From NCBI GenBank assembly GCA_014239855.1, contig JAAZXY010000002.1, forward strand, positions 90,553-154,552: a stretch of DNA of 64,000 bases. The letters are read 5' to 3'. This DNA comes from Acidimicrobiales bacterium. Its GTDB lineage: Bacteria; Actinomycetota; Acidimicrobiia; Acidimicrobiales; MedAcidi-G1. The position numbers and the translations under genes are program-made. Within the stretch, counting starts at the first letter, position 1, and each line of letters starts with the position of its first letter. The notes under the pieces are model-generated. The model was not told where the DNA came from. It saw only the letters and a list, made by a program, of their open reading frames with translations, and did not search any database. This document shows positions 1-64,000 of the stretch, one piece after another.

Positions 1-1
1 C

Positions 2-322
2 ATCGTCGGCGTGATCGAGAACATGAGTGCCTACATGGCGCCCGACGGCAGCCGCCACGAACTGTTCGGCGCCGGCGGCGGCGGTTCGCTGGCCGACCAG
101 GTGGGTGCCCCACTGCTGGGCAGCATCCCGCTCGACGGCGCGGTGGCCACGGCCGGCGACACCGGCTGCCCGGTCTCGCTGGGCGAGGGTCCGGCGGCCG
201 ACGCCTACCGGGAGATCGTGGAACGCATCGTCACCGAGGCCGCACCACCCATAGAGATGGCGGGCTGCAGCGCCCGACTGCTGGCCGCCGCCGAGGACGC
301 CCTGGACGCCGCCGGGGCCTGA
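2..322 (+). CDS. Mrp/NBP35 (ApbC) family ATP-binding Fe-S carrier, C-terminal part
   Basis: This is the 3' part of a gene that begins before the window. The first readable residues, IVGVIENMS, match the conserved segment after the Walker B region of Mrp/ApbC P-loop proteins, which carry and transfer Fe-S clusters in the cytosol. The rest shows the family's usual GGG motif and a segment like 'GAPLLGSIPLD', followed by an alanine-rich C-terminal tail of about 25 residues that looks lineage specific. The Walker A motif lies outside the window, so ATPase activity cannot be checked. The gene is convergent with fxsA, ten bases away. The family call is fairly secure, the precise role is not. Confidence 0.8.
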   Translation: MVGVIENMSAYMAPDGSRHELFGAGGGGSLADQVGAPLLGSIPLDGAVATAGDTGCPVSLGEGPAADAYREIVERIVTEAAPPIEMAGCSARLLAAAEDALDAAGA

Positions 323-331
323 CCCCGACCC

Positions 332-817
332 TCAGGCCTCTGGTTCGTCGGGGCCACCGTCCGCCGGTCCGGGTTCCCAGGAGCCGGCGTCGATGATTCC
401 GCCAGTCGAGGGATCCTCGCCCCGCCAGCCGTATCGGAAGGTGGTGCGTCCGCTGGCCATCGAACGGGTCAGCCGGCGGGTGGCCACCGCCCGCACCAAC
501 GCCCGGGTGGGCGGGAACAGCAGGGCCAGACCCACGGCATCGGTCACGAACCCCGGGGTGAGCATGAGGGCGCCGGCACCCAGCACGAGCAGGCCGTCGA
601 CGATCTCCCGTCCGGGAATCCGACCCCGGGCCGCCTCCTGCTGGGCCCGCTGCAGGATGCCCAGGCCCTCGCGACGCACGAGCCACGCCCCGACCACGCT
701 GACCAGCACCAGGAGCCCGATGGTGTTCATCACGCCGGTGGAGCCCGCCACCTGCACGATGACGGCCAACTCGACAATCGGGGTGACCACGAACACCAGG
801 AACAGGATCAGGAGCAC
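332..817 (-). CDS. fxsA: FxsA family membrane protein
   Basis: This 161-residue protein matches the FxsA family, small inner-membrane proteins named for suppressing F-plasmid exclusion of phage T7; their normal function is unknown. It has hydrophobic segments at about residues 1-20, 26-47 and 76-97. The family-typical cytoplasmic stretch (REGLGILQRAQQEAARG, then PGREIVDGLLVLGAGALMLTPGF) lies between the second and third segments. The C-terminal 45 residues are polar and poorly conserved. It ends ten bases from the convergent mrp gene and starts 69 bases from the selA start, so it is divergent from selA. Confidence 0.85.
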   Translation of the reverse strand: MLLILFLVFVVTPIVELAVIVQVAGSTGVMNTIGLLVLVSVVGAWLVRREGLGILQRAQQEAARGRIPGREIVDGLLVLGAGALMLTPGFVTDAVGLALLFPPTRALVRAVATRRLTRSMASGRTTFRYGWRGEDPSTGGIIDAGSWEPGPADGGPDEPEA

Positions 818-886
818 GGCCGCATGCTAGGGCGGCCTGTCGGGGGCAGGCGGTCGAAGGCAGGCCCCGCCTATCCTCGCGACCAC

Positions 887-2239
887 ATGACCCGCCCCTC
901 GGAGAGTTCCCCCTCAGCGACCGGCCCCCAGCCTGATCGGCCCCCCAGCGTCGACCGGCTGGCCCGGTCCCTGGTCGACATCGGCCTGCCCCACCCTCTG
1001 CTGGTCGACGCGGCACGGACCGCGGTGGCCGAGGCGGTGGCCGCCGACGATCCGGCCAGCGCCCCGATCCGGGCCCGCGAACTGGCCGAGGGCACGGCAC
1101 GGGCCCTGCTGTCCGACGTGGTCAACGCCACCGGCGTACTGCTGCACACCAACCTGGGCCGGGCCCCGTGGAGCCCGCCGGTGGGCGACGACCGCCGCTA
1201 CACCACGCTGGAGTTCGACCTGGCCAGCGGTTCACGGGGTTCCCGACAGGACCGGGCTCCGGCGCTGCTGGCCCGGGCCTGTGGCGCCGAGGCAGCCATG
1301 GTGGTCAACAACTGCGCCTCGGCGGTCCTCCTGGTGCTGGCCGCTCTGGCGGCCGGGCGGAGCGTGGCCGTGTCGCGCGGCGAGATGGTCGAGATCGGCG
1401 GCGGCTTCCGCATCCCCGACGTGATGGACCAGTCAGGTGCCCGTCTGGTCGAGGTCGGGACCACCAACCGGACCCGCATCGGTGACTTCTCGACCGCCAT
1501 CGCCGCCGGGCCCGACGTCGCCCTGACCCTGTCGGTCCACCAGTCCAACTACCGGATCGAGGGCTTCACCGAGTCGGCGTCGGTGGCCGAGTTGGCCGCT
1601 CTCGACGTGCCGGTGGTGGCCGACATCGGATCGGGGCTGCTGGATGCCGCCTGCCCGTGGTTGGCCGACGGCCCGCCCGGGTGGCTGGCTGACGAGCCCG
1701 CCGCCCGACAGACGCTGGAGGCCGGCGCGGCACTGGTCACGTTCTCGGGCGACAAGCTGCTGGGCGGACCCCAGGCCGGAATCATCGCCGGCCGGGCCGA
1801 CCTGGTCGCCGCCTGTGCCGCCCACCCGCTGGCCCGCGCCCTTCGACCGGGAAGCCTCGTGCTGCAGTCCCTCCAGGATCTGGCGCTGGCCTACCTGGCC
1901 AGGGACGGCCGGGCCATCCCGTTCTGGCGTATGGCCACTGAACCGGTCGCCGACCTGCGGGCCAGGGCGGAACGCATCGCCCCCGAACTGGTGGCCGACA
2001 CGGTGGCCGTACCCGGGGGCGGGACGCTGCCCGGCGTGGAGATCCCGTCGGCCGGCCTGGTGCTGACCGGTGACCGGGTGGCCGAGTTGCGTGCCGGTTC
2101 GCCCGCCGTGGTGGCCCGGGTGACCGATGGCGCCACGGTGCTCGACCTCCGGACCGTCCACCCCGACGATGACGACGTGGTCGCCGAGGCCATTGCCGGG
2201 CTGGCACCCGCCGCCACCCCCTCCAGCGACGGGCCCTGA
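887..2239 (+). CDS. selA: L-seryl-tRNA(Sec) selenium transferase SelA
   Basis: SelA is the PLP enzyme that converts seryl-tRNA(Sec) to selenocysteinyl-tRNA(Sec) using selenophosphate. The 450-residue product has the family's N-terminal domain, 'NATGVLLHTNLGRAP', and the PLP lysine at about residue 290 in FSGDKLLGGPQAG. The length matches the family. I chose the ATG at 887 because the conserved N-terminal region begins shortly after it; an ATG 63 bases upstream only adds a basic extension. selB follows after three bases, so the two are surely co-transcribed. No tRNA(Sec) or selD gene is visible nearby. The selenoprotein gene at 30078 is one client in this window. Confidence 0.95.
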   Translation: MTRPSESSPSATGPQPDRPPSVDRLARSLVDIGLPHPLLVDAARTAVAEAVAADDPASAPIRARELAEGTARALLSDVVNATGVLLHTNLGRAPWSPPVGDDRRYTTLEFDLASGSRGSRQDRAPALLARACGAEAAMVVNNCASAVLLVLAALAAGRSVAVSRGEMVEIGGGFRIPDVMDQSGARLVEVGTTNRTRIGDFSTAIAAGPDVALTLSVHQSNYRIEGFTESASVAELAALDVPVVADIGSGLLDAACPWLADGPPGWLADEPAARQTLEAGAALVTFSGDKLLGGPQAGIIAGRADLVAACAAHPLARALRPGSLVLQSLQDLALAYLARDGRAIPFWRMATEPVADLRARAERIAPELVADTVAVPGGGTLPGVEIPSAGLVLTGDRVAELRAGSPAVVARVTDGATVLDLRTVHPDDDDVVAEAIAGLAPAATPSSDGP

Positions 2240-2242
2240 CCG

Positions 2243-3961
2243 GTGCACGTCGTCGCCACGGCGGGCCACGTCGACCACGGCAAATCGACCCTCGTCGAGG
2301 CCCTCACCGGGACCGACCCCGACCGGTTCGCCGAGGAGAAGGCCCGGGGCCTGACCATCGACCTGGGGTTCGCGGCGACCACCCTCCCGTCAGGGGCCGC
2401 CCTCTCACTGGTCGACGTCCCCGGCCACGTGCGGTTCCTCAAGAACATGCTGGCCGGCGTGGGGGCCGTCGACGCCTGCCTGTTCGTGGTGGCGGCCACC
2501 GAGGGCTGGAAGCCCCAGTCCGAGGAACACCTCCGGATCCTGGAGCTGCTGGGCATCAGCCACGGCGTGATCGCCCTGACCAAGGTCGGTCCGGCCGACG
2601 AGGACCTGGTCGACCTGGCCCGCCTGGAGATCGCCGAACAGGTGGAGGGCACGTTCCTCGACGGGGCGCCGGTGGTGGCCACCGACGCACCGACCGGGGT
2701 GGGCCTCGACGACCTCCGGGCGGCGTTGGACGATCTCGTGGCCACCACGCCCACCGCGGTGGACCACGGTCGCCCACGCCTGTGGGTGGACCGGGCGTTC
2801 TCAGCCAGGGGAGCCGGCACCGTGGTCACCGGGACGCTGTCCGGCGGAGCCCTGCGGGTCGACGACGAGCTGGCCATCCACCCGGCGGGCACCGCGGTCC
2901 GGGTGCGATCGCTGGAGAACCACCACGCCAGCCACCTCGAGCTGCCTCCCGGCAGCCGGTGCGCGGTCAACCTCGTCGGTGCCGCCCATGACGAGGTGGT
3001 CCGGGGCGACGTCCTCGTCCGGTCCGACCAGTGGCACCACACGACGGTGATCGACGCCTCGCTCCGGGTACTGGATCGGCTCGACCATCCGGTCTCACGC
3101 CGGGGAGCCCACGTCGTCTACCTCGGCTCGGGTGAACATCCGGTGCGGATGCGGATCCTCGGTCCCGACGTGTTGGAGCCCGGGTCCGAGGGATCGGTCC
3201 GGATCCACCTCCCCCGACCGCTCCCGCTGCTACCCGGCGACCGGTTCGTCCTGCGTGAATCGGGACGATCCGAGACGGTCGGTGGTGGCGAGGTACTCGA
3301 TGTCGCCCCCACCGAAAAGGCCTCGACGGCCCGGCCCGACCGATCGGTGGATCGGGTGATCCGCGAGCGGGGCTGGGTGGACGCCGACGAGTTGGAGCGA
3401 CTGACCGGTGAACGTCGCGATCCCGATGTCGACGCCTGGGTGGTCGATCCGGGCGTACTCCACCAGACCATCGAAGGGCTCCGGGCCGCCCTCGAGGACG
3501 CGGGCCCCATGGGCCTCGAGTTGGCCGGGCTCTCACCGTTCGAGCGGGCCACCACCGGCCTGCTGGGTGAAGCGGAGATAGAAGCCGGTCGGCTGGTGAC
3601 GGTGGGGGCCGTCGATCCGCTGGCCGACCACCCGTTCGTGGCCGCCCTGGCCGCCTCGCCGTTCGTCCCTCCCGCACCCGACGGCGTCGACCGGGGTGAG
3701 TTGCGTGAGCTGGTCCGACGGGGCGACGTGATCGAGGTCGAGGGGATCTTCTACGCCGCCTCGGCCATCGGCGAGGCGGCCCGGCTGGCCGCCCGGCTGC
3801 TGGTCGACCAGCCCGACGGGTTCACCGTGTCGGCGTTCCGGGAAGCGGCGGGCAACACCCGCAAGCACGCCATGCCGTTGTTGTCCCATCTGGACGGCAC
3901 GGGTATGACCCGGCGGCGCGGCGATGTCCGGATTGCCGGCCCGCGCCTTCCCGCTCGCTGA
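2243..3961 (+). CDS. selB: Selenocysteine-specific elongation factor SelB
   Basis: SelB is the GTPase that delivers Sec-tRNA(Sec) to UGA codons marked by a SECIS hairpin. The GTG start lies three bases after selA. The G1 motif AGHVDHGKST is at residues 7-16, the G3 motif DVPGH at 58-62 and a TKVG form of the G4 motif at 113-116. Domains II-III occupy roughly residues 170-350 and the rest has the winged-helix character of the SECIS-binding C-terminus. At 572 residues it is a little shorter than the E. coli protein. The TGA stop lies inside the first unit of a 12-bp tandem repeat (3950-4009), so the exact C-terminus may differ between strains. Confidence 0.95.
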   Translation: MHVVATAGHVDHGKSTLVEALTGTDPDRFAEEKARGLTIDLGFAATTLPSGAALSLVDVPGHVRFLKNMLAGVGAVDACLFVVAATEGWKPQSEEHLRILELLGISHGVIALTKVGPADEDLVDLARLEIAEQVEGTFLDGAPVVATDAPTGVGLDDLRAALDDLVATTPTAVDHGRPRLWVDRAFSARGAGTVVTGTLSGGALRVDDELAIHPAGTAVRVRSLENHHASHLELPPGSRCAVNLVGAAHDEVVRGDVLVRSDQWHHTTVIDASLRVLDRLDHPVSRRGAHVVYLGSGEHPVRMRILGPDVLEPGSEGSVRIHLPRPLPLLPGDRFVLRESGRSETVGGGEVLDVAPTEKASTARPDRSVDRVIRERGWVDADELERLTGERRDPDVDAWVVDPGVLHQTIEGLRAALEDAGPMGLELAGLSPFERATTGLLGEAEIEAGRLVTVGAVDPLADHPFVAALAASPFVPPAPDGVDRGELRELVRRGDVIEVEGIFYAASAIGEAARLAARLLVDQPDGFTVSAFREAAGNTRKHAMPLLSHLDGTGMTRRRGDVRIAGPRLPAR

Positions 3962-4009
3962 CCCGCTCGCTGGCCCGCTCGCTGGCCCGCTCTCTGGCCC
4001 GCTCTCTGA
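3950..4009. repeat. 12-bp tandem repeat, five copies, at the selB 3' end
   Basis: Five head-to-tail copies of the 12-mer CCCGCTCGCTGR occur. Copies 4 and 5 carry CTC for CGC. The first copy contains the selB stop: the last base of copies 1 and 5 is A (TGA in the selB frame) and in copies 2-4 is G (TGG). The array sits in the convergent junction with whiB, whose stop is seven bases beyond. No inverted symmetry is seen. Confidence 0.95.
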
Positions 4010-4015
4010 TCGGGC

Positions 4016-4276
4016 TCAGTTGGCGAGCAGGACCCGACGTTCGGACTCGTTGGTCCCGCCCCAGATCCCGTGGGCCTCACCGCGGTCCACGGCGAACTCG
4101 AGGCACCGGCCGGCCACCACGCAACGGTCACAGATCGCCTTGGCCCGGAGTTCCCGGAGACGTTTCTCATCGCGGCGTTCGCCGGAGCCCGGCGGGTAGA
4201 ACACGCCAGCCTGCGGCCCCCGACACGCCGCCTTCAACTGCCACTCCCGGAAGTTGCCGTCTGTCGGCATCCGCAC
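4016..4276 (-). CDS. WhiB-family Fe-S transcriptional regulator
   Basis: This 86-residue protein belongs to the WhiB family, actinobacterial regulators that bind a redox- or NO-sensitive [4Fe-4S] cluster and usually act with a sigma factor. The four cluster cysteines are at residues 18, 49, 52 and 58 (C..., CxxC, x5, C). The family's GIWGG turn is at 70-74 and is followed by the basic ERR segment. The start could be the first ATG or the one at residue 3. It faces selB convergently across a tandem repeat. Which WhiB paralogue it is cannot be decided from sequence alone. WhiB proteins are the clearest taxonomic marker here for Actinobacteria. Confidence 0.93.
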   Translation of the reverse strand: MRMPTDGNFREWQLKAACRGPQAGVFYPPGSGERRDEKRLRELRAKAICDRCVVAGRCLEFAVDRGEAHGIWGGTNESERRVLLAN

Positions 4277-4351
4277 ACCCCCTGTGGTCCATCGGCCCGT
4301 TCGATCGGGCCGTAGATGCCGAACCTATGACGCGCGTCCCCGTCAGGACAA

Positions 4352-4393
4352 GGGTGATCTGATTGGGGTGATCTGATTGGGGTGATCTGATTG
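4352..4393. repeat. 14-bp tandem repeat, three copies
   Basis: Three exact head-to-tail copies of GGGTGATCTGATTG lie between the whiB 5' side and the 3' end of the NfeD-like gene (stop at 4413). The remainder of the 4277-4412 gap should hold the whiB promoter, but I see no convincing -35/-10 pair. Confidence 0.95.
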
Positions 4394-4412
4394 GGCCGAC
4401 CTGATGGTCGGC

Positions 4413-5714
4413 TCAGCGTCGCCGGTAGTCGCGGGCCGCACCGTCCACCGGCTCGACCTCCAACCACAGGCCGTCGACCCCGGTCACCCGGATGTCGCCA
4501 CCGGGTTCCACCGGGGTGGCCCGGTTGGTGGTGGCCCGCCACACGGCATCGCGCACCCGCACCGTGCCGTTCGGCGACAGCTCGTCCTCGGCGGTGCCTT
4601 CCTCACCGATGATCCACTCCCGTCCGATGGTCGGCGTGGAGAAGCGGGTCCGGACCATGGTCGGCATCCCGCCGACCACACCGGCCACCGTGCCCAACAG
4701 CCCGACCACCAGGGTGATCCACGAGAAGGACTGGCCTTCGAAGAGGAACACCGAGCCGACAACCAGGGCGATCGTGCCGATGATCGACCACAGGCGCGGT
4801 ACACCGGCCTGAACGTCGATGGCGAAGCCCACGAAGGCGAACACGAGCACGCCCACCGCCCATGCCCGGGCCGGCAGGACGCCCAGGCCGTAGGTCGACA
4901 GGAGGAAGCATCCGGCACCGATGACACCGGCGATGCCCACGCCCGCCGTGTACAGCTCGAAGACCAGCAGCCCCAGACCGATCAGCAGCAGCAGGTAGGC
5001 CACCGCCGGACTGGCCACCGTGTGGAAGAACTGGGCCACCACGTCGAGTTGGCGGAAGCGGGTCGGGGTGACGGGCTGGATTGACGGGCCGTCGTCGCCG
5101 TCGACCGTCCGGACCTCGAATCCGGGCACCCCCACCAGCTGTTCCAGGAGCACGGGAGCGGGACGGGCCAGACCGCGTTCGATGGCCTCGTCGTAACCCA
5201 CGGCCCGGTCCACCAGATCGGTGTTAGCGGGCAGACCGAACGGCAGGCCGAAGCCGTCACCCAGGACGGGTTCGCCCAAGGCTCCGAGGTGGGCGCCGGG
5301 CGCGATGCCGACGTCATCACCGAGGGCCACCAGCCGGGCCATCGGCCCGGTGGCCTCGGCACCCGACGGTCCGACCCAGAACGAGACGGGGACCGGTGCG
5401 GCCACGATCAGTTCAGCCAGACGGACCAGTTCGGCGTCGTCGACCACCGAGGTGGTGCTGTCGACCTGGAAGACCACGGCGACCGTCTCGACCGGGTCGA
5501 GGGACTGGAGGACGTCGGCCAGCATGTCGACCAGCACCGGATCCAGGAAGCCCTGGACCTCCACCACGTCGACCACGGCCGGCGGGGTGTGCACCTCGCC
5601 CTCGTGTTCGGAATGGGCCATGGCGGCTGGTGCACCGAGGCCCACGAGGGCTGTCACGACCAGCAGGCCGGCCACCACACGGCGGATGACGGGGAGGGAA
5701 GGGGTGAGGTGCAT
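4413..5714 (-). CDS. NfeD-like membrane protein with degenerate ClpP/SDH-like N-terminal domain
   Basis: The 433-residue product starts with a signal peptide (cleavage likely after AMA at residue 33). A region of about 200 residues follows that resembles the ClpP-class serine protease domain of long NfeD proteins. Then come four or more membrane segments (about residues 235-350) and a C-terminal soluble OB-fold-like domain (about 365-433; 'GEEGTAEDELSPNGTVRV'). Long NfeD proteins partner SPFH/stomatin proteins in membrane quality control, but no stomatin gene is adjacent. The protease region is divergent and I cannot identify a catalytic Ser/Lys pair, so activity is doubtful. The ATG at 5714 is chosen because it opens the signal peptide. 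Confidence 0.8.
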   Translation of the reverse strand: MHLTPSLPVIRRVVAGLLVVTALVGLGAPAAMAHSEHEGEVHTPPAVVDVVEVQGFLDPVLVDMLADVLQSLDPVETVAVVFQVDSTTSVVDDAELVRLAELIVAAPVPVSFWVGPSGAEATGPMARLVALGDDVGIAPGAHLGALGEPVLGDGFGLPFGLPANTDLVDRAVGYDEAIERGLARPAPVLLEQLVGVPGFEVRTVDGDDGPSIQPVTPTRFRQLDVVAQFFHTVASPAVAYLLLLIGLGLLVFELYTAGVGIAGVIGAGCFLLSTYGLGVLPARAWAVGVLVFAFVGFAIDVQAGVPRLWSIIGTIALVVGSVFLFEGQSFSWITLVVGLLGTVAGVVGGMPTMVRTRFSTPTIGREWIIGEEGTAEDELSPNGTVRVRDAVWRATTNRATPVEPGGDIRVTGVDGLWLEVEPVDGAARDYRRR

Positions 5715-5811
5715 CACGGAGCGGGGAGAGAGAAAAAGGTCAGTGGCGGAAGGACCGTACGGGCCCGACCGACGGCCAAGCCTAGGAGCCCTGAACCGGT
5801 GACGGTTCGGG

Positions 5812-6156
5812 TCAGACGCCCGCTTCGCCGAGGGCCAGCGCGGCCTCCTCGACGGTCTCACGCACCGGCACGATCCGATCGAAGCCCGTGGTGTGCAGCA
5901 GTCGGGTCAGCGCCGGGCGGTTGCAGGCCACGGCCACGTCGCCGTCGTTCTCCCGGGCCCGCCGGATGCCGCCGATGAGCGCACCGAGACCGGCCGAATC
6001 CATGAACGGCACGTCGGAGAGGTCGACCAGGATGAAGGCCTCGACGGCCAGATCGGTCAACGACTCGCGGAACTGGGCCACCGTGTAGGCGTCGAGTTCG
6101 CCGGCGGGTCGGCACAGGACGTAGCCATCGTGTCGTTCGACCGTGATCTCGAGCAT
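5812..6156 (-). CDS. STAS-domain protein, anti-sigma factor antagonist type
   Basis: This 114-residue single STAS domain has the FMDSAGLGAL motif. Ser54 is the residue that SpoIIAA-type antagonists have phosphorylated by a kinase anti-sigma factor. Such proteins release a sigma factor by binding its anti-sigma kinase. An AGGAGG ribosome site stands eight bases before the ATG at 6156. No anti-sigma kinase or sigma factor gene is adjacent, so the partner is elsewhere. It is divergent from the receiver-domain gene at 6265, with about 108 bases between that should hold both promoters. Confidence 0.88.
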   Translation of the reverse strand: MLEITVERHDGYVLCRPAGELDAYTVAQFRESLTDLAVEAFILVDLSDVPFMDSAGLGALIGGIRRARENDGDVAVACNRPALTRLLHTTGFDRIVPVRETVEEAALALGEAGV

Positions 6157-6264
6157 CGGGGTCGCCTCCTGACCGGTTCGACGTGCGTGGAGGCACGTCT
6201 GTTGGGGGAAACGTAGTCGGCCGACGGCGGCAACGGTCACCGACCCCCCGGTACGCTCCGGCCC

Positions 6265-6660
6265 ATGAGCGAGACCCCTGCATCGGCAACTGGCCTCTCC
6301 ACGGTGCTGGTGGCCACCGACGCCGACCACGTCCACGACGAGGTGGACGCGGCTCTGGGCGGCGACCACACGGTGGTCCGGGTGCACGCCGGGGCCGAGG
6401 TGTTGGCCGCGGTGGCCGCCCACCAGCCGGCGCTGGTGGTGCTCGACCTCCAGATCGGCAACATGGGCGGGATGGCCACCTGTATGGACCTACGCCTCGA
6501 ACAGCGGGCCGACCGGATTCCCATGCAGCGGATCGTGATGCTCCTGGACCGTGACGCGGACGTGTTCCTGGCCCAGCGGGCCGAGGCCGACGCCTGGATG
6601 GTCAAGCCGGTCGACGCGCTGGTCCTCCGACGCACCGCCCGCGACGCACTGGTGGCCTGA
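6265..6660 (+). CDS. Stand-alone response-regulator receiver domain
   Basis: The 131-residue protein has a CheY-like fold and no output domain. The acidic pair is at residues 20-21 (TDAD), the phospho-accepting Asp61 follows the VVLDL strand, and Lys114 is in the MVKPVDA segment. The position that is usually Ser/Thr at the end of beta-4 is not Ser/Thr here (VMLLDRD), so the switch mechanism may be altered. No histidine kinase is nearby. Its proximity to the STAS gene suggests a partner-switching or phosphorelay link, but that is only inference. Confidence 0.8.
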
Positions 6661-6703
6661 CCCGCCGGTCCCCGTAGGGCGCCGGTACCCTTGCCCGCTG
6701 AAT

Positions 6704-6780
6704 CGGGTAGTGGCGCAGCTTGGTAGCGCGCCTCGTTCGGGACGAGGAGGTCGTGGGTTCAAATCCCGCCTACCCGACCA
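6704..6780 (+). tRNA. tRNA-Pro (anticodon CGG)
   Basis: A 77-base cloverleaf with 7-bp acceptor CGGGTAG/CTACCCG, anticodon stem CCTCG/CGAGG with loop TTCGGGA (anticodon CGG), T-arm GTGGGTTCAAATCCCGC, discriminator A and an encoded CCA end. Confidence 0.97.
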
Positions 6781-6817
6781 GTCCAATAAGGGGCGTCAGC
6801 CCATCAGGAGGAATCCA

Positions 6818-7009
6818 ATGGCCACCTACACCTGCGCTTCATGCGGAATGTCCGTCAACGCCACCTGTGGAGCGTGCGACGCTCCGCTGGTGAACGCCAC
6901 CCTGACCAAGGACGACGGATCGACCGTGCAGGTCTCCAAGTGCCCCAACGACCACGGGAAGATCAAGTCCCCGCTGTGCTGTGGCGCCGACATGGCGTGC
7001 GCGCTCTGA
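6818..7009 (+). CDS. Cysteine-rich microprotein, probable metal-binding
   Basis: This 63-residue protein starts 37 bases after the tRNA-Pro, with a strong AGGAGG site six bases before the ATG. Its cysteines fall in the order CASCG, CGAC, a lone Cys in SKCPNDHG, then CC and a final C near the end (CCGADMACAL). Two CxxC pairs plus a late CC suggest a zinc or Fe-S site, or a metallothionein-like role. The middle (LTKDDGSTVQVSKCPNDHGK) resembles a small beta hairpin as in zinc ribbons. I do not recognise a named family. The good ribosome site and compact codon use support a real gene. Confidence 0.75.
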   Translation: MATYTCASCGMSVNATCGACDAPLVNATLTKDDGSTVQVSKCPNDHGKIKSPLCCGADMACAL

Positions 7010-7028
7010 TCTGACTCTGGATTCTGAC

Positions 7029-7049
7029 CGGCCCTGACGGGTCGGGCCG
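7029..7049. terminator. Possible bidirectional hairpin between convergent genes
   Basis: CGGCCC pairs with GGGCCG around a nine-base loop between the microprotein and methyltransferase stops. No clear T-run follows on either strand, so terminator function is only suggested by position. Confidence 0.3.
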
Positions 7050-7070
7050 ATTCCTGGTCGGTACCGCCGA

Positions 7071-7727
7071 TCAGCAGAGACGGAACACGGCCACCGGCGA
7101 CGTCAGGTCCACGTTGGGCCCCGCTCCGTAGGTGGCCACCCGACGGACGGTCGGTTCGGTGATGGTTCCGGCGACCACGTCGGCGGCGAACCGGGCCTCG
7201 AACCCGTGGGCCGTGAAGTGGTCGGGGTTGATCCCGATGGCGAACAACGCCCCGGGCCGGGCGATGCGGTACAGCTCATCGAACGCTTCGGGCCCCACAT
7301 GGCCATGGGTGAACGTGCCACAACTGGTGATGGCCCCGTAGGAGCCGTCGGCCAGGGGCAGCACGTCGGTCAGGTCGCCCACGTGAAGGTCCGCGTAGGT
7401 GGGGTCGCCCGAGGCCGTGCACTTGGTGCGGGCCTGATCGATCATCTCCGGCGACAGGTCCAGCCCGTCCAGCGGTGACGGGCAGCGGGGATCGGCCCGC
7501 AGCGCCTCGCCGACCAGACCGGTGCCACAACCCACGTCGAGCACCGGTCCGTCGTCGGGACCCGCCTCGTCGAGGAACGCGCCAGCCACCCCGAGGTGGT
7601 ACCGGTAGGCGTTGTCGGTGATGAACCCCGACTCGTAGGTGTCGGCCCACCGGGCGTAGAGGTCCCGGTTGTCGTCCGGCGTCTCGACCGCGTAGGCGTC
7701 ACCCAGGTCGAAGTCACCATCTCCCAC
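7071..7727 (-). CDS. Class I SAM-dependent methyltransferase
   Basis: The 218-residue protein has the class I methyltransferase motif I VLDVGCGTG (residues 62-70), an acidic residue after motif II (LDLSPEMID) and a motif IV region (SCGTFTHGHVG). It resembles the Methyltransf_11/25 families. The substrate is unknown. The GTG at 7727 is preferred because an AGGAGG site precedes it by about seven bases; the frame stays open for another 21 codons without a better site. It stands alone, convergent with the upstream microprotein gene. Confidence 0.82.
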   Translation of the reverse strand: MGDGDFDLGDAYAVETPDDNRDLYARWADTYESGFITDNAYRYHLGVAGAFLDEAGPDDGPVLDVGCGTGLVGEALRADPRCPSPLDGLDLSPEMIDQARTKCTASGDPTYADLHVGDLTDVLPLADGSYGAITSCGTFTHGHVGPEAFDELYRIARPGALFAIGINPDHFTAHGFEARFAADVVAGTITEPTVRRVATYGAGPNVDLTSPVAVFRLC

Positions 7728-7846
7728 GGGTCCACCTCCTCTCGGATCGACCGTCGGGCACGAATGTTCCCGGCAGGCGCGAGGGCGCAAGGTCTATCGG
7801 AGGGTCCAGGGCGACACAAGGCCAACCTTGCTGCCCAAAACGCGAC

Positions 7847-7872
7847 GGAGCCGGGGCGCTGGCCCCGGCTCC
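7847..7872 (-). terminator. Hairpin terminator downstream of the 7908-8147 gene
   Basis: An 11-bp perfect stem (GGAGCCGGGGC / GCCCCGGCTCC) with a four-base loop lies just past the stop of the minus-strand gene. On that strand a TTTT run follows six bases later. Confidence 0.55.
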
Positions 7873-7907
7873 GGTTCGCGTACTGCTGCGCCCTGAAGGA
7901 CGCTCGA

Positions 7908-8147
7908 TCAGGCAGCCAGATCGAAGTCGGTGGTGTCCCGGCTGACCTCGGTGTCGGCCGCCCGGTGAACCGGCGGGACCGGACGCTGGCGGTCGGCCAC
8001 CATCTGCTCGCCGACGGCCATCATCGTGCGGACGGCACGGTCGCTGGCCCCCGCGAAGTGGCCGTAGCCGGCCGCCTGGTTCAGGGCCAGAAAGAGGTCC
8101 TGCTGGGGGTGCCGGAGGTTGTGGAATGAACGGTTGCTGGAACGCAT
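7908..8147 (-). CDS. Small hypothetical protein, 79 residues
   Basis: The product starts MRSSNRSFHNLRHPQQDL and has a central amphipathic segment (LFLALNQAAGYGHFAGASDRAVRTMMAVGEQMV), then a Pro/Arg-rich and acidic tail. No signal peptide, cysteine or known motif is seen, and I do not recognise a family. The ATG at 8147 has only a weak purine-rich site (AAGAGCAAGAG) before it. A well-formed hairpin lies after the stop, which supports expression. The frame is open for another 40 codons upstream, with an alternative ATG at 8267, but that extension looks low-complexity. Confidence 0.5.
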   Translation of the reverse strand: MRSSNRSFHNLRHPQQDLFLALNQAAGYGHFAGASDRAVRTMMAVGEQMVADRQRPVPPVHRAADTEVSRDTTDFDLAA

Positions 8148-8361
8148 GTCTCTTGCTCTTTTTTCGGTGTGGTCCGACGGCCGTCGTCCGGAATCCTCCG
8201 GGGGCTCGTCGAAGCTGTTGTTGTGTCTGACCTGCACCTTCGGCAACTTCCTGCGAAAGTTACCCACCGGTAGGTCGATGCACTGATTCTGGGGCCGGGA
8301 CCACGCGAATCCACGGCGACTGTGGTCACAGGTGACCCCGGTCGCACCCCGGAACCCGCCG

Positions 8362-9894
8362 TCAGGAACCGAGGACGATCATCCCTCCGGGCAACGCCAG
8401 GTGGTCGGAGAGTTCCTGCTCGTCGGTGGCCATCCGCCAGTCCAGGAGGGCCGACGCGTACCGGCCCATGGCCGGATGGTCGGCCAACGGTCGCTGCTCC
8501 CCCGGATCATCATCGAGGTCGAAATAGATCGGGGACAGACCGGCGAAGTGGACGTACTTGCCCCGATGGTCCCGGTGCACCGCCAGGTTGCACCGGTGGG
8601 CCGGCACGTCGACCAACCCTTCGGCACCCACCCACGCCCGGAAGTCGAACTCCCAGTGCACCGCGGTCCGCCAATCATCGGGCGCGCCGCCATCGGCCAC
8701 CGAACCGTCGAGGAAGGGTCGCAGCGACCGGCCCTGGCACTGGCGGGGCACCTCGACCCCCGCCAGGTCGAGCACCGTGGGCATCACGTCGATGTTCTCG
8801 GTGAAGCCCTCGACCACCCGGCCCTCCGCGGCCGACGCCGTTGAGCCCGCGGTGACCGTCGCCGCCGGGGCCCGGACGATCAGGGGGATGTGGAACGACT
8901 GGTCGTGGAAGCCCAGCTTCGACATGAGGTCGTGGTCGCCCAGCATCTCTCCGTGGTCCGAGGTCACCACCACGACGGTCTCGTCGGTGGCCCCCAGATC
9001 ATCCAACGCGGCGAGGAGGCGACCGACCTGATCGTCGACCTCGGCCATCATCCCGTAGTAGGTGGCCCGCACCTGTCGGAGATCGAGGTCGTCGGCCGGT
9101 GGTCGGTAGGCACCGAAGCCGCGCGCCGCGGCCACGAACGGATGAGGGTCAGCCCCGTCATACCCCTCGTCGACCAGGGGATCGGGCACCGTCGCCGGGT
9201 CTACGAGGTCGTGGAAGGGGGCCGGCACCGTGAACGGCGGGTGGGGTCGGTAGATCGAGGCGTGGACGAACCACGGGTCACCGACGTCGTCCAACCGGGC
9301 CAGTTCATCGATCACCTCCCCCACCAGGAACGCCGTCTCGGTCTCATCTGCGGCGAACGGGGGAGGCGGCCACGAGGCTCCACGACCCTCGGGGACGGCC
9401 ATGTCGTCACGAGGTCGCAGGAACCGGTCGCGGTCCGACACGTCGTGACCCCGGGCCTCCAACCACCGGTACCAGGGCTCACGATGTTCGGGAAGGTCCA
9501 GACCCACCCGGAACCCGGGCAGCGGCCCCTCGTAGTCCCCGAGCCTCGGGTCGTCGGCCGGCACCGTGCGCGGGTCGACCGTGGTGTCGGTGTGGCCGAA
9601 CAACACCGGGTCGTACCCGGCGTCCCGCATGGCCAGCGCCACATTGGTGAAGCGGGCATCCAGCGGGGTGCCGTTCAGGACCGACCGGTGCACGTGCTGG
9701 TAGGTACCGGTCAGCAGGCTGGCCCGGCTGGGCCCACAGGGCGCGGCCTGGGCGAAGTGCGAGGTGAAGCGCACCCCCTCGGCGGCCAGCCGGTCCAGGT
9801 TCGGGGTGGACACCGATGGGTGGCCGGCCGATGACAGGCAGTCACCTCGCCACTGGTCCAGGGTCACCAGCAGGACGTTGGGTCGTCGCATCAT
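8362..9894 (-). CDS. Sulfatase-superfamily hydrolase, phosphonate monoester hydrolase-like
   Basis: This 510-residue alkaline-phosphatase-superfamily enzyme has the N-terminal metal site (LLVTLDQWRGDCL). Its C-x-P-S-R type sulfatase signature APCGPSRASLLTG places the residue converted to formylglycine at about Cys53. The second metal segment is TSDHGEMLGDHDLMSK. Details near the signature (a TPLDARFTN-like stretch, then YDPVLFGHTDTT and VDPRT) and the overall length fit the phosphonate/phosphodiester monoester hydrolase branch better than choline or aryl sulfatases, though specificity is not certain. There is no signal peptide, so it is cytosolic. The formylglycine-generating enzyme is not in the window. 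GGAAGG precedes the paired ATGs at 9891/9894. Confidence 0.85.
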   Translation of the reverse strand: MMRRPNVLLVTLDQWRGDCLSSAGHPSVSTPNLDRLAAEGVRFTSHFAQAAPCGPSRASLLTGTYQHVHRSVLNGTPLDARFTNVALAMRDAGYDPVLFGHTDTTVDPRTVPADDPRLGDYEGPLPGFRVGLDLPEHREPWYRWLEARGHDVSDRDRFLRPRDDMAVPEGRGASWPPPPFAADETETAFLVGEVIDELARLDDVGDPWFVHASIYRPHPPFTVPAPFHDLVDPATVPDPLVDEGYDGADPHPFVAAARGFGAYRPPADDLDLRQVRATYYGMMAEVDDQVGRLLAALDDLGATDETVVVVTSDHGEMLGDHDLMSKLGFHDQSFHIPLIVRAPAATVTAGSTASAAEGRVVEGFTENIDVMPTVLDLAGVEVPRQCQGRSLRPFLDGSVADGGAPDDWRTAVHWEFDFRAWVGAEGLVDVPAHRCNLAVHRDHRGKYVHFAGLSPIYFDLDDDPGEQRPLADHPAMGRYASALLDWRMATDEQELSDHLALPGGMIVLGS

Positions 9895-9988
9895 TCCGCA
9901 TCCTTCCAGCCCGCCCGTCTCGCGACGGGACATCCCGGGAGCGCGCCGGGGCGCAGGCCGGGTGCTCCGCCACCACTAACGTCCGGCG

Positions 9989-10921
9989 ATGGTCAGGACA
10001 CCCACCTTGCGGTCCCCCTTCGCCCGGATCCCCCGATCCGGTCGCCCCCTCGGGCTGCTCCTGGCCTTCACCGGGATGTTCCTGGTCTCGTCCGACGCCC
10101 TCCTGGTCCGGGTGGCCGAACGTGACTCGGAGGTGGACGGATGGACCATCGCCTTCATGGTCGGGGTCTTCTCGTCCCCCGTGGCCTGGAGCCTGGCCGC
10201 CCGCAACATCGGTCGTGGCCTGGGGCGGGAGCTGGTCCGATGGCGACGCCCGCTCCTGGTGACCGGGATACTTAGCGCGGTCGGCACCACGGCGTTCCTG
10301 ACCGCGGTGACCCTGACCGCGGCATCCAACGTGGTGGCCATCATCGCCTCGGGTCCCATCTTCGCCGCCGTCCTGGCCCGTATCGCCCTCCATGAACGCA
10401 CCTCGAGGCGTACCTGGCGGGCCATCGCCCTGACCCTGATCGGCATCGTGGTCATCGTCGGCGGGTCGATGGCCGGCGGAGGCATCGCCGGCGACCTGGT
10501 GGCCCTGTTGGCCATCATGAGCTTCGCCATCAACCTCGTGATCTGGCGCCGATACCCCGACCTGCCCCGGACCCTGGTGGTCGCCGTCGCCGCCAGCTGC
10601 ATCTTCCTGATGACCGCCATCCCCGCCGACCCGTCGCTCCTCGACCGCCGGGCCCTGCTGGCCACCCTGGCCATGGGTGGCTTCTTCGGACCCATTGCCC
10701 GGCTGTGCATGTCGACGGCCACCCGCCATGCACCGCCCGCTGAGGTCAGCCTCTTCACTCCGGTGGAGACGATCGCCGCGTCGATGTGGGTGTGGCTGTG
10801 GTTCGACGAGGTGCCGGCCACCCCGACGTTCATCGGCGGCGCCATCGTGGTCGTCGCGGTGTTCTACGGACTGACCGGTCCAGCCCGCGAGGTCGACCCC
10901 GAACCACCGAGACAGGCATGA
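9989..10921 (+). CDS. EamA/DMT-family transporter
   Basis: The 310-residue protein has about ten hydrophobic segments in two EamA repeats, the first ending near residue 155 and the second starting with GDLVALLAIMSFAINLVIW. DMT exporters of this type move metabolites or amino acids outward across the inner membrane; the substrate cannot be read from sequence. A basic N-terminus faces the cytosol. It overlaps the next gene by four bases (ATGA), implying co-translation with the YbaK-like deacylase. It is divergent from the sulfatase-like gene with about 95 bases between. Confidence 0.85.
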   Translation: MVRTPTLRSPFARIPRSGRPLGLLLAFTGMFLVSSDALLVRVAERDSEVDGWTIAFMVGVFSSPVAWSLAARNIGRGLGRELVRWRRPLLVTGILSAVGTTAFLTAVTLTAASNVVAIIASGPIFAAVLARIALHERTSRRTWRAIALTLIGIVVIVGGSMAGGGIAGDLVALLAIMSFAINLVIWRRYPDLPRTLVVAVAASCIFLMTAIPADPSLLDRRALLATLAMGGFFGPIARLCMSTATRHAPPAEVSLFTPVETIAASMWVWLWFDEVPATPTFIGGAIVVVAVFYGLTGPAREVDPEPPRQA

Positions 10922-11463
10922 CTTCCCACGACCCCGTCTCTGGACCCATGCCAGATCCGGTGTTCGACCAGTTGGCCGCCCTCGGCATCGACCACGAGGT
11001 CATGGCGTGTGACCCGGCGCTGGCCGACACGGCCGACTTCTGTGCCGCCTACGGCATCGACCCCGCCGACTCGGCCAACGCCATCCTGGTGGCCGGCAAG
11101 GCCCGCGAAGGCGAGGACCGGCCCTTCGCCCTCTGTCTGGTGCTGGCCACCCACCGCCTCGACGTCAACGGCACGGTCCGCAAGCGCCTGGGTTCCCGCA
11201 AGGCCTCGTTCGCCGGAGCCGACGAGACGGCGGCCATGACCGGCATGCAGATCGGCGGCGTGACCCCGTTCGGCCTGCCCGACGGCTGCACCGTGCCCAT
11301 CTGGATCGACGCCGACGTGATGGCCCGGGACCGGGTGGTGGTCGGTGGCGGTTCACGCGACCGCAAGCTGCTGCTGCCACCGGTCGGACTGCTGGCCCTC
11401 CCGGGCGCCGAGGCGGTCCAGGACCTGGCGCGACCCTTGCCACCACCACAGCCGGAAACCTGA
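10918..11463 (+). CDS. YbaK/EbsC-family aminoacyl-tRNA deacylase
   Basis: The 181-residue product matches the YbaK/ProX family, which hydrolyses mischarged aminoacyl-tRNAs in trans. Diagnostic segments are NAILVAGKA, the catalytic-lysine region RKRLGSRKASFAGADE, and GGVTPFGLPDG with the invariant glycines and proline, followed by VVVGGGSRDRKLLLPP. The start ATG overlaps the stop of the DMT transporter gene. The protein is a little longer than E. coli YbaK, with an N-terminal extension and a Pro-rich tail. Substrate (Cys-tRNA(Pro) or another) is not decided. Confidence 0.85.
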   Translation: MTSHDPVSGPMPDPVFDQLAALGIDHEVMACDPALADTADFCAAYGIDPADSANAILVAGKAREGEDRPFALCLVLATHRLDVNGTVRKRLGSRKASFAGADETAAMTGMQIGGVTPFGLPDGCTVPIWIDADVMARDRVVVGGGSRDRKLLLPPVGLLALPGAEAVQDLARPLPPPQPET

Positions 11464-11501
11464 CCTTCAGACGACTGTTCGGGGGCCTCGCTGGCCGCCC
11501 C

Positions 11502-11846
11502 TCAGGAACGCGCCAGGTGTCGGGCCAGGGCGTCACGGGCGCTGCCCGGAGGCGCCTCGTCGATCAGGTGGCGCACAGTCTCGTCACGCCCCAGAGCGAT
11601 CAACAGGTCGGCGGCCATGGTGTCCACCACGCACAGGAGGTCCAGTCGGGTGCCCTCGGTGAGCGGATCGGCAATCAGCCCGTCGATCGACGGACCGGCC
11701 GACAACTCGGCCCGGACCAACTTGACGGCTGCAGCCTCCAGTTCGTCGAGCGCATCCAGCGCCCGCATGACCTGGGTGGCCTGACCTCTGGGAAGTAGGC
11801 CTGCCTCCTCAAACCCATCGGCAGCCTGCTGGTCATCGTTCGACAC
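11502..11846 (-). CDS. Hypothetical helical protein
   Basis: The protein is about 114 residues, rich in Ala, Leu, Asp and Glu, and predicted largely helical, with segments VMRALDALDELEAAAVKLVRAEL and LLCVVDTMAADLLIALGRDETVRHLIDEA. No motif or signal peptide is seen and I do not recognise a family. I place the start at the GTG at 11846; an ATG at 11870 would add eight residues and neither has a good ribosome site. It is convergent with ybaK and divergent from the MazG-like gene. Confidence 0.5.
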   Translation of the reverse strand: MSNDDQQAADGFEEAGLLPRGQATQVMRALDALDELEAAAVKLVRAELSAGPSIDGLIADPLTEGTRLDLLCVVDTMAADLLIALGRDETVRHLIDEAPPGSARDALARHLARS

Positions 11847-11923
11847 CCGGGGAGTGTGGATCGAACACACGCGCGACCGGTGGATGCCCCCTGACCTGCA
11901 CGGCGACCGGTACCGTCCGCTTC

Positions 11924-12175
11924 GTGGAACTCGCCGAGGTGCAGTCGCTCATGGAAGACCTGTACGGCGAGGCCGACCGGGCCCGCGGCATTCCGGCCAC
12001 CGTGGCCTGGCTGTGCGAGGAACTCGGCGAGCTGGCCCAGGCCACCCGCAAGGGCACGACCGACCAGCAACTCCACGAGTTGGGCGACGTGCTGGCCTGG
12101 CTGTCCAGCCTGGCCAATCAACTGGACCTGTCGCTTGACGAGGCGATGGCCCGTTACGTCACGGACCCGCCCTGA
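11924..12175 (+). CDS. MazG-like nucleotide pyrophosphohydrolase
   Basis: An 83-residue all-alpha protein of the MazG/dUTPase superfamily. The metal-binding EELGELAQA motif and the second acidic segment ELGDVLAWLSSLANQL match single-domain MazG proteins, which hydrolyse non-canonical NTPs to NMP and pyrophosphate. The GTG start at 11924 gives MELAEVQSLMEDLY, the usual opening helix. It is monocistronic and convergent with asd. Typical substrates cannot be assigned. Confidence 0.8.
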   Translation: MELAEVQSLMEDLYGEADRARGIPATVAWLCEELGELAQATRKGTTDQQLHELGDVLAWLSSLANQLDLSLDEAMARYVTDPP

Positions 12176-12209
12176 CCCGACGGGCCTGAACCCACCGGCC
12201 GGGTCCGGA

Positions 12210-13304
<1,095 letters not shown>

Positions 13305-14012
13305 CTATTCGGCGGCGGGGGCGAAGAGGTCGGCCATCGACTCCATGATCGGGAAGCCACGCCCGCAGGAACCGTCCACGAAGGCCCCCAGCCGCCGGGC
13401 CGAGAGGTCCAACTCGTGGGCGTCGACCACCGGCGAGTCGAGGACGTAGGTGAAGACCAGGGCCTGGAGGCGGGGCATGGTCACCGTGTCGGGATCCAGA
13501 CGGTCCAGCTGGATCCCCAGATCGGCGTACACCCGGTTCAGCAGGCCCACGTCGGCTCGGAGTTCGGCCGGCACCCGGTTGTTGGTCCATGCCAGGAGAT
13601 TGCGGGTGGCCAGCAACAGGGCGTGCTGGCTGCGCGGGTCCAGGAGACCGTCGTCCGGCAGCACCCTCTCCACCTCGAGGATCAACTCGCCGGACTCCAC
13701 GGCCAGTTCGGCACAGAATCCGGTGGCCGCCTCGGGGATCGGACCGCCAGCCAGCGAGGTGGTCGGTGCCGGCTCGGGTTGTGCCGACGTGCTCGGGACC
13801 GGCACCACGGTGGTCGAGGCCGACACCATCGAGGTCGGAGACCCCGTGCCTGAGGGGGCCACGGTGCTGCCCGGCACCGATGGCACGACGGTGATGTCAC
13901 CAGCGTCCGTCGACGTCCCACCACAGGCCGAGGCCACCAGACCCGTCACCGCCACCAGGAGTGGCACCGCGAACCGTGCGACGGACCGGTTCGGCCCGCC
14001 ACCTCCCGGCAT
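13305..14012 (-). CDS. Hypothetical lipoprotein
   Basis: This 235-residue protein has an N-terminal lipoprotein signal ending in the lipobox VASAC (Cys about residue 29), a Thr/Ser/Pro-rich linker of about 55 residues, and a helical domain of about 130 residues (from about ATGFCAELAVES). The ATG at 14012 shares its A with the TGA stop of the upstream gene (TGATG), so translation is coupled to 14012-15124. I do not recognise the family. Both proteins carry an early cysteine in the mature part and a late one, suggesting a disulfide-stabilised extracytoplasmic fold. Confidence 0.7.
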   Translation of the reverse strand: MPGGGGPNRSVARFAVPLLVAVTGLVASACGGTSTDAGDITVVPSVPGSTVAPSGTGSPTSMVSASTTVVPVPSTSAQPEPAPTTSLAGGPIPEAATGFCAELAVESGELILEVERVLPDDGLLDPRSQHALLLATRNLLAWTNNRVPAELRADVGLLNRVYADLGIQLDRLDPDTVTMPRLQALVFTYVLDSPVVDAHELDLSARRLGAFVDGSCGRGFPIMESMADLFAPAAE

Positions 14013-15124
14013 CAGACCCCCATGCCGGTCAGCAGGTCGAACAACATCGACGACGAATCACCACAGGTGTCCACCGTCCAGTCCCGCAGGCGGGACGCCG
14101 CCGCTTCCACCTCGTCCATGTCGGCCTCCAGGTCCGCGGCGATGCGCGCCATCATCCCCAGGAAGGCGGCCATCCGTGCCTCATCGGCCGCGGGGTCGGC
14201 CGCCGGGTCGCCCGCGGCATCCTCCTCGGCCATTTCAGCCAGATCAGCGAGGGCCTCGGCCATCAGGGTCCCGATCCGCCCGGTGGTCTCGCGTACCAAC
14301 TCGGCATCGCCCCGCAGATCGGGGGGAACCTCGTCAACCAGCCAGGCGAACACCTCGTCGGTCACCCGGAACACAGCCACCAGAGCGAACGGATCCGGCT
14401 CGTCGCCCTCCTCAGGCTCCATGTCCATGAGAGTGGCCATCATCTGACCGAGGCGTTCGGCCAGACCGGCACACACCGCCGGCGCATCGGCCGACACGCC
14501 CAACATGGCCTCGGTGGAGCACCGGATCATGTTGGCCATCACCGGGGTGTCCAACAACAGGTCCATGGCCTCGTCGTCGTCGAGGTCCACCGCGCCGGAC
14601 TCGAAACGGGCCTGCAGAAAAGGAACCAGGTCCTCAGCCGTCACACCCTCGAGCAGGCATTCGGGCTCAATGGGCGGCGCGTCGGGATCGGCAGCCAGTG
14701 ACTGACCAATGCCCAGGCTCACCACGGAGACCACCAGGTCACAGTCCCCGAGGGCGGCCACGGCCAGGGACGCCTGGTCGGGACGGGGACCGTTGCGGGT
14801 CAGGGCCACCACCTCGGCCGGATCCATCTCGGCCAGCAGACGGTCGGCCACGCACCCCAGGTCGGCCTCGGTGAGACCCTCGAGGATCGGTGCGGCGGCC
14901 GCCACGTCGGAGACGAAGCCACTACGGGCCTCATCCGACGAGACCGTGGTGGTCGACACCTCCAGCATCGTGGTCGACACCGCCTCGCTGGTACCGGTCT
15001 CGGCCGGGTTGGATGCAGTATCGGCGGCAGTCCCGGCGGGTGCGGCACCCGAGCCACAGGCCGAGAGCACCAGCACCGCGCTGAAGAGAAGACCGGCGAT
15101 CGCCGATCGTGGATTGGTCGTCAT
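14012..15124 (-). CDS. Hypothetical lipoprotein
   Basis: The 370-residue protein begins with a signal and the lipobox LSAC (Cys23). A low-complexity Ala/Thr linker and a helical, acidic domain follow, with several cysteines (TEADLGCVADRLL, ALGDCDLVVS, EPECLLEGV, IRCSTEAML, DAPAVCAGL, VDTCGDSSS). The end contains an acidic ADPAADPAADEA stretch. The cysteine spacing suggests repeated small helical units of the type LTEADLGCVADRLL. It lies 90 bases downstream of lysC and overlaps the next lipoprotein gene by one base. The function is unknown. Confidence 0.72.
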   Translation of the reverse strand: MTTNPRSAIAGLLFSAVLVLSACGSGAAPAGTAADTASNPAETGTSEAVSTTMLEVSTTTVSSDEARSGFVSDVAAAAPILEGLTEADLGCVADRLLAEMDPAEVVALTRNGPRPDQASLAVAALGDCDLVVSVVSLGIGQSLAADPDAPPIEPECLLEGVTAEDLVPFLQARFESGAVDLDDDEAMDLLLDTPVMANMIRCSTEAMLGVSADAPAVCAGLAERLGQMMATLMDMEPEEGDEPDPFALVAVFRVTDEVFAWLVDEVPPDLRGDAELVRETTGRIGTLMAEALADLAEMAEEDAAGDPAADPAADEARMAAFLGMMARIAADLEADMDEVEAAASRLRDWTVDTCGDSSSMLFDLLTGMGV

Positions 15125-15214
15125 GGGAACCCCTTCAGGTTCGTCTGTTCACCGGGGAAGATGGCCGCCCAGCGGGCAAAGGTTCAAAAGGTGAGAGGGA
15201 TCGGAGGACGGGAC

Positions 15215-16432
15215 TCAGGCCTCGGCCAACCCGAAGGCCTCGTGCAGGGACCGGACCGCGTCCTCGACCCGCTCGCCGTCGACCACGCAACTCACCCGGA
15301 TGGCCGACGTGGAGATCATCTGGATGTTCACCCCGGCGGCGGCCAACGTCTCGAACATGGTGGCGGCCACACCGGGATTTGACCGCATGCCGGCACCCAC
15401 CACGCTCACCCGGGCGATCGAGTCGTCCGACGTCACGCCGCCCGCTCCGACCTCGGTGGCCAGGCGCTGCGTGTGTTCCACGGCTCGCGCCAGATCGGCG
15501 TGAGGCACGGTGAACGAGATGTCGGTCACGCCATGGTCGGACACGTTCTGCACGATCATGTCCACGTTCACCTCGAGGTCGGCCAACGCACGGAACACCG
15601 TGGCTGCCACCCCGGGCTGGTCGGGCACGCCGGCCAACGTCATCTTGGCCTCGGACGTGTCGTGGGTGACCGCCGAGACAATGGCCTGTTCCATGTCGGG
15701 TACCTCCTCGTCGACCCACGTCCCCTCCTGCCAGGTGAAGGCGGAACGGACGTGGAGGCGCACCCCGTGGGTGCGTGCGTATTCAACCGACCGCATGGCC
15801 GGCTTGGGACAACCGGTGGCCGTCATCTCCAACAACTCGTCGAACGAGATGGCGGGCATTCGCCGGGCCGTCGGCACGACCCGGGGGTCGGTGGTGTACA
15901 CCCCGGTCACATCGGTGTACAGCTCGCACGCGTCGGCGCCGAGGGCGTGGGCGATGGCCACCGCCGTGGTGTCGGACCCGCCACGACCCAGAAAGGTCAC
16001 GTCGTTGTCGGTCGAGACGCCCTGGGAGCCTCCGATGACCGGCACCCGACCGGCATCCAGCGACGCCCGTACCCGATCGGGCCGGACGTCGACGATCTTG
16101 GCGTTCTGGTGGTTGGTGTCGGTCAGGAAGCCGGCCTGGCTGCCGGTGAACGACTCGGAATCCACACCGATGTGGTGCAGGGCCATGCACACCAGTGCCA
16201 TGGCCTTGCGTTCGCCGGCCGTGATGAGCATGTCCATCTCCCGGCCGGGGTGGACGATCGACACCTCGCCGGCCAGGCGCAGCAACTCGTCGGTCTCCTT
16301 GCCCATGGCCGAGACCACGAGCACCACCTGATCGCCGCGCCGCACGGTGCGGGCGACGTGATCGGCCACCTCGCGCATGCGATCCGCATCCGCGACCGAG
16401 GTGCCTCCGAACTTCTGGACGACGAGTGCCAC
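15215..16432 (-). CDS. lysC: Aspartate kinase
   Basis: LysC phosphorylates aspartate at the entry to the aspartate-family amino-acid and diaminopimelate pathway. The 405-residue protein has the KFGGTSV motif at residues 7-13, the substrate segment GRGGSDTTAVAIAHAL, and two C-terminal ACT domains (from about residue 265), which normally mediate feedback inhibition by lysine and/or threonine. An internal start for the separate beta subunit, common in Actinobacteria, would be expected near the ACT region but I cannot place it reliably. No lysine riboswitch is apparent in the 133 bases upstream. Confidence 0.95.
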   Translation of the reverse strand: MALVVQKFGGTSVADADRMREVADHVARTVRRGDQVVLVVSAMGKETDELLRLAGEVSIVHPGREMDMLITAGERKAMALVCMALHHIGVDSESFTGSQAGFLTDTNHQNAKIVDVRPDRVRASLDAGRVPVIGGSQGVSTDNDVTFLGRGGSDTTAVAIAHALGADACELYTDVTGVYTTDPRVVPTARRMPAISFDELLEMTATGCPKPAMRSVEYARTHGVRLHVRSAFTWQEGTWVDEEVPDMEQAIVSAVTHDTSEAKMTLAGVPDQPGVAATVFRALADLEVNVDMIVQNVSDHGVTDISFTVPHADLARAVEHTQRLATEVGAGGVTSDDSIARVSVVGAGMRSNPGVAATMFETLAAAGVNIQMISTSAIRVSCVVDGERVEDAVRSLHEAFGLAEA

Positions 16433-16530
16433 GGGGCTCCACGCTACCGGCGCGCCACGCGCCGACTGCTGCAGGTTCGGGCCCGGTTACCGGTCCAGTT
16501 CCCGGTCCGGTCGATCTGCTACCGGCCACC

Positions 16531-16562
16531 GTCGGTAGGGTGCCGCGTCGGTAGGGTGCCGC
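16531..16562. repeat. 16-bp tandem duplication upstream of the cyclophilin gene
   Basis: Two exact copies of GTCGGTAGGGTGCCGC stand directly before the start codon at 16566. No recognisable Shine-Dalgarno sequence lies in the usual window, so the duplication occupies the 5' leader. Confidence 0.9.
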
Positions 16563-16565
16563 CCC

Positions 16566-17378
16566 ATGGTCCAGAAGTCCCGACGTCCCAGTGCCCAGAG
16601 TCCCCGTTCCGGAGGACCCGGCCAGCAACGCTCGACCACCATCCGGGTGGTGGCCGGTGTGCTGGCCCTGATGATGGTGGGCAGCCTGGCCTTCGTGGTC
16701 GTGGGCACCGCCGGATCAGGAGGCGAGGATCAGGCGACCCCGCCGACCCTGCCCATCCCCGATGACTGCCCGGCCGAGGACAAGTCCGACGCCCCCCGGC
16801 TGGCCTTCACCAGCCGCCCCACCTGGTGCCTGTCCCCCGGGGCGAGTTACACCGCGGTCTTCAATACCACCGAGGGTGAGATCCGGGTCGCCCTGGACAA
16901 GGCCCGCACCCCGGAGACGGTCAACAACTTCGTGGTCCTCACCCGGTACGGGTACTACGACGCCACGATGCTGTTCCGCTTCGACCCGTCGATCGACATC
17001 ATCCAGGGCGGGGCACCGAACACCAACGACTGGTCCGATCGGGGACCCGGCTACACCATCCCCGACGAGGGCGGCGAGTTCCGGGCCACTGCCTCGGGAC
17101 AGCTCACCGGCCCCTTCACCTATGAGGCGGGTGACCTCGTGATGGCCCGCTCGGCCGGCCCCGACAGCTCGGGCGCCCAGTTCTTCTTCGCCACCGGCCC
17201 CCGCACCTCGCTGCTGGACGCCCAGGGCACCTACATCGTCTTCGGCCGGGCCGACGAGGCCGGCACGGCGGTGCTCCAGGCGATGATGGGGCTCTACGAG
17301 GTCGACGAGACCTCGCAGTACGGCGGTGGGCCGAGCCGCGACGTGATCGTCCGCTCGGTCACCATCGAAGCCGGCTGA
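16566..17378 (+). CDS. Membrane-anchored cyclophilin-type peptidyl-prolyl isomerase
   Basis: The 270-residue protein has a basic N-terminus, one membrane segment (about residues 26-48) and a short linker. An extracytoplasmic cyclophilin domain follows from about residue 90 (YTAVFNTTEGEIRVALD, TPETVNNFVVLTRYGYYD, then FRFDPSIDIIQGGAP and a GAQFFFATGP segment). Cyclophilins isomerise X-Pro bonds and assist folding of exported proteins. Two cysteines before the domain (DDCPAEDK and TWCLSPG) may pair. The usual FHR triad segment reads FRFDP, so a key catalytic arginine may be shifted or missing. It is divergent from lysC. Confidence 0.88.
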   Translation: MVQKSRRPSAQSPRSGGPGQQRSTTIRVVAGVLALMMVGSLAFVVVGTAGSGGEDQATPPTLPIPDDCPAEDKSDAPRLAFTSRPTWCLSPGASYTAVFNTTEGEIRVALDKARTPETVNNFVVLTRYGYYDATMLFRFDPSIDIIQGGAPNTNDWSDRGPGYTIPDEGGEFRATASGQLTGPFTYEAGDLVMARSAGPDSSGAQFFFATGPRTSLLDAQGTYIVFGRADEAGTAVLQAMMGLYEVDETSQYGGGPSRDVIVRSVTIEAG

Positions 17379-17419
17379 CCGTTCCCACCCGACGCCGCCC
17401 GACGTCAGCGAGCCGGACC

Positions 17420-18112
17420 GTGCCGATGCCCGGAACGCGTCCGCCCATCGAGCCGCCGCCCAGCACCTGGGCGTTCCCCCGGGCCGACACGGCCGATCCG
17501 AACGGCGTGGTCGGCGTCGGAGCCGATGTCGACCCCGGCACCCTGCTGACCGCCTACCGGTCGGGCCTGTTTCCCATGCCCGTGGAACCCGGTGGGCCCA
17601 TGGCCTGGTGGTCGCCCGACCCACGGGGCGTGCTGGAGCCGGGCGACCTGCGGGTGTCCCGGTCGCTGCGGCGGTCGCTGGACCGCTACGAGATCCGGGT
17701 CGACACGGCGTTCGCCGACGTGGTGGTGGCCTGTGCCGATCCCGCACGGGACCGGGGCTGGATCGACGAGCGCATCGCCGGGGCCTACACCGAACTCCAC
17801 CATCTGGGCTGGGCCCACTCCGTCGAGGCCTGGGACGAGAACGGTCTGGCCGGTGGTCTCTACGGGGTGGCCGTCGGGGGCCTGTTCGCCGGTGAGTCGA
17901 TGTTCCACCGTCGCACCGACGCCTCCAAGGTCGCCCTGCACGGCCTCGTCGAGCTCATGGGCACCGGGACCCATCGCCTGATCGACGTGCAGTGGTGCAC
18001 ACCGCATCTGGCACGTATGGGGGCCGGTGAGATGGACCGGGAGGACTATCTGGAGCGGCTGGCCGACCTGGCCACGGTGTCCGGCCCTCGCTGGCCGGAC
18101 CGGGCAACCTAG
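17420..18112 (+). CDS. aat: Leucyl/phenylalanyl-tRNA--protein transferase
   Basis: Aat adds Leu or Phe to N-terminal Arg/Lys of proteins, creating an N-degron for ClpAP. The 230-residue product has the family's segments FPRADTADPNGVVGVGADV, YRSGLFPMPVE, WWSPDPRGVL, the core GGLYGVAVGGLFAGESMFH and the C-terminal IDVQWCTPHL. Length fits the family. The gene's TAG stop and that of the convergent carboxylase epsilon gene fall in one palindromic CTAG. It follows the cyclophilin gene by 41 bases in the same direction. Confidence 0.93.
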   Translation: MPMPGTRPPIEPPPSTWAFPRADTADPNGVVGVGADVDPGTLLTAYRSGLFPMPVEPGGPMAWWSPDPRGVLEPGDLRVSRSLRRSLDRYEIRVDTAFADVVVACADPARDRGWIDERIAGAYTELHHLGWAHSVEAWDENGLAGGLYGVAVGGLFAGESMFHRRTDASKVALHGLVELMGTGTHRLIDVQWCTPHLARMGAGEMDREDYLERLADLATVSGPRWPDRAT

Positions 18113-18357
18113 GAACCCAGCCCCGTTCGGGCCCGGCGGACCGGCAGGTCTCCCGCTCGCCACCACCGACCCGAGAATCGCCACGCTCCGGGAACGGACG
18201 GCACCCGGACATCGCCACCCGGCTTGGGCCATAGGGCCTCGACGGCGGCGAGGATGGCCGCCAGTTCCTGGGGGGTCGCACCCTCGGCGGTGACGCGGAT
18301 GCCCGGCTGACCGGGTTCCACCGGCTGCTCAGATGCCGTCAATCGTTCAGAAGCCAT
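18109..18357 (-). CDS. Acyl-CoA carboxylase epsilon subunit
   Basis: The 82-residue protein matches the small epsilon subunit of actinobacterial acyl-CoA carboxylases, with the core IRVTAEGATPQELAAILAAV and the C-terminal WRFSGRWW signature. Epsilon subunits bind the beta (carboxyltransferase) subunit and stabilise the alpha-beta complex. It lies 23 bases downstream of the beta gene and is surely co-transcribed with it. The protein has a Glu/Pro-rich N-terminus as usual. Its stop overlaps that of aat. Confidence 0.88.
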   Translation of the reverse strand: MASERLTASEQPVEPGQPGIRVTAEGATPQELAAILAAVEALWPKPGGDVRVPSVPGAWRFSGRWWRAGDLPVRRARTGLGS

Positions 18358-18380
18358 GCCCGTTCCCCGATCGCCGCCCG

Positions 18381-19937
18381 CTAGAGGGGCACGTTCCCGT
18401 GCTTGCGGCGGGGTGACTCCTGATCCTTGGTGACCAGCATCCGGAGTCCGGCCACCAACTTGATCCGGGTGTCGGCCGGGTCGATCACGTCGTCGACGTA
18501 GCCACGTTCGGCGGCCACGTACGGGTTGGCGAACTTTTCCGTGTACTCGTCCACCAACTCGGCCCGTCGGGCGTCGGGATCCGCGGCATCCTGGAGTTCC
18601 CGGCGGTGGACGATCTCGACGGCTCCCTGCGGGCCCATGACGGCCAACTCGGCGGTCGGCCAGGCCAGCGACAGGTCCGAACCGACCGACTTGGAGTCCA
18701 TGACGACGTAGGCGCCGCCGTAGGCCTTGCGGGTGATGACCTGGATGCGGGGCACCGTCGCCTCGCAGTAGGCGTAGAGCAGCTTGGCCCCGTGGCGGAT
18801 GATGCCGCCGTACTCCTGGTCGACGCCGGGCAGGAACCCGGGTACGTCCACGAAGGTGATGATGGGGACGTTGAAGGCGTCGCACGTCCGCACGAACCGG
18901 GCCGCCTTCTCCGAGGCCTCGATGTCGAGCACCCCGGCGAAGTGCATGGGCTGGTTGCCGACCACGCCGACGCTGCGACCGTCGAGTCGCCCGAAGCCGC
19001 ACACGATGTTGCCGGCCCATGCCGCGTGGTACTCGAGGAAGTGGCCGTCGTCGAGCACCGTCTCGATGACCGTGCGCATGTCGTACGGCATGTTGGCGCT
19101 GTCCGGCATGAGGTCGTTCAACTCGGGACACCGGCGGTCGCCCGGGTCGTCGGTCTCGACGAGCGGGGCCTCCTCGAGGTTGTTGGAGGGCAGTTGGGCC
19201 AGCAGCGCCTTGACCTCGTCGAGCACCTCGTGTTCGTCCTCGCAGACGAAGGTGGCCACACCGGACTTCGTCGAGTGGCTGCCGGCGCCTCCCAGTTCCT
19301 CGAGGGTGACCTCCTCACCGGTGACCGTCTTGACCACGTCGGGACCGGTGATGAACATGTGCGACTTCTCGCGGACCATGAAGATGAAGTCGGTCATGGC
19401 CGGGCTGTACACGGCCCCGCCGGCACAGGGACCGAGGATCACGCTGATCTGCGGGATGACCCCGGAGGCCTGGACGTTGCGCCAGAAGATCCCGCCGTAG
19501 CCGTCGAGGCTGACCACGCCCTCCTGGATCCGTGCCCCGGCCCCGTCGTTGAGGCCGATGAACGGCGCGCCGACGCTGAGGGCCAGGTCCATGACCTTGT
19601 GGATCTTCTCGGCGAACACCTCGCCGAGCGCCCCGCCGAACACCGTGAAGTCCTGGGAGAACAGGAAGACCTTGCGGCCGTCGACGGTGCCCCACCCGGT
19701 GATCACGCCGTCGGTGTAGGGACGTTCCTCGATGCCGCTCTCATGGGCCCGATGACGGGCCAGCATGTCGAGTTCGTGGAACGACCCGGGGTCGACCAGA
19801 TACTCGATCCGCTCCCTGGCCAGCATCTTTCCCTTGTCGTGCTGGCGCTGGACGGCCCGGTCGGGACCGGCGTGGATCGCCGCCTCACGGCGCTCATTCA
19901 ACCCGTCGAGGCGTTCGGACATCGTGTGATCGGCCAT
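18381..19937 (-). CDS. Acyl-CoA carboxylase beta (carboxyltransferase) subunit
   Basis: The 518-residue protein is a carboxyltransferase of the propionyl/acetyl-CoA carboxylase beta family. It transfers CO2 from carboxybiotin to an acyl-CoA. Both crotonase-like halves are present; the oxyanion-hole glycines lie in the N-half [12 protein letters not shown] and the C-half [17 protein letters not shown]. The specificity position in the second motif cannot be read with confidence, but the nearby methylmalonyl-CoA epimerase gene (21478) is consistent with propionyl-CoA carboxylation. No alpha (biotin) subunit is in the window. The ATG at 19937 starts the family-typical [19 protein letters not shown]. 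Confidence 0.93.
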
Positions 19938-19999
19938 GGTGGGCCACAGGGTACCGAACTCGGTCGTCCCATCTGGAAGCCGACCGGTACGGTCCGGTC

Positions 20000-20551
20000 A
20001 TGGCGCTCGGCGTGTTCTGCGGATCCCGTGCCGGTATCGACGACTCGGCCCTCGTTCTGGCCCGTGAACTGGGCGGGGCCATGGCCGCCTCGGGCATCGA
20101 CCTCGTCTACGGCGGGGCGGGGATCGGGGTGATGGGTGCGGTGGCCGACGCCGTGCTCGACGCCGGCGGCCGGGTCATCGGCGTCATCCCGTCGGGGCTG
20201 TTCAGCCACGAGGTGCCGCACCGGGGTCTCACCGAGCGGATCGAGGTGGCCGACATGCACGAGCGGAAGCGCACCATGTACGCCCGGTCCGACGCGTTCT
20301 GTGGCCTCCCGGGCGGCTACGGCACCCTCGAGGAGTTGTTCGAAGCGGCCACGTGGACCCAGTTGGGCCTCCACGAACGGCCCAAGCCGATCGCCCTGCT
20401 GGACGGTGGCGCACCCGGGTCACCGGGTTTCTGGTCCCACCTCGAGGCGTTTCTGGACACCATGGTGGCCGCCGGATTCGCCAAGCCCGAGAGTCGGAGC
20501 ATCGTCCGGCGGGTGGAGACGGTGGACGAGGTGCTGGCGCTCCTCGACTGA
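20000..20551 (+). CDS. LOG family protein (nucleoside-5'-monophosphate phosphoribohydrolase type)
   Basis: The 183-residue protein has the LOG signature PGGYGTLEE at residues 104-112 and the Rossmann-like start VFCGSRAG...YGGAGIGVMGAVAD. LOG enzymes cleave cytokinin-riboside monophosphates or AMP to free base and ribose-5-phosphate. The bacterial role is often nucleotide salvage or unknown. It is divergent from the carboxylase beta gene with about 62 bases between. No prenyl-transferase gene for cytokinin synthesis is adjacent, so cytokinin is not implied. Confidence 0.9.
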   Translation: MALGVFCGSRAGIDDSALVLARELGGAMAASGIDLVYGGAGIGVMGAVADAVLDAGGRVIGVIPSGLFSHEVPHRGLTERIEVADMHERKRTMYARSDAFCGLPGGYGTLEELFEAATWTQLGLHERPKPIALLDGGAPGSPGFWSHLEAFLDTMVAAGFAKPESRSIVRRVETVDEVLALLD

Positions 20552-20565
20552 GCCGGGTGCGACCG

Positions 20566-21468
20566 TCAGCCGCGTTCGGCGGCCAGCCGGCGGGCCCGTT
20601 CTGCGACACGGGGAGCATCGATGTGGGCGCACACCGCCTCGAGGTGGTCGGCCGGACCGGTCCAGCGGAGGTCGGCCACGTCGGCCATGACCGGGGCGTC
20701 GAGGTCCAACGTGGCCAGGTGCCGGTAGAGCTCGGCATCGTCGCGTCGCTCGGCGAGTGTGGCGGCCAGCTTCACGGCGCCCCGGACCGGAATGTCCCAG
20801 TCGGCGGCGTCGGCTGGAATCGACTCGAGATGGCCGTACCGGGCCAGCACCGTGGCCGACGACTTGGCGCCCCATCCGGGCAGGCCGGGAATCCCGTCGG
20901 CGGTGTCGCCGACCAGGGCCAGCCAGTCGGGGATGGAGCCCGGCTCGACGCCGAACTTCTCGACCACCCCGGCCCGGTCGTAGAGGACCTCCCGCCGGCG
21001 ATCCAGTTGGGCGATGCCCGTCGTGTCGTCCACCACCTGGGCGAGGTCCTTGTCCGGCGTGCAGATGTGCACGGCATCGACACGGGGGTCGGCTGCTGCA
21101 CGGACCGCCGCAGCCCCCATGGCGTCGTCCGCCTCGTGCTCCACCATGGCGAACACCGTGAATCCCGCCGCCTCCAGGGCGGCCTCCAGGAGCGGGAACT
21201 GGGCGAACAGCTCGGGGGGCGTGCCCTCACCGGTCTTGTAGCCGTCGAACAGGTCGTTGCGGAACGACTCGACCACCCGGTCGGTGGCCACCCCCACATG
21301 GGTGGCGCCGTCGGCCAACAGGCTGAGCATCGATCCCAGCACGCCCCGGGTGGCCGCCACCTCGACGCCTTCGGCCGTCACGTGGGACGGCACGGCGAAG
21401 TGGAACCGGAAGAGCTCGTAGGTGCCGTCGATCAGGTGGACGACCGGGATGCGGCCGGGGTCGGTCAC
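20566..21468 (-). CDS. 5'-3' exonuclease (PolA N-domain / FEN-like)
   Basis: The 300-residue protein resembles the 5'-nuclease domain of DNA polymerase I and stand-alone bacterial FENs. The N-terminal VVHLIDGTYELFRFHF carries the first metal Asp. The acidic cluster VEHEADDAMGAAAV and the CTPDKDLAQVV segment supply further ligands. The helix-hairpin-helix region is ALVGDTADGIPGLPGWGAKSSA. It has no polymerase domain. It lies ten bases upstream... downstream of nothing else and nine bases before the stop of the epimerase gene direction, that is, it follows mce in the same direction, so the two may share a transcript. Confidence 0.88.
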   Translation of the reverse strand: MTDPGRIPVVHLIDGTYELFRFHFAVPSHVTAEGVEVAATRGVLGSMLSLLADGATHVGVATDRVVESFRNDLFDGYKTGEGTPPELFAQFPLLEAALEAAGFTVFAMVEHEADDAMGAAAVRAAADPRVDAVHICTPDKDLAQVVDDTTGIAQLDRRREVLYDRAGVVEKFGVEPGSIPDWLALVGDTADGIPGLPGWGAKSSATVLARYGHLESIPADAADWDIPVRGAVKLAATLAERRDDAELYRHLATLDLDAPVMADVADLRWTGPADHLEAVCAHIDAPRVAERARRLAAERG

Positions 21469-21477
21469 CGTCGACCC

Positions 21478-21891
21478 CTACTCCTGGACCCGTTCTTGAA
21501 CCAACTCGATGAGCGTGCCGAACGAGCCCTTGGGATGGACGAAGGCCACGGTCGTTCCCCGGGACCCGGGTCGGGGTTCGGGGTCGATGGCCCGGCCGCC
21601 GGCGGCCACGATGGCGGCCAACGCCTCGGCGCAGTCGTCCACCCGGTAGCCGATGTGGTGGATGCCCTCGCCCCGCTTGGTCAGGAAGGTGGTGATGGCC
21701 GAATCGGGACGGGTTCCGGTCGTCAACTGCAGATAGGACTCACCGATCTTCAGGAGGGCCTCGTCCACCCCGTCGCGTTCGACCACCTCCCGGTGGTGAA
21801 CCTCGGCGCCGAAGGCCCGCTGGTGGTAGTCGATGGCCGCCTCGAGGTCGTGAACGGCAATGGCCACATGGTCGATCTGGGTCAGCAGCAC
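21478..21891 (-). CDS. mce: Methylmalonyl-CoA epimerase
   Basis: This 137-residue glyoxalase-fold protein interconverts (2R)- and (2S)-methylmalonyl-CoA in propionyl-CoA metabolism. It shows the two half-motifs with the metal His at the N-terminus (IDHVAIAVHDLEAAI), the second metal region GEGIHHIGYRVDD and the late Glu in GTLIELVQ. Length fits the family. The nearby acyl-CoA carboxylase genes support a propionyl-CoA route. The exonuclease gene follows after nine bases. Confidence 0.9.
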   Translation of the reverse strand: MLLTQIDHVAIAVHDLEAAIDYHQRAFGAEVHHREVVERDGVDEALLKIGESYLQLTTGTRPDSAITTFLTKRGEGIHHIGYRVDDCAEALAAIVAAGGRAIDPEPRPGSRGTTVAFVHPKGSFGTLIELVQERVQE

Positions 21892-22102
21892 GAGGTGCCT
21901 CCTGTCTGGTTCGGTTTTGGGTTGATCGACGGGTTCCAGAGACTGGCACGCATGCTCCAGCCCCGGACATCCACAGGGTCGCCGCCCGGCCTGTGGACAG
22001 CCCTGTGGACAACTCGGTCACCCCGACGGTCGGGTACCGATCTCGTCCGATCAGCCCCGATCTGGCCGTTCTGTGACGATTCGCGGGGTATTTCAGCCCG
22101 AC

Positions 22103-22131
22103 TTGTCATGATCTCGTCAATGTTGTAATGT
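22103..22131 (+). promoter_or_regulatory. Candidate sigma-70-type promoter for a small RNA
   Basis: TTGTCA at 22103-22108 and TAATGT at 22126-22131 are separated by 17 bases. A start near 22138 would put the first hairpin of the candidate small RNA at the transcript's 5' end. It is one of few good -35/-10 pairs I can see in this GC-rich window. Confidence 0.45.
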
Positions 22132-22137
22132 GATTGC

Positions 22138-22211
22138 AACAGTTGGGAACCACCCCTCCACCCAACTCGGAGGCGACCCCTCGGCGTGGCGAGAGCCCCC
22201 GGGGGGCGTTT
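22138..22211 (+). ncRNA. Candidate small structured RNA with C-rich loops
   Basis: The 393-base gap between mce and recR holds no protein gene. On the plus strand, after the candidate promoter, AGTTGGG (22141-22147) pairs with CCCAACT (22161-22167) around a C-rich 13-base loop. A second short stem GAGG/CCTC (22170-22182) also has a loop containing ACC. A GC-only hairpin, GCCCCC/GGGGGC (22195-22207), followed by GTTT looks like a terminator. Two hairpins with C-rich loops and a terminator recall the 6C RNA of Actinobacteria, but I cannot confirm that family by eye. It could also be a leader or an unlisted RNA. Confidence 0.45.
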
Positions 22212-22284
22212 CCATGTCAGGGGCCGTGACAGGACCCCCTCATCCACCGGGTGTCCACAGGGCAGGTGACCACAGGGCACCGGA

Positions 22285-22887
22285 TCAACCACCGTCCAGC
22301 TGACGGCGACCCTCGAGCGCCCGTCCCAGCGTGAGTTCGTCGGCATATTCCAGGTCACCCCCGACGGGCAGCCCACTGGCGATCTTGGTGACCACCAGAC
22401 CCAACGGCCCCAGAAGACGAGCCAGGTACATGGCCGTGGCCTCCCCCTCGATGTTCGGGTTGGTGGCCAGGATCACCTCGCTCACCCCCTCGGGATCCAA
22501 CCGGGCCAGCAGTTCCCGGATCCGGAGCTGATCGGGACCGATCCCCTCGATGGGACTGATGGCCCCACCCAGAACGTGATACCGACCACCGAACTCGCCC
22601 GTGCGTTCGACGGCCACGATGTCCCGGGGCTCCTCGACCACACACAGGATCGACCGGTCGCGGCGGTCGTCGGCACACACCGGACACAGTTCGGCCTCGG
22701 CGATGTTGAAGCACCGGTCGCAGAACCGCACCCGGGCCTTCATCTCGTCGATGGCCACCGTCAGACGGGTGGTGTCCTCGACGGTGAGCTTCATCAGGTG
22801 GAAGGCCAGACGCTGGGCCGACTTGGGTCCGACGCCCGGCAGGCGACCCAACTCGTCGATCACCGCCTGGACGGCATCCGCGTACAC
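22285..22887 (-). CDS. recR: Recombination mediator RecR
   Basis: RecR works with RecF/RecO in loading RecA at gaps. The 200-residue product has the helix-hairpin-helix [18 protein letters not shown]. The four-cysteine zinc site is [18 protein letters not shown], and a Toprim domain starts with [15 protein letters not shown] and contains [15 protein letters not shown] chose the GTG at 22887 because the family N-terminus ([17 protein letters not shown]) follows at once; AGAGG stands about ten bases upstream. It begins 20 bases after the dnaX stop. The gene usually found between them, ybaB/ebfC, is absent. Confidence 0.93.
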
Positions 22888-22906
22888 CTCGACAGCCTCT
22901 GTCCGG

Positions 22907-24790
22907 TCAGTCCGGGTCGACCAGGGCGGCCCCCGGGAAGGCCTGGGTGAGCCGTTCCACGGCCGAGCCCTCGGCGGCGTCGGCATCCACGAGGGCCGAC
23001 AGGTCGACCTCGTCGTCGGCCTCGGGCTGGCGGGGTGACGAAACCGTCTTCGCCCCGGCGGCCGACCTCGGTTCGACCGGACCGTCATCGACCACCAGCC
23101 GGACGGGAATCGCCGTCTGGAACCGGTCGGCCAGGACGGCTTCCAGCTCGCCACGGAGATCTTCGCAGCGCTTCCGGTGGGGCTCGTTGGGCAGCCCCAT
23201 GACCGCGGTGCCGTCCTCGACGGCGATGAACCGGCCCGCGGAGAAACGGGCGCGCCCCTTGCGGCTCATCTTCTCCAACAGGTCGTCGACCCACGCCCCG
23301 GCCAGTACATCGAGATTCGGAACGGATCCGGTGCCCACCGGAGCCGCGGCGGGAGCCTCCGCGGGAGCGTCCGCAGAAGCGGACGCATCGGGCACGGATT
23401 CAGGCGCCGGCACAGAAGCCGGCGCGGGCGGCGGGGCCGCGGCTGCCGTGGCCGCCGGAGGAGCAGGTGGCGGCGGGGGCGGGGGCGGCGGCGCGCTCGA
23501 ACGAGCCTCGGCCAGACGGGCTCGACCCTCGGCCGCCGGACCAGATCCCGAGGACGGTGGCGGGGGCGGTGGAGGTGCGGACGCCGAGGAGGGCGACGAC
23601 GGGGCAGCGGCCGCCGGTGTTCCGCCCCCGGAGCCAGCCGTAGAGCTCAGGGCCGCTTCGAGTCGCTCGATTCGTCGGGTGAGCGCGGCAATGGTCGCTG
23701 AAGCATCGCCGGCCCCCGAATCCGACCCTGCTCCCGCACCCGGACCGGCAGGGGACGCCCCGGCGGTGAGACGGACGAGGGCCACCTCCAGATCGACCCG
23801 GGGATCCGGTGAGCGACGCATGGCCACCAACGCCGACCCGAGGGCCTCGAGTGAACGGGTGATGACCGCCGGGGTGACCTGTTCGGCGAACGCCTCGGCA
23901 CGGACCCGGTCGGCCTCGGCCAACTGGGTGGCCGGCACCCCCATGGACACCAGGAAGGCCTCGCGGAGAGCGGCCAGCAGCGCCTCGCCGGTGACCCGGG
24001 GCTCTCGACCACGGGCGATTCCAGCGGCCAGGGCACCCAGTGCCGCACCCGCGTCGCCGGCGGCCAGAGAAGCCAGCAGGGCGTCGGTGGTGCTGTCGTC
24101 GTCGGTCATCCCCCCGGCCACCACACGGTCCAGCGCCGACAACGTGTCGCGCGCCGAGCCCCGTCCGGAACGCACGGCGTGGGCGATCCCGGCCTCGTCC
24201 ACGTCGAGACCAGCATCGGCCACCACGTCACGGGCCAGAGCCTCGAGCTGTTCGGCCGGCAGGAGGTTCAACTCGAGATGCTGGGACCGGCTCCGGATCG
24301 TCTCGACGACCTTGTGGGGTTCGGTGGTGGCCAGCACGAAGATCACGTGGTCGGGCGGTTCCTCGAGGGTCTTGAGCAACGCGTTCTCCGCTCCCGAGGT
24401 GAGCATGTGGACCTCGTCCAACAGGTACACCTTGGTACGTCCGGGGGTGCCCAGGGCGACCTTGGCCAGCAGGTCACGCATGTCGTCGACCTTGTTGTTG
24501 GACGCGGCATCCAACTCGTGGAGGTCGAACGACGTCCCGGCGTCGACGGCCTCACAGGAGGCGCACGCGCAACACGGTTCGCCGCCGTCGGGCTGGGTGC
24601 AGTTCAGGGCCTTGGCCAGGATCCGGGCGGCCGTCGTCTTGCCGGTGCCGCGGGGCCCGCTCAACAGGTAGGCGTGCAGGACGCGCTCTTCGGCCACCGC
24701 ATTTCGCAGAGCGGCCACCACGTGTTCCTGGCCCCGCATCTCGGAAAACCGGCGCGGTCGGTACCGGCGGTAGAGGGAGGTGTAGGCCAC
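22907..24790 (-). CDS. dnaX: DNA polymerase III subunits gamma/tau
   Basis: DnaX is the clamp-loader ATPase of the replisome. The 627-residue protein has Walker A GPRGTGKT at residues 45-52 and zinc cysteines at 64, 73, 76 and 79, the same positions as in E. coli. The Walker B region is [25 protein letters not shown]. Domains I-III end near residue 370. A Pro/Ala-rich linker of roughly 100 residues (with runs of six or more prolines) then leads to a C-terminal tau-like domain of about 125 residues (residues 480-605). No frameshift heptamer of the A AAA AAG type is evident, so gamma may not be made. Confidence 0.95.
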
Positions 24791-24837
24791 GGGCCGACCC
24801 TACAACCGGGCGGTGACGGGAGGCCGGGGCCGATCGG

Positions 24838-24924
24838 CGGAGGGAGTGGGATTCGAACCCACGGTGACGGTGAAGCCACACACGCGTTCCAGGCGTGCCG
24901 AATCGTCCGCTCTCGCATCCCTCC
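24838..24924 (-). tRNA. tRNA-Ser (anticodon GGA)
   Basis: A cloverleaf with a long variable arm. Acceptor GGAGGGA/TCCCTCC, anticodon stem CACGC/GCGTG, loop CTGGAAC (anticodon GGA), T-arm GTGGGTTCGAATCCCAC, discriminator G. The CCA end is not encoded. Confidence 0.96.
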
Positions 24925-24967
24925 GGGAACCGGCCGGGGCCGGGATCCGGGCGCCAAGGGTATCGTT

Positions 24968-25119
24968 GCCGGGCACCCGTTCTGGAGTGTGGCGGTCGGG
25001 TCCTGTGCGATCGGAGCCCGTGAATCGAGTCAGGGCCGGAAGGCAGCAGCTCTCAGCGGAACCTCCGAGGTGCCGCAGATCACCTGGCCGCCACTCTCGA
25101 GAACGGGTGCCGGCCTTTT
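24968..25119 (+). ncRNA. ffs: Signal recognition particle RNA (4.5S type)
   Basis: The conserved apical SRP54-binding sequence CAGGGCCGGAAGGCAGCAGC lies at 25031-25050. The two ends of the RNA pair: GCCGGGCACCCGTTCT at the 5' side with AGAACGGGTGCCGGC at 25100-25114, making a long hairpin. A TTTT run at 25116-25119 ends it. The size of about 145 bases is at the larger end for bacterial SRP RNAs. It sits between tRNA-Ser and tadA, an arrangement common in Actinobacteria. Exact ends are estimated from pairing. Confidence 0.9.
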
Positions 25120-25193
25120 CCGGGTTTCCGGGTCCCGGCCTGTCGTCAGCAGCCGATCCTCAGCCACTGACGCCCGCCCCCTATCGTCGGCGC

Positions 25194-25667
25194 ATGGCCT
25201 CCACCGACCCCCCGTCCGCGGACCGGCTGCACGAGTGGATGGGCCTCGCCCTGGCCGAGGCCGAGACGGCAGGCACCGCGGGCGAGGTCCCGATCGGTGC
25301 CGTGGTGGTCATTGACGGCGAGGTGGTGTCCCGACGCCACAACGAGCGCGAGGCCACCGGTGATCCGACGGCCCACGCCGAGGTCCTGGCGTTGAGGGAC
25401 GCTGCGGCCCACGTCGGGACGTGGCGGCTGTCGGAGGCCACCCTGGTGGTCACGCTGGAACCCTGCCCGATGTGTGCCGGGGCGGCATGGGCGGCCCGGG
25501 TCGACCACGTGGTCTGGGGTGCGGCCAACGACGACGCCGGCGCCATGGGCAGCCTCTACAACCTGGCTGCTGATCCCCGCCTGAACCACGAGCATCGGGT
25601 CACCGCAGGGGTCCGGGCCGAGGAGTGCGGGGCGCTCCTCGTCGACTTCTTCACCGAACGACGCTGA
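25194..25667 (+). CDS. tadA: tRNA adenosine deaminase TadA
   Basis: TadA converts the wobble adenosine of tRNA-Arg(ACG) to inosine. The 157-residue zinc deaminase has the HAE motif at residues 61-63 and PCPMC at 90-94. TadA-type segments are GAVVVIDGEVVSRRHN, VVWGAANDDAGAMGS and the C-terminal ECGALLVDFF. The ATG at 25194 is chosen because the upstream frame only runs through the SRP RNA. Free-nucleobase deaminases are alternative members of the superfamily, but the tRNA-type end motifs fit TadA better. Confidence 0.92.
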   Translation: MASTDPPSADRLHEWMGLALAEAETAGTAGEVPIGAVVVIDGEVVSRRHNEREATGDPTAHAEVLALRDAAAHVGTWRLSEATLVVTLEPCPMCAGAAWAARVDHVVWGAANDDAGAMGSLYNLAADPRLNHEHRVTAGVRAEECGALLVDFFTERR

Positions 25668-25718
25668 TCCCACCGCCGCCGGTTGGCCGGTCTCCGGCGC
25701 CTCAGTAGCCTCGTCGGT

Positions 25719-25808
25719 GGAAGGTTGCCAGAGCGGACGAATGGGGCGGCCTCGAAAGCCGTTGTGGCCTCCGGGTCACCGTGGGTTCAAATCCCACACC
25801 TTCCGCCA
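25719..25808 (+). tRNA. tRNA-Ser (anticodon CGA)
   Basis: A 90-base cloverleaf with long variable arm. Acceptor GGAAGGT/ACCTTCC, anticodon loop CTCGAAA (anticodon CGA), T-arm GTGGGTTCAAATCCCAC, discriminator G and encoded CCA. Confidence 0.96.
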
Positions 25809-25815
25809 CCTGCAC

Positions 25816-25852
25816 GATGCCCGGGTCCCACGACCCGGGCATCGGCTCTTTT
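25816..25852 (+). terminator. Rho-independent terminator after tRNA-Ser(CGA)
   Basis: A 12-bp perfect stem, GATGCCCGGGTC/GACCCGGGCATC, with loop CCAC is followed by GGCTCTTTT. It is the clearest intrinsic terminator in the window. Confidence 0.85.
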
Positions 25853-25892
25853 GACCCAGGCCTGACATGGTCCCCTGACATGGGGACCGGGT

Positions 25893-27404
25893 TCAGCGGA
25901 CGTTGGTGGGTGGTGAGATCGCCATCCAGTAGCCGTCCTCGTGGTTCCATTCGGCCAGGCTCAGGGTGTCACGGGCGTCCGCCTTGTCCGGGCCCAGCGA
26001 GGCATAGGGAATCCCTGACATCGAGAACGTGCCCAGCGACTCGGCAGCCGCCCGGAAGGAGTCGTTGGTGAGATCCGGTCCGGCCGCCGTGGCGATGTGG
26101 CGGAACAGTTCAAAGGACTTGCAGGAGTTCTGGAGACCCGCCCAGTAGTTGGTCTCGCCCTCCGACAGCAGGTCGGGAGACAACACCTCGTGGCCCAGCC
26201 CCTCTTCGACGAGGGCCACACAGTCGGCCATGTTCTCGTCACCGCGGGACTCGAAGGACTTATTGGTCAGGAGGGGGCCCGACTGGTCGATCCCGTCGGG
26301 AGGGGACCCCGACCACCGGTTGGCCGAGTCGCCGTTCAGGATCAGGACCGTGAACTCGTCGCCCAGTCTGAACAGGTACTGGAGCGCGTAGGCCGCCTCG
26401 CCCACCGTGAAGATGGTGGACACGCCCTCGGTCCGGGCCTTCTCGAGGAGTACCTCGAGATGGGCAATGGTGGCCGCCTCGTCGCCCGTGGCCTCGTTGT
26501 AGACGCTGATCGGGACCTCGATCCCTGCGGAGACCAGCGCCGCCTCGGTGTCGGCCATGATCGGTTCGTACTCGGCGTTGGCCCCGTAGACCATGACCGG
26601 ACCGAGTCCGTCGAGCCGGCCGGTCTCACGCAGCAGGTTGACGAAGGCCCGGCCCCGACGACCCAGGCTGATGTCATAGGAAATCCAGGGCGCCGTGGAC
26701 TGGGCCAGCTGTTCGGGCGTGGGCTTTCCGCCGATCAGGATGGTGTCGTAGGTGCCCGGAAAACAGGTGTTGACGTTCTCGGCTCCCGGCCCGGCGAATC
26801 CGTTGAGCACCACGAACACCTGGTGGTCCTCGGCCAGCTCCACGCAGGCCGACTCGGCGGTCACCGGTCCGACGGGCAGGAAGTGGACGTGGACGAGGTC
26901 GACCATCCGCCCCAGGATCCCCCCGGTGGCGTTGACGTGGTCGACGTACACCTGGACGACGTCGTCGTAGTTGGCGTACGTGAGGTTGAAGCCGTAGGTC
27001 TCGTTGAACTTCTCGAAGTCGATCGAGACGAAGCCGACCTTGATCGTCTCGGCGGTGACCCCGCGGAACGAGTCGGTCAGCACGATCGGAGGTTCAGTGG
27101 TTGTCGGGGGTGCCGTGGTGGTGGTCTCGGCCGGCGCCGGATCGTCCTCGGCTGGCTCAGCCGTCGTGGGAGGCGGCTCGGTGGTCGGCGGCGCAGTGGT
27201 GGGCGCGGCCAACGGGGCGTCGGGCGCCTCGGTGGTGGTCGGCGCAGTGGTGGGCGCGACCGTCGTGGTGGTCTCGGCCGGCGCCACCTCTTCCACGGTC
27301 GCGTCGGTCCCGCCACAGGCTGCTGCCGTGAGGGCCAGCACCAACAGCGCTGCGGACAGCGGCCCCGGAGCGAACCCCCTTCGGATCCTCGTCATCATCC
27401 CCAT
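25893..27404 (-). CDS. Periplasmic-binding-fold lipoprotein, branched-chain amino acid ABC type, orphan
   Basis: The 503-residue protein has a lipoprotein signal with Cys30 in LTAAAC. A Thr/Pro/Ala-rich low-complexity linker of about 85 residues follows, then a type I periplasmic-binding domain of the LivJ kind (IKVGFVSIDFEKFNE, DHVNATGGILGR, LNGFAGPG). Proteins like this feed Liv-type permeases or act as receptors. No permease gene is adjacent; the Liv genes at 49-54 kb have their own binding protein. An AAGGAGG site precedes the ATG at 27404 by six bases. The ligand is unknown. The Thr-rich linker suggests surface exposure beyond the cell wall. Confidence 0.85.
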   Translation of the reverse strand: MGMMTRIRRGFAPGPLSAALLVLALTAAACGGTDATVEEVAPAETTTTVAPTTAPTTTEAPDAPLAAPTTAPPTTEPPPTTAEPAEDDPAPAETTTTAPPTTTEPPIVLTDSFRGVTAETIKVGFVSIDFEKFNETYGFNLTYANYDDVVQVYVDHVNATGGILGRMVDLVHVHFLPVGPVTAESACVELAEDHQVFVVLNGFAGPGAENVNTCFPGTYDTILIGGKPTPEQLAQSTAPWISYDISLGRRGRAFVNLLRETGRLDGLGPVMVYGANAEYEPIMADTEAALVSAGIEVPISVYNEATGDEAATIAHLEVLLEKARTEGVSTIFTVGEAAYALQYLFRLGDEFTVLILNGDSANRWSGSPPDGIDQSGPLLTNKSFESRGDENMADCVALVEEGLGHEVLSPDLLSEGETNYWAGLQNSCKSFELFRHIATAAGPDLTNDSFRAAAESLGTFSMSGIPYASLGPDKADARDTLSLAEWNHEDGYWMAISPPTNVR

Positions 27405-27468
27405 GATCGGCCTCCTTCTTCGAACCCCGACGGTAGACGCGCCCCCGAACGGCCGCATCACAGGCCGC

Positions 27469-28365
27469 TCAGAACAGGCCCCTCAGAACCCGGCCGGTGG
27501 CCTCGACGACCTGCCGGGCCGCACCGGCGGTTCCGGCCTCGGCCAGCAGGTCACGGTTGAACACCTCCGGACAGACCACCGGATCGGCCCCGATCCCGTG
27601 GAGCAGATCCAGCAGGTGGCCGTGGTCGACCACGCCGGCACCGGGCAGCGGCCGGGCCGCCATGCACTCGGACATCGGGTCGTCCCACGGTTCGGCGCCC
27701 GCGTCACACACCTGGAGCACCGGAACGGCCCAGCCCGGCATCGACGCCAGCGTCTCGGCGTGCCTCCCGTGGGGCCCACCCGGTTGGCGGTGCCAGTGCC
27801 ACGAATCCAACAGCACGCCCACGTTGCGACGGCCGGTGGCCTGCAACAGCTCCCAACAGGTCGTGAGGTCGGGAATCCCCGTCCACGGGAGGAACTCCAC
27901 CACCACGGTCACCCCGGACTCGCCCGCCCGGTCGGCCACCGCGGCGAGATTGGCCACGGCGCGATCCATCGACCCGAGCTCGGGGCCGAGGCACACGGCA
28001 GCCAGGTTGGGCGCAGCGTGTGCTTCGGCGATGGCGATCGACGGCTCGGCATCGGCCACCGCCTCGGCCGGGGTGGCGGCGTCGACCCAGCCGTAGATGG
28101 CCTCCACGCATCCCACGGTCAGACCGGCATCAGCGAACCTGGATCGGATGTCGTCGGCGGACATGCCTCCCGTCGGGCCTCCGCCGTTCAGGACCATCTC
28201 GTGCAGCGTCCACCACGAGAGGCCCACCGCTCCGACTCCGACGAGGGCGTCGACGCACTCCTCGAACGCGGCCCGGTCGATGCTGAACGGGTCGGCCAGC
28301 AGGGTGGACAGACAGGGCTGGAGGCCGCGGCCCCCGATCCGGTGTGGCGTGGTTCCGGAGGTCAT
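27469..28365 (-). CDS. Sugar phosphate isomerase/epimerase-like TIM-barrel protein
   Basis: The 298-residue protein resembles the AP-endonuclease-2/xylose-isomerase-like family (IolE/IolI type). Likely metal residues lie in TVVVEFLPWTGIPD (Glu), VLLDSWHWHRQPGG (Asp and His) and VCPEVFNRDL (Glu). The start ATG overlaps the TetR stop (ATGA), so the pair is one transcriptional unit. It is divergent from the UGSC selenoprotein operon and probably under the same regulator. The substrate is not known; this family also covers epimerases and dehydratases. Confidence 0.82.
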   Translation of the reverse strand: MTSGTTPHRIGGRGLQPCLSTLLADPFSIDRAAFEECVDALVGVGAVGLSWWTLHEMVLNGGGPTGGMSADDIRSRFADAGLTVGCVEAIYGWVDAATPAEAVADAEPSIAIAEAHAAPNLAAVCLGPELGSMDRAVANLAAVADRAGESGVTVVVEFLPWTGIPDLTTCWELLQATGRRNVGVLLDSWHWHRQPGGPHGRHAETLASMPGWAVPVLQVCDAGAEPWDDPMSECMAARPLPGAGVVDHGHLLDLLHGIGADPVVCPEVFNRDLLAEAGTAGAARQVVEATGRVLRGLF

Positions 28366-28958
28366 CGGTCCTTTTCCATTCGGTCCTGTTCCAGTCGGTC
28401 GAGTGGCAGCCGGTCGACGAGCGCGGCGACCACGTGGTCGACGGTGGTCGACGGGTCGGGAGACCGGGTGAGGCGTCCGTCCCGGACGAGGGCGGTGAAG
28501 CCCACGGTGAGGGCCAGTTGCAACCGGATCCAGTGCACCCGCTGGTCGTCGTCCAGACCCAGCGAGGCGAGCACCGTCTGGAGCGGTCGCCCGGCCCGCT
28601 CGACCGCCGTGATCAGGTCGGGGTCGTCACCCGGTGGATGCAGTGAGGCCTCGGATCGACCCGGGTACCGGAGGGCGTATGCCAGGTGGGCCCGGACAAT
28701 GGCCTCCACCGCGTCACGACCCGACCGTCCGACGGCGGCCACCGTGACCACCTCGGCCACCTCTCCGAGGGTCCGGAGGGCCAGAAGACGACGAAGGCCC
28801 TCCACCCCGTCCACATGGGCGTACAACGACTGGCTGCGGATGCCGAGGCGGCCGGCCACCGTCCCCGGTCGGACGGCGTCCACCCGCCCGACCTCGTCGA
28901 GAACGTGCAGGGCGGCCTCGGCCACCTGTTCGGAGGTCACCCCCCGTCGTGCTGCCAT
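28362..28958 (-). CDS. TetR-family transcriptional regulator
   Basis: The 198-residue protein has an N-terminal HTH (VAEAALHVLDEVGRV..., then VAGRLGIRSQSLYAHVDGVEGLRRLLA) typical of TetR repressors. The C-terminal ligand domain shows the WHG-type segment at RVHWIRLQLALTVGFTALV. It is transcribed away from the operon at 29017, with 58 bases between the start codons, and a perfect TGTCTA-N7-TAGACA palindrome covers the start codon of that operon. It therefore probably represses both directions. The ligand is unknown. Confidence 0.88.
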   Translation of the reverse strand: MAARRGVTSEQVAEAALHVLDEVGRVDAVRPGTVAGRLGIRSQSLYAHVDGVEGLRRLLALRTLGEVAEVVTVAAVGRSGRDAVEAIVRAHLAYALRYPGRSEASLHPPGDDPDLITAVERAGRPLQTVLASLGLDDDQRVHWIRLQLALTVGFTALVRDGRLTRSPDPSTTVDHVVAALVDRLPLDRLEQDRMEKDR

Positions 28959-29010
28959 GACCGTCGATTCAATCGGGCCTTGCGCTCTCAGTCAACACTC
29001 GACAGACTTG

Positions 29011-29029
29011 TGTCTAATGATTGTAGACA
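29011..29029. promoter_or_regulatory. Palindrome over the start codon of the UGSC operon, candidate TetR operator
   Basis: TGTCTA (29011-29016) and TAGACA (29024-29029) are exact inverted repeats around ATGATTG, which holds the start codon at 29017. Binding here by the divergent TetR protein would block the operon. I see no ribosome site before the ATG, so the operon mRNA may be leaderless or use an adjacent start. Confidence 0.55.
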
Positions 29030-30084
29030 TACCAGCAGACGCCGACCTGGTGGCCGAGATGGCCGCCCACGGTTGGGGCGACGGCCTCCCGCTGGTGGCC
29101 CCCACCCCGGAGCGGGTCGAGGCCATGCTGGCCGGGAGCCCCCACGCCGACCCCGACGAGGTCATCGCCGTCCTGCCTCCCCGCTTCGGCGAGGCCACCC
29201 GACAGATCCTGGCCGTCAATGCCGTGATGGCCGGCTGTCTCCCGGTGCACCTCCCCGTGCTGGAGGCCGCCGTCCGGGCCCTGGCCCGCCCCGAGCTGAA
29301 CCTGCGAGGGGTGAACGCCACCACCCACTGCGTGGCTCCGCTGCTGGTCGTCCACGGCGAGGTGGCCCGCACCGGCGGCTACCACGGTGGCCTCGGTGCC
29401 TTCGGCCCCGGCAACCGGGCCAACGCCACGACCGGTCGGGCCCTCCGACTGGTCCTGTTGCATGTGGCCGGCGCCACCATTGGTGACGGCGATGCCTCGA
29501 CCCAGGGCGGGCCGGCCAAGTACGGCTACTGCGTGGCCGAGAACGCCGAGGCCTCCCCGTGGCCCGCCTACCCGACCACCGTCGGTGTGGACGCCCCCTC
29601 GGCGGTGACCGTGCACTGCGGTGAGGCGCCCCACAACGTCCACGACATGGAGTCCGACGACCCGGCCCGGATCCTCGACAAGGTCGCTTCGGCCATGGCC
29701 ACCACGGCCCAGAACAACGCCTGCATCAGTCAGGGCGAGTACCTGGTGGCCCTGTGCCCCGAGCACGCCGCCACCTGCGCCGAGGCCGGTTGGTCGCGCC
29801 GCGACGTGGCGTCGTACCTCTTCCAGAAGGCCCGCCTTCCGGCTGCCGAGCTGAAGCGGGCCTTCGCCCTGCGGGCCTGGGAACCGTGGATGGAACGGCT
29901 AGGCGACGACGATCCGGCGCCCATGACCGCCCACCCGGACAACATCCGGATCCTCGTGGTGGGCGGTGCCGGAAAGCACAGCTCGGTGATCCCCAGCTGG
30001 GGGATGACCCGCAGCGTCACGGTGCCCGTGACCCTGTCCGTGAATCCTGAGGACGAGCCCAAGGGGGGCGAACCCGCATGTTGA
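29017..30084 (+). CDS. Conserved GDGLP-type protein of the UGSC selenoprotein operon
   Basis: The 355-residue protein opens with a WGDGLPLVAPT segment. Conserved-looking stretches follow (NAVMAGCLPVHLPV, a TTHCVAPLLVVHG segment, then GPGNRANATTGRALRLVLLH, GPAKYGYCVAEN and VHCGEAPHNVHD). Many invariant-type Gly, Asn, Cys and His residues suggest an enzyme. There is no signal peptide or membrane segment. It overlaps the selenoprotein gene by seven bases, so the two are translated together and likely form a complex or a pathway. I recall similar proteins beside UGSC-family selenoproteins in other bacteria, but I cannot name a reaction. Confidence 0.75.
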   Translation: MIVDIPADADLVAEMAAHGWGDGLPLVAPTPERVEAMLAGSPHADPDEVIAVLPPRFGEATRQILAVNAVMAGCLPVHLPVLEAAVRALARPELNLRGVNATTHCVAPLLVVHGEVARTGGYHGGLGAFGPGNRANATTGRALRLVLLHVAGATIGDGDASTQGGPAKYGYCVAENAEASPWPAYPTTVGVDAPSAVTVHCGEAPHNVHDMESDDPARILDKVASAMATTAQNNACISQGEYLVALCPEHAATCAEAGWSRRDVASYLFQKARLPAAELKRAFALRAWEPWMERLGDDDPAPMTAHPDNIRILVVGGAGKHSSVIPSWGMTRSVTVPVTLSVNPEDEPKGGEPAC

Positions 30085-30611
30085 TCCACCGTCCCGACGG
30101 TGCCGTGGCCACGCCTCCGGCGTTACTCGCCCCGTCACCGACCGTCCTGTCCGGCAGGCGCATCGGCCTTCTCGACAACCGCAAGCCCAACGCCGACGTG
30201 TTGCTGGAGCATCTGGCCGAACGACTGGTGGAACGCACCGGCGCCACCGTGGTCCGGACCGAGACCAAGAACGCCGCCATCCCGTGTGACGATCAGGTCC
30301 TGGGCCTGCTGGCCGAAGAGGTCGACGTGATCCTCACCGGAACCGCCGATTGAGGAAGTTGCACGTCGTGGAGTGTCCACGACACCGTGAAGCTCGAAGC
30401 GGCCGGACGGCCCACCGTGCTGGTGGCCACCGGTGCCCTGCGGGAACTGGCCGACCAGACGGCCCACGATCTCGGGTTGGATGACCTCCGGGTCGTCTCG
30501 GTGGCCCACCCGATCGGGGGCGTGGACCCCGATGAGATCCGACGCCGGGCCGACGCCGTGGTCGACGAGGTCCTGGGGCTGTTGACCGGAACCACCGGAG
30601 GGAACTCATGA
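30078..30611 (+). CDS. UGSC-family selenoprotein (in-frame TGA = selenocysteine 92)
   Basis: The reading frame is open from ATG 30078 to a TGA at 30351-30353, then continues in the same frame to a TGA stop at 30609-30611. Both halves look like one protein of 177 residues. The internal TGA is in D-U-G-S-C-T, giving the motif U-G-S-C (Sec92, Cys95) for which the UGSC family is named; another cysteine is at residue 70. The UxxC pair resembles redox motifs. A SECIS-type hairpin follows the TGA by 11 bases. selA and selB lie 26-28 kb away. The C-terminal half has the strands TVLVATGAL and VVSVAHPIGG. Its substrate is unknown. Confidence 0.92.
30365..30383 (+). promoter_or_regulatory. Bacterial SECIS hairpin of the UGSC selenoprotein mRNA
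   Basis: GTCGTGGA (30365-30372) pairs perfectly with TCCACGAC (30376-30383) around a GTG loop. The loop's first base is G and lies 20 bases after the UGA codon, within the spacing expected for bacterial SECIS elements, whose minimal form is a small apical stem-loop with a G at the loop start. It is inside the coding region, as in E. coli fdhF. Confidence 0.85.
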
Positions 30612-31453
30612 CCATCACCATCGACCACACCGGCCGTCGGGCGCTGGTCACCGGGGCGGGAGCCGGCATCGGCCGGGAGATCGCCCGTTGGCTGGCCCGG
30701 GCCGGCGCCACGGTGGCCGTCAACGACCTGGTGTCCGAGCGGGCCGAGGCCACCACCCGGGAGATCAACGCCGAGACCGGTCCGGGTGCGGGAACCGCCA
30801 TTGCCGTGCCCGCCGACTGCCGGGACGACGCGGCCGTCGACGCCATGGTGGCCACCACCGTCGAACGCCTGGGAGGCCTGGACCTGGCCGTCAACAACGT
30901 CGGCATGCTGCCCGCGGGACGCCGCCCCCAGCCCTTCGTGGCCAATCGGGGCGAGGACTGGCGCGACATCGTCGACCAGAACCTGATCGTGGCCGCCCTC
31001 TGCGCCCGGGCCGAGGCCGAGGCGATGCTCAGGGCCGGTACCGGCGGTTCGATCCTGTTCGTGACATCGGGGGAGACGACCCGTCCGGCTCCCTACAACG
31101 CCGTCTACGCGGCGGCCAAGGCCGCGGTCAACCATCTCGTGACCACGATGGCTGTCGAGCTGGGTCCCGAGGGGATCCGGGTCAACGCCATGGCGCCGGG
31201 CACCACGCTGACCGAGACGGTGGCCGCCGCCTTCACCGAGGAACGGGTCGCCGCGTTGGTGGCCTCCACGCCGCTTCGCCGCATGGTCGACCATGACGAG
31301 TTGGCCCGCCTGGCCGTGTTCCTGACCAGTGACCTGGCCCGGTGCATCACCGGCCAGTTCATCCTGGCCGACGCCGGGGCGTTCCTGTCCCGGAGCCGGC
31401 CAGCCAATGACGAGGGCCTGGTCAGCCCTCTCAGCGGGTCAAACGCCCGCTGA
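30608..31453 (+). CDS. Short-chain dehydrogenase/reductase
   Basis: The 281-residue SDR has the cofactor motif TGAGAGIG at residues 15-22, NNVG at about 96-99 (a variant of NNAG), and the catalytic Ser154, Tyr167 and Lys171 (YAAAK). An ATGA overlap couples it to the selenoprotein gene. Asp40 after the second strand (VAVND) suggests NAD(H) rather than NADP(H). The C-terminal 25 residues form a polar tail. In this operon it could supply or reduce a carbonyl intermediate, but the substrate is not evident. Confidence 0.88.
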   Translation: MTITIDHTGRRALVTGAGAGIGREIARWLARAGATVAVNDLVSERAEATTREINAETGPGAGTAIAVPADCRDDAAVDAMVATTVERLGGLDLAVNNVGMLPAGRRPQPFVANRGEDWRDIVDQNLIVAALCARAEAEAMLRAGTGGSILFVTSGETTRPAPYNAVYAAAKAAVNHLVTTMAVELGPEGIRVNAMAPGTTLTETVAAAFTEERVAALVASTPLRRMVDHDELARLAVFLTSDLARCITGQFILADAGAFLSRSRPANDEGLVSPLSGSNAR

Positions 31454-31463
31454 CACCAGCCGA

Positions 31464-32363
31464 TCAGAGCCCCATCTGGTGGTGGGGCGGCAGGTCGAGC
31501 GCACCGATGGCGTCGGCCCGTCGGTGCAACAGATCAACCGTGTCGTCGAGATCCCGGGCGATCACGTACTGACGGTTCGCCACACGGTCCACGACCCAGC
31601 GGCCCATCTCATCCAGATCGGCCACCTTGACATCCCGGCCGCCCTTCTCCAGCAGCCCCTTCATCTCGTCAAAGGTCATCGACACACGCCCGGTGCCACC
31701 CCGGATCCGCTCCAGTTCGGTCGGGCGGTTCCGCTGCGAGGTGAACAGGCCGGTGTCCATCAGGCCTCCGGACGGGTAGAAGACCGACGCCCCGACCTGA
31801 TCGGAGTCCTCGGCCAGTTGATGGGCCAGCGCCTCGGTGAGACAGCTCACCGCGGCCTTGGACGAGGCGTACACGCCGGCGTTGGGTACCGGGGCGAAGC
31901 CGCCGTCGCCCGACGACGTGTTGACCACGTGGCCCGGTTCGCCTGACTCCAGCATCCGGCCCACGAACGACATGATCCCGTTGGCCACGCCGAACACGTT
32001 CACCGAGTAGCACCAACGCCAGTCGTTGGGCTCGTGGGTCCACATCCGTCCGCCACCACCCGAACCGACCCCGGCGTTGTTGAACAACAGGTTGCAGCGA
32101 CCATGGGTGGCGAACACCTGGTCGGCCAACGCATCGGTCGACGAGTCGTCGATCACGTCGGTCACCACGCCGCTGACCCGGCCCGGGTGGCTGGCCGACA
32201 GGGCGGCCACCGTGGTGTCCAGGACGTCCTGTTCGATGTCGGCCACCATCACGGTGGCGCCGGCCTCCAACAGCGCCCGCACGATGCCCCGACCGATCCC
32301 GCTGGCCCCACCGGTGACCACGGCGACCGACCCGGCTACCTCGATGGGAGCCATGTCGCTCAT
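31464..32363 (-). CDS. Short-chain dehydrogenase/reductase
   Basis: The 299-residue SDR shows TGGASGIG at residues 17-24, Asp41 after the second strand (VMVAD, favouring NAD), NNAG at 95-98, Ser150/151 and the YASSK motif (Tyr165, Lys169). The start at 32363 overlaps the stop of the amidohydrolase gene by four bases. It is convergent with the selenoprotein operon's SDR with ten bases between, so the two SDR genes are in different operons. The C-terminus, after the fold, includes a histidine-rich DLPPHHQMGL end. Confidence 0.87.
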   Translation of the reverse strand: MSDMAPIEVAGSVAVVTGGASGIGRGIVRALLEAGATVMVADIEQDVLDTTVAALSASHPGRVSGVVTDVIDDSSTDALADQVFATHGRCNLLFNNAGVGSGGGGRMWTHEPNDWRWCYSVNVFGVANGIMSFVGRMLESGEPGHVVNTSSGDGGFAPVPNAGVYASSKAAVSCLTEALAHQLAEDSDQVGASVFYPSGGLMDTGLFTSQRNRPTELERIRGGTGRVSMTFDEMKGLLEKGGRDVKVADLDEMGRWVVDRVANRQYVIARDLDDTVDLLHRRADAIGALDLPPHHQMGL

Positions 32364-33682
32364 GCCGCGGCCTGCGTCTGGTTCTGGGGCGCCATCCCGG
32401 GGCAGCCCTTGGCCGTGTCGGGAATCTCGGCGTAGTTGATTCCTGAGGCCACGTGGACCTTGGTCGGGCAGTGTTCGTCGGCCAGGGCCTGCAACGCCGC
32501 AACGTCGAACTTGTAGAGCTTCGCCGCGTTGGTGGTCAGCACCTGCGTGGCCTCGTCGGCGGTCATCTCGCCGAAGGTCAACCGCAGATGCTCGTCGGTG
32601 TTGGGGTGGGACCCCTCGATGTGGGGGTAGTCCGATCCCCACATGACCTTGTCGACGCCGATCTCGCGCACCACGGCAGCCTCGGTGGGCCGCAGGAAAC
32701 TGGCCCCCACGTGGCACTGGCGCTGCCAGTACTCCGACGGGGTGAGTGACATACCGGCAACCGCCGCACCGCCGAAGATGGCCTCCGAGCCGTACTTGGA
32801 GGTCTTCATCCGGTCGTAGAAGTCGTCGAGGCGGGCCAGCGTGTCGGGCACCCAGGCCGTGCCGGTCTCGGTGTTCACCCACTGCAGGTCGGGATGACGC
32901 TCGAACACCCCCGAGAACATGAGGTGCCAGAGGGCCCGCTGGCTCCACCAGGTGACCTCCAGCATGAACATGGCCAACGAGGCGGGGAAGTGGTTGCCGA
33001 AGTTGGGGGTGGCCCCACCAGAGTGGTGGTTCAACGGCATGTCACAGGCCTCGGCGGCCGCCCAGATGGGTCGGTAGGCCTTGGCGTACAGCGGCTCGAA
33101 CGGCGAGTCGGGTGGCGTGCCGGGCACGAGAATCCCACCCCGCAGCCCGTTGGCGGCCGCCCACTCGATCTCGGCCACCGACCCCTCGACGTCGCCCAGG
33201 AAGATCTGGGCGATGCCGGCCCGACGCTCCGGGGCCTCGGCCACGAAGTCCAGCAGCCACCGGTTGTGGGCCTTCAGACCGGCCCAACGGTGGCCGTAGT
33301 TGTCGCTGTAGGCCGGAGCCTCGAACTGGGTGGCCGCTGCCGGAGCGAACGGCGGCTGGGTGTTGGGGAACAGCACGGCGGCCACCACCCCGTCGGCCTC
33401 CTGCTCACGCAGGCGCCGGTCGGAGTCGTAGTTCCGGTTTCCGTCGATGACCGGGTCACCGTCCACGCCGACGTTCAGCGGCGAACGCTCCGCGTCCTTG
33501 AAGGCCTCGGCGGTGCGCCGTTCGCCTTCCTCGATACCCCGGGCCCAATCATCGAAGTCGTCGTGGTACTTCTTCTCCAGGTAGTCCTTGTAGTCCCAGA
33601 GGGCGGCACCACAGTGGGTGTCTGCCGAGATGACCACGTGATGTTCAGAGGACGGGTGTTCGGATGTCGGGTTCGCGCTCAT
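32360..33682 (-). CDS. Amidohydrolase-2 family metal-dependent hydrolase
   Basis: The 440-residue TIM-barrel protein belongs to the amidohydrolase-2/ACMSD-like family, which includes decarboxylases and hydrolases acting on aromatic or ring-cleavage acids. Family markers are HVVISADTHCG near the N-terminus, PLNHHSGG, and the late MWGSDYPHIEGSHPNT segment containing the metal Asp. No signal peptide is present. It shares an operon with the SDR (four-base overlap) and follows a second amidohydrolase by 45 bases. The two amidohydrolases are paralogous in layout but clearly different in sequence. The substrate is unknown. Confidence 0.85.
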   Translation of the reverse strand: MSANPTSEHPSSEHHVVISADTHCGAALWDYKDYLEKKYHDDFDDWARGIEEGERRTAEAFKDAERSPLNVGVDGDPVIDGNRNYDSDRRLREQEADGVVAAVLFPNTQPPFAPAAATQFEAPAYSDNYGHRWAGLKAHNRWLLDFVAEAPERRAGIAQIFLGDVEGSVAEIEWAAANGLRGGILVPGTPPDSPFEPLYAKAYRPIWAAAEACDMPLNHHSGGATPNFGNHFPASLAMFMLEVTWWSQRALWHLMFSGVFERHPDLQWVNTETGTAWVPDTLARLDDFYDRMKTSKYGSEAIFGGAAVAGMSLTPSEYWQRQCHVGASFLRPTEAAVVREIGVDKVMWGSDYPHIEGSHPNTDEHLRLTFGEMTADEATQVLTTNAAKLYKFDVAALQALADEHCPTKVHVASGINYAEIPDTAKGCPGMAPQNQTQAAA

Positions 33683-33727
33683 CGGTTTCGCTTCCTTCTC
33701 TCAGATACCGGCGTTCAAATACAGGCT

Positions 33728-35008
33728 CTAGGCGTACTGCATCTCGCAGCCGTACTCGTCCAGCCACCAACGGGCCTTGCGGGTGGCGTCGGCGGGCGTA
33801 CGAACGTCCAACGCCTGACCCAGATCCGCAGGGGTGGGGCCGATCCGGTCGGCCACGACCTGCAGGCCCGCCTCATCCAGGCCGTAGCAGTCGACGGCGT
33901 TGAGCCCCAGCAGGCGCCGGGTGTCCTCGACCGTGGCGTCCTGGAAGTCGTTCTTCAGGCGGGCCCGGGTGTTGGGCCACGACCCCTCGGGGTGCGGGTA
34001 GTCGGTCCCCCACATGAGGGCGTCGATGCCGTTGACGTGCCGGCGACGAACCTCTTCGCGCGACATGGTCGAGGCGCCGATGAACACGTTGGTGCCGAAG
34101 TACTCCGACGGGAGGCGGGTGATCAGGCCCTTCATGCGCGAGCCCATCTTCTTGACCTTGAAGCTGGCTCCGAAGCTCACGTCGGCCTTCCAGAGCAGGT
34201 CGCCGACCCAGAACGACCCGCACTCCACCACGGCGTACCGCAGGTTGGGGAACTGGTCGAACTTGCCGGAGTACAGCAGCTGCCAGAGGATCCGGTGGGT
34301 CCAGAACGGCACCTCGGCCATGTACATGGCCACGTTCTCGCCGTAGGAGGCGAAGTCGGCCTCACCCGAGTGGGTGTGGACGACCAGACCGGCGTCGGCA
34401 CAAGCGGCCCAGAAGCGGTCGTAGTGGTCGGACCCGTAGGCCGGGAAGTCGTGCCACATGGTCGGCACCATGACGCCCCTGATGCCGGGCTTGCCGGCCA
34501 GGGCCTCGACCTCCTTGACGGCCAGATCCACGTCGTGGACGACGGGGATGAGCGCCACACCGGCACGCCTCACCGGATCGGTGGCGCAGAACTCCTCCAG
34601 CCAGCGGTTGTGGGCGCGGGCCCCGCCGAAGGCCTGCCGGGCGTCGGTGATCTGGCCGGCGGCCAGGCCGGCACCGAAGGGCGGCGACTCCTGCCCGGTG
34701 ACAGCGTCACCGTCGGCGAAGATGATCTCTCCGGCCACACCGTCGGCGTCCAGCACCGGGTCGCGCACCTCGGGGTCGTAGGCACCCTGCAGGCCCCACT
34801 CGTTGTCGCCCTCCCACTGCTCGATGAACTCGGCGTTCAGCTCCTCGGCGATCTGGCGGTGCTGGTGGCGTTCGGCCACGTACACGTCGAACTCCTCGTG
34901 CAGCGACGAGTCGAGGTACGGCCGGTACTCCTCGCACTGCAGACCGGCGTGGGTGTCCGACGAGACGACGATGTACGGCTCGCTCCCCGTGCTGACTTCG
35001 CGTTCCAT
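33728..35008 (-). CDS. Amidohydrolase-2 family metal-dependent hydrolase
   Basis: This 426-residue protein starts with VVSSDTHAGLQCEEY, has VVHTHSGEAD in the barrel core and the MWGTDYPHPEGSWPNT segment with the metal Asp. I chose the ATG at 35008 because a GGGGGAG site precedes it by eight bases and the family core begins within ten residues. It heads a three-gene operon (hydrolase, hydrolase, SDR) divergent from a TetR gene. Proteins of this branch often appear with SDRs and acyl-CoA enzymes in actinobacterial catabolic clusters; the substrate is not evident. Confidence 0.85.
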   Translation of the reverse strand: MEREVSTGSEPYIVVSSDTHAGLQCEEYRPYLDSSLHEEFDVYVAERHQHRQIAEELNAEFIEQWEGDNEWGLQGAYDPEVRDPVLDADGVAGEIIFADGDAVTGQESPPFGAGLAAGQITDARQAFGGARAHNRWLEEFCATDPVRRAGVALIPVVHDVDLAVKEVEALAGKPGIRGVMVPTMWHDFPAYGSDHYDRFWAACADAGLVVHTHSGEADFASYGENVAMYMAEVPFWTHRILWQLLYSGKFDQFPNLRYAVVECGSFWVGDLLWKADVSFGASFKVKKMGSRMKGLITRLPSEYFGTNVFIGASTMSREEVRRRHVNGIDALMWGTDYPHPEGSWPNTRARLKNDFQDATVEDTRRLLGLNAVDCYGLDEAGLQVVADRIGPTPADLGQALDVRTPADATRKARWWLDEYGCEMQYA

Positions 35009-35058
35009 CGTGTGCTCCCCCGGGTCCTGCCCGTGCCTGTCGACGACCATCCCTCTTG

Positions 35059-35089
35059 GACAGCGTCACATGATCTCTTGTACACTGTC
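35059..35089. promoter_or_regulatory. Imperfect palindrome between TetR and amidohydrolase operons, candidate operator
   Basis: GACAGCGT (35059-35066) and ACACTGTC (35082-35089) are inverted repeats with one mismatch, spaced 15 bases. A TACACT sequence that could serve as -10 for the TetR gene lies within it. Confidence 0.4.
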
Positions 35090-35135
35090 GCAGAGAACAG
35101 GCCCGATGGCAACCCGGGCACCCGACGGAGATCCC

Positions 35136-35837
35136 ATGTCCACCCAGTCACCCCACAACGAACGCCTCCCGGATTCCGGAAACGACGCCGGTCCGAGCCG
35201 ACGGGCCGGGCTGGATGCCGGCGAGATCCTCGACCGGGCCATCGCCCTGGTCGAGTCCGAAGGCGCGGATGCCCTGACCATGCGTCGCCTGGCCACCGAA
35301 CTGGGCGTGGCCACCACCTCGATCTACTGGCACGTCGGCAACCGGAACGACCTGGTCACCGCACTGGTCGGACGGCACGGCGAACGCCTGGCCCGCCAAC
35401 CCATCGAGGGCGACACGGCCCGCGACCGGGTGCAGGCCGTGGCCCGGATGATCTGGAGCAGCGCCGTGGACCACCGGGAGGTCACCCGCCTGGCCGCGGC
35501 GGCCGGCGCCTCGTCGCTGCACGCCCGCCAGTTGGAGCTGGCCATGGCCCGCGAACTCCAGGACGCCGGCGTGATCGGCACCGCGGCCCGCGACGCCATG
35601 CGGGCCATCACGGCCTGCGTGGGTGGGTTCATCGTGGCCACCCTCATCGACGACCTGGCGCCCTCGTCGCTGCGGAGGACATCGGTACTGGGGGGCGCCG
35701 AAGCCACCGACCTCGACCCGTCCACCCTGGAGGCACTGGCCCAACCGGCCGACCTTCCGACGCTGTTCGAATCCACCATGCGAGCCGTCGTGGACTCGGT
35801 CGTCCCCGCCGACCTCACGGCCCACGCCTACCTCTGA
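35136..35837 (+). CDS. TetR-family transcriptional regulator
   Basis: The 233-residue protein has a TetR HTH (ILDRAIALVESEGADALTMR, then LATELGVATTSIYWHVGNRNDLV) after a 25-residue polar N-terminus. The C-terminal domain is of the TetR_C type with long helices, including a segment starting ITACVGGFIVATLI. It starts at the ATG at 35136, preceded by CGGAG. It is divergent from the two-amidohydrolase/SDR operon and the 127-base gap contains an inverted repeat, so local regulation of that operon is the simplest reading. Confidence 0.88.
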   Translation: MSTQSPHNERLPDSGNDAGPSRRAGLDAGEILDRAIALVESEGADALTMRRLATELGVATTSIYWHVGNRNDLVTALVGRHGERLARQPIEGDTARDRVQAVARMIWSSAVDHREVTRLAAAAGASSLHARQLELAMARELQDAGVIGTAARDAMRAITACVGGFIVATLIDDLAPSSLRRTSVLGGAEATDLDPSTLEALAQPADLPTLFESTMRAVVDSVVPADLTAHAYL

Positions 35838-35860
35838 TCCCGCCTCCGGCGGAATGACCC

Positions 35861-38674
35861 CTACCCGTCGTAGTTGTAGGCGGTGGCCTGGGGCTTGACC
35901 GGGCGGGCCATCCAGAGCGGTCGCCGGAGGTTCCCCGGTCCGGGGCCCGGTCGGGTCTTGGCCAGCCACTCCTCGAAGATGCGGTGCGAGGCCGCGGTGT
36001 CGACCACCACATCGCCGTAGGCATCGCCGACCTCGGCCGGACCCACGGTGACCCGCTGCAGCCAGCAGTGCATGCCGCTGATCGGGTCGGGCTGCACGGG
36101 GAAGGTCAGGTTCTGGTGCACGCCGGTGTCGGTCCACCAGATCAGGCCGGTGTCGGGATCGTCGCTCTCGTAGGGCTCTGCGCCGTGCTCGCGCCGCAGC
36201 CGCCAGCGACCATCGTCGTCCCGCTCGATGGATGCCTTGCCGGCCCCCCACGAACGGGCCTCGTCCTCCTCGAGGCGCCACCGACCCATGTGGTGGCTGG
36301 CCGCCACCACCCCGGGTCGGATGCCCTCGGTCCGCCACGACTGGATGACGAAGTGGCCCGTCCGGGTGGTGATCCGCACCAGGCCGTTCTCGTCGATGCC
36401 CAACTTCTCGGCATCACTCGGGTGCAACCACAGCGGATGCCGGTGGCTGATCTCGTTGAGCCACTGGCTGTTGGCTGAACGGGTGTGGATGAGCGTCGGG
36501 ATCCGGAAGGTCGGCACGAGGATGCGTTCGCCGGCCGTCATGTCCAGGTCCTCCCAGTGGACCTGGCTCTTGATGAACGCCGGCATCGAGTACTCGGGCC
36601 AGCCCCAGTCGCGGATGGTCTCCGAGAAGAACTCCAGCTTCTTGGACGGTGTGGGGAAGCCGAACTTCGCCTCTCCGTCGATGTCCACGGCCGGTGAACC
36701 GTCACCGATGAACGGCATGTGGCCGGTGATCTCGTCCAACGAGTCGTGCGAACCGGCGGTTCCCGGTCGGCGCCACACGCCGTTGTCGTCGAGCACCGCA
36801 CCGTTCAGGTCGGCCTCGGTCACCTCACGTTCGTAGACCTGTGCCTGATCGCCGGGCAACGAGAACGAGCCCTTGCGGCGCATGTACTCCAGTGGGGTCA
36901 CGCCCTCGGCGGCCGCCGCCTCGGGCAGGCCGGGGACCGAACCCTCGAACAGCATCGAGTAGTACTCGTCGAGGCTGAGCGGTGTGCCCGGATCGGTCTG
37001 ACTCTCGAACTGCTGGCGGATGCCGAGAGAGCCGTCGGGATCGATGCGCCACGACAGGTCGATCCAGAATTCCTGCTCCTCCCAGACCTCGCCGGGGTTG
37101 GCCTCGTGCGTGCGCTCGAAGGTCTCGCCGTCGAGCTCGCGGTGGCGGCGGGTCACCGGCTGTCGGAAGCCGATCCACCGCCCGTTATGGGTCTCGAAGC
37201 TGGACACGTCGTGACGTTCCGAGGCGATGCCCATGGGAAGCACATAGTCGGCGAACCACGCCGACTCGTTCCACGTCGGGGTGAGCGCCACATGGCAGCC
37301 GATCAGGTCGGGGTCGCGCAGCACCTCCATCCAGGTGAATCCGTCGGGGTTGGTCCACAACGGGTTGTAGACCCGGGTGAAGTAGGTGTCGATGCGTCCC
37401 CGGCCGGCCTTCAGGAAGTGGGGCAGCAGGATCGACAGCTCGTGGTGGCTGAGCGGGTACTCGATGGGCCACTGCATCTCGTTCCACCGGCCCTGGGGCT
37501 CGGGGTGGATGGGGGTGACGGGGATGAACTTGTTCCAACCATTCGCGTTGGTGCCGCCCTCGGTACCCACCGACCCGGTCAGGACGTTCAGGAACTGCAG
37601 GCAGCGGGCCACCATCCAGCCGCCCTCGTTGCCGGCCGACGAGGCCCGCCAGGTGTGCGAGGCGAACTTCCCGAGGCCGCCGCCGATGACCCGGGCCACC
37701 TCCAGGATCTGGGCTTCTTCGATACCGCACACCCGGGCCGCCTCGGCCGGGGTGTAGTCGGCGTACTGGTCGATCAGGGCCTGGCGCACGTTGGCGAACG
37801 TGGGCTCCAGGTCGGGTCGGGCCTCGGCGAGAAAGGTCTCCCAGTTGACCCACCGCTCGAAGAAGGCGGCGTCCCACGTGTCGTCGATGAGCAGCAACCG
37901 GGCGATGGCCAGGAGCATGAACGCCTCGGTCCCCGGCCACGGCGACATCCAGTGGTCGGCCTTGGCCGCCGTGTTGGACAGCCGGGGATCGACGCAGATG
38001 ACCGTGGCGCCGTTCTTCTGGCCCTCGATGATCCGCTGGGCGTGCGGGTTGAAGTAGTGGCCGGCCTCGAGGTGCGACGAGATGAGGAAGATGACCTCGG
38101 CGTTGGCGAAGTCGGCCGACGGGCGGTCGAAGCCCATCCACGAGGCGTAGCCCACCCGTGCGCCGCTGGAGCAGATGTTGGTGTGGCTGTTGTGCCCGTC
38201 GATGCCCCAACTGTGGAGCACCCGCTCCATGTAGCTGTCGTCGCCCATCCGACCGACGTGGTACATGATCTCGTCGTGGCGGTCCTCGCGGAACGCCGTG
38301 CCGATCCGGTCGCCGATCTCGTCGAGCACCTGTTCCCATGAGATCTGCTCCCAGAGCCCTTCACCCCGGTCGCCGACGCGCTTCATGGGATGCAGGATCC
38401 GCTCGGGGTCCTCGACCTGGTTGATGGTGGCCGGACCCTTGGCGCAGTTGCGGCCCCGGCTGGCCGGATGCACCGGGTTTCCCTCGAACTTGGTGATCCT
38501 CCCGGTGTCCTTGTCGACCCAGGCCAGCAGCCCGCAGTTGGCCTCGCAGTTGAAGCAGGTGGTCGGCACCAGTCGGTGGGCGCGACGCACCTTGGTCGGC
38601 CAGGCCAACGGGTCCAGGGACTCGACGTGGTCCCACGACTCCTCGGGCGGGTAGGCGGAAAGGGTCTCGGTCAT
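35861..38674 (-). CDS. Molybdopterin-dependent oxidoreductase, catalytic subunit
   Basis: This 937-residue DMSO-reductase-superfamily protein carries an N-terminal [4Fe-4S] motif (Cys40, 43, 47 and 77). A Cys at about 168 in HTNICSSGARVGY aligns with the molybdenum ligand of Cys-type enzymes such as Nap/Nas, polysulfide or thiosulfate reductases. Later segments include the MGD-binding region LISSHLEAGHYFNP and the C-terminal beta-barrel domain. There is no twin-arginine signal, so it works in the cytosol unless carried across by a partner. It follows the fused ferredoxin/NrfD gene by 33 bases. Substrate is not evident; polysulfide, thiosulfate or an organic oxide are possible. Confidence 0.85.
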   Translation of the reverse strand: MTETLSAYPPEESWDHVESLDPLAWPTKVRRAHRLVPTTCFNCEANCGLLAWVDKDTGRITKFEGNPVHPASRGRNCAKGPATINQVEDPERILHPMKRVGDRGEGLWEQISWEQVLDEIGDRIGTAFREDRHDEIMYHVGRMGDDSYMERVLHSWGIDGHNSHTNICSSGARVGYASWMGFDRPSADFANAEVIFLISSHLEAGHYFNPHAQRIIEGQKNGATVICVDPRLSNTAAKADHWMSPWPGTEAFMLLAIARLLLIDDTWDAAFFERWVNWETFLAEARPDLEPTFANVRQALIDQYADYTPAEAARVCGIEEAQILEVARVIGGGLGKFASHTWRASSAGNEGGWMVARCLQFLNVLTGSVGTEGGTNANGWNKFIPVTPIHPEPQGRWNEMQWPIEYPLSHHELSILLPHFLKAGRGRIDTYFTRVYNPLWTNPDGFTWMEVLRDPDLIGCHVALTPTWNESAWFADYVLPMGIASERHDVSSFETHNGRWIGFRQPVTRRHRELDGETFERTHEANPGEVWEEQEFWIDLSWRIDPDGSLGIRQQFESQTDPGTPLSLDEYYSMLFEGSVPGLPEAAAAEGVTPLEYMRRKGSFSLPGDQAQVYEREVTEADLNGAVLDDNGVWRRPGTAGSHDSLDEITGHMPFIGDGSPAVDIDGEAKFGFPTPSKKLEFFSETIRDWGWPEYSMPAFIKSQVHWEDLDMTAGERILVPTFRIPTLIHTRSANSQWLNEISHRHPLWLHPSDAEKLGIDENGLVRITTRTGHFVIQSWRTEGIRPGVVAASHHMGRWRLEEDEARSWGAGKASIERDDDGRWRLRREHGAEPYESDDPDTGLIWWTDTGVHQNLTFPVQPDPISGMHCWLQRVTVGPAEVGDAYGDVVVDTAASHRIFEEWLAKTRPGPGPGNLRRPLWMARPVKPQATAYNYDG

Positions 38675-38707
38675 TTCAGGCTCCGGTGCGGTGAAGGGAG
38701 GCGGTCG

Positions 38708-40255
38708 CTACGACAGGGGGACCGACTGGCCGGCCCGGACGTAGGCGTCCTCGTAGGCGAACAGGCCGTACAGGGCGGCCAGGGGGACGATGGGCTGGAC
38801 GGGACCGTTCCAGTCGAAGACGAACTCGCCGAACACGATGTCGAGCCCCAGGAAGAGGAGAGCGAAGCCGGTGCAGAACAGCCATTCGCGCCACCGCTTC
38901 TTCTGCGCCCCGTGGCGAAGGTCGGCCAGGGCCATGGTCACGTGCCGGGAGTGGCCACCCCGGACCTCGGCTCCGACCAGCGCGGCGTTGGCCACCAGGC
39001 CAGCCAGGAACAGCCACTTGACCGACTCGTGGGACGGCACGTCGAAGAACTGGTCGAGCAGCGACCACGAGGCCCCACCGGCCATGACCGCCTGGGCCAG
39101 TAGGACGGGCAGCAGCAGCGGTTCCTGCCAGAGGTCCCGACCTTCGCATTGACCGAACAGGAAGGCTGTGTAGCCCGCGGTACCCAGGGCCAGCAGCACG
39201 GTTGGCACCACCAGCACCGGCAGCACACCGCCGACATCGGCCAGACCAGCCACCCACCAGGCGCCCAGACAGGCGGCGAAGGCGCCCAGGATCCAGGCCC
39301 CCTTGACCAGCCACGACGTCGAGTTGCCCCTGGTCAGCAGGTACAGGAACCGTGTGGGCTGCTTGAGGTCGCCGACCAGCAGCACGCCGGTCAGGGCCAG
39401 GAAGACACCGGCCACCACGGGTGGAACCACGCCGACCACCGACTGTTCGTCACCGTGTCCGAGTAGCACCAGTAGCGAGGCGACCAGCATCACGCCGGCC
39501 GCGATGGCCTTGGTGACCAGGTAGCCCGACACCATCGAGCCCCATACCGGCGGATGCGCGGTGGTGTAGGCGGTCCGGGCCATGGCCTCGCCGTCGTCCC
39601 GGGTGGGTGCGGCGGTCAGGGCCACCGGGGTGGGGGTGGAGTGGCCGGGGGTGGTGTCGGCCCAGATCAACCCGTCGTCGGAGATGGCCGAGGCCAGCGG
39701 GTCCAACGACGACGCGGTGGCTCCGGTGTAGATGACCTTGGGGCGGGTGTTCTGCTCGGGCGACCGCACCAGTCCACCTTCGGCGTGCAGGCGGCTGATC
39801 TCGCTGTCCGGATCGTCGAGGTCGCCCACCCGGATGGCCTGGGTGGGGCACACGATCACGCATGACGGCTCGAGGCCGTCTTCGATCCGGTGGTTGCAGA
39901 AGTTGCACTTGTGGGCGGTCTTGGTCTCCGGGTTGAGATAGATGGCGTCGTACGGGCAGGCGTTCATGCACGCCTTGCAGCCGATGCAGTCGTCGTCCTG
40001 GAAGTCGACCACCCCGTTGTCGGCCCGGTGCAGCGCCGAGGTGGGACAGATGGTCATGCACGGCGCGTCCTCACAGTGGTTGCAGCGCATGACCGAAAAG
40101 AGACGGTCGGTATCGGGGTGGGTGCCCGTCTCCACGTACTTGAGCCAGGTGCGGTTCACCCCGATGGGCACGTCGTGCTCGCTCTTGCAGGCCACCGTGC
40201 AGGCATGGCAGCCGATGCAGCTGCCGGAGTCCAGGACGAATCCGAGCCGGGTCAC
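38708..40255 (-). CDS. Fused four-cluster ferredoxin / NrfD-type membrane anchor
   Basis: The 515-residue protein joins an Fe-S subunit to a membrane subunit. Residues 13-137 carry four cysteine clusters (CIGCHACTVAC, CNHCEDAPCMTIC, CIGCKACMNAC and CNFC...CVIVC), as in DmsB/PsrB. Residues about 235-515 hold eight or more hydrophobic segments of the NrfD/PsrC quinol-binding type. A polar linker joins them. The GTG start at 40255 overlaps the TetR stop (GTGA). With the catalytic subunit downstream this makes a quinone-linked two-gene complex. Separate B and C genes are the usual form, so the fusion is of note. Confidence 0.85.
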   Translation of the reverse strand: MTRLGFVLDSGSCIGCHACTVACKSEHDVPIGVNRTWLKYVETGTHPDTDRLFSVMRCNHCEDAPCMTICPTSALHRADNGVVDFQDDDCIGCKACMNACPYDAIYLNPETKTAHKCNFCNHRIEDGLEPSCVIVCPTQAIRVGDLDDPDSEISRLHAEGGLVRSPEQNTRPKVIYTGATASSLDPLASAISDDGLIWADTTPGHSTPTPVALTAAPTRDDGEAMARTAYTTAHPPVWGSMVSGYLVTKAIAAGVMLVASLLVLLGHGDEQSVVGVVPPVVAGVFLALTGVLLVGDLKQPTRFLYLLTRGNSTSWLVKGAWILGAFAACLGAWWVAGLADVGGVLPVLVVPTVLLALGTAGYTAFLFGQCEGRDLWQEPLLLPVLLAQAVMAGGASWSLLDQFFDVPSHESVKWLFLAGLVANAALVGAEVRGGHSRHVTMALADLRHGAQKKRWREWLFCTGFALLFLGLDIVFGEFVFDWNGPVQPIVPLAALYGLFAYEDAYVRAGQSVPLS

Positions 40256-40845
40256 GGGGCCACCGGAACCATCTGGGCCACCGGAACCATCTGGTGGATG
40301 CCGGCACACAGCAGGTCGACCAGGCGGTCGAAGCTGTCGTCCAGGTCGACCGGGTGGGGGTGGCCGTCACCCGACTCGAGGTGGGCAAAACCGTGGAGGG
40401 CGCTGCGCATCGACCGGGCGGCATGTACCCGGTCGTCGTCGGCCAGGCCGTAGGCGACCAGGGCCTGGCCCAGGACGGCCACCACCCGCTCGACGGCCTG
40501 TTCCAGTTCGGGGTCACCGGCGCACGGGTAGCGGTCGGTGGCTGCGTAGAGGCCCGGATGGTCGTTCACCATGACCCTCCAGGCCCGGCCCATGGCCCGG
40601 ACGGCATCGTCGCCGGCCAAGCCGACGGCGGCTTCGCTGAGTCGACTGGCCAGGATCTCCCGACCCCGGAGGCCCAGGGCCCGGATGAGGGCGTCGTAAC
40701 TGTCGACGTGCCGGTAGAGGGCGGGCTGGCGGACCCCCAGGCGTTCGGCCACCCGGGTCAGGGTCACGGCGTCGAGGCCCTCGGCGTCAGCCAGTTCGGC
40801 CGCCGAGTCCACGACCTGTTCGGTGTCCAACGTTCGGCGGCTCAT
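40252..40845 (-). CDS. TetR-family transcriptional regulator
   Basis: The 197-residue protein has the TetR HTH (VVDSAAELADAEGLDAVTLTRVAERLGVRQPALYRHVDSYDALIRA split by the usual turn) and a TetR_C_33-like ligand domain. It heads the molybdoenzyme operon, with a GTGA overlap into the ferredoxin/NrfD gene, an uncommon place for a regulator and consistent with autoregulation. A 15-bp palindrome lies 15 bases upstream of its start. The C-terminal twelve residues are coded by a duplicated 18-mer (VAQMVP-VAQMVP-type repeat). Confidence 0.87.
   Translation of the reverse strand: MSRRTLDTEQVVDSAAELADAEGLDAVTLTRVAERLGVRQPALYRHVDSYDALIRALGLRGREILASRLSEAAVGLAGDDAVRAMGRAWRVMVNDHPGLYAATDRYPCAGDPELEQAVERVVAVLGQALVAYGLADDDRVHAARSMRSALHGFAHLESGDGHPHPVDLDDSFDRLVDLLCAGIHQMVPVAQMVPVAP
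40257..40292. repeat. 18-bp tandem duplication at the tetR 3' end
   Basis: Two exact copies of GGGCCACCGGAACCATCT encode the C-terminal repeat of the TetR protein and lie just upstream of the GTG start of the ferredoxin/NrfD gene. The duplication spaces that start's ribosome-site region. Confidence 0.9.
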
Positions 40846-40859
40846 GGCCGCACCCTACT

Positions 40860-40874
40860 GTTAGAGACTCTCAC
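40860..40874. promoter_or_regulatory. Palindromic operator candidate upstream of the tetR-molybdoenzyme operon
   Basis: GTTAGAGACTCTCAC has six of seven positions paired. A second GTTAGAG half-site lies at 40881-40887, 21 bp away (two helical turns). The same 7-mer recurs in the site at 45819. Confidence 0.5.
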
Positions 40875-40912
40875 GTGCCAGTTAGAGGGAACCACATCGC
40901 TTGCGGGGCCGA

Positions 40913-41710
40913 TCACCAGACCACGAGCCCGGCGCCCACCGTGACCAGCACGGCCCCCCACATGGCCCGCGGTCCGAGGGCCTCACGGGCCATCAGCACG
41001 CCGAGTACCACCGACACCTGACGAAGACCGGCCACCTGCCCGGCCTGAGCCTGCTGGAAGGCCACCAGCACCAGGCCGTACGCCCCACCCTGCCCGACGC
41101 CCACCACCGCGGCCTGGCCCAGCACCGGCCGGATCCTGGCCATGCCGGGCTGACGGACGGCCAGCACGCCCACCGAACTGACGATCATGATCACCGAGAG
41201 GTAGCCCATGGCCCCGGTGAGGTCCACCGAACGGGCGTCGATGAGCGAGTAGCCCACCGTGCACAGGCCGGTCACCGCGGCGAGCAGCATGGCCCTCCGC
41301 TCCTGACGCTGTGTTCCCACCCCGGCAAGGGAGAGCAGGCCGACAACCAGAACGATCAGGCCGACCACCGTGAATGCCGACGGGGTCTCGTCCAGGAGCA
41401 GCCAGCCCCCGAGCCCGACCAGCAGCGGAGCCGTGCCCCGCGAGATCGGGTAGGCCACACCGAGACTGCCCGTCCGGTAGGCCGAACCCAGCAGCCCCAT
41501 GTACAGGCCCTGAGCCAGCGATGAGGCCAGCACCCACCCCAGCACCTCGCCCGGCGGGTCGGCCACCGCGGCGGGTAGCAGCGCGATTCCCACGAACAGG
41601 TAGGCCAGCGCAATGACCACCTCGGGGTCCCCGCCCCGGTGGAGACGGGCGTTCCAACCGGCGTGCAGGACCGTGGAGGCCAGCACCAGGAGCACGGCGG
41701 ACAACGGCAT
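40913..41710 (-). CDS. EamA/DMT-family transporter
   Basis: The 265-residue protein is almost wholly hydrophobic with about ten membrane segments in two EamA repeats (PISRGTAPLLVGLGGWLLLDE ends the first). It is the last gene of an operon that starts at the aminotransferase. It may export or import a metabolite of that pathway. EamA members of this kind are ten-helix secondary transporters; their substrate cannot be told from sequence. The phosphotransacetylase gene is 30 bases upstream. Confidence 0.83.
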   Translation of the reverse strand: MPLSAVLLVLASTVLHAGWNARLHRGGDPEVVIALAYLFVGIALLPAAVADPPGEVLGWVLASSLAQGLYMGLLGSAYRTGSLGVAYPISRGTAPLLVGLGGWLLLDETPSAFTVVGLIVLVVGLLSLAGVGTQRQERRAMLLAAVTGLCTVGYSLIDARSVDLTGAMGYLSVIMIVSSVGVLAVRQPGMARIRPVLGQAAVVGVGQGGAYGLVLVAFQQAQAGQVAGLRQVSVVLGVLMAREALGPRAMWGAVLVTVGAGLVVW

Positions 41711-41740
41711 GGTGCGGCCCCTCCCTCGTGTTCCGGTCGA

Positions 41741-42682
41741 TCAGGAGCGGGAGCGAACTCGGGCCTGGAGTCCGGCGATGACCGCCACATCGACGATGTC
41801 GGTCGCCGAACAGCCTCGGGAGAGGTCGTGCAGCACGCCGTCCAGGCCCTGGAGCAGCGGCCCGTAGGCCCGGGCACCGCCGAGGCGCTCGGTGACCTTG
41901 TAGGCGATGTTGCCGCTGTCCAGGTCGGGGAACACGAAGACGTCGGCCGATCCGGCCACCGGTGATCCGGGGGCCTTGACGGCAGCCACCGCGGGAACGA
42001 TCGCCGCGTCGAACTGCAACTCGCCGTCGACCGCCAGGTCGGATCGCCGCTCGGTGACCAGTGCCGTGGCGGCACGCACCTTGTCCACCCGGGGATGCTC
42101 GGCGCTCCCCTTGGTCGAAAAGGACAACATGGCCACCCGGGGTGGTCCACTGCCGGCGGCCGGACCGGCCAATCCGATCCAGGTGTCGGCCGTGGAGGAG
42201 GCAATGGTGGCCAACTGGGTGGCATCCGGATCGGGCACCACGCCGCAGTCGCCGTAGGCCACCGGCCGGCCGTCAGCCAGCACCATCAGGAAGCAGCTCG
42301 AGACCACGTCCACCCCGGGAGCCACCCCCAGCACCCTGAGCCCGGCCCGCAACACGTCGGCTGTCGACCGGGTGGCCCCGGCCACCGCGGCGTCGGCCAC
42401 TCCGGAGCGAACCAGCACGGTGGCCGCCACGACGGCGTCGCCCACGTCCAGTCCGGCGTCCTCGGCCCGGGCGATCGCCTCGGCCTGTCGCGCATCGTCA
42501 CGGTCCACGATCGGATGGACGGGCTGCACGAGGCCCTCGTCCACCAGCTGGATGGCCGCGAAGTCGGCCCGTGGATCGCCCAGATCAGCCAGCACCACCC
42601 GTGCCGGGTCAGCCGCCGCCCGCTCGTACCAGGCGGCGACGACCGCTGGAACGTCGGAAGGGCTCAACCCTTGCCCCGCCAC
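41741..42682 (-). CDS. pta: Phosphate acetyltransferase
   Basis: The 313-residue protein covers the PTA domain that interconverts acetyl-CoA and acetyl phosphate. Typical segments are VAGATRSTADVLRAGL, a VSSCFLMVLADG stretch, YGDCGVVPDPDA, the STKGSAEHP region, VDGELQFDAAIVP and VFVFPDLDSGNIAYK. The GTG at 42682 lies just inside the permease gene; a TTG at 42667, overlapping the permease stop, is the alternative start. Beside a taurine-type aminotransferase and transporter it would convert acetyl phosphate from sulfoacetaldehyde acetyltransferase, but that enzyme's gene is not in the window. Confidence 0.88.
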   Translation of the reverse strand: MAGQGLSPSDVPAVVAAWYERAAADPARVVLADLGDPRADFAAIQLVDEGLVQPVHPIVDRDDARQAEAIARAEDAGLDVGDAVVAATVLVRSGVADAAVAGATRSTADVLRAGLRVLGVAPGVDVVSSCFLMVLADGRPVAYGDCGVVPDPDATQLATIASSTADTWIGLAGPAAGSGPPRVAMLSFSTKGSAEHPRVDKVRAATALVTERRSDLAVDGELQFDAAIVPAVAAVKAPGSPVAGSADVFVFPDLDSGNIAYKVTERLGGARAYGPLLQGLDGVLHDLSRGCSATDIVDVAVIAGLQARVRSRS

Positions 42683-43527
42683 GGGATGAGACGCCGCTCC
42701 AGGAATCTCATCGCCAGGTCCATGGCCACGCCGATGACCCCGATGATGATGATCGAGACGACCACCACGTCCATTCGGAAGAACTTCGAGGCGGCGAAGA
42801 TCATCGCGCCCAGGCCGGTGGTGGTCCCGGTCAGCTCGGCGGCCACCAGGGTTCCCCAGCACACACCGAGGGCCACCCGCATGCCGGTGAAGATGTCAGG
42901 CAGCGCATTGGGCAGGATCACGTAACGCAGGATCTGCCACTTGTTGGCGCCGAGGGAATAGGCGGCGTGGACCTTCGATCCCCGCACGCCGAGCACGCCG
43001 GCCCGGGCGGCGATGACCATGATCCACACCGCGGCGAAGAACAGCAGGTTGACCTTGGACCCCTCGCCGATGCCGAACCACACGATGAACAGGGGCAGTA
43101 GGGCCAGGGGCGGCACAGGGCGCAACAACTCGACAATGGGGTCGAAGATGCCCCGCAACCGGTTGGACAACCCCATGGCGAACCCGACAGGCACACCCAC
43201 GATCACGCCGTAGACGAGGCCCTTGAGGACCCGCCAGAGGCTGGCCCACGTGTGGTCCCACAGGCTGACCCGACGGTATCCGTCGGTGGCCAGCTCGACG
43301 AAGGCGTCCCATGTCTGGCGCATCGACGGGAAGGTCCGGTCGTTGATGATGGGCTCGGGACCACGCTTGATCCACCACCAGATGAAGGCCACGAAGAGGA
43401 GGGAGGCGACGCTCCACAGGGGCGAGCCCTTGACCTCGGAGGCATCACCGAAGGTCACCGTCTTGCGGGCGCTGGCCCCCTTGCGGCCCGCTCCCTCGCG
43501 GCTCAGGATCGACTCGAGCACGCTCAC
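42664..43527 (-). CDS. ABC transporter permease, taurine/sulfonate/nitrate type
   Basis: The 287-residue permease has a polar N-terminus and six hydrophobic segments. The EAA loop is in the LGANKWQILRYVILPNALPDIFTGMR region, close to the TauC/SsuC pattern. It starts at a GTG overlapping the ATPase stop (GTGA). Partner ATPase is upstream. No substrate-binding protein gene is in the operon, which is unusual for this importer type. Sulfonate, taurine, nitrate or pyrimidine precursors are the usual cargoes. Confidence 0.88.
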   Translation of the reverse strand: MSVLESILSREGAGRKGASARKTVTFGDASEVKGSPLWSVASLLFVAFIWWWIKRGPEPIINDRTFPSMRQTWDAFVELATDGYRRVSLWDHTWASLWRVLKGLVYGVIVGVPVGFAMGLSNRLRGIFDPIVELLRPVPPLALLPLFIVWFGIGEGSKVNLLFFAAVWIMVIAARAGVLGVRGSKVHAAYSLGANKWQILRYVILPNALPDIFTGMRVALGVCWGTLVAAELTGTTTGLGAMIFAASKFFRMDVVVVSIIIIGVIGVAMDLAMRFLERRLIPWRGKG

Positions 43528-44330
43528 GACACGGCCCCCTCGTGGCCCATGATCTGCTCCTCCATCTCCCAGATGAGCGACAGCAGTTCCTCGCGCTTGT
43601 CAATGAACTCCGGCGAGGCCTTCATCTCACGGGGATCGACGTCGAGACCCTTGGCCGCGAACGGCAGCTCGTACTCGCGCTCCACCCGGCCCGGTCGGGG
43701 GGCCATGACGAACAGCCGGTCCCCCAGGTAGAGGGCCTCCTCCACGCTGTGGGTGACCAGCACGATCGTCTTGCCCGTCTCCTGCCAGAGCTTCAGGATG
43801 AGGCTCTGCATCTTCTCCCGGGTCAGCGCGTCGAGGGCCCCCAATGGCTCGTCCATGAGGATGACTTCAGGGTCGTTGGCCAGGCAGCGGGCGAGGGCGA
43901 CCCGCTGCTGCATCCCGCCGGACAACTCGTACACCGCCTTGTCCCCGAAGCCCTGCAGGCCCACCGTGGAGAGCAGGTCCTGGACCAGTTCGTTGGTCTC
44001 GGAGCGCTTCTTCCGGTTCATACGCGGACCGAAGGCCACGTTCTGGGCCACCGACTGCCACTCGAACAGGGCGCCCTGCTGGAAGACCATCCCCCGTTCC
44101 TGACCGGGCCCCCTGATGGCCTCGCCGCCGAGGGTCACCGACCCCGCCGTGGGGGCCAGGAACCCGGCGATGATGTTGAGCAGCGTCGTCTTGCCGCACC
44201 CCGAGGGCCCGAGCAGCGTCAGCAACCGCCCCGCCTCGAGGTCGAATGAGACGTCGTGCAGGGCCTGGACCGAGCCGCCCTTGGGCAACTCGTAGACCAT
44301 GCCCAGTCCCTCGACTGAAAGATCCTTCAC
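43524..44330 (-). CDS. ABC transporter ATPase, taurine/sulfonate type
   Basis: The 268-residue ATPase has Walker A GPSGCGKT at residues 41-48, the signature LSGGMQQR at 136-143 and Walker B VILMDEP at 156-162. It resembles TauB/SsuB ATPases, which energise uptake of sulfonates or nitrate-type anions. It lies 51 bases downstream of the aminotransferase stop. The C-terminal 60 residues after the H-loop (VTHSVEEAL) are acidic and specific to this subfamily. Confidence 0.9.
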   Translation of the reverse strand: MKDLSVEGLGMVYELPKGGSVQALHDVSFDLEAGRLLTLLGPSGCGKTTLLNIIAGFLAPTAGSVTLGGEAIRGPGQERGMVFQQGALFEWQSVAQNVAFGPRMNRKKRSETNELVQDLLSTVGLQGFGDKAVYELSGGMQQRVALARCLANDPEVILMDEPLGALDALTREKMQSLILKLWQETGKTIVLVTHSVEEALYLGDRLFVMAPRPGRVEREYELPFAAKGLDVDPREMKASPEFIDKREELLSLIWEMEEQIMGHEGAVS

Positions 44331-44381
44331 GTTGCGGTCCCCCCTCGGTCCCGGCGTCGTTCCCCGACCAACCGTGCCGGT

Positions 44382-45752
44382 CTAGTCGTTGTCAGCCAAC
44401 CATGCGTCGACCCGGTCGGCCACCCGGTCGACCCGGGCCACCAGATCGTCGATGACCGTGCGGTCGGCGACCAGAGGCGGCGAGATGGTCAGGCCGGTGT
44501 AGCCGCGGTCGTCGGGTCGCACCGTCATCCGCTCCTCGCGGACGAAGCCCCCCAGTGCGCCGCCCCGCAGGCCGGTCTCCTGGGTCGGGCTGAGGTCACG
44601 ATCATCGGCCGAATCGGCACACAGGTCCACGGCGTAGAAGTAGCCGGTGCCCCGGACCTCGCGGATCGACCGGTGGGCGTCGCCCATGGCCCGCAACTGC
44701 TCGGTGAAGTAGCCCTCGTTGTCCAGGACGTGCTGCAGCACACCCTCGTCGCGCATGGCGGCCATGTTGGCCACGGCCACCGCGGTGGCCACCGGGTGCC
44801 CACCGAACGTCGAACCGTGCACGTACGAACCCATGGGCGAATCGAACAACTCCTCGACCAGCTGGCCACGGATGACCACGCCACCCAGCGGCTGGTAGGC
44901 CGAGGTCACGCCCTTGGCGAAGGTGATCATGTCGGGCACCACGCCCAGACGCTCGCTGGCGAACCAGTGGCCGAACCGACCGAACGAACAGATGACCTCG
45001 TCGGCCACCAGGAGGACCCCGTACCTGTCGCAGATCCGACGGAGTTCCTGCCAGTAGCCGTCGGGTGGCACCAGGGCGCCGCCACCGTTCTGGATGGGTT
45101 CGCCGATGACCATCGAGATGGTCTCGGGGCCCTCGGCCAGGATCATGTCCTCGACGGCCTGCACACAGGAGAGCTCGGCGGCCGGGGTGCCGGCCGGGGA
45201 GGTGCACTGGCGGGTGTTGGGTACGTGGCGGGTGCCGTCCCACAGCATCGGCAGGTACGGGTCGCGGAACTTGGGAATCCCGGTGACCGAGAGCGCCCCG
45301 AGCGTGGTGCCGTGGTACGCCCAGTTGCGGGAGATGACCTTGTAACGGCCCTCGTCGCCTCGGGCCAGGTGGTAGTTCCGGGCGAACTTGATGGCCGACT
45401 CGACGGCCTCGGACCCCGAGCTGACGAAGAACGTCTCGCTCAGGTCGCCGGGGGCGAATCCGGCGATCATCTCGGCGGCCTCGATGGCCGGCGGATGGGC
45501 GAACCCCCAGTTGGTGGAAAAGGCCAACGCATCCATCTGCTTGGCCGCCGCGGCTGACAGGTCGGGTCTTCCGTGCCCGATGTTCACGCAGAACAGGCCG
45601 GCCAGACCGTCCAGGTACTCGTTGCCGTCCGTGTCGTAGATGTAGCAGCCCTCGGCCCGCTCGATGATGGGCAGGGCGTCGTTCTGCCATGCCGCCTTCG
45701 GGGTGAAGTGGGGCACGAGGTGCTTCTGGGCGAGTTCCCGGTGGGTGCTCAT
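44382..45752 (-). CDS. Class III aminotransferase, taurine-pyruvate aminotransferase-like
   Basis: The 456-residue PLP enzyme has the class III pattern: SGSEAVESAIKFAR, the Asp251 in LLVADEVICSFGR and the PLP Lys280 in TFAKGVTSAYQP. Length and the neighbours (TauBC-type transporter, phosphotransacetylase) fit taurine-pyruvate aminotransferase, which makes sulfoacetaldehyde and alanine. omega-Amino acid, putrescine or beta-alanine aminotransferases are close relatives and cannot be excluded. It is the first gene of the operon and divergent from the FAD/GcvT oxidoreductase with 170 bases between. Confidence 0.83.
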   Translation of the reverse strand: MSTHRELAQKHLVPHFTPKAAWQNDALPIIERAEGCYIYDTDGNEYLDGLAGLFCVNIGHGRPDLSAAAAKQMDALAFSTNWGFAHPPAIEAAEMIAGFAPGDLSETFFVSSGSEAVESAIKFARNYHLARGDEGRYKVISRNWAYHGTTLGALSVTGIPKFRDPYLPMLWDGTRHVPNTRQCTSPAGTPAAELSCVQAVEDMILAEGPETISMVIGEPIQNGGGALVPPDGYWQELRRICDRYGVLLVADEVICSFGRFGHWFASERLGVVPDMITFAKGVTSAYQPLGGVVIRGQLVEELFDSPMGSYVHGSTFGGHPVATAVAVANMAAMRDEGVLQHVLDNEGYFTEQLRAMGDAHRSIREVRGTGYFYAVDLCADSADDRDLSPTQETGLRGGALGGFVREERMTVRPDDRGYTGLTISPPLVADRTVIDDLVARVDRVADRVDAWLADND

Positions 45753-45818
45753 GGATCCTCCGCTGGGGGCTGCGGTCGTACACTGCGCGGACCGGTCAAG
45801 GTGACCGGCGTCACTGAT

Positions 45819-45833
45819 GTTAGAGCCTGTAAC
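45819..45833. promoter_or_regulatory. Palindromic operator candidate between the aminotransferase and oxidoreductase genes
   Basis: GTTAGAGCCTGTAAC pairs at six of seven positions and shares its left half-site with the palindrome at 40860. A matching TTCTAAC half-site is at 45848-45854. Confidence 0.45.
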
Positions 45834-45846
45834 TTAATCGCTAAGT
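45832..45846. promoter_or_regulatory. Second inverted repeat in the same divergent promoter region
   Basis: ACTTA-ATCGC-TAAGT is a perfect 5-bp inverted repeat overlapping the previous site by two bases. It is AT-rich compared with its surroundings, as promoter regions here tend to be. It could be part of one larger operator or a separate MarR/TetR site. Confidence 0.4.
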
Positions 45847-45922
45847 CTTCTAACGGCAAGGGCCCGGAACGGCGACCCCCCCGGGCGGACGCTCCGGCGA
45901 CCCGAGATCCCCGGAGTCCCCA

Positions 45923-48370
45923 ATGGCCAAGCAGATCCCCGAGCGGGCACAGGTCGTCATCATCGGTGGCGGCATCGTCGGCGCCAGCATCGCCTACCAC
46001 CTCACCGAGCTGGGCTGGGACGACGTGGTCCTGCTGGAGCGAAACACCCTGACCAGCGGCACCACCTGGCACGCCGCCGGCCTCGTGGGCTGCCTGCGGG
46101 CCACCCAGAACATGACCCGGCTGGCCGCCTACTCGGCCGAGCTGTACGAGTCGCTGGAACGCGACATGGGCCACGCCACCGGCTTCAAGAAGGTCGGGTC
46201 ACTCAGCGTGGCCGCCAACGAAGAGCGACTGGAGGAGCTGGTACGGGGCGCCGGCATGGCCAACGCCTTCGACGTGGACGTCGAGATCATCACGGCCGAC
46301 GACATGGCCGCCCGATGGCCGCTGCTGAACCCCGAGGGCATCCTCGGCGGAGCGTGGATCCCCGGCGACGGCCAGGCCTCCCCGGTCGACACCACCATGG
46401 CCATGGCCACCGTGGCCAAGGAGCGGGGCGCCCGGATCTTCGAAGGCGTGTCCGTCGAACGCATCCGGACCGCCAACGGCCGGGCCGTGGGCGTCGAGAC
46501 CGACCAGGGTCCCATCGACGCCGAACACGTGGTCACCGCAGCCGGCATGTGGTCCCACCAGTTGGGCCGAGACGTCGGGGTGAACATCCCGTTGCACGCC
46601 TGCGAACACTTCTACCTGGTGACCGAACCCATCCCGGACCTGCCCGCCGAACTGCCGGTGCTGCGCGACACCGAGCGGTGCATCTACGTCAAGACGGAAG
46701 CCGGTCGCCTCATGGTCGGTGCGTTCGAACCGGTGGCCAAGCCGTTCGGCATGTTGGGCCTCCCCACCGACAAGCCGTTCCTCACACTCGAAGAGGACTG
46801 GGAACACCTGGCTCCGGTGTACGAGGCGGCCTGCGAGCGCATCCCGGTACTCAACGACGTGGGCATCCGCCTGTTCTTCAACGGTCCCGAGTCCTTCACC
46901 CCCGACGATCGCTACCTGCTGGGCGAAACCCCGGAACTGCGAAACCACTGGGTGGCCACCGGCTTCAACTCCATCGGCATGCAGTCGGCCGGAGGCGCCG
47001 GCAAGGTGCTGGCCGAGTGGATGGTCCACGGACGGCCCCCCATGGACCTGTGGGACGTCGACATCCGGCGCATGCAGCCCTTCCAGACCAACCGGAGCTA
47101 CCTCCACGACCGTTCCGTGGAGGCCCTCGGACTGCTGTACGCCATGCACTGGCCGTTCCGCCAGGTGGAGACGGCCCGGGGCGTGCGGCACTCCCCGCTG
47201 CACGACCGCCTGGCCTCCCTCGGGGCGTGCCACGGCGAGAGCGGCGGCTGGGAACGCCCCAACTGGTTCGCCCCTGAAGGCGTGGAACCGGTCTACGAGT
47301 ACAGCTACGGACGACAGAACTGGTTCGACTACTCGGCCGACGAGCATCGGGCGTGCCGGGAAGGCGCGGCCCTGTTCGACCAGACCTCGCTGGCCAAACT
47401 GCTCGTCCAGGGGCCCGATGCCTGCGCCGTGCTGAACCGGATCTCATCAGCCGACGTGGACGTCGAACCGGGCACGTCGGTGTACACCACGTGGCTGAAC
47501 GACCGGGGCGGCATCGAGGCCGACCTGACCGTCAACCGCCTCGACGAGAACCGCTTTCTGGTCGTCACCGCCTTCTCCACCCAGGTCAAGGACGCCGACT
47601 GGATCGCCCGCCACACCCCCGACGGGGCCCGCATGACGGTCACCGACGTGACCTCGGCCTGGGCGGTGCTCGGTGTCTTCGGGCCCGAGTCCCGCAACAT
47701 CGTGGCGCCGTTGACCGACGCCGACCTGTCCAACGAGGCCTTTCCGTTCGGAACCCTCCAGGAGATCGATCTCGGCTACGCCCGGTCGATCGCCGTACGT
47801 CGTACCTACATGGGCGAACTGGGCTGGGAGCTCTACCTGCCCACCGAATTCGCCCTCGGGGCCTTCGACGCCCTCTGGGAATCAGGCGCCCCACGGGGCC
47901 TCACGCCGGCCGGCTACCACGCCATGAACTCGCTACGCATGGAGAAGGCGTACCGGCACTGGGGCGACGACATCGCCGAGGAGGACACGCCGCTCCATGC
48001 CGGGCTCTCCTGGGGCGTGGCCTTCGACAAGCCCGGTGGCTTCATCGGCCACGACGCCCTGGTGGCCCAACGCGAAACCGGAGTGGACCGGCGCCTCGTG
48101 CAGTTCCGCCTCGACGACCCCGCGCCGATGCTGTACCACGATGAACCGGTGTACCGAGACGGCGTGCTGGTCTCGAGGATCACCTCGGGCATGTACGGCC
48201 ACACCGTCGGCGCCGCACTCGGCATGGGCTACGTGCCCTGCGAACCCGAGACCCCCCGGGCCCAGGTCATCGAAGGCACCTTCGAGGTCGACGTCAACGG
48301 AACCCGGGTGCCGGCCACCGCTTCCTTCCGGCCGTTCTACGACCCGGACAGCGAGCGGGTCCGTCTCTGA
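45923..48370 (+). CDS. FAD-dependent oxidoreductase fused to GcvT-type aminomethyltransferase domain
   Basis: The 815-residue protein resembles dimethylglycine/sarcosine dehydrogenases. The N-terminal FAD domain has VVIIGGGIVGASIAYHL and a TTWHAAGL segment whose His50 matches the covalent flavin site. From about residue 440 it continues with a GcvT-like folate-binding domain (MGELGWELYLPTEFAL, NSLRMEKAYRHWGDD) that would pass the removed methyl as formaldehyde to tetrahydrofolate. Substrate may be dimethylglycine, sarcosine or a related N-methyl amine. It stands opposite the aminotransferase operon. Confidence 0.87.
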   Translation: MAKQIPERAQVVIIGGGIVGASIAYHLTELGWDDVVLLERNTLTSGTTWHAAGLVGCLRATQNMTRLAAYSAELYESLERDMGHATGFKKVGSLSVAANEERLEELVRGAGMANAFDVDVEIITADDMAARWPLLNPEGILGGAWIPGDGQASPVDTTMAMATVAKERGARIFEGVSVERIRTANGRAVGVETDQGPIDAEHVVTAAGMWSHQLGRDVGVNIPLHACEHFYLVTEPIPDLPAELPVLRDTERCIYVKTEAGRLMVGAFEPVAKPFGMLGLPTDKPFLTLEEDWEHLAPVYEAACERIPVLNDVGIRLFFNGPESFTPDDRYLLGETPELRNHWVATGFNSIGMQSAGGAGKVLAEWMVHGRPPMDLWDVDIRRMQPFQTNRSYLHDRSVEALGLLYAMHWPFRQVETARGVRHSPLHDRLASLGACHGESGGWERPNWFAPEGVEPVYEYSYGRQNWFDYSADEHRACREGAALFDQTSLAKLLVQGPDACAVLNRISSADVDVEPGTSVYTTWLNDRGGIEADLTVNRLDENRFLVVTAFSTQVKDADWIARHTPDGARMTVTDVTSAWAVLGVFGPESRNIVAPLTDADLSNEAFPFGTLQEIDLGYARSIAVRRTYMGELGWELYLPTEFALGAFDALWESGAPRGLTPAGYHAMNSLRMEKAYRHWGDDIAEEDTPLHAGLSWGVAFDKPGGFIGHDALVAQRETGVDRRLVQFRLDDPAPMLYHDEPVYRDGVLVSRITSGMYGHTVGAALGMGYVPCEPETPRAQVIEGTFEVDVNGTRVPATASFRPFYDPDSERVRL

Positions 48371-48374
48371 CGGG

Positions 48375-48878
48375 TCAGTCGTCGAACGGAACGTCCAGCA
48401 GGCTCTCGAGCATCTCCGTCAGACGAGCACGGTCGGCGGCCGACAGGCTCCCGAAGAGCCGCCGTTCCTCCTCGTACTGGGCGCTGTAGGCCTCACGTAC
48501 CGCCTGCTCACCGACCGGCGTCAACGACACGGTGACCAGACGACGGTCATCGTGTTCACGTGACCGCACCACCCGCCCGTCACGCTCCAGCGTGTTCACC
48601 ACCGAGGACACCGATGCACGCGAGAGGCCAGCCAGGACGGCGATCCGGTGGGCCTCCAACGATCCGCTGGTCCACAGGGTGAACAGGATGCGCAGGCCGG
48701 CCGTGGTCAGGCCGCGGGGCCGATGCGCCACGGACTCCACATGGCGGGTGAAGCGATTCGACGCCCGGGTCAGAACGAATGCGAGACGGAATACGTCGAT
48801 CTCGACGTCGGGCAGCGCCTCGGCCACCCGGTCGGTGGCCCGTTCCAGAAAGGGATCAACGCGGGGCTCGCCGCTCAC
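48375..48878 (-). CDS. MarR-family transcriptional regulator
   Basis: The 167-residue protein has the MarR winged-helix core (LTTAGLRILFTLWTSGSLEAHRIAVLAGLSRASVSSVVNTLERDG then VVRSREHDDRRLVTVSLT, split here by the wing). A GGAGG site precedes the GTG at 48878 by eight bases. It is the last gene of the seven-gene operon that starts with the acyl-CoA ligase, and its stop is four bases from that of the oxidoreductase gene. It may autoregulate the operon by sensing a substrate. Confidence 0.87.
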   Translation of the reverse strand: MSGEPRVDPFLERATDRVAEALPDVEIDVFRLAFVLTRASNRFTRHVESVAHRPRGLTTAGLRILFTLWTSGSLEAHRIAVLAGLSRASVSSVVNTLERDGRVVRSREHDDRRLVTVSLTPVGEQAVREAYSAQYEEERRLFGSLSAADRARLTEMLESLLDVPFDD

Positions 48879-48903
48879 CGTGGAACCTCCGCCATCCCGC
48901 CGG

Positions 48904-49718
48904 TCAGGATCCGGCAGCAGCCAGGCCCGCTTCGTCGCCCAGGTAGGCGGCGATGACCGCCGGGTCGCGTTGCACGTCGGCCGGCACGCCCTCGGAGATC
49001 TTCTGGCCGAAGTCCAGCACCAGCACCCGATCGGCGATGTCCATGACCAGGCCCATGTCGTGCTCCACGAGGATCATCGAGATGCCGAGCTCCTCGCGGA
49101 TGTCGAGGATGAACCGGGCCATGTCCTCGGTCTCCTCCAGGTTCATCCCGGCCACCGGCTCGTCCAGCAGGAGCAGTTCGGGGTCCATGGCCAGGGCCCG
49201 ACCCAACTCGACGCGCTTCTGGAAGCCGTAGGGCAGCAGAGCCACCGGGTGCTTGCGCCACTGTTCGATCTCGAGGAAGTCGATGATGTCCTCGACGGCC
49301 CGGCGGTTGGCCATTTCCTCCCGCTTGGCCGGCCCGACCCACAGGGCCCCGGCCAGCCACGAACGCTGCATGCGGATATGGCGACCCAGCAGCAGGTTCT
49401 CCAGCACCGTCATGTGCGGGAAGAGCTCGATGTTCTGGAAGGTGCGGGCAATGCCCAGCTCGGCCACCCGGTCGGGCCGGCTCCCCATGATCGAGGTGCC
49501 CTTCCACCGGATGTCGCCCTCCTGAGGTCGGTACACCTGGCTGATGGAGTTGAAGATCGACGTCTTACCGGCTCCGTTGGGGCCGATGATGGCGAACAAC
49601 TCGCCCTGGCCGACCCGGAAGGACACGTCGGTGATGGCCTTCACGCCCTTGAACGAGAGGCTGATGCCCTCGACGTCGAGCAGGGCGTCGTCGAGTCGAC
49701 GCTCGGTGGGGTCCGGGC

Positions 49719-49722
<4 letters not shown>
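48904..49722 (-). CDS. Branched-chain amino acid-type ABC transporter ATPase (LivG-like)
   Basis: The 272-residue ATPase shows Walker A IGPNGAGKTS and the family segment TFQNIELFPHMTVLENLL. The signature region is LLPYGFQKRVELGRALA and Walker B is LLLLDEPVAGMN. The signature LPYGFQ deviates from the usual LSGGQ, as in many LivG proteins. I chose the ATG at 49722, which overlaps the livF-type stop by four bases. It pairs with the LivF-like ATPase for a heterodimer under the LivHM permease. Confidence 0.9.
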
Positions 49723-50513
<791 letters not shown>

Positions 50514-50529
50514 CGGTTGCCCTCTCGGT

Positions 50530-50595
50530 GGCCCCTCCCCTGGAGGGGCCGAATGGATGGGACGGTGGGGGGCGGCCAGCGAACCGGCCGCCCCC
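50530..50595. other. Two GC-rich hairpins between the binding-protein and livF-type genes
   Basis: GGCCCCTC/GAGGGGCC (50530-50550) and GGGGGCGGCC/GGCCGCCCCC (50568-50595) fold into stable stems. No T-run follows in the minus direction, so they resemble mRNA-stabilising or attenuating elements that keep binding-protein message more abundant than the downstream genes. Confidence 0.55.
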
Positions 50596-50634
50596 TTCCG
50601 TCAGGTCAGCCTCCCCTCAGGGAAGCCGACGGGG

Positions 50635-52047
50635 TCAGCTCGCTGAGAAGCAGGCCCCGTCGTACTCGTGCGCTGCAGCGACGGAGCCCATGTAGGCCTC
50701 CTCGAGCAGCACCGAGCCAGTGCTTCCACCCGTGGCAACGGTCGCCTCGGGCGTGTAGATGGACAGGTCGAGCGAGAAGAGCACGCTGCTCCGGACGACG
50801 TTCTCGCCCGGCGATCCGCTCCAGCTCTGGTTCGGCGTCAGACCGCCGTAGTCGACGCTGACCTGGTTGGCGGCGGCCACGACCCCGGCTCGGGTCATGT
50901 CCTTGTTCCTGGCCGCCTGCTCCAGGATCTGGTGGGTGGCCATACCCTCCAACCAGCCGATGACGTAGGCGTCCGAGATGGCGGAGTCCGGACGGGCGGC
51001 CAGCATCTCGGCCTCCATCTGCACCATGCCCGGCCCGGCGCTCGAGCCCCACGTCAGGTTGTACGTCGACTGCAGGAAGTTGGCCTCCAGATAGGGAGCC
51101 AGTTCCGTGGCCAACAGCACGTAGCTGTAGGACGGGCTGTTGCCCGACCACACGGCCTCGAAGCCCTGAGCGGCGGCGCCGCCCATGATTTCGGCCGTGA
51201 GACCCGGCGAGGTGGTCAGCCACACCATGTTGGCGCCCGAGTCGACCAGGCCGGTGATGACCGGAGTCTGGTCGGCACCGGGAATCACCGCGGCCTCACC
51301 GTCGTAGACAACCTCGATACCGAGGGCTTCGGCGGCGATCTTGGCACCCACCGCACCGTCCTGGCCGTACTCACCCGGGAACGAGATGACAGCCAACTTG
51401 GCCTCACCGTCCACCAGGTTGTCGTTCATGTACTCGACGCCGTTCATGCCCTCGTAGCAGTAGTTGGTGCCGGTCTCGAACACGTGCGAGCCGTAGTCGT
51501 CGTCGGCCCACGCCGAGTACCACGACAACGGGATGGTCGCCAGATTGTCCTCGGCCACCATCTCCGAAATGGCCGCAGTGTGCGGCGAACCGGTGCTGTT
51601 GGACAGGATCACAACACCCGAGCCACCGGTGTCACGCATGACCTCGTAGCGCTCAAGATGGGTGGCCGTGTCGTAGGCGTTGTCCAGCACGACAAACTCC
51701 ACCTGCTTGCCGTCGATGCCACCGTTGCGGTTCACCATGTCCCAGTAGACGGTCTGGGCATCCACGATGTGGGTGGTGAGTCCAGCGAACCGACCGCTCA
51801 GATCGGCAATAGCACCTACCCGAATGGTGTCGTCGGTGACCCCGTAGTCAAAGACCGTCGGTGCGGCCGTGGTCGCCGGAGCGGCCGTGGTCGCCGGAGC
51901 GGCCGTGGTCGCCGGAGCGGCCGTGGTCGCCGGAGCGGCCGTGGTCGCCGGAGCGGCATCGGCGCCCCCATCGTCGTCGCTGCCACAGGCCGCGGCGACC
52001 ATCGTGAATGTCAGCAGCAGTGCCAACACCCTGGTCATTCGCTTCAT
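50635..52047 (-). CDS. Periplasmic substrate-binding lipoprotein of Liv-type transporter
   Basis: The 470-residue protein has a lipoprotein signal (Cys21 in VAAAC), a linker made of five copies of PATTAA (residues about 32-62), and a type I periplasmic-binding domain (TIRVGAIADLSGRFAG, DMVNRNGGIDGKQVEFVVLD). It captures the ligand for the LivHM/LivFG transporter coded around it. The acyl-CoA ligase heading the operon hints at a carboxylic acid ligand rather than an amino acid. The linker is encoded by exact 18-bp repeats. Confidence 0.9.
   Translation of the reverse strand: MKRMTRVLALLLTFTMVAAACGSDDDGGADAAPATTAAPATTAAPATTAAPATTAAPATTAAPTVFDYGVTDDTIRVGAIADLSGRFAGLTTHIVDAQTVYWDMVNRNGGIDGKQVEFVVLDNAYDTATHLERYEVMRDTGGSGVVILSNSTGSPHTAAISEMVAEDNLATIPLSWYSAWADDDYGSHVFETGTNYCYEGMNGVEYMNDNLVDGEAKLAVISFPGEYGQDGAVGAKIAAEALGIEVVYDGEAAVIPGADQTPVITGLVDSGANMVWLTTSPGLTAEIMGGAAAQGFEAVWSGNSPSYSYVLLATELAPYLEANFLQSTYNLTWGSSAGPGMVQMEAEMLAARPDSAISDAYVIGWLEGMATHQILEQAARNKDMTRAGVVAAANQVSVDYGGLTPNQSWSGSPGENVVRSSVLFSLDLSIYTPEATVATGGSTGSVLLEEAYMGSVAAAHEYDGACFSAS
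51863..51952. repeat. 18-bp tandem repeat, five copies, in the lipoprotein linker
   Basis: Five exact copies of GCGGCCGTGGTCGCCGGA encode the PATTAA units of the binding protein's linker on the minus strand. Exact identity suggests recent copy-number change. Confidence 0.95.
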
Positions 52048-52117
52048 GTCAGGTTTCCCCTCATTTGTCGGTACCCGGACCCCTCGTAGGGTGCGAGATC
52101 TGTCGGTGGGCGGCGGC

Positions 52118-53371
52118 TCAGTAGCTGAACGGCCAGCCCTTCCAGTAGTTGCGGACCTTGATCCAGATGCCGTACATCCCCAACGGCTCGAACAGCAGGA
52201 AGATGACGATCAGCGCCCCGTAGATGATCTCGTCCAGAGCGCTGGCCGGCAAGGGATAGCCGAGCGCCGTCTGAGCCACGGAGATCAGACCCCCGTCGCC
52301 ACTACCACGGCTGATGAAGAAGTCGAACACGCTCGAGAACAGGCCCTCGCCCTCGGCCTGGTGCTTGGCCCAGTCCACGATCTCCTCGACGAACCGGTGC
52401 GACATCACCACGAAGAACGACCCCATGAACACTCCCGACACCCGACCCATGCCACCAATGAGCAGGGCTGCCAGAAAGGTCACCGAAGCTCGGAGACTCC
52501 ACTGTTCGGGGGGGACCTGACCAACGAAAGAGGCGAAGAGCGCCCCGCTGATCCCGGCGTAGAACGACGACAGGGCGAAAGCCGTCGTCTTGTAGCGGAA
52601 CTCGGGCACCCCCATGATCTCGGCTGCGATGTCCCGATCCCGGATAGCTGCCAGAGCACGACCCGTGCGGGTCCGCCCGAGATTGACGGCCCACCACGCC
52701 ATGAGGATGACCAGTAACAGGAGGAAGAAGTAGGTCTTCTGGTGCTTGGAGACGTCGAACCAGAACCAGTGTCCGTCCCGGGAGAAGTCCAGAAACGGGT
52801 CCTCTTCCTTCCAGAAACGCAACTCCAGCCGGGGCCACTTGCGACCCAGGTCGCCGGGACCGGCGATCTCCGGAAAAACGCGGGACAGGTGGAGCCCGAT
52901 GAACACCAGGCCCAGGGTCACGATGCCCAGATACAGCCCACGCACCCGGACAGCGGTGGGGGCGATAGCCACACCGATGAGGGCGGCCACCACTCCGGCG
53001 GCCGGCAGCCAGACCCACATTGGCATACCCCAACCCCAGAGGTTGGTCGAAGCCTTGCCTCCCACAAGGACAGCGGTACAGGCTCCCACCCCCCCGAAAA
53101 AAGAGTGTCCGAGCGACAACTGCCCAGCCAGGCCGCTCAGTAGGTGGAGACCGAGAGCGCCGATGATGAAGATCAACATCTTGTTGACGAGCCGCAGCCA
53201 GATGCTGTCGCCCAGGAACCGGACCACCGGGATCTGGTCGACCACCCACAGGTCGAACGGCATCAGCACCAGGACCAGCAGGCCGACCCCGAGCAGGACC
53301 TTCTTGGTGGTCGTCGGGAAGAGCTGAGTCTCAGCCTCGTACGAGGTGTAAAGGTTTGGCCGGCCCCTCAT
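52118..53371 (-). CDS. ABC transporter permease, LivM type
   Basis: The 417-residue permease has about ten hydrophobic segments and the LivM-type region AIRDRDIAAEIMGVPEFRYKTTAFALSSF, which includes the ATPase-contact loop. A polar N-terminus of about 30 residues and a hydrophilic insertion (KWPRLELRFWKEEDP) are present. It starts with an ATG overlapping the livH-type stop (ATGA) and is followed by the binding-protein gene after 70 bases. Confidence 0.9.
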   Translation of the reverse strand: MRGRPNLYTSYEAETQLFPTTTKKVLLGVGLLVLVLMPFDLWVVDQIPVVRFLGDSIWLRLVNKMLIFIIGALGLHLLSGLAGQLSLGHSFFGGVGACTAVLVGGKASTNLWGWGMPMWVWLPAAGVVAALIGVAIAPTAVRVRGLYLGIVTLGLVFIGLHLSRVFPEIAGPGDLGRKWPRLELRFWKEEDPFLDFSRDGHWFWFDVSKHQKTYFFLLLLVILMAWWAVNLGRTRTGRALAAIRDRDIAAEIMGVPEFRYKTTAFALSSFYAGISGALFASFVGQVPPEQWSLRASVTFLAALLIGGMGRVSGVFMGSFFVVMSHRFVEEIVDWAKHQAEGEGLFSSVFDFFISRGSGDGGLISVAQTALGYPLPASALDEIIYGALIVIFLLFEPLGMYGIWIKVRNYWKGWPFSY

Positions 53372-54342
53372 ACCCGTCGCACCTCCTTGGTCCCGAAGAT
53401 GCCGTATGGCCGAATGAGCAGGCCGATGAGCATCACCACGTAGGGCACGACCTGCTGGTAGCCGTAGCCCAGGAGGCTGGCGTGGTCAGCCAGGTACTGC
53501 CCGGCGAACACCTCGGCGAAACCGATGATCAGACCGCCCACCAACGCACCCACCACCGAGTCGAGGCCACCGAGCACCACGGCGGGCAGAGCTCGAAACA
53601 CGAAGAACGCCCCGTCACGGCTGACCACCCCAGCTGGACCCCACGGCGCCATCGAGGCGAAGATCCCGGATAGCGCGGCGAGGGCCGCCCCCAGGCCCCA
53701 TGCGATCGCGAATACTCGGCCCACGTTGATGCCCTGAGCAAGAGCCGCCTCCTGATCGAAGGCGGTGGCCCGCATGGCCACGCCTGCCCGGGTCTTGAAG
53801 AACCGCCACGTCCCCAGGAAGGCCGCTCCGGCCATGACCATGGCCGCCAGGTACGACCAGGCGACAAAGGCCCCACCGATCTTGAAGGTGTCGGCCCCCC
53901 ACGGCACGGCCAGAACCCGGGGAGTGAGGTGCACGGCGTCCACGGCCACGATCGTGATGACCACCTCGATACCCAGGGTGACCATGGCCATGCTGAAGTG
54001 AGGCTGACCGATCAGCGGGCGGATGGCGACGCGTTCAACTACCAGACCGATCACCGCTGTCATCCCGGCAGCCAGGACCACAGCCAGACACCAGTGGATC
54101 CACGTGGGCCCGCCCAACCAACGCCCGGGAATGTCCCAGTCCACGAACACCATGGACAGGAACCAGGTACCGGCCAGGGCCATGGCCCCTTCGGCAAAGT
54201 TGACCGTCTGGCTGGCCTTGAAGACCAGCACGAAACTGAGAGCCAGCAGGGCATACAACGAACCCAGGGCCGCCCCCCGGAAGAAGGTCTGCACGAAGGT
54301 GTCGACCGCGTTGGCGGCCAGGACCACCGGGAGGAGGCTCAC
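53368..54342 (-). CDS. ABC transporter permease, LivH type
   Basis: The 324-residue permease has the LivH features: FFRGAALGSLYALLALSFVLVFKASQTVNFAEGA near the start as two segments, and the RATAFDQEAALAQGINVGRVFAIAW loop. The GTG start at 54342 overlaps the ligase stop (GTGA); a longer upstream open frame is antisense-type readthrough into the ligase gene and has no good start. It forms the heterodimeric channel with LivM. Confidence 0.88.
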   Translation of the reverse strand: MSLLPVVLAANAVDTFVQTFFRGAALGSLYALLALSFVLVFKASQTVNFAEGAMALAGTWFLSMVFVDWDIPGRWLGGPTWIHWCLAVVLAAGMTAVIGLVVERVAIRPLIGQPHFSMAMVTLGIEVVITIVAVDAVHLTPRVLAVPWGADTFKIGGAFVAWSYLAAMVMAGAAFLGTWRFFKTRAGVAMRATAFDQEAALAQGINVGRVFAIAWGLGAALAALSGIFASMAPWGPAGVVSRDGAFFVFRALPAVVLGGLDSVVGALVGGLIIGFAEVFAGQYLADHASLLGYGYQQVVPYVVMLIGLLIRPYGIFGTKEVRRV

Positions 54343-56222
54343 GCGTACATCTCCTCGATGAGGTCGCCGAACGCGTCCTCCATGGCCGACCGCTTCAGCT
54401 TCTGGGTGGCCGTCAACTCGCCGTCCTCGTGGTCGAGTTCCTTGGGGATCATGCGGAACTTCTTGATGGTCTCCACCGAGGCGAACTTCTCGTTGGTTTC
54501 GTTGACAATGCCCTGGATGAGCTCGAGCACCTCGGGCTTCTCGCCCAGGTCGCGGTAGGTGGTGTAGGGGATGTTCTGGCGCAGCGCCCAGTTGCCCACG
54601 GTGTCCAACTCGATACCGACCAGGGCCGAGAGGAACTTCCGCCTGTCTCCGATGACCATGGCCTCCTTGACGTACGGCGAGGCCTTGAGGCTGTTCTCGA
54701 TCTCCGACGGCGAGATGTTCTTGCCGCCCGAGGTGATGATGATGTTCTTGATGCGGTCGACGATTCGCACGTGGGTCCCGTCCACCCATTCGCCCACGTC
54801 GCCGGTCCTCAACCATCCGTCCTCGGTGAACGTCTCGGCCGTCTGCTCGGGCTTGTTCCAGTAGCCGGCGAACACCCCCGGGTGCTTCACCTGGATCTCA
54901 CCGGTGTCGGCGTCGATGCGGAAGTGCGAGTCGGGCAGGTCGATGCCACCGAACGGCTCCCCCACCGTGCCCAACCTCATCCGGCCGGGGACGTTGATGG
55001 TGGCGATGGCCGTGTTCTCGGTCATGCCGTACAGCTCGTAGACCGGCACCCCGATGCCGGTGAAGAACTCCAGGATCTCCGGGGCGATGGGGGCTGCGCC
55101 GGAAGCGGCCCAGACGCACCGACGCATGCCGATGCGTTCCAACATGGCCCGGAAGACCAGGGGTCGACCGATGGCCGTCAGCAGTCGGCTCTTCATGGTG
55201 TGGAGCCCACCGTTGGCCACCTTCTCCCGACCCACCGCGGCAGCAAGGCGCATCCCGAACCGGAGCCACAACCTCTTGAACGGCGAGGCGTCGTTGGCCC
55301 GGATCATCACCCCGGCGTGGATCCGCTCCCAGATGCGGGGCACGGCGAAGAAGAGGGTGGGCTGGACCTCTCGAAGGTTGGCCGGCACCGTGTCGATGGA
55401 CTCGGCGAAGTTGACCGTCAGACCCAGCTCGGCCACGTGGAAGGTGGAGAAGATCCGCTCGGCCACGTGGCACAACGGCAGGTAACAGAGGATCTCGTCG
55501 TCACCGCCGATCCGGTAGTCGTCACGCATGGCCGGGTTCCGGAACATGGTCATCGAGTACGCCACGTTGCGGTGGGTGAGCATCGCCCCCTTGGGCGGGC
55601 CGGTGGTGCCCGAGGTGTAGACGAGCGTCATCCCGTCGTCCCACTTCGCCTCGGTCATCGACTCCTCGACCGCGCCGCAGTGGGTGGCCCGATGCTCTCG
55701 ACCGAGGGCCAGGAAGTCATCCCAGTCCAGCAGCCGGTCGTCGTCGTAGTTCCGCACGCCCCGGGGCTCGCAGTACAGGATCTTCCGGACGTCCGAGACC
55801 GTGCCCCGGTCGATGTCCAGGACCCGGTCGACCTGCTCCTGGTCCTCGGCCAGGTGGACCACCGACCCGCAGTCGGTCAGCAGGTACTCCACCTCGGCGG
55901 TCGGGTTGGTGGGGTAGAAGCCGACGGTGACCCCCCGGACGGCGATGGTGGCGAAGTCCAGGATCATCCACTCGGGACGGTTCTCCGACTGGATGGACAC
56001 CCGGTCGCCCACCTCGACGCCGAGGGCCAGCAGGCCGTGGGCGGCATCCAGCACCAGTTCCCAGATCTCCGCCGCCGTGGACTCCTGCCACACGCCGAAG
56101 TCCTTCTCGCGCATGACCACGTGATCGGGAGTTTCGACGGCGTGGCCGTACATCTGGGCAGCGAGCGTCGGGACCTGATAGGCCGCGACACCAGTGGTGA
56201 CCGCTGAGACCGTCGTCGTCAT
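54339..56222 (-). CDS. AMP-dependent acyl-CoA synthetase (long-chain FadD15/ACSL type)
   Basis: The 627-residue adenylating enzyme has the P-loop-like YTSGTTGPPKGAML at residues 202-215, the AMP motif YGMTENTAIATIN, the DGWLRTGDVGEW segment and the C-terminal IKNIIITSGGKNISPSEIE. It activates a carboxylic acid to acyl-CoA, and the domain layout fits long-chain or bulky-acid types. It heads the Liv-type operon, so it likely activates the imported compound. The ATG at 56222 gives the MTTTVSAV start; the frame upstream lacks similarity. Confidence 0.9.
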   Translation of the reverse strand: MTTTVSAVTTGVAAYQVPTLAAQMYGHAVETPDHVVMREKDFGVWQESTAAEIWELVLDAAHGLLALGVEVGDRVSIQSENRPEWMILDFATIAVRGVTVGFYPTNPTAEVEYLLTDCGSVVHLAEDQEQVDRVLDIDRGTVSDVRKILYCEPRGVRNYDDDRLLDWDDFLALGREHRATHCGAVEESMTEAKWDDGMTLVYTSGTTGPPKGAMLTHRNVAYSMTMFRNPAMRDDYRIGGDDEILCYLPLCHVAERIFSTFHVAELGLTVNFAESIDTVPANLREVQPTLFFAVPRIWERIHAGVMIRANDASPFKRLWLRFGMRLAAAVGREKVANGGLHTMKSRLLTAIGRPLVFRAMLERIGMRRCVWAASGAAPIAPEILEFFTGIGVPVYELYGMTENTAIATINVPGRMRLGTVGEPFGGIDLPDSHFRIDADTGEIQVKHPGVFAGYWNKPEQTAETFTEDGWLRTGDVGEWVDGTHVRIVDRIKNIIITSGGKNISPSEIENSLKASPYVKEAMVIGDRRKFLSALVGIELDTVGNWALRQNIPYTTYRDLGEKPEVLELIQGIVNETNEKFASVETIKKFRMIPKELDHEDGELTATQKLKRSAMEDAFGDLIEEMYA

Positions 56223-56286
56223 GGATTCCCTCCCCGGTCCCCTCAACCGACTGACGGACCGTAGGCTCCCTAACGACCGTTCGTCA

Positions 56287-56299
56287 ATGATTAAATCAT
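56287..56299. promoter_or_regulatory. Palindrome upstream of the acyl-CoA ligase operon, candidate operator
   Basis: ATGATTAAATCAT is a perfect 13-bp palindrome in the 204-base gap between the ligase and xseA starts. An AACGACCGTT palindrome lies about 15 bases nearer the ligase. This AT-rich patch likely holds the operon promoter and a MarR or TetR site. Confidence 0.45.
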
Positions 56300-56426
56300 C
56301 TGACGCCAGATAATATTTCCTCGTCCTCAGACGGTAACCGGGGAGACCCGTCCCGTCCAAGGCTGGCGATGACGATTCCGTGACGACGGGGGCGGTCCGG
56401 AAACACCGCCGAACTAGGTTCGCTCC

Positions 56427-57731
56427 ATGGTCGAGATGCTGATCGGGAGTTCGTCGGAGACGGAGGGCGAGTTCCCGGTGCTGTCCGTTCAGGATCTCGC
56501 CCACCTGCTCAAGAACGGCCTGGGCACTCTTTTCCCCGAAGACCTCTGGGTGGAGGGCCAGGTGTCGGGATTCCACGACGCCCGGAGCGGGCACGCCTAC
56601 TTCGAGCTGGTGGAGCCGTCCGACGTGCCCGGACGGGCGGTGGCCGCCAAGTTCAGCGTGGCCCTGTTCAAGGGATCCCGAGCCGGCGTGGACAAGACGC
56701 TGTCCTCAGCCGGCGGATTGACCCTCGGCAACGACCTGCAGCTACGCATCCGGGCCCGGCTCGACTTCTACCCGCCCAACGGCCGCCTGCAGCTCATCAT
56801 GAACGGCGTGGACCCCACGTTCACCCTGGGGCTTCTGGCCGCCGAACGCGACCGCCTGCTCAAGGCGCTGACCGACGAAGGACTGCTGCGGGCCAACCGG
56901 GCCAATCCCGTGCCGGTGCCCCCTCTTCGCATCGGTCTGGTGACCAGCGTGGGATCGGCCGCCCACGCCGACTTCACCGACGAACTGTCCCGTAGTGGCC
57001 TGCCGTTTGAGATCCTCGAGCACGACGCACGGGTCCAGGGCGACGGTTCAGCCGTGGACCTGGCCGAGGCACTGGTCGTGGTGGCCACCCATCAGCCCGA
57101 CGTCATCGCGCTGGTCCGAGGCGGCGGTTCAGCCACCGACCTGGCGGGTTTCGACGCCGAGGTGCTGGCTCGAACCATCGCCGCGCTCGACGTGGCCGTG
57201 GTGACCGGCATCGGCCACGAGGTGGACCGGTCGGTGTCCGACGAGGTGGCGCACACGGCGTTCAAGACCCCGACGGCCTGTGCGGCAGCCCTCGTCGAGC
57301 AGGTCCGGGCGTTCTCCGACGACGTCGACGGTCTCCGGGCCACCATTGCCGACCGGGCACGCACCGCCCTCGACCGGGCCGGCGACCGCCTCGACGAACT
57401 GGCCCACCGCACCGTGGTTTCGGCATCGGCCGACCTGACCCGTCACGGCGACCGCCTGACCGAGGCCGCGGTACGCCTCCGTCGGGGCCCGGGGACGGTG
57501 CTGGACCGAAGGAGCGAACACCTCGACGGCGTGGCCGCCCGGGTGCGCGCCCTGGACCCGGCCCGGATCCTGGCCCGCGGCTGGTCGATCACCCGCCGGT
57601 CCGACGGCTCGCTGATACGGACCGTCGACGACGTGGCGGTCGGGGACTCGCTGGTCACGACGCTGAGCGGCGGCGAGGTGGCGAGTACCGTCAACGGCAG
57701 CACCCCCACCGGCCAGGAGAGCGATCAGTGA
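56427..57731 (+). CDS. xseA: Exodeoxyribonuclease VII large subunit
   Basis: XseA is the catalytic subunit of the single-strand exonuclease ExoVII. The 434-residue protein starts with an OB-fold (VLSVQDLAHLLKNGLG, LWVEGQVSGFHDARSGHAYFEL in part). The catalytic domain follows (GLVTSVGSAAHADF, LVRGGGSATDLAGFDAE, VTGIGHEVDRSVSDEVA) and then a helical arm that binds XseB. The C-terminal ILARGWSITRRSDG is typical. xseB overlaps by four bases. Confidence 0.94.
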   Translation: MVEMLIGSSSETEGEFPVLSVQDLAHLLKNGLGTLFPEDLWVEGQVSGFHDARSGHAYFELVEPSDVPGRAVAAKFSVALFKGSRAGVDKTLSSAGGLTLGNDLQLRIRARLDFYPPNGRLQLIMNGVDPTFTLGLLAAERDRLLKALTDEGLLRANRANPVPVPPLRIGLVTSVGSAAHADFTDELSRSGLPFEILEHDARVQGDGSAVDLAEALVVVATHQPDVIALVRGGGSATDLAGFDAEVLARTIAALDVAVVTGIGHEVDRSVSDEVAHTAFKTPTACAAALVEQVRAFSDDVDGLRATIADRARTALDRAGDRLDELAHRTVVSASADLTRHGDRLTEAAVRLRRGPGTVLDRRSEHLDGVAARVRALDPARILARGWSITRRSDGSLIRTVDDVAVGDSLVTTLSGGEVASTVNGSTPTGQESDQ

Positions 57732-57976
57732 CCACCGATGAGGACCTGCCCGGTTACGCCGAGGCCCTCGAAGAACTCCAGGAGATCCTCGGGACCCTGG
57801 AGTCCGACACCACCGACGTGGACCTGCTGGCCGACCGGGTGCAGCGGGCCGACGTGCTGATTCGCCACTGCCGCACCCGCCTCGACGACGCCCGCCTCCG
57901 GGTGACCCGGGTGGTCGCCGCGCTGGATTCCGAGAGCACCGGATCAGATACCGGTGACTCAGAAGCGGGCGACTGA
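57728..57976 (+). CDS. xseB: Exodeoxyribonuclease VII small subunit
   Basis: The 82-residue protein matches XseB: the helical pair YAEALEELQEILGTLESD and LLADRVQRADVLIRHCRTRL binds the XseA arm. Its GTG start overlaps the xseA TGA. The Ser/Asp/Glu-rich tail is longer than in E. coli. It precedes the dehydrogenase-like gene by three bases. Confidence 0.93.
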   Translation: MTTDEDLPGYAEALEELQEILGTLESDTTDVDLLADRVQRADVLIRHCRTRLDDARLRVTRVVAALDSESTGSDTGDSEAGD

Positions 57977-57979
57977 CCG

Positions 57980-58801
57980 GTGTTCATCCGCAAGCTGACC
58001 TCCGCCGACGCCTTCGTGGCCGTCGACCTGGCCGACGTTCCCGGTTGCGGCGTGGTGCGGTGCGCCCCGAAGATCCTCCAGGGCGGGGCGAAGGACCTGG
58101 CCCGCTCCACCACCTACGCCCTGGCCGCCCTCGAGCGCCGGGAGACCGGGATATCGGCCGGCATCAACGCCGCTCCGGAAGACCGTGACGCCGCAGTGGT
58201 CGCCCTCGCCGCCGAAGTGGCCGGTTGGGACGCGGGCTACCGACTGGTGGCCGCCAAGGGAGTCGAACCCGGATCGCTGGGCTCCGTCGAACAGGCCGAC
58301 GACGCGGCACTGCTGGCCGCCGGCGCGGTGGCCGCCGGTCTGGCGGCCTGTCCGGACGCTGGCACTGCGGTGGTCGACGGATCGGCCGGGCCGGAACTGG
58401 TCGCCGAGCTGACCTCCCGGGGCCTGACCGTCATCGACGTCGAACAGCCCCTGATCGCCGAGGCGGACCTGCTGTTCGTGGGATCCAAGATCGGCGCCAT
58501 CGATCACGGTGCCGCCGATCAGCTCCGGATCCGAGCCGTCGTTCCGACCAACGCTCTTCCGCTCACCACGAAAGCGGTAGCCCACTGCCGACGCAACGGG
58601 GTGCTGGCCCTTCCGGACTTCATCTCCACGGCCGGGCCGCTCATGGGCGACGCGGTCAGGGCCCGCGATGCCATTTCGGAGGTCATCGGCTCGGTCATCG
58701 GCCATGCCGATGGTCCGGTGCTCGGCGCGTGTGAGCGGGCCGAGGCATTCCTGGCCGGGTGGCAGACCGAACTACCTTTCGGCCGCCCCATGGCAGCCTG
58801 A
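57980..58801 (+). CDS. Divergent Glu/Leu/Phe/Val dehydrogenase-like protein
   Basis: The 273-residue product follows xseB by three bases. The C-terminal half shows the pattern VPTNALPLTTKAVAHCRRNG then ALPDFISTAG, close to the dinucleotide-domain end of amino-acid dehydrogenases (NxPxTxEA...PDxxANAGG). The N-terminal part has LARSTTYALAAL, like the start of the catalytic segment. The catalytic lysine of the GGGK/GGAKG motif is not clear (RRETGISAGIN), so activity is doubtful. It is shorter than true family members (about 350-450). It may be a degenerate homologue with another role. Confidence 0.5.
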   Translation: MFIRKLTSADAFVAVDLADVPGCGVVRCAPKILQGGAKDLARSTTYALAALERRETGISAGINAAPEDRDAAVVALAAEVAGWDAGYRLVAAKGVEPGSLGSVEQADDAALLAAGAVAAGLAACPDAGTAVVDGSAGPELVAELTSRGLTVIDVEQPLIAEADLLFVGSKIGAIDHGAADQLRIRAVVPTNALPLTTKAVAHCRRNGVLALPDFISTAGPLMGDAVRARDAISEVIGSVIGHADGPVLGACERAEAFLAGWQTELPFGRPMAA

Positions 58802-58804
58802 AGT

Positions 58805-59197
58805 TCAGTCGCGGCCGTTGAGGTCGACGATGAGACCCGACAGGTACCGCACGATGCGGCCTTCAGCGAAGCCCAGCACGCCGTAGACCTGCCGGACCTG
58901 GCCCTCGGGGCTGGTGATGGTGGCCTCGAATCGCACGACGTCGCCCTCCTCGGTGAACCGGTCGGTCGACACGAGCACGCCCGGGCCCTGTTCGACCAGC
59001 ATCTCACCCAACCAGCGACCCACCTCGGCGTGGCCGCGCCGGACACCGTCGAAGGCCAGTACCTCGGCATCGTCGGCGAACAGGTCGAGGAGTGCCTCGA
59101 GGTCGCCATGCTCCAGCCGGGCCATGAACCGCTCAAAGAGCAGGCGGCCCGGGCCGGCCGTGGGCGCGGAAGTTCGATCCAGTAGAGCGGTGTCCAT
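58805..59197 (-). CDS. SnoaL/NTF2-like domain protein
   Basis: The 130-residue protein has the cone-shaped alpha/beta NTF2-like pattern: helix FERFMARLEHGDLEALLDLF, strand DDAEVLAFDGVRRGHAEVGRWL and the late strands VRFEATITSPEG, VYGVLGFAEGRIVRYLSGL. Such domains serve as isomerases, hydrolases or binding modules, so no function is assigned. The start at 59197 has little leader between it and a possible promoter. It is convergent with the gene at 57980 with four bases between. Confidence 0.75.
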   Translation of the reverse strand: MDTALLDRTSAPTAGPGRLLFERFMARLEHGDLEALLDLFADDAEVLAFDGVRRGHAEVGRWLGEMLVEQGPGVLVSTDRFTEEGDVVRFEATITSPEGQVRQVYGVLGFAEGRIVRYLSGLIVDLNGRD

Positions 59198-59308
59198 GCG
59201 AAAAACGCTAACGACCCGCACCCCGGTGGGCCACCGGATGGTGACCGGGTTCACCGGTGACCCGGGTCACCGTGATCGGTCACCCGCCGTACGCTGGGCG
59301 CCACACAC

Positions 59309-59385
59309 GGGGCTGTAGCTCAGTTGGCTAGAGCACCTGCTTTGCAAGCAGGGGGTCGTGGGTTCGATTCCCATCAGCTCCACCA
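59309..59385 (+). tRNA. tRNA-Ala (anticodon TGC)
   Basis: A 77-base cloverleaf: acceptor GGGGCTG/CAGCTCC with one G-U pair, anticodon loop TTTGCAA (anticodon TGC), T-arm GTGGGTTCGATTCCCAT, discriminator A and encoded CCA. Confidence 0.96.
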
Positions 59386-59410
59386 TGGATCGTCATCACC
59401 GGACAGGCCG

Positions 59411-59794
59411 ATGAGCGCGGTCCGCGACGCACAGGACCAGGCGCTCCTGGCCGGGTTGCGTGCTGCCTGCCTGCCCCTCCCCGGCGTGGAGGAGCGGGTG
59501 AACCACGGCATGCCGACCTTCGCCGTGGTCAAGCGGACCGCCTTCTGCAACCTCCACCACCACCATGAGGACGACCGTCCCACCCTCTGGTTCAAGGCTG
59601 CGGCCGGCGTGCAGGCCGAGTTGGTCGACCAGGAACCCGACCGGTTCTTCGTCCCGCCCTACGTGGGGCCACGGGGCTGGGTGGGCCTACGCCTGGACGT
59701 GGACCTCGACTGGGATGAGGTGGCTGCCGTGGTCGAGGACGCCTGGCGACTCACCGCCACCAAGCGCCAGCTGGCCGAGCGGGACGACGCCTGA
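59411..59794 (+). CDS. MmcQ/YjbR-family protein
   Basis: The 127-residue protein matches the YjbR-like fold: LPGVEERVNHGMPTFAV at the N-side, a FCNLHHHHEDDRPTLWFKAAAG core and the Trp-rich GPRGWVGLRLDVDLDWDEV end. Family members are small DNA-binding-like alpha/beta proteins of unknown role. It starts 25 bases after tRNA-Ala, and I take the ATG at 59411 because the upstream frame runs through the tRNA. It is convergent with the deacetylase gene. Confidence 0.8.
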   Translation: MSAVRDAQDQALLAGLRAACLPLPGVEERVNHGMPTFAVVKRTAFCNLHHHHEDDRPTLWFKAAAGVQAELVDQEPDRFFVPPYVGPRGWVGLRLDVDLDWDEVAAVVEDAWRLTATKRQLAERDDA

Positions 59795-59811
59795 TCCCCG
59801 ACCTGTAGCCA

Positions 59812-59839
59812 GGAAATGCTGGTCAGGAATCGCTGGTCA
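59812..59839. repeat. Imperfect 14-bp tandem repeat at a convergent junction
   Basis: GGAAATGCTGGTCA and GGAATCGCTGGTCA are adjacent near-copies that run into the stop of the deacetylase gene. A third partial copy follows. It belongs to the class of 12-14-bp repeats found at other gene ends. Confidence 0.6.
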
Positions 59840-60865
59840 GGAGACGTGACCGGTCAGGACATTGACGGCGTTGATGCCGATCTCGTCCACCGCGTAGCCA
59901 CCCTCCATCACGTACACCGTCGGAATCCCGAGCGCCCCGATTCGGCGGCCCACCACCGTGAAGTCGTCGCTGGCCAACTTGAAGAAGCTGATCGGGTCGT
60001 GCTCGAAGGCGTCCACCCCGAGTGACACCACCAGTGCCTCGGGTCGGTGGGCGGCAACGTGTCCGCAGGCTTCGTCCAACGCACCGGACCACTCGTCGAA
60101 CGCCGTGCCGGGGCGCATCGGGTAGTTCCGTGTGAACCCCTCGCCCGCACCGGCTCCCACCTCGTCGACATATCCGAGAAAGTGGGGGAAAGCGTCCTCA
60201 GGGTGTCCGTGGAGCGAAGCGAACAGCACGTCGGACCGACTCCAGAAGATGGACTGCGTGCCGTTGCCGTGGTGGAAGTCCATGTCCAGTACGGCCACCC
60301 GCTCGGCACCGTCAGCCACGAACCCCTCGGCCGCCACGGCCGCGTTGTTCAGGAAGCAGTAGCCACCGAACTGGTCGGCCGAAGCGTGGTGGCCGGGCGG
60401 ACGGCACAATCCGAAGGCCACCGGTTCGCCGCCGGCCACCAGCCGTTGGGCGGTCTGGGCAATGGCCGCTGATGCCGACGCAGCCTGCCAGGTGCCGGCG
60501 GTGATGGAGGTTTCGGCGGCCAACGCGAAGTAGCCCAGCTTCCCCTCCGGCTCGACGGGGATCCGGTCCTGTTGGAGGCCACGCACCGGGAACATGCTCG
60601 GGATGGCATCGCCGGTGCGCCCACTGGCCACCCACTCGTCCCAGAACCCCTCCAGGAAGTCGACGTAGGCCGGATCGTGGACGCGTCTTACCCGGTCCAG
60701 GTCCACCGGATCAGGTGCGGTGCGGTCGTCCAGACCGGCTGCGTCCAACGCAGCGACCACGTGGTCCCACCGCTCGGGACACTCGAACGGCCGCACCAGG
60801 CTTCCCTCGTACAACTCCCCGTCCGGGAAATGGGCCCGATGGTCCTCGCTCAGTACCACCCGCAT
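59837..60865 (-). CDS. Histone-deacetylase family hydrolase (acetylpolyamine amidohydrolase-like)
   Basis: The 342-residue zinc hydrolase has the HDAC-family signature CRPPGHHASADQFGGYCFLNN (split: GHHA, GYCFLNNAAVA) and the metal site VAVLDMDFHHGNGTQSIF with Asp, His and Asp ligands. The closest bacterial types are acetylpolyamine amidohydrolases and AcuC-like proteins. It would remove acyl groups from polyamines or proteins in the cytosol. The DoxX gene is 11 bases upstream in the same direction, so the two form an operon. Confidence 0.87.
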   Translation of the reverse strand: MRVVLSEDHRAHFPDGELYEGSLVRPFECPERWDHVVAALDAAGLDDRTAPDPVDLDRVRRVHDPAYVDFLEGFWDEWVASGRTGDAIPSMFPVRGLQQDRIPVEPEGKLGYFALAAETSITAGTWQAASASAAIAQTAQRLVAGGEPVAFGLCRPPGHHASADQFGGYCFLNNAAVAAEGFVADGAERVAVLDMDFHHGNGTQSIFWSRSDVLFASLHGHPEDAFPHFLGYVDEVGAGAGEGFTRNYPMRPGTAFDEWSGALDEACGHVAAHRPEALVVSLGVDAFEHDPISFFKLASDDFTVVGRRIGALGIPTVYVMEGGYAVDEIGINAVNVLTGHVS

Positions 60866-60876
60866 GGTGCTGCTCC

Positions 60877-61398
60877 TCAGTCTCCCGAGGCCACCGAGGA
60901 CGGCCGGTAGAAGGTCAACATCTGGCCGATCCCCCCACCCACGCCGACCAGGAGGGCGATCCAGAAACCGGTCATGCCGTCAAGGTCGGTGGCGATGCCC
61001 AGGCCCTCGTCGATCGACCATTCGCCGGGTCCCGTGGTGGCTGACACCAGGGCGGCGGCCGACAGCACGAAGACGTATTCCCAGCCTTCCTTGATGATGA
61101 AGAACCCGTTGCTGCGGTGCGACGTCCAACCGGCCACCGTCATCACCCCGATCACGCCTGCCGCGGCGAACGAATGGAGCAAGCCCACCGCCAGCAGCAA
61201 CCCGGCGCCCACCTCGGTGGAGGCTGCCAGATAGGCATTCAAGCGTCCGGGTCGCATGCCGATGCTGTCGAACCAGCGTCCGGTGCCGGGGATCTTCCCC
61301 CCGCCGGTGAACTTGTTCCAGCCGTGGGCGGCCAACGTCAGACCCACCACCACCCTGAGGATGAGCAGGGCCAGGTTGGCGTCAGTGGTCAGTTCCAT
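60877..61398 (-). CDS. DoxX-family membrane protein
   Basis: The 173-residue protein has four hydrophobic segments and the DoxX hallmarks LRVVVGLTLAAHGWNKF, AASTEVGAGLLLAVGL and GVIGVMTVAGWT. DoxX proteins are membrane subunits or redox-linked proteins of varied role. It is co-directional with the deacetylase gene and its start is 88 bases from the divergent gene at 61487. The C-terminus adds a glycine-rich helix (ALLVGVGGGIGQML). Confidence 0.82.
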   Translation of the reverse strand: MELTTDANLALLILRVVVGLTLAAHGWNKFTGGGKIPGTGRWFDSIGMRPGRLNAYLAASTEVGAGLLLAVGLLHSFAAAGVIGVMTVAGWTSHRSNGFFIIKEGWEYVFVLSAAALVSATTGPGEWSIDEGLGIATDLDGMTGFWIALLVGVGGGIGQMLTFYRPSSVASGD

Positions 61399-61486
61399 GG
61401 AAGTTCCTCCGGTCCGTCGGGTAGTTGGCGACCGCCGCGGACCCTACCGGGAGACCCCGTTCCCGGACCGGTCCTAGGCTGGCCGG

Positions 61487-61738
61487 ATGCTGACGCTCAA
61501 GATCATCATGGCCATCCTGGTGGCCGTGATGATGCTGCGAATGGGCATCGCCGTGCTGCGGGCCCTGGCCACTCCGATTCCCGAACCACCACCGGCCGGA
61601 GAACTCCGGAAGGTCAAGCTCCAGTACCGCTGCACCCTCTGTGGAACCGAGGTCCGGATGACGGTGGCTCCCGACGAGGCTCCCGATCCACCTCGTCACT
61701 GCATGGACGACATGGAACTCCAGACCGTCGAGGAGTAA
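61487..61738 (+). CDS. Small single-span membrane protein with CxxC zinc-ribbon-like end
   Basis: The 83-residue protein has one N-terminal membrane segment (IIMAILVAVMMLRMGIAVLRAL) and a soluble tail with CTLCG, then a Cys in PRHCMDDMEL. The CxxC...C set suggests a partial zinc ribbon. Similar small proteins occur before crgA in Actinobacteria, but I cannot name a family. The ATG at 61487 is close to the end of the divergent DoxX promoter region. Confidence 0.65.
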   Translation: MLTLKIIMAILVAVMMLRMGIAVLRALATPIPEPPPAGELRKVKLQYRCTLCGTEVRMTVAPDEAPDPPRHCMDDMELQTVEE

Positions 61739-61872
61739 TCGTCGCGATTCAGGCGCGTCGCGCCTGTTCAAGCCCGCTTTTCAGGTCGCGGTTTTCCACA
61801 GGGTGGGGACACACCTGTGGGCAAATCACATCGGTGTGGTTCCCGCCGTCGGCCGGGATCCGCCGAGGGCCA

Positions 61873-61914
61873 GCGTCGGTGATCCTGCGTCAGTGATCCC
61901 GCGTCAGTGATATT
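61873..61914. repeat. 14-bp tandem repeat, three copies, at the crgA 3' end
   Basis: GCGTCGGTGATCCT, GCGTCAGTGATCCC and GCGTCAGTGATATT are consecutive near-copies of one 14-mer. The last copy contains the crgA stop codon at 61904-61906. The junction is convergent with the gene at 61487. Confidence 0.9.
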
Positions 61915-62227
61915 GCGTGGCGGTGATGATCCCGCCGAGGATCGAACCGAGGCCCAGGAGCAGGAACCCGTTGCTGGTCCCGCCGGGCATCCAACCCACG
62001 TAGTTGAAGAAGATGATCAGGACGCCCAGGCCCAGCAGGCCGAACAGCAGCACCGTCATCCAGGTGGGCGACGGCGCGTGGCCGGCCGACATGGAGTGGT
62101 CCGCCGGCGCACCGGTGCGGGTGCCCTTCGGGGTGACCCGACCTCCCTGGACCCGCTTCTTGGTGGGACGGGGACGCGACGGGGACGCCTCTTCGTCGAT
62201 GGGCTGGTCGTTCTCGCTGGTCGACAT
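61904..62227 (-). CDS. crgA: Cell division protein CrgA
   Basis: The 107-residue protein has a charged N-terminus (about 50 residues) and two membrane segments, [23 protein letters not shown] and the hydrophobic stretch starting [11 protein letters not shown], joined by a short loop. CrgA is an actinobacterial divisome/growth-zone protein that interacts with FtsZ, FtsI and other septal proteins. It lies close to trpG and pknB as in mycobacteria. The ATG at 62227 is the family start. Confidence 0.9.
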
Positions 62228-62318
62228 GTCCCGGAGGATACGGCACCCGGCACCTCTCTGGACCCGACGGTGTCCAAACCCGACGAGACTCGGGACCGGT
62301 TCGGTTAGCGTCCGCCCG

Positions 62319-62897
62319 GTGAGCGCACGCGTCCTGGTCATCGACAACTACGACTCGTTCGTCTACAACCTCGTCCAGTATCTGGGTGAGCTCGGCGCCG
62401 ATCCGCTGGTCCACCGCCACGACGCGGTGACCCTGGCCGATGTGGAGGCCCTGGCCCCCGACGCCGTGCTGATCAGTCCCGGGCCGGGGCGACCGGAGGA
62501 CGCCGGCGTGTCCACGTCGGTCATCCGCTGGGCAGCCGGACGGGTGCCCCTGCTCGGGGTGTGTCTCGGCCACCAGGCCATCGGTGCCGCGTGGGGCGGC
62601 TCGGTGGTACGGGCGCCGGAGGTGATGCACGGCAAGACCTCCATGATCCACCACGAGGGCGCCGGCGTGTTCGACGGCCTTCCCGCCCCCCTGGAGGCCA
62701 CCCGCTACCACTCCCTCATCGTCGACCGGGACTCGGTCCCCGACGAACTGGAGATCACGGCGACCAGCGAGGACGGCCTGGTCATGGGGCTGCGCCACCG
62801 CGAGTTCGACGTGGAGGGCGTGCAGTTCCACCCCGAATCGATCCTGACGGCCAACGGGCACGACCTGCTGGCCAACTTCCTGGCCCGGGTCGCCTGA
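62319..62897 (+). CDS. Glutamine amidotransferase of anthranilate or aminodeoxychorismate synthase
   Basis: The 192-residue class I amidotransferase has the nucleophile Cys82 in [12 protein letters not shown] and the His171/Glu173 pair in FHPES. It supplies ammonia for anthranilate (TrpG) or 4-amino-4-deoxychorismate (PabA). One protein may serve both, so I leave the symbol blank. It starts at a GTG 91 bases after the crgA start, divergent from it. Its location between crgA and pknB matches the mycobacterial Rv0011c-Rv0014c order. Confidence 0.9.
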
Positions 62898-62933
62898 CCC
62901 GGATGCAACCCGCCGGGACTGGTTCCCGGCCTT

Positions 62934-62975
62934 CAATCCGCTGGAAGCAATCCGCTGGAAGCAATCCGCTGGAAG
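62934..62975. repeat. 14-bp tandem repeat, three copies, between trpG and pknB ends
   Basis: Three exact head-to-tail copies of CAATCCGCTGGAAG lie in the convergent junction between the amidotransferase and kinase genes, eight bases before the kinase stop. Confidence 0.95.
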
Positions 62976-62982
62976 CGGGTGA

Positions 62983-64000
62983 TCAGCCGGTCGGATCCTC
63001 GGCCCGCCCGATCACGATGGTCACCCGGGTTCCCAGGTCGACCTCGCCATCGGGCGCCGGACGCTGGCTGATGACACGCCCGTCGTTGGGGCTGTGGGCC
63101 GGCAGGGCCTCGCTCCGCACGTTGGCCACCAGGTCCACCGAGGTCAGCGCAGCCACCGCGTCGGCCTCCCGCATGCCCTCGACGGCCGGAACGGGCACCA
63201 ACGGCAGGCCCGAGGAGACCACGATGACCACCGTGCCCCCGGGCGCCAACTCACTGCGGGCCGGCGGCTCGGTGCGGACCACCTGGCCCTCGGGCACCGT
63301 GCGACTCTTCTCCTCGGCCGTGCTGGCCCGCCAACCGAGGCGGGACACGATGTTCATGGCGTCCAGCACCGGCCGGTTCGAGAGGTCCGGCACCTCCTCG
63401 ACGGCCGGCCCGGTCGACACGAACAGGATGACCCTCGCTCCCGGCGTGATCTCCACGTCCGGGTCAGGTGACTGGTCGACCACCTCGCCGGCCGGAACCA
63501 CGGGATGTTCCTGGCCCACTGTCTCCACCTTGAGACCCATGGCCTCCAGGTCGCGTTCGGCGTCGACCGCCTGGTCTCCCCGGACGTCCAACAACATCAT
63601 CGGCCCGGTGCCCCGGCTGACCCAGAGGCGGACCGTGTCGGCCGGCTCGACCTTGGTGCCGCCCGACGGGTCCTGGGAGAAGACGGTGTTCTCGGGAAAG
63701 TCCGAGTTGGTCTCGTAGTCCATCTGGACGCTGAGTCGGGCGTCGCGCAGGCTGGCCCGCGCCTCGTCCAACGGTTGGCCGATCAACGTCGGAACCTCGA
63801 CCAGCTCGATTCCCACCTGACCCGGCTGCTCGTCGCCGCCCACTCCGAGGGTGTCGACGAACTCCAGGACCAGGTAGCCGAAGGCCACCAGCAGACCGAC
63901 CAGCACCACGGTGAACATGGCGGTGCGGCGCATCCCGTCGTCACGACGGTGACCGGTGGCCGTCCCGAAGTCTCCCGATGGCGCCGGAACCGGGGAGACC
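62983..64000 (-). CDS. pknB: PknB-like Ser/Thr protein kinase, C-terminal membrane and PASTA part
   Basis: The frame stays open to the window edge, so this is the C-terminal part of a longer gene. From the left: a basic juxtamembrane stretch, one membrane segment (about 20 residues: FTVVLVGLLVAFGYLVLEF), then four PASTA repeats (starts near VEVPTLIGQPLDEA, MLLDVRGDQAVDAE, VEEVPDLSNRPVLD and VPVPAVEGMREADA). PASTA domains bind peptidoglycan or muropeptides and control kinase activity in cell-wall growth and division. The kinase domain lies outside the window. PknB is called from the repeat layout and the crgA/trpG context. Confidence 0.88.
   Translation of the reverse strand, partial: VSPVPAPSGDFGTATGHRRDDGMRRTAMFTVVLVGLLVAFGYLVLEFVDTLGVGGDEQPGQVGIELVEVPTLIGQPLDEARASLRDARLSVQMDYETNSDFPENTVFSQDPSGGTKVEPADTVRLWVSRGTGPMMLLDVRGDQAVDAERDLEAMGLKVETVGQEHPVVPAGEVVDQSPDPDVEITPGARVILFVSTGPAVEEVPDLSNRPVLDAMNIVSRLGWRASTAEEKSRTVPEGQVVRTEPPARSELAPGGTVVIVVSSGLPLVPVPAVEGMREADAVAALTSVDLVANVRSEALPAHSPNDGRVISQRPAPDGEVDLGTRVTIVIGRAEDPTG

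Follow-up and report, generated by a model that had tools for sequence, protein, structure and literature searches.

Does the TGA codon that interrupts one frame in an Acidimicrobiales genome end a gene or specify selenocysteine, and what might the product do? The question concerns a 64,000-nucleotide stretch of DNA (the window), in which a sequence-only reading had placed a UGSC-family selenoprotein gene at 30078-30611, its two halves separated only by TGA (30351-30353) and the residues G-S-C following at once. That layout was confirmed. The gene lies on the forward strand and has 177 codons, with UGA as codon 92 and a TGA stop at 30609-30611; read through, it gives a single frame (M...LTGTAD-U-GSC...TTGGNS) containing one internal TGA. 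The translated product exceeds both curated cut-offs for the family, scoring 164.2 bits against PF24696 (cut-off 25; E 4e-48) and 141.3 bits against NF041046 (cut-off 125; E 2.2e-41), and carries the motif U92-G93-S94-C95 at the conserved family position. Among 59 aligned UGSC proteins G93, S94, and C95 are invariant, and position 92 is Cys in at least 90%. By sequence, the gene is a member of the already known UGSC family, as the earlier reading had claimed.

The In-Frame UGA and Its Homologues

The codon at 30351-30353 (forward strand) is predicted to encode selenocysteine (U92 of U-G-S-C) and aligns with Cys in CGSC homologues. Cys-containing homologues in the protein database, with identities of up to 59% over 96% of the query, align straight through the UGA site as one protein, which was the check proposed with the sequence-only reading. 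The two same-genus loci nearest to the window gene, L119 (89% identity) and L121 (73%), both retain the TGA. Changes at codon positions 1/2/3 between the window and L119 number 3/2/18 before the TGA and 6/3/28 after it; the corresponding values for L121 are 10/8/26 and 9/16/31. In the comparison with L119, purifying selection acts on the frame after the TGA. A stop followed by unrelated sequence in other strains had been named as grounds for rejecting decoding, and the opposite was found, since L119 and L121 keep both the TGA and the conserved downstream frame. In a draw of 395 genomes from the class Acidimicrobiia, 138 have a UGSC match (102 with a match over the cut-off), and among the matches listed all but eight contain exactly one internal TGA.

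Homologues ending at the TGA had likewise been named as evidence against decoding, and these do exist. The GSC motif is absent from 17 of 91 protein-database homologues; in 13 of these, which are 97 to 129 residues long, the sequence stops precisely at ...LTGTAD, directly ahead of the UGA position. Because the frame continues in the relatives whose DNA was examined, these 13 are read as gene calls that took UGA as a stop, as had been foreseen for a standard annotator. One homologue, P0065, has Trp at the position where others have Cys. Some Cys-type UGSC proteins are longer, at ~270 aa (P0030, P0032, P0034, and P0036), and carry at the C terminus a domain in which the motif CAECVMP is conserved and which may be NifU-like (weak PDB match, E 1.2).

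The genome (2.35 Mb, 144 contigs, 83% completeness) has, by sequence similarity, a complete selenocysteine machinery. The window itself carries selA (L-seryl-tRNA(Sec) selenium transferase; 824-2239, forward strand; TIGR00474, E 3.2e-116) and selB (selenocysteine-specific elongation factor; 2243-3961, forward strand; TIGR00475, E 1.9e-83, with a PF09107 winged-helix domain), both over their cut-offs and both noted in the sequence-only reading. The tRNA-Sec (anticodon TCA, 67.5 bits, C67:77914) lies on the same contig, 12.5 kb before the window; a second match to the tRNA-Sec model (48.6 bits) is tRNA-Ser according to ARAGORN. The genome also has selD, and this match holds one in-frame TGA (L021, G000:C111:72317-73237), so the product is possibly a selenocysteine-containing selenophosphate synthetase. 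With the family score, the Cys homologues, and the TGA in same-genus relatives all supporting the prediction made earlier, the UGA of the window gene is almost certainly read as selenocysteine and the gene almost certainly encodes a selenoprotein.

Besides selD, two other genes of this genome also have an in-frame TGA. The first is a second UGSC selenoprotein gene at 1402-1953 of locus L010 (G000:C44:30068-33496); its product is 30% identical to the window UGSC protein, and its own partner gene overlaps its start. The second is a PrdB-like gene at about 1351-2331 of L012 (G000:C52), whose motif is U-P-V-C-H-Q and which matches TIGR04483 (E 8.1e-43) with 146.6 bits, under the cut-off of 300; its product is a probable further selenoprotein.

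Comparative Evidence for a SECIS-Type Hairpin

A SECIS-type hairpin is predicted at 30365-30383 of the forward strand, with an eight-pair stem (30365-30372 with 30376-30383) and a GUG loop (30373-30375). Eleven bases separate the UGA from the stem, and the loop G falls 20 bases past the UGA, so every detail of the hairpin described earlier was reproduced. The stability of the window hairpin is itself unremarkable: its fold energy was equaled in 664 of 2000 synonymous resamplings and 13 of 200 shuffles (z -1.45), and the exact eight-pair stem recurred in 51 of 5000 synonymous resamplings. The case for a SECIS element is consequently carried by comparison across relatives. Identical 60-base stretches were collapsed for this comparison, which reduced the Cys matches from 71 to 65 and left the 48 UGA matches at 48. 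L134 has no UGSC motif match and was left out, while L135-L137 are Cys loci, with L135 and L136 duplicating the matches of L029 and L023. The 30 best-scoring loci (L089-L118) mostly resemble the second UGSC gene of the genome and not that of the window.

All eight stem pairs are retained in 42 of the 48 UGA loci versus 2 of 65 distinct Cys stretches, the latter still including the second matches in L059 and L063, two stretches that fit the pattern by chance in another frame. With the UGA numbered as bases 1-3 and the stem as 15-22 with 26-33, pairs 15-33, 18-30, and 21-27 connect third codon positions. These are formed in 47/48, 48/48, and 48/48 distinct UGA loci, respectively, versus 28/65, 30/65, and 40/65 distinct Cys stretches. 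The contrast persists in genes matched for the encoded residues (GSCT, then S/A/T, then W/Y/C, then SVHD), where all three third-position pairs occur in 42 of 42 UGA genes versus 2 of 11 Cys genes (Fisher p 1.2e-8, a value that overstates the significance because the sequences are related); 7 of these 11 Cys genes have Tyr. At pair 21-27 only the valine codon can change synonymously, since the 5' third position also decides between Trp and Cys. In the 42 matched UGA genes TGG is invariably accompanied by GTC (11 genes) and TGC by GTG (31), so replacement of the G-C pair by C-G goes together with a synonymous change of the valine codon; among the four TGG genes in the matched Cys set, three have GTG. 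The loop reads GUN in 48/48 UGA loci, and its serine codon is AGT in 42 of 42 matched UGA genes and in 0 of 11 matched Cys genes. Across relatives the predicted pairing is clearly beyond chance, and we regard it as decisive for a SECIS-type element. Together with the UGA and the Sec machinery, the conserved hairpin assigns the gene, by comparison, to the selenocysteine form of UGSC. Stem pairing that is kept in UGA genes and mostly absent from Cys genes provides a clean comparative case for an intragenic SECIS.

A Partner Gene Accompanies UGSC

The UGSC start overlaps (ATGTTGA) the end of an upstream gene (29017-30084, forward strand) encoding a 355-aa protein, and the UGSC stop overlaps (ATGA) the start of a short-chain dehydrogenase/reductase gene; the two overlaps suggest translational coupling of the three genes. 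The upstream gene, here called the partner, forms part of the same unit and is absent from the sequence-only reading. It belongs to no Pfam or NCBIfam family: NCBIfam gave no match at E <= 0.1, and Pfam gave just one off-target row. Homologues are numerous (4242 among 7997 candidates scored). An alignment of 103 sequences (102 of 106 homologues plus the window protein) revealed near-invariant residues that include D22, G23, C74, N136, R141, D159, K168, C172, E175, and H250. The structure model of the partner (pLDDT 85.9) gave no convincing relative, its fold resemblances being too weak to suggest a function. The NCBIfam models (E <= 0.1) gave no sign of GrdE or PrdA (pyruvoyl), and the partner did not align to PrdB in a profile comparison.

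Conservation of the pairing was assessed separately for Cys and UGA loci, with distances run between matched stretches and not gene ends. Every one of the 66 Cys loci, which represent one genome per species and were found with a search pattern that detects Cys forms only, has a partner homologue. The partner is within 300 bases on the same strand, overlapping, or fused in 64 of these and further off in 2, and in 28 of the 66 it shares one reading frame with UGSC. Among UGA loci, the partner is within 300 bases on the same strand in 42 of 48, comprising all 32 in the set L010, L011, and L089-L118 and 10 of the 16 chosen among L119-L138. It lies 1.3-3.7 kb off in L122, L123, and L129; L130 and L138 are cut by a contig end, with no partner within 300 bases, and L125 has no partner homologue in its 5.1-kb contig. 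Since the partner accompanies UGSC in most relatives, both proteins likely belong to one selenium-dependent enzyme as its subunits, and gene order and fusion make it probable that they form a functional complex.

Other Genes at UGSC Loci

The short-chain dehydrogenase/reductase gene (30608-31453, forward strand; PF13561/PF00106) is probably the third gene of the operon. Homologues with at least 45% identity occur at 25 of 117 other UGSC loci, a count that includes 30 loci with just 1.5 kb of flank, and 20 of them are directly downstream of UGSC. A TetR-type regulator gene (28362-28958, reverse strand; PF13305) is divergent from the operon and has homologues near the unit in L025, L039-L042, L119, and L121. 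Beside the operon, two tandem amidohydrolase-2 genes (32360-35050, reverse strand) are kept in same-genus L119 and L121. Further along, at 35861-40309 (reverse strand), a molybdopterin oxidoreductase gene adjoins an Fer4/NrfD gene, a pair that is polysulphide-reductase-like by Pfam.

Neighbor clusters found in at least four loci include amidohydrolases, luciferase-type monooxygenases, class III CoA transferases, and acyl-CoA ligases and dehydrogenases, along with regulators of the TetR, FCD, and LysR types. Thioredoxin reductase is encoded near UGSC in 4 of 66 Cys loci (L056, L060, L062, and L070) and thioredoxin alone in another 4 (L044, L059, L063, and L064, where L063 and L064 overlap on a single contig); a thioredoxin gene is absent from the examined stretch in 58 of 66. 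Judged from gene content, the neighborhoods fit an enzyme that would be re-reduced by thioredoxin and serve organic-acid breakdown. In three genomes of one genus (L122, L123, and L129) a gene resembling DMSP demethylase (DmdA/GcvT) stands between the partner and UGSC genes, the L123 copy (4695-5906, reverse strand) having been used for the DmdA/GcvT family search; the position of this gene offers a lead toward the substrate.

Probable Relationship of UGSC to GrdB and PrdB

The AlphaFold2 model of UGSC (pLDDT 92.7, built with 59 sequences) shows five successive strand-helix units, and U92 lies immediately before helix 93-108. The protein is therefore predicted to be an α/β (Rossmann-like) domain with U92 at a helix N terminus. 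The strand-helix-strand-helix-strand-strand-helix order of thioredoxin does not appear in this predicted model, which is without a β-β hairpin, and there was no thioredoxin among the matches listed for it (50 Foldseek and 50 VIA rows), although such lists do not rule out a thioredoxin relative.

Four family models (TIGR01917, TIGR01918, TIGR04483, and PF07355) were considered for GrdB and PrdB. The GrdB model TIGR01917 was matched at E <= 0.01 by 30 of 59 UGSC proteins (best E 5.6e-6) and left unmatched by 29, among them the window protein. Matches of the latter to GrdB-type models were weak, with GrdF alone at E 0.006, so it is the family as a whole that carries the link to GrdB/PrdB. P0215, the second UGSC protein of the genome, matched TIGR01917 at E 1.2e-4 in its C-terminal part; this match reached 21.2 bits as against a curated cut-off of 602.2 for full-length GrdB and covered model positions 333-420 of 431, for which reason UGSC is not filed under GrdB. 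Profile-profile comparison of UGSC with 31 PrdB-like proteins gave a probability of 53.7% (E 1.3e-4), rising to 75.3% (E 2.5e-5) with a wider UGSC profile, compared to 2.3% for a short-chain dehydrogenase/reductase control, 0.9% for the partner, and at most 0.2% for 20 column-shuffled profiles. In the hhalign alignment C92-G-S-C95 of UGSC is superposed on C174-P-V-C177 of the PrdB-like proteins. No GrdB or PrdB chain appeared among the PDB matches listed for sequence or fold. Judged from these profile similarities, UGSC and the selenocysteine domain at the C terminus of GrdB/PrdB are probably homologous.

Discussion

The overall reading that we favor makes the UGA-decoded UGSC protein the selenol subunit, and the protein encoded upstream the other subunit, of a two-subunit enzyme, and it is probably correct. 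Glycine reductase offers a model: GrdB binds glycine, ammonia is released, and electrons come from thioredoxin, according to a 2026 review (PMC13188914). By analogy, we infer that the partner would bind and activate an organic substrate. The U92 selenolate would then attack the substrate held by the partner and cleave a carbon-heteroatom bond, C95 would resolve the intermediate by forming an Se-S bond, and thioredoxin would reduce this bond to restore UGSC. The adjoining short-chain dehydrogenase could act on the substrate or the product. Reductive bond cleavage by UGSC, which borrows from glycine reductase, is a tentative part of the proposal with a somewhat less than even chance of being right.

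In the strongest rival, catalysis would belong to the partner, as a hydrolase or lyase, and UGSC would be an auxiliary subunit for redox or repair, which would keep the two conserved cysteines of the partner reduced or load a cofactor; the selenium of UGSC would then never touch the substrate. We consider this unlikely, because the UxxC of UGSC aligns on the PrdB-like UxxC and because the weak fold resemblances of the partner do not suffice to assign it a function. A general thiol-disulfide exchanger of thioredoxin fold, as suggested for UGSC from an ocean metagenome in 2008 (PMC2398784), would account for the UxxC, a typical redox motif, and for the thioredoxin genes at several UGSC loci. Such a role is nevertheless improbable given the confident model of five strands, each followed by a helix, the lack of a thioredoxin among the matches listed for it, and the profile similarity, which points to GrdB/PrdB. 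That the UGA is a real stop, leaving a truncated gene or pseudogene with a decaying or separate downstream half, would agree with the truncated database proteins and with how a standard annotator treats UGA, but is exceedingly improbable in view of the third-position-biased change downstream of the TGA, the Cys homologues running through the site, the TGA with its conserved hairpin in 48 loci, and the complete Sec machinery.

Returning to the two-subunit enzyme, UGSC and its partner might represent a class of selenol-dependent reductase or lyase that has not been described, built on the GrdB/PrdB domain with a new substrate subunit. The class would take UGA, Cys, and fused forms, would extend across Acidimicrobiia, other actinobacteria, sphingomonads, and haloarchaea, and would serve mostly organic-acid breakdown and not amino-acid fermentation; we give this proposal somewhat less than an even chance. 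Much of the surrounding knowledge is in print. The UGSC family, its motif, and its abundance are covered in published reports (PMC2398784, PMC9312934, PMC5029168, PMC5330540, PMC7539508, PMC9402790, and PMC13188914). As the sequence-only reading noted, UGSC selenoproteins are known from marine microbes: the family had been published by 2008 (PMC2398784), and Pfam and NCBIfam models exist. UGSC ranks among the commonest selenoproteins in ocean surveys, with 255 Sec sequences in that of 2008, which assumed a thioredoxin fold and reported a fusion with a domain called "Unknown_1" (PMC2398784). That domain may be the 355-aa partner or another domain. The 2026 review still counts UGSC with families of largely uncharacterized function (PMC13188914). 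No description of the partner linkage or the GrdB/PrdB relation was found in the available portions of the open-licence literature on UGSC. What is added here to a known family is the probable GrdB/PrdB-type domain, the constant partner, the frequent dehydrogenase, and the occasional thioredoxin genes. Should both the partner linkage and the GrdB/PrdB relation hold, the function of UGSC would become a testable question and the printed guess of a thioredoxin fold would be corrected.

Three known systems invite comparison with the window protein. Nothing sets it apart from the UGSC family (NF041046 and PF24696; PMC2398784 and PMC13188914), with which it shares the curated family, the U-G-S-C motif, and the mixture of Sec and Cys forms. 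The PrdB-like selenoprotein of L012 also has an in-frame TGA in its UxxC, but differs in having the U-P-V-C-H-Q motif, a greater length, and other neighbors. Compared to GrdB (glycine reductase selenoprotein B, TIGR01917) and PrdB (D-proline reductase, TIGR04483), UGSC comprises the selenocysteine domain alone, scores far under the cut-offs, and has a partner that NCBIfam and Pfam searches did not recognize as GrdE or PrdA; its loci were found mostly in actinobacteria, proteobacteria, and haloarchaea, with one (L067) in Gracilibacteraceae. UGSC nonetheless resembles these reductases in the equal placement of the UxxC within a related C-terminal domain, in having a probable second subunit, and in thioredoxin as the likely electron source.
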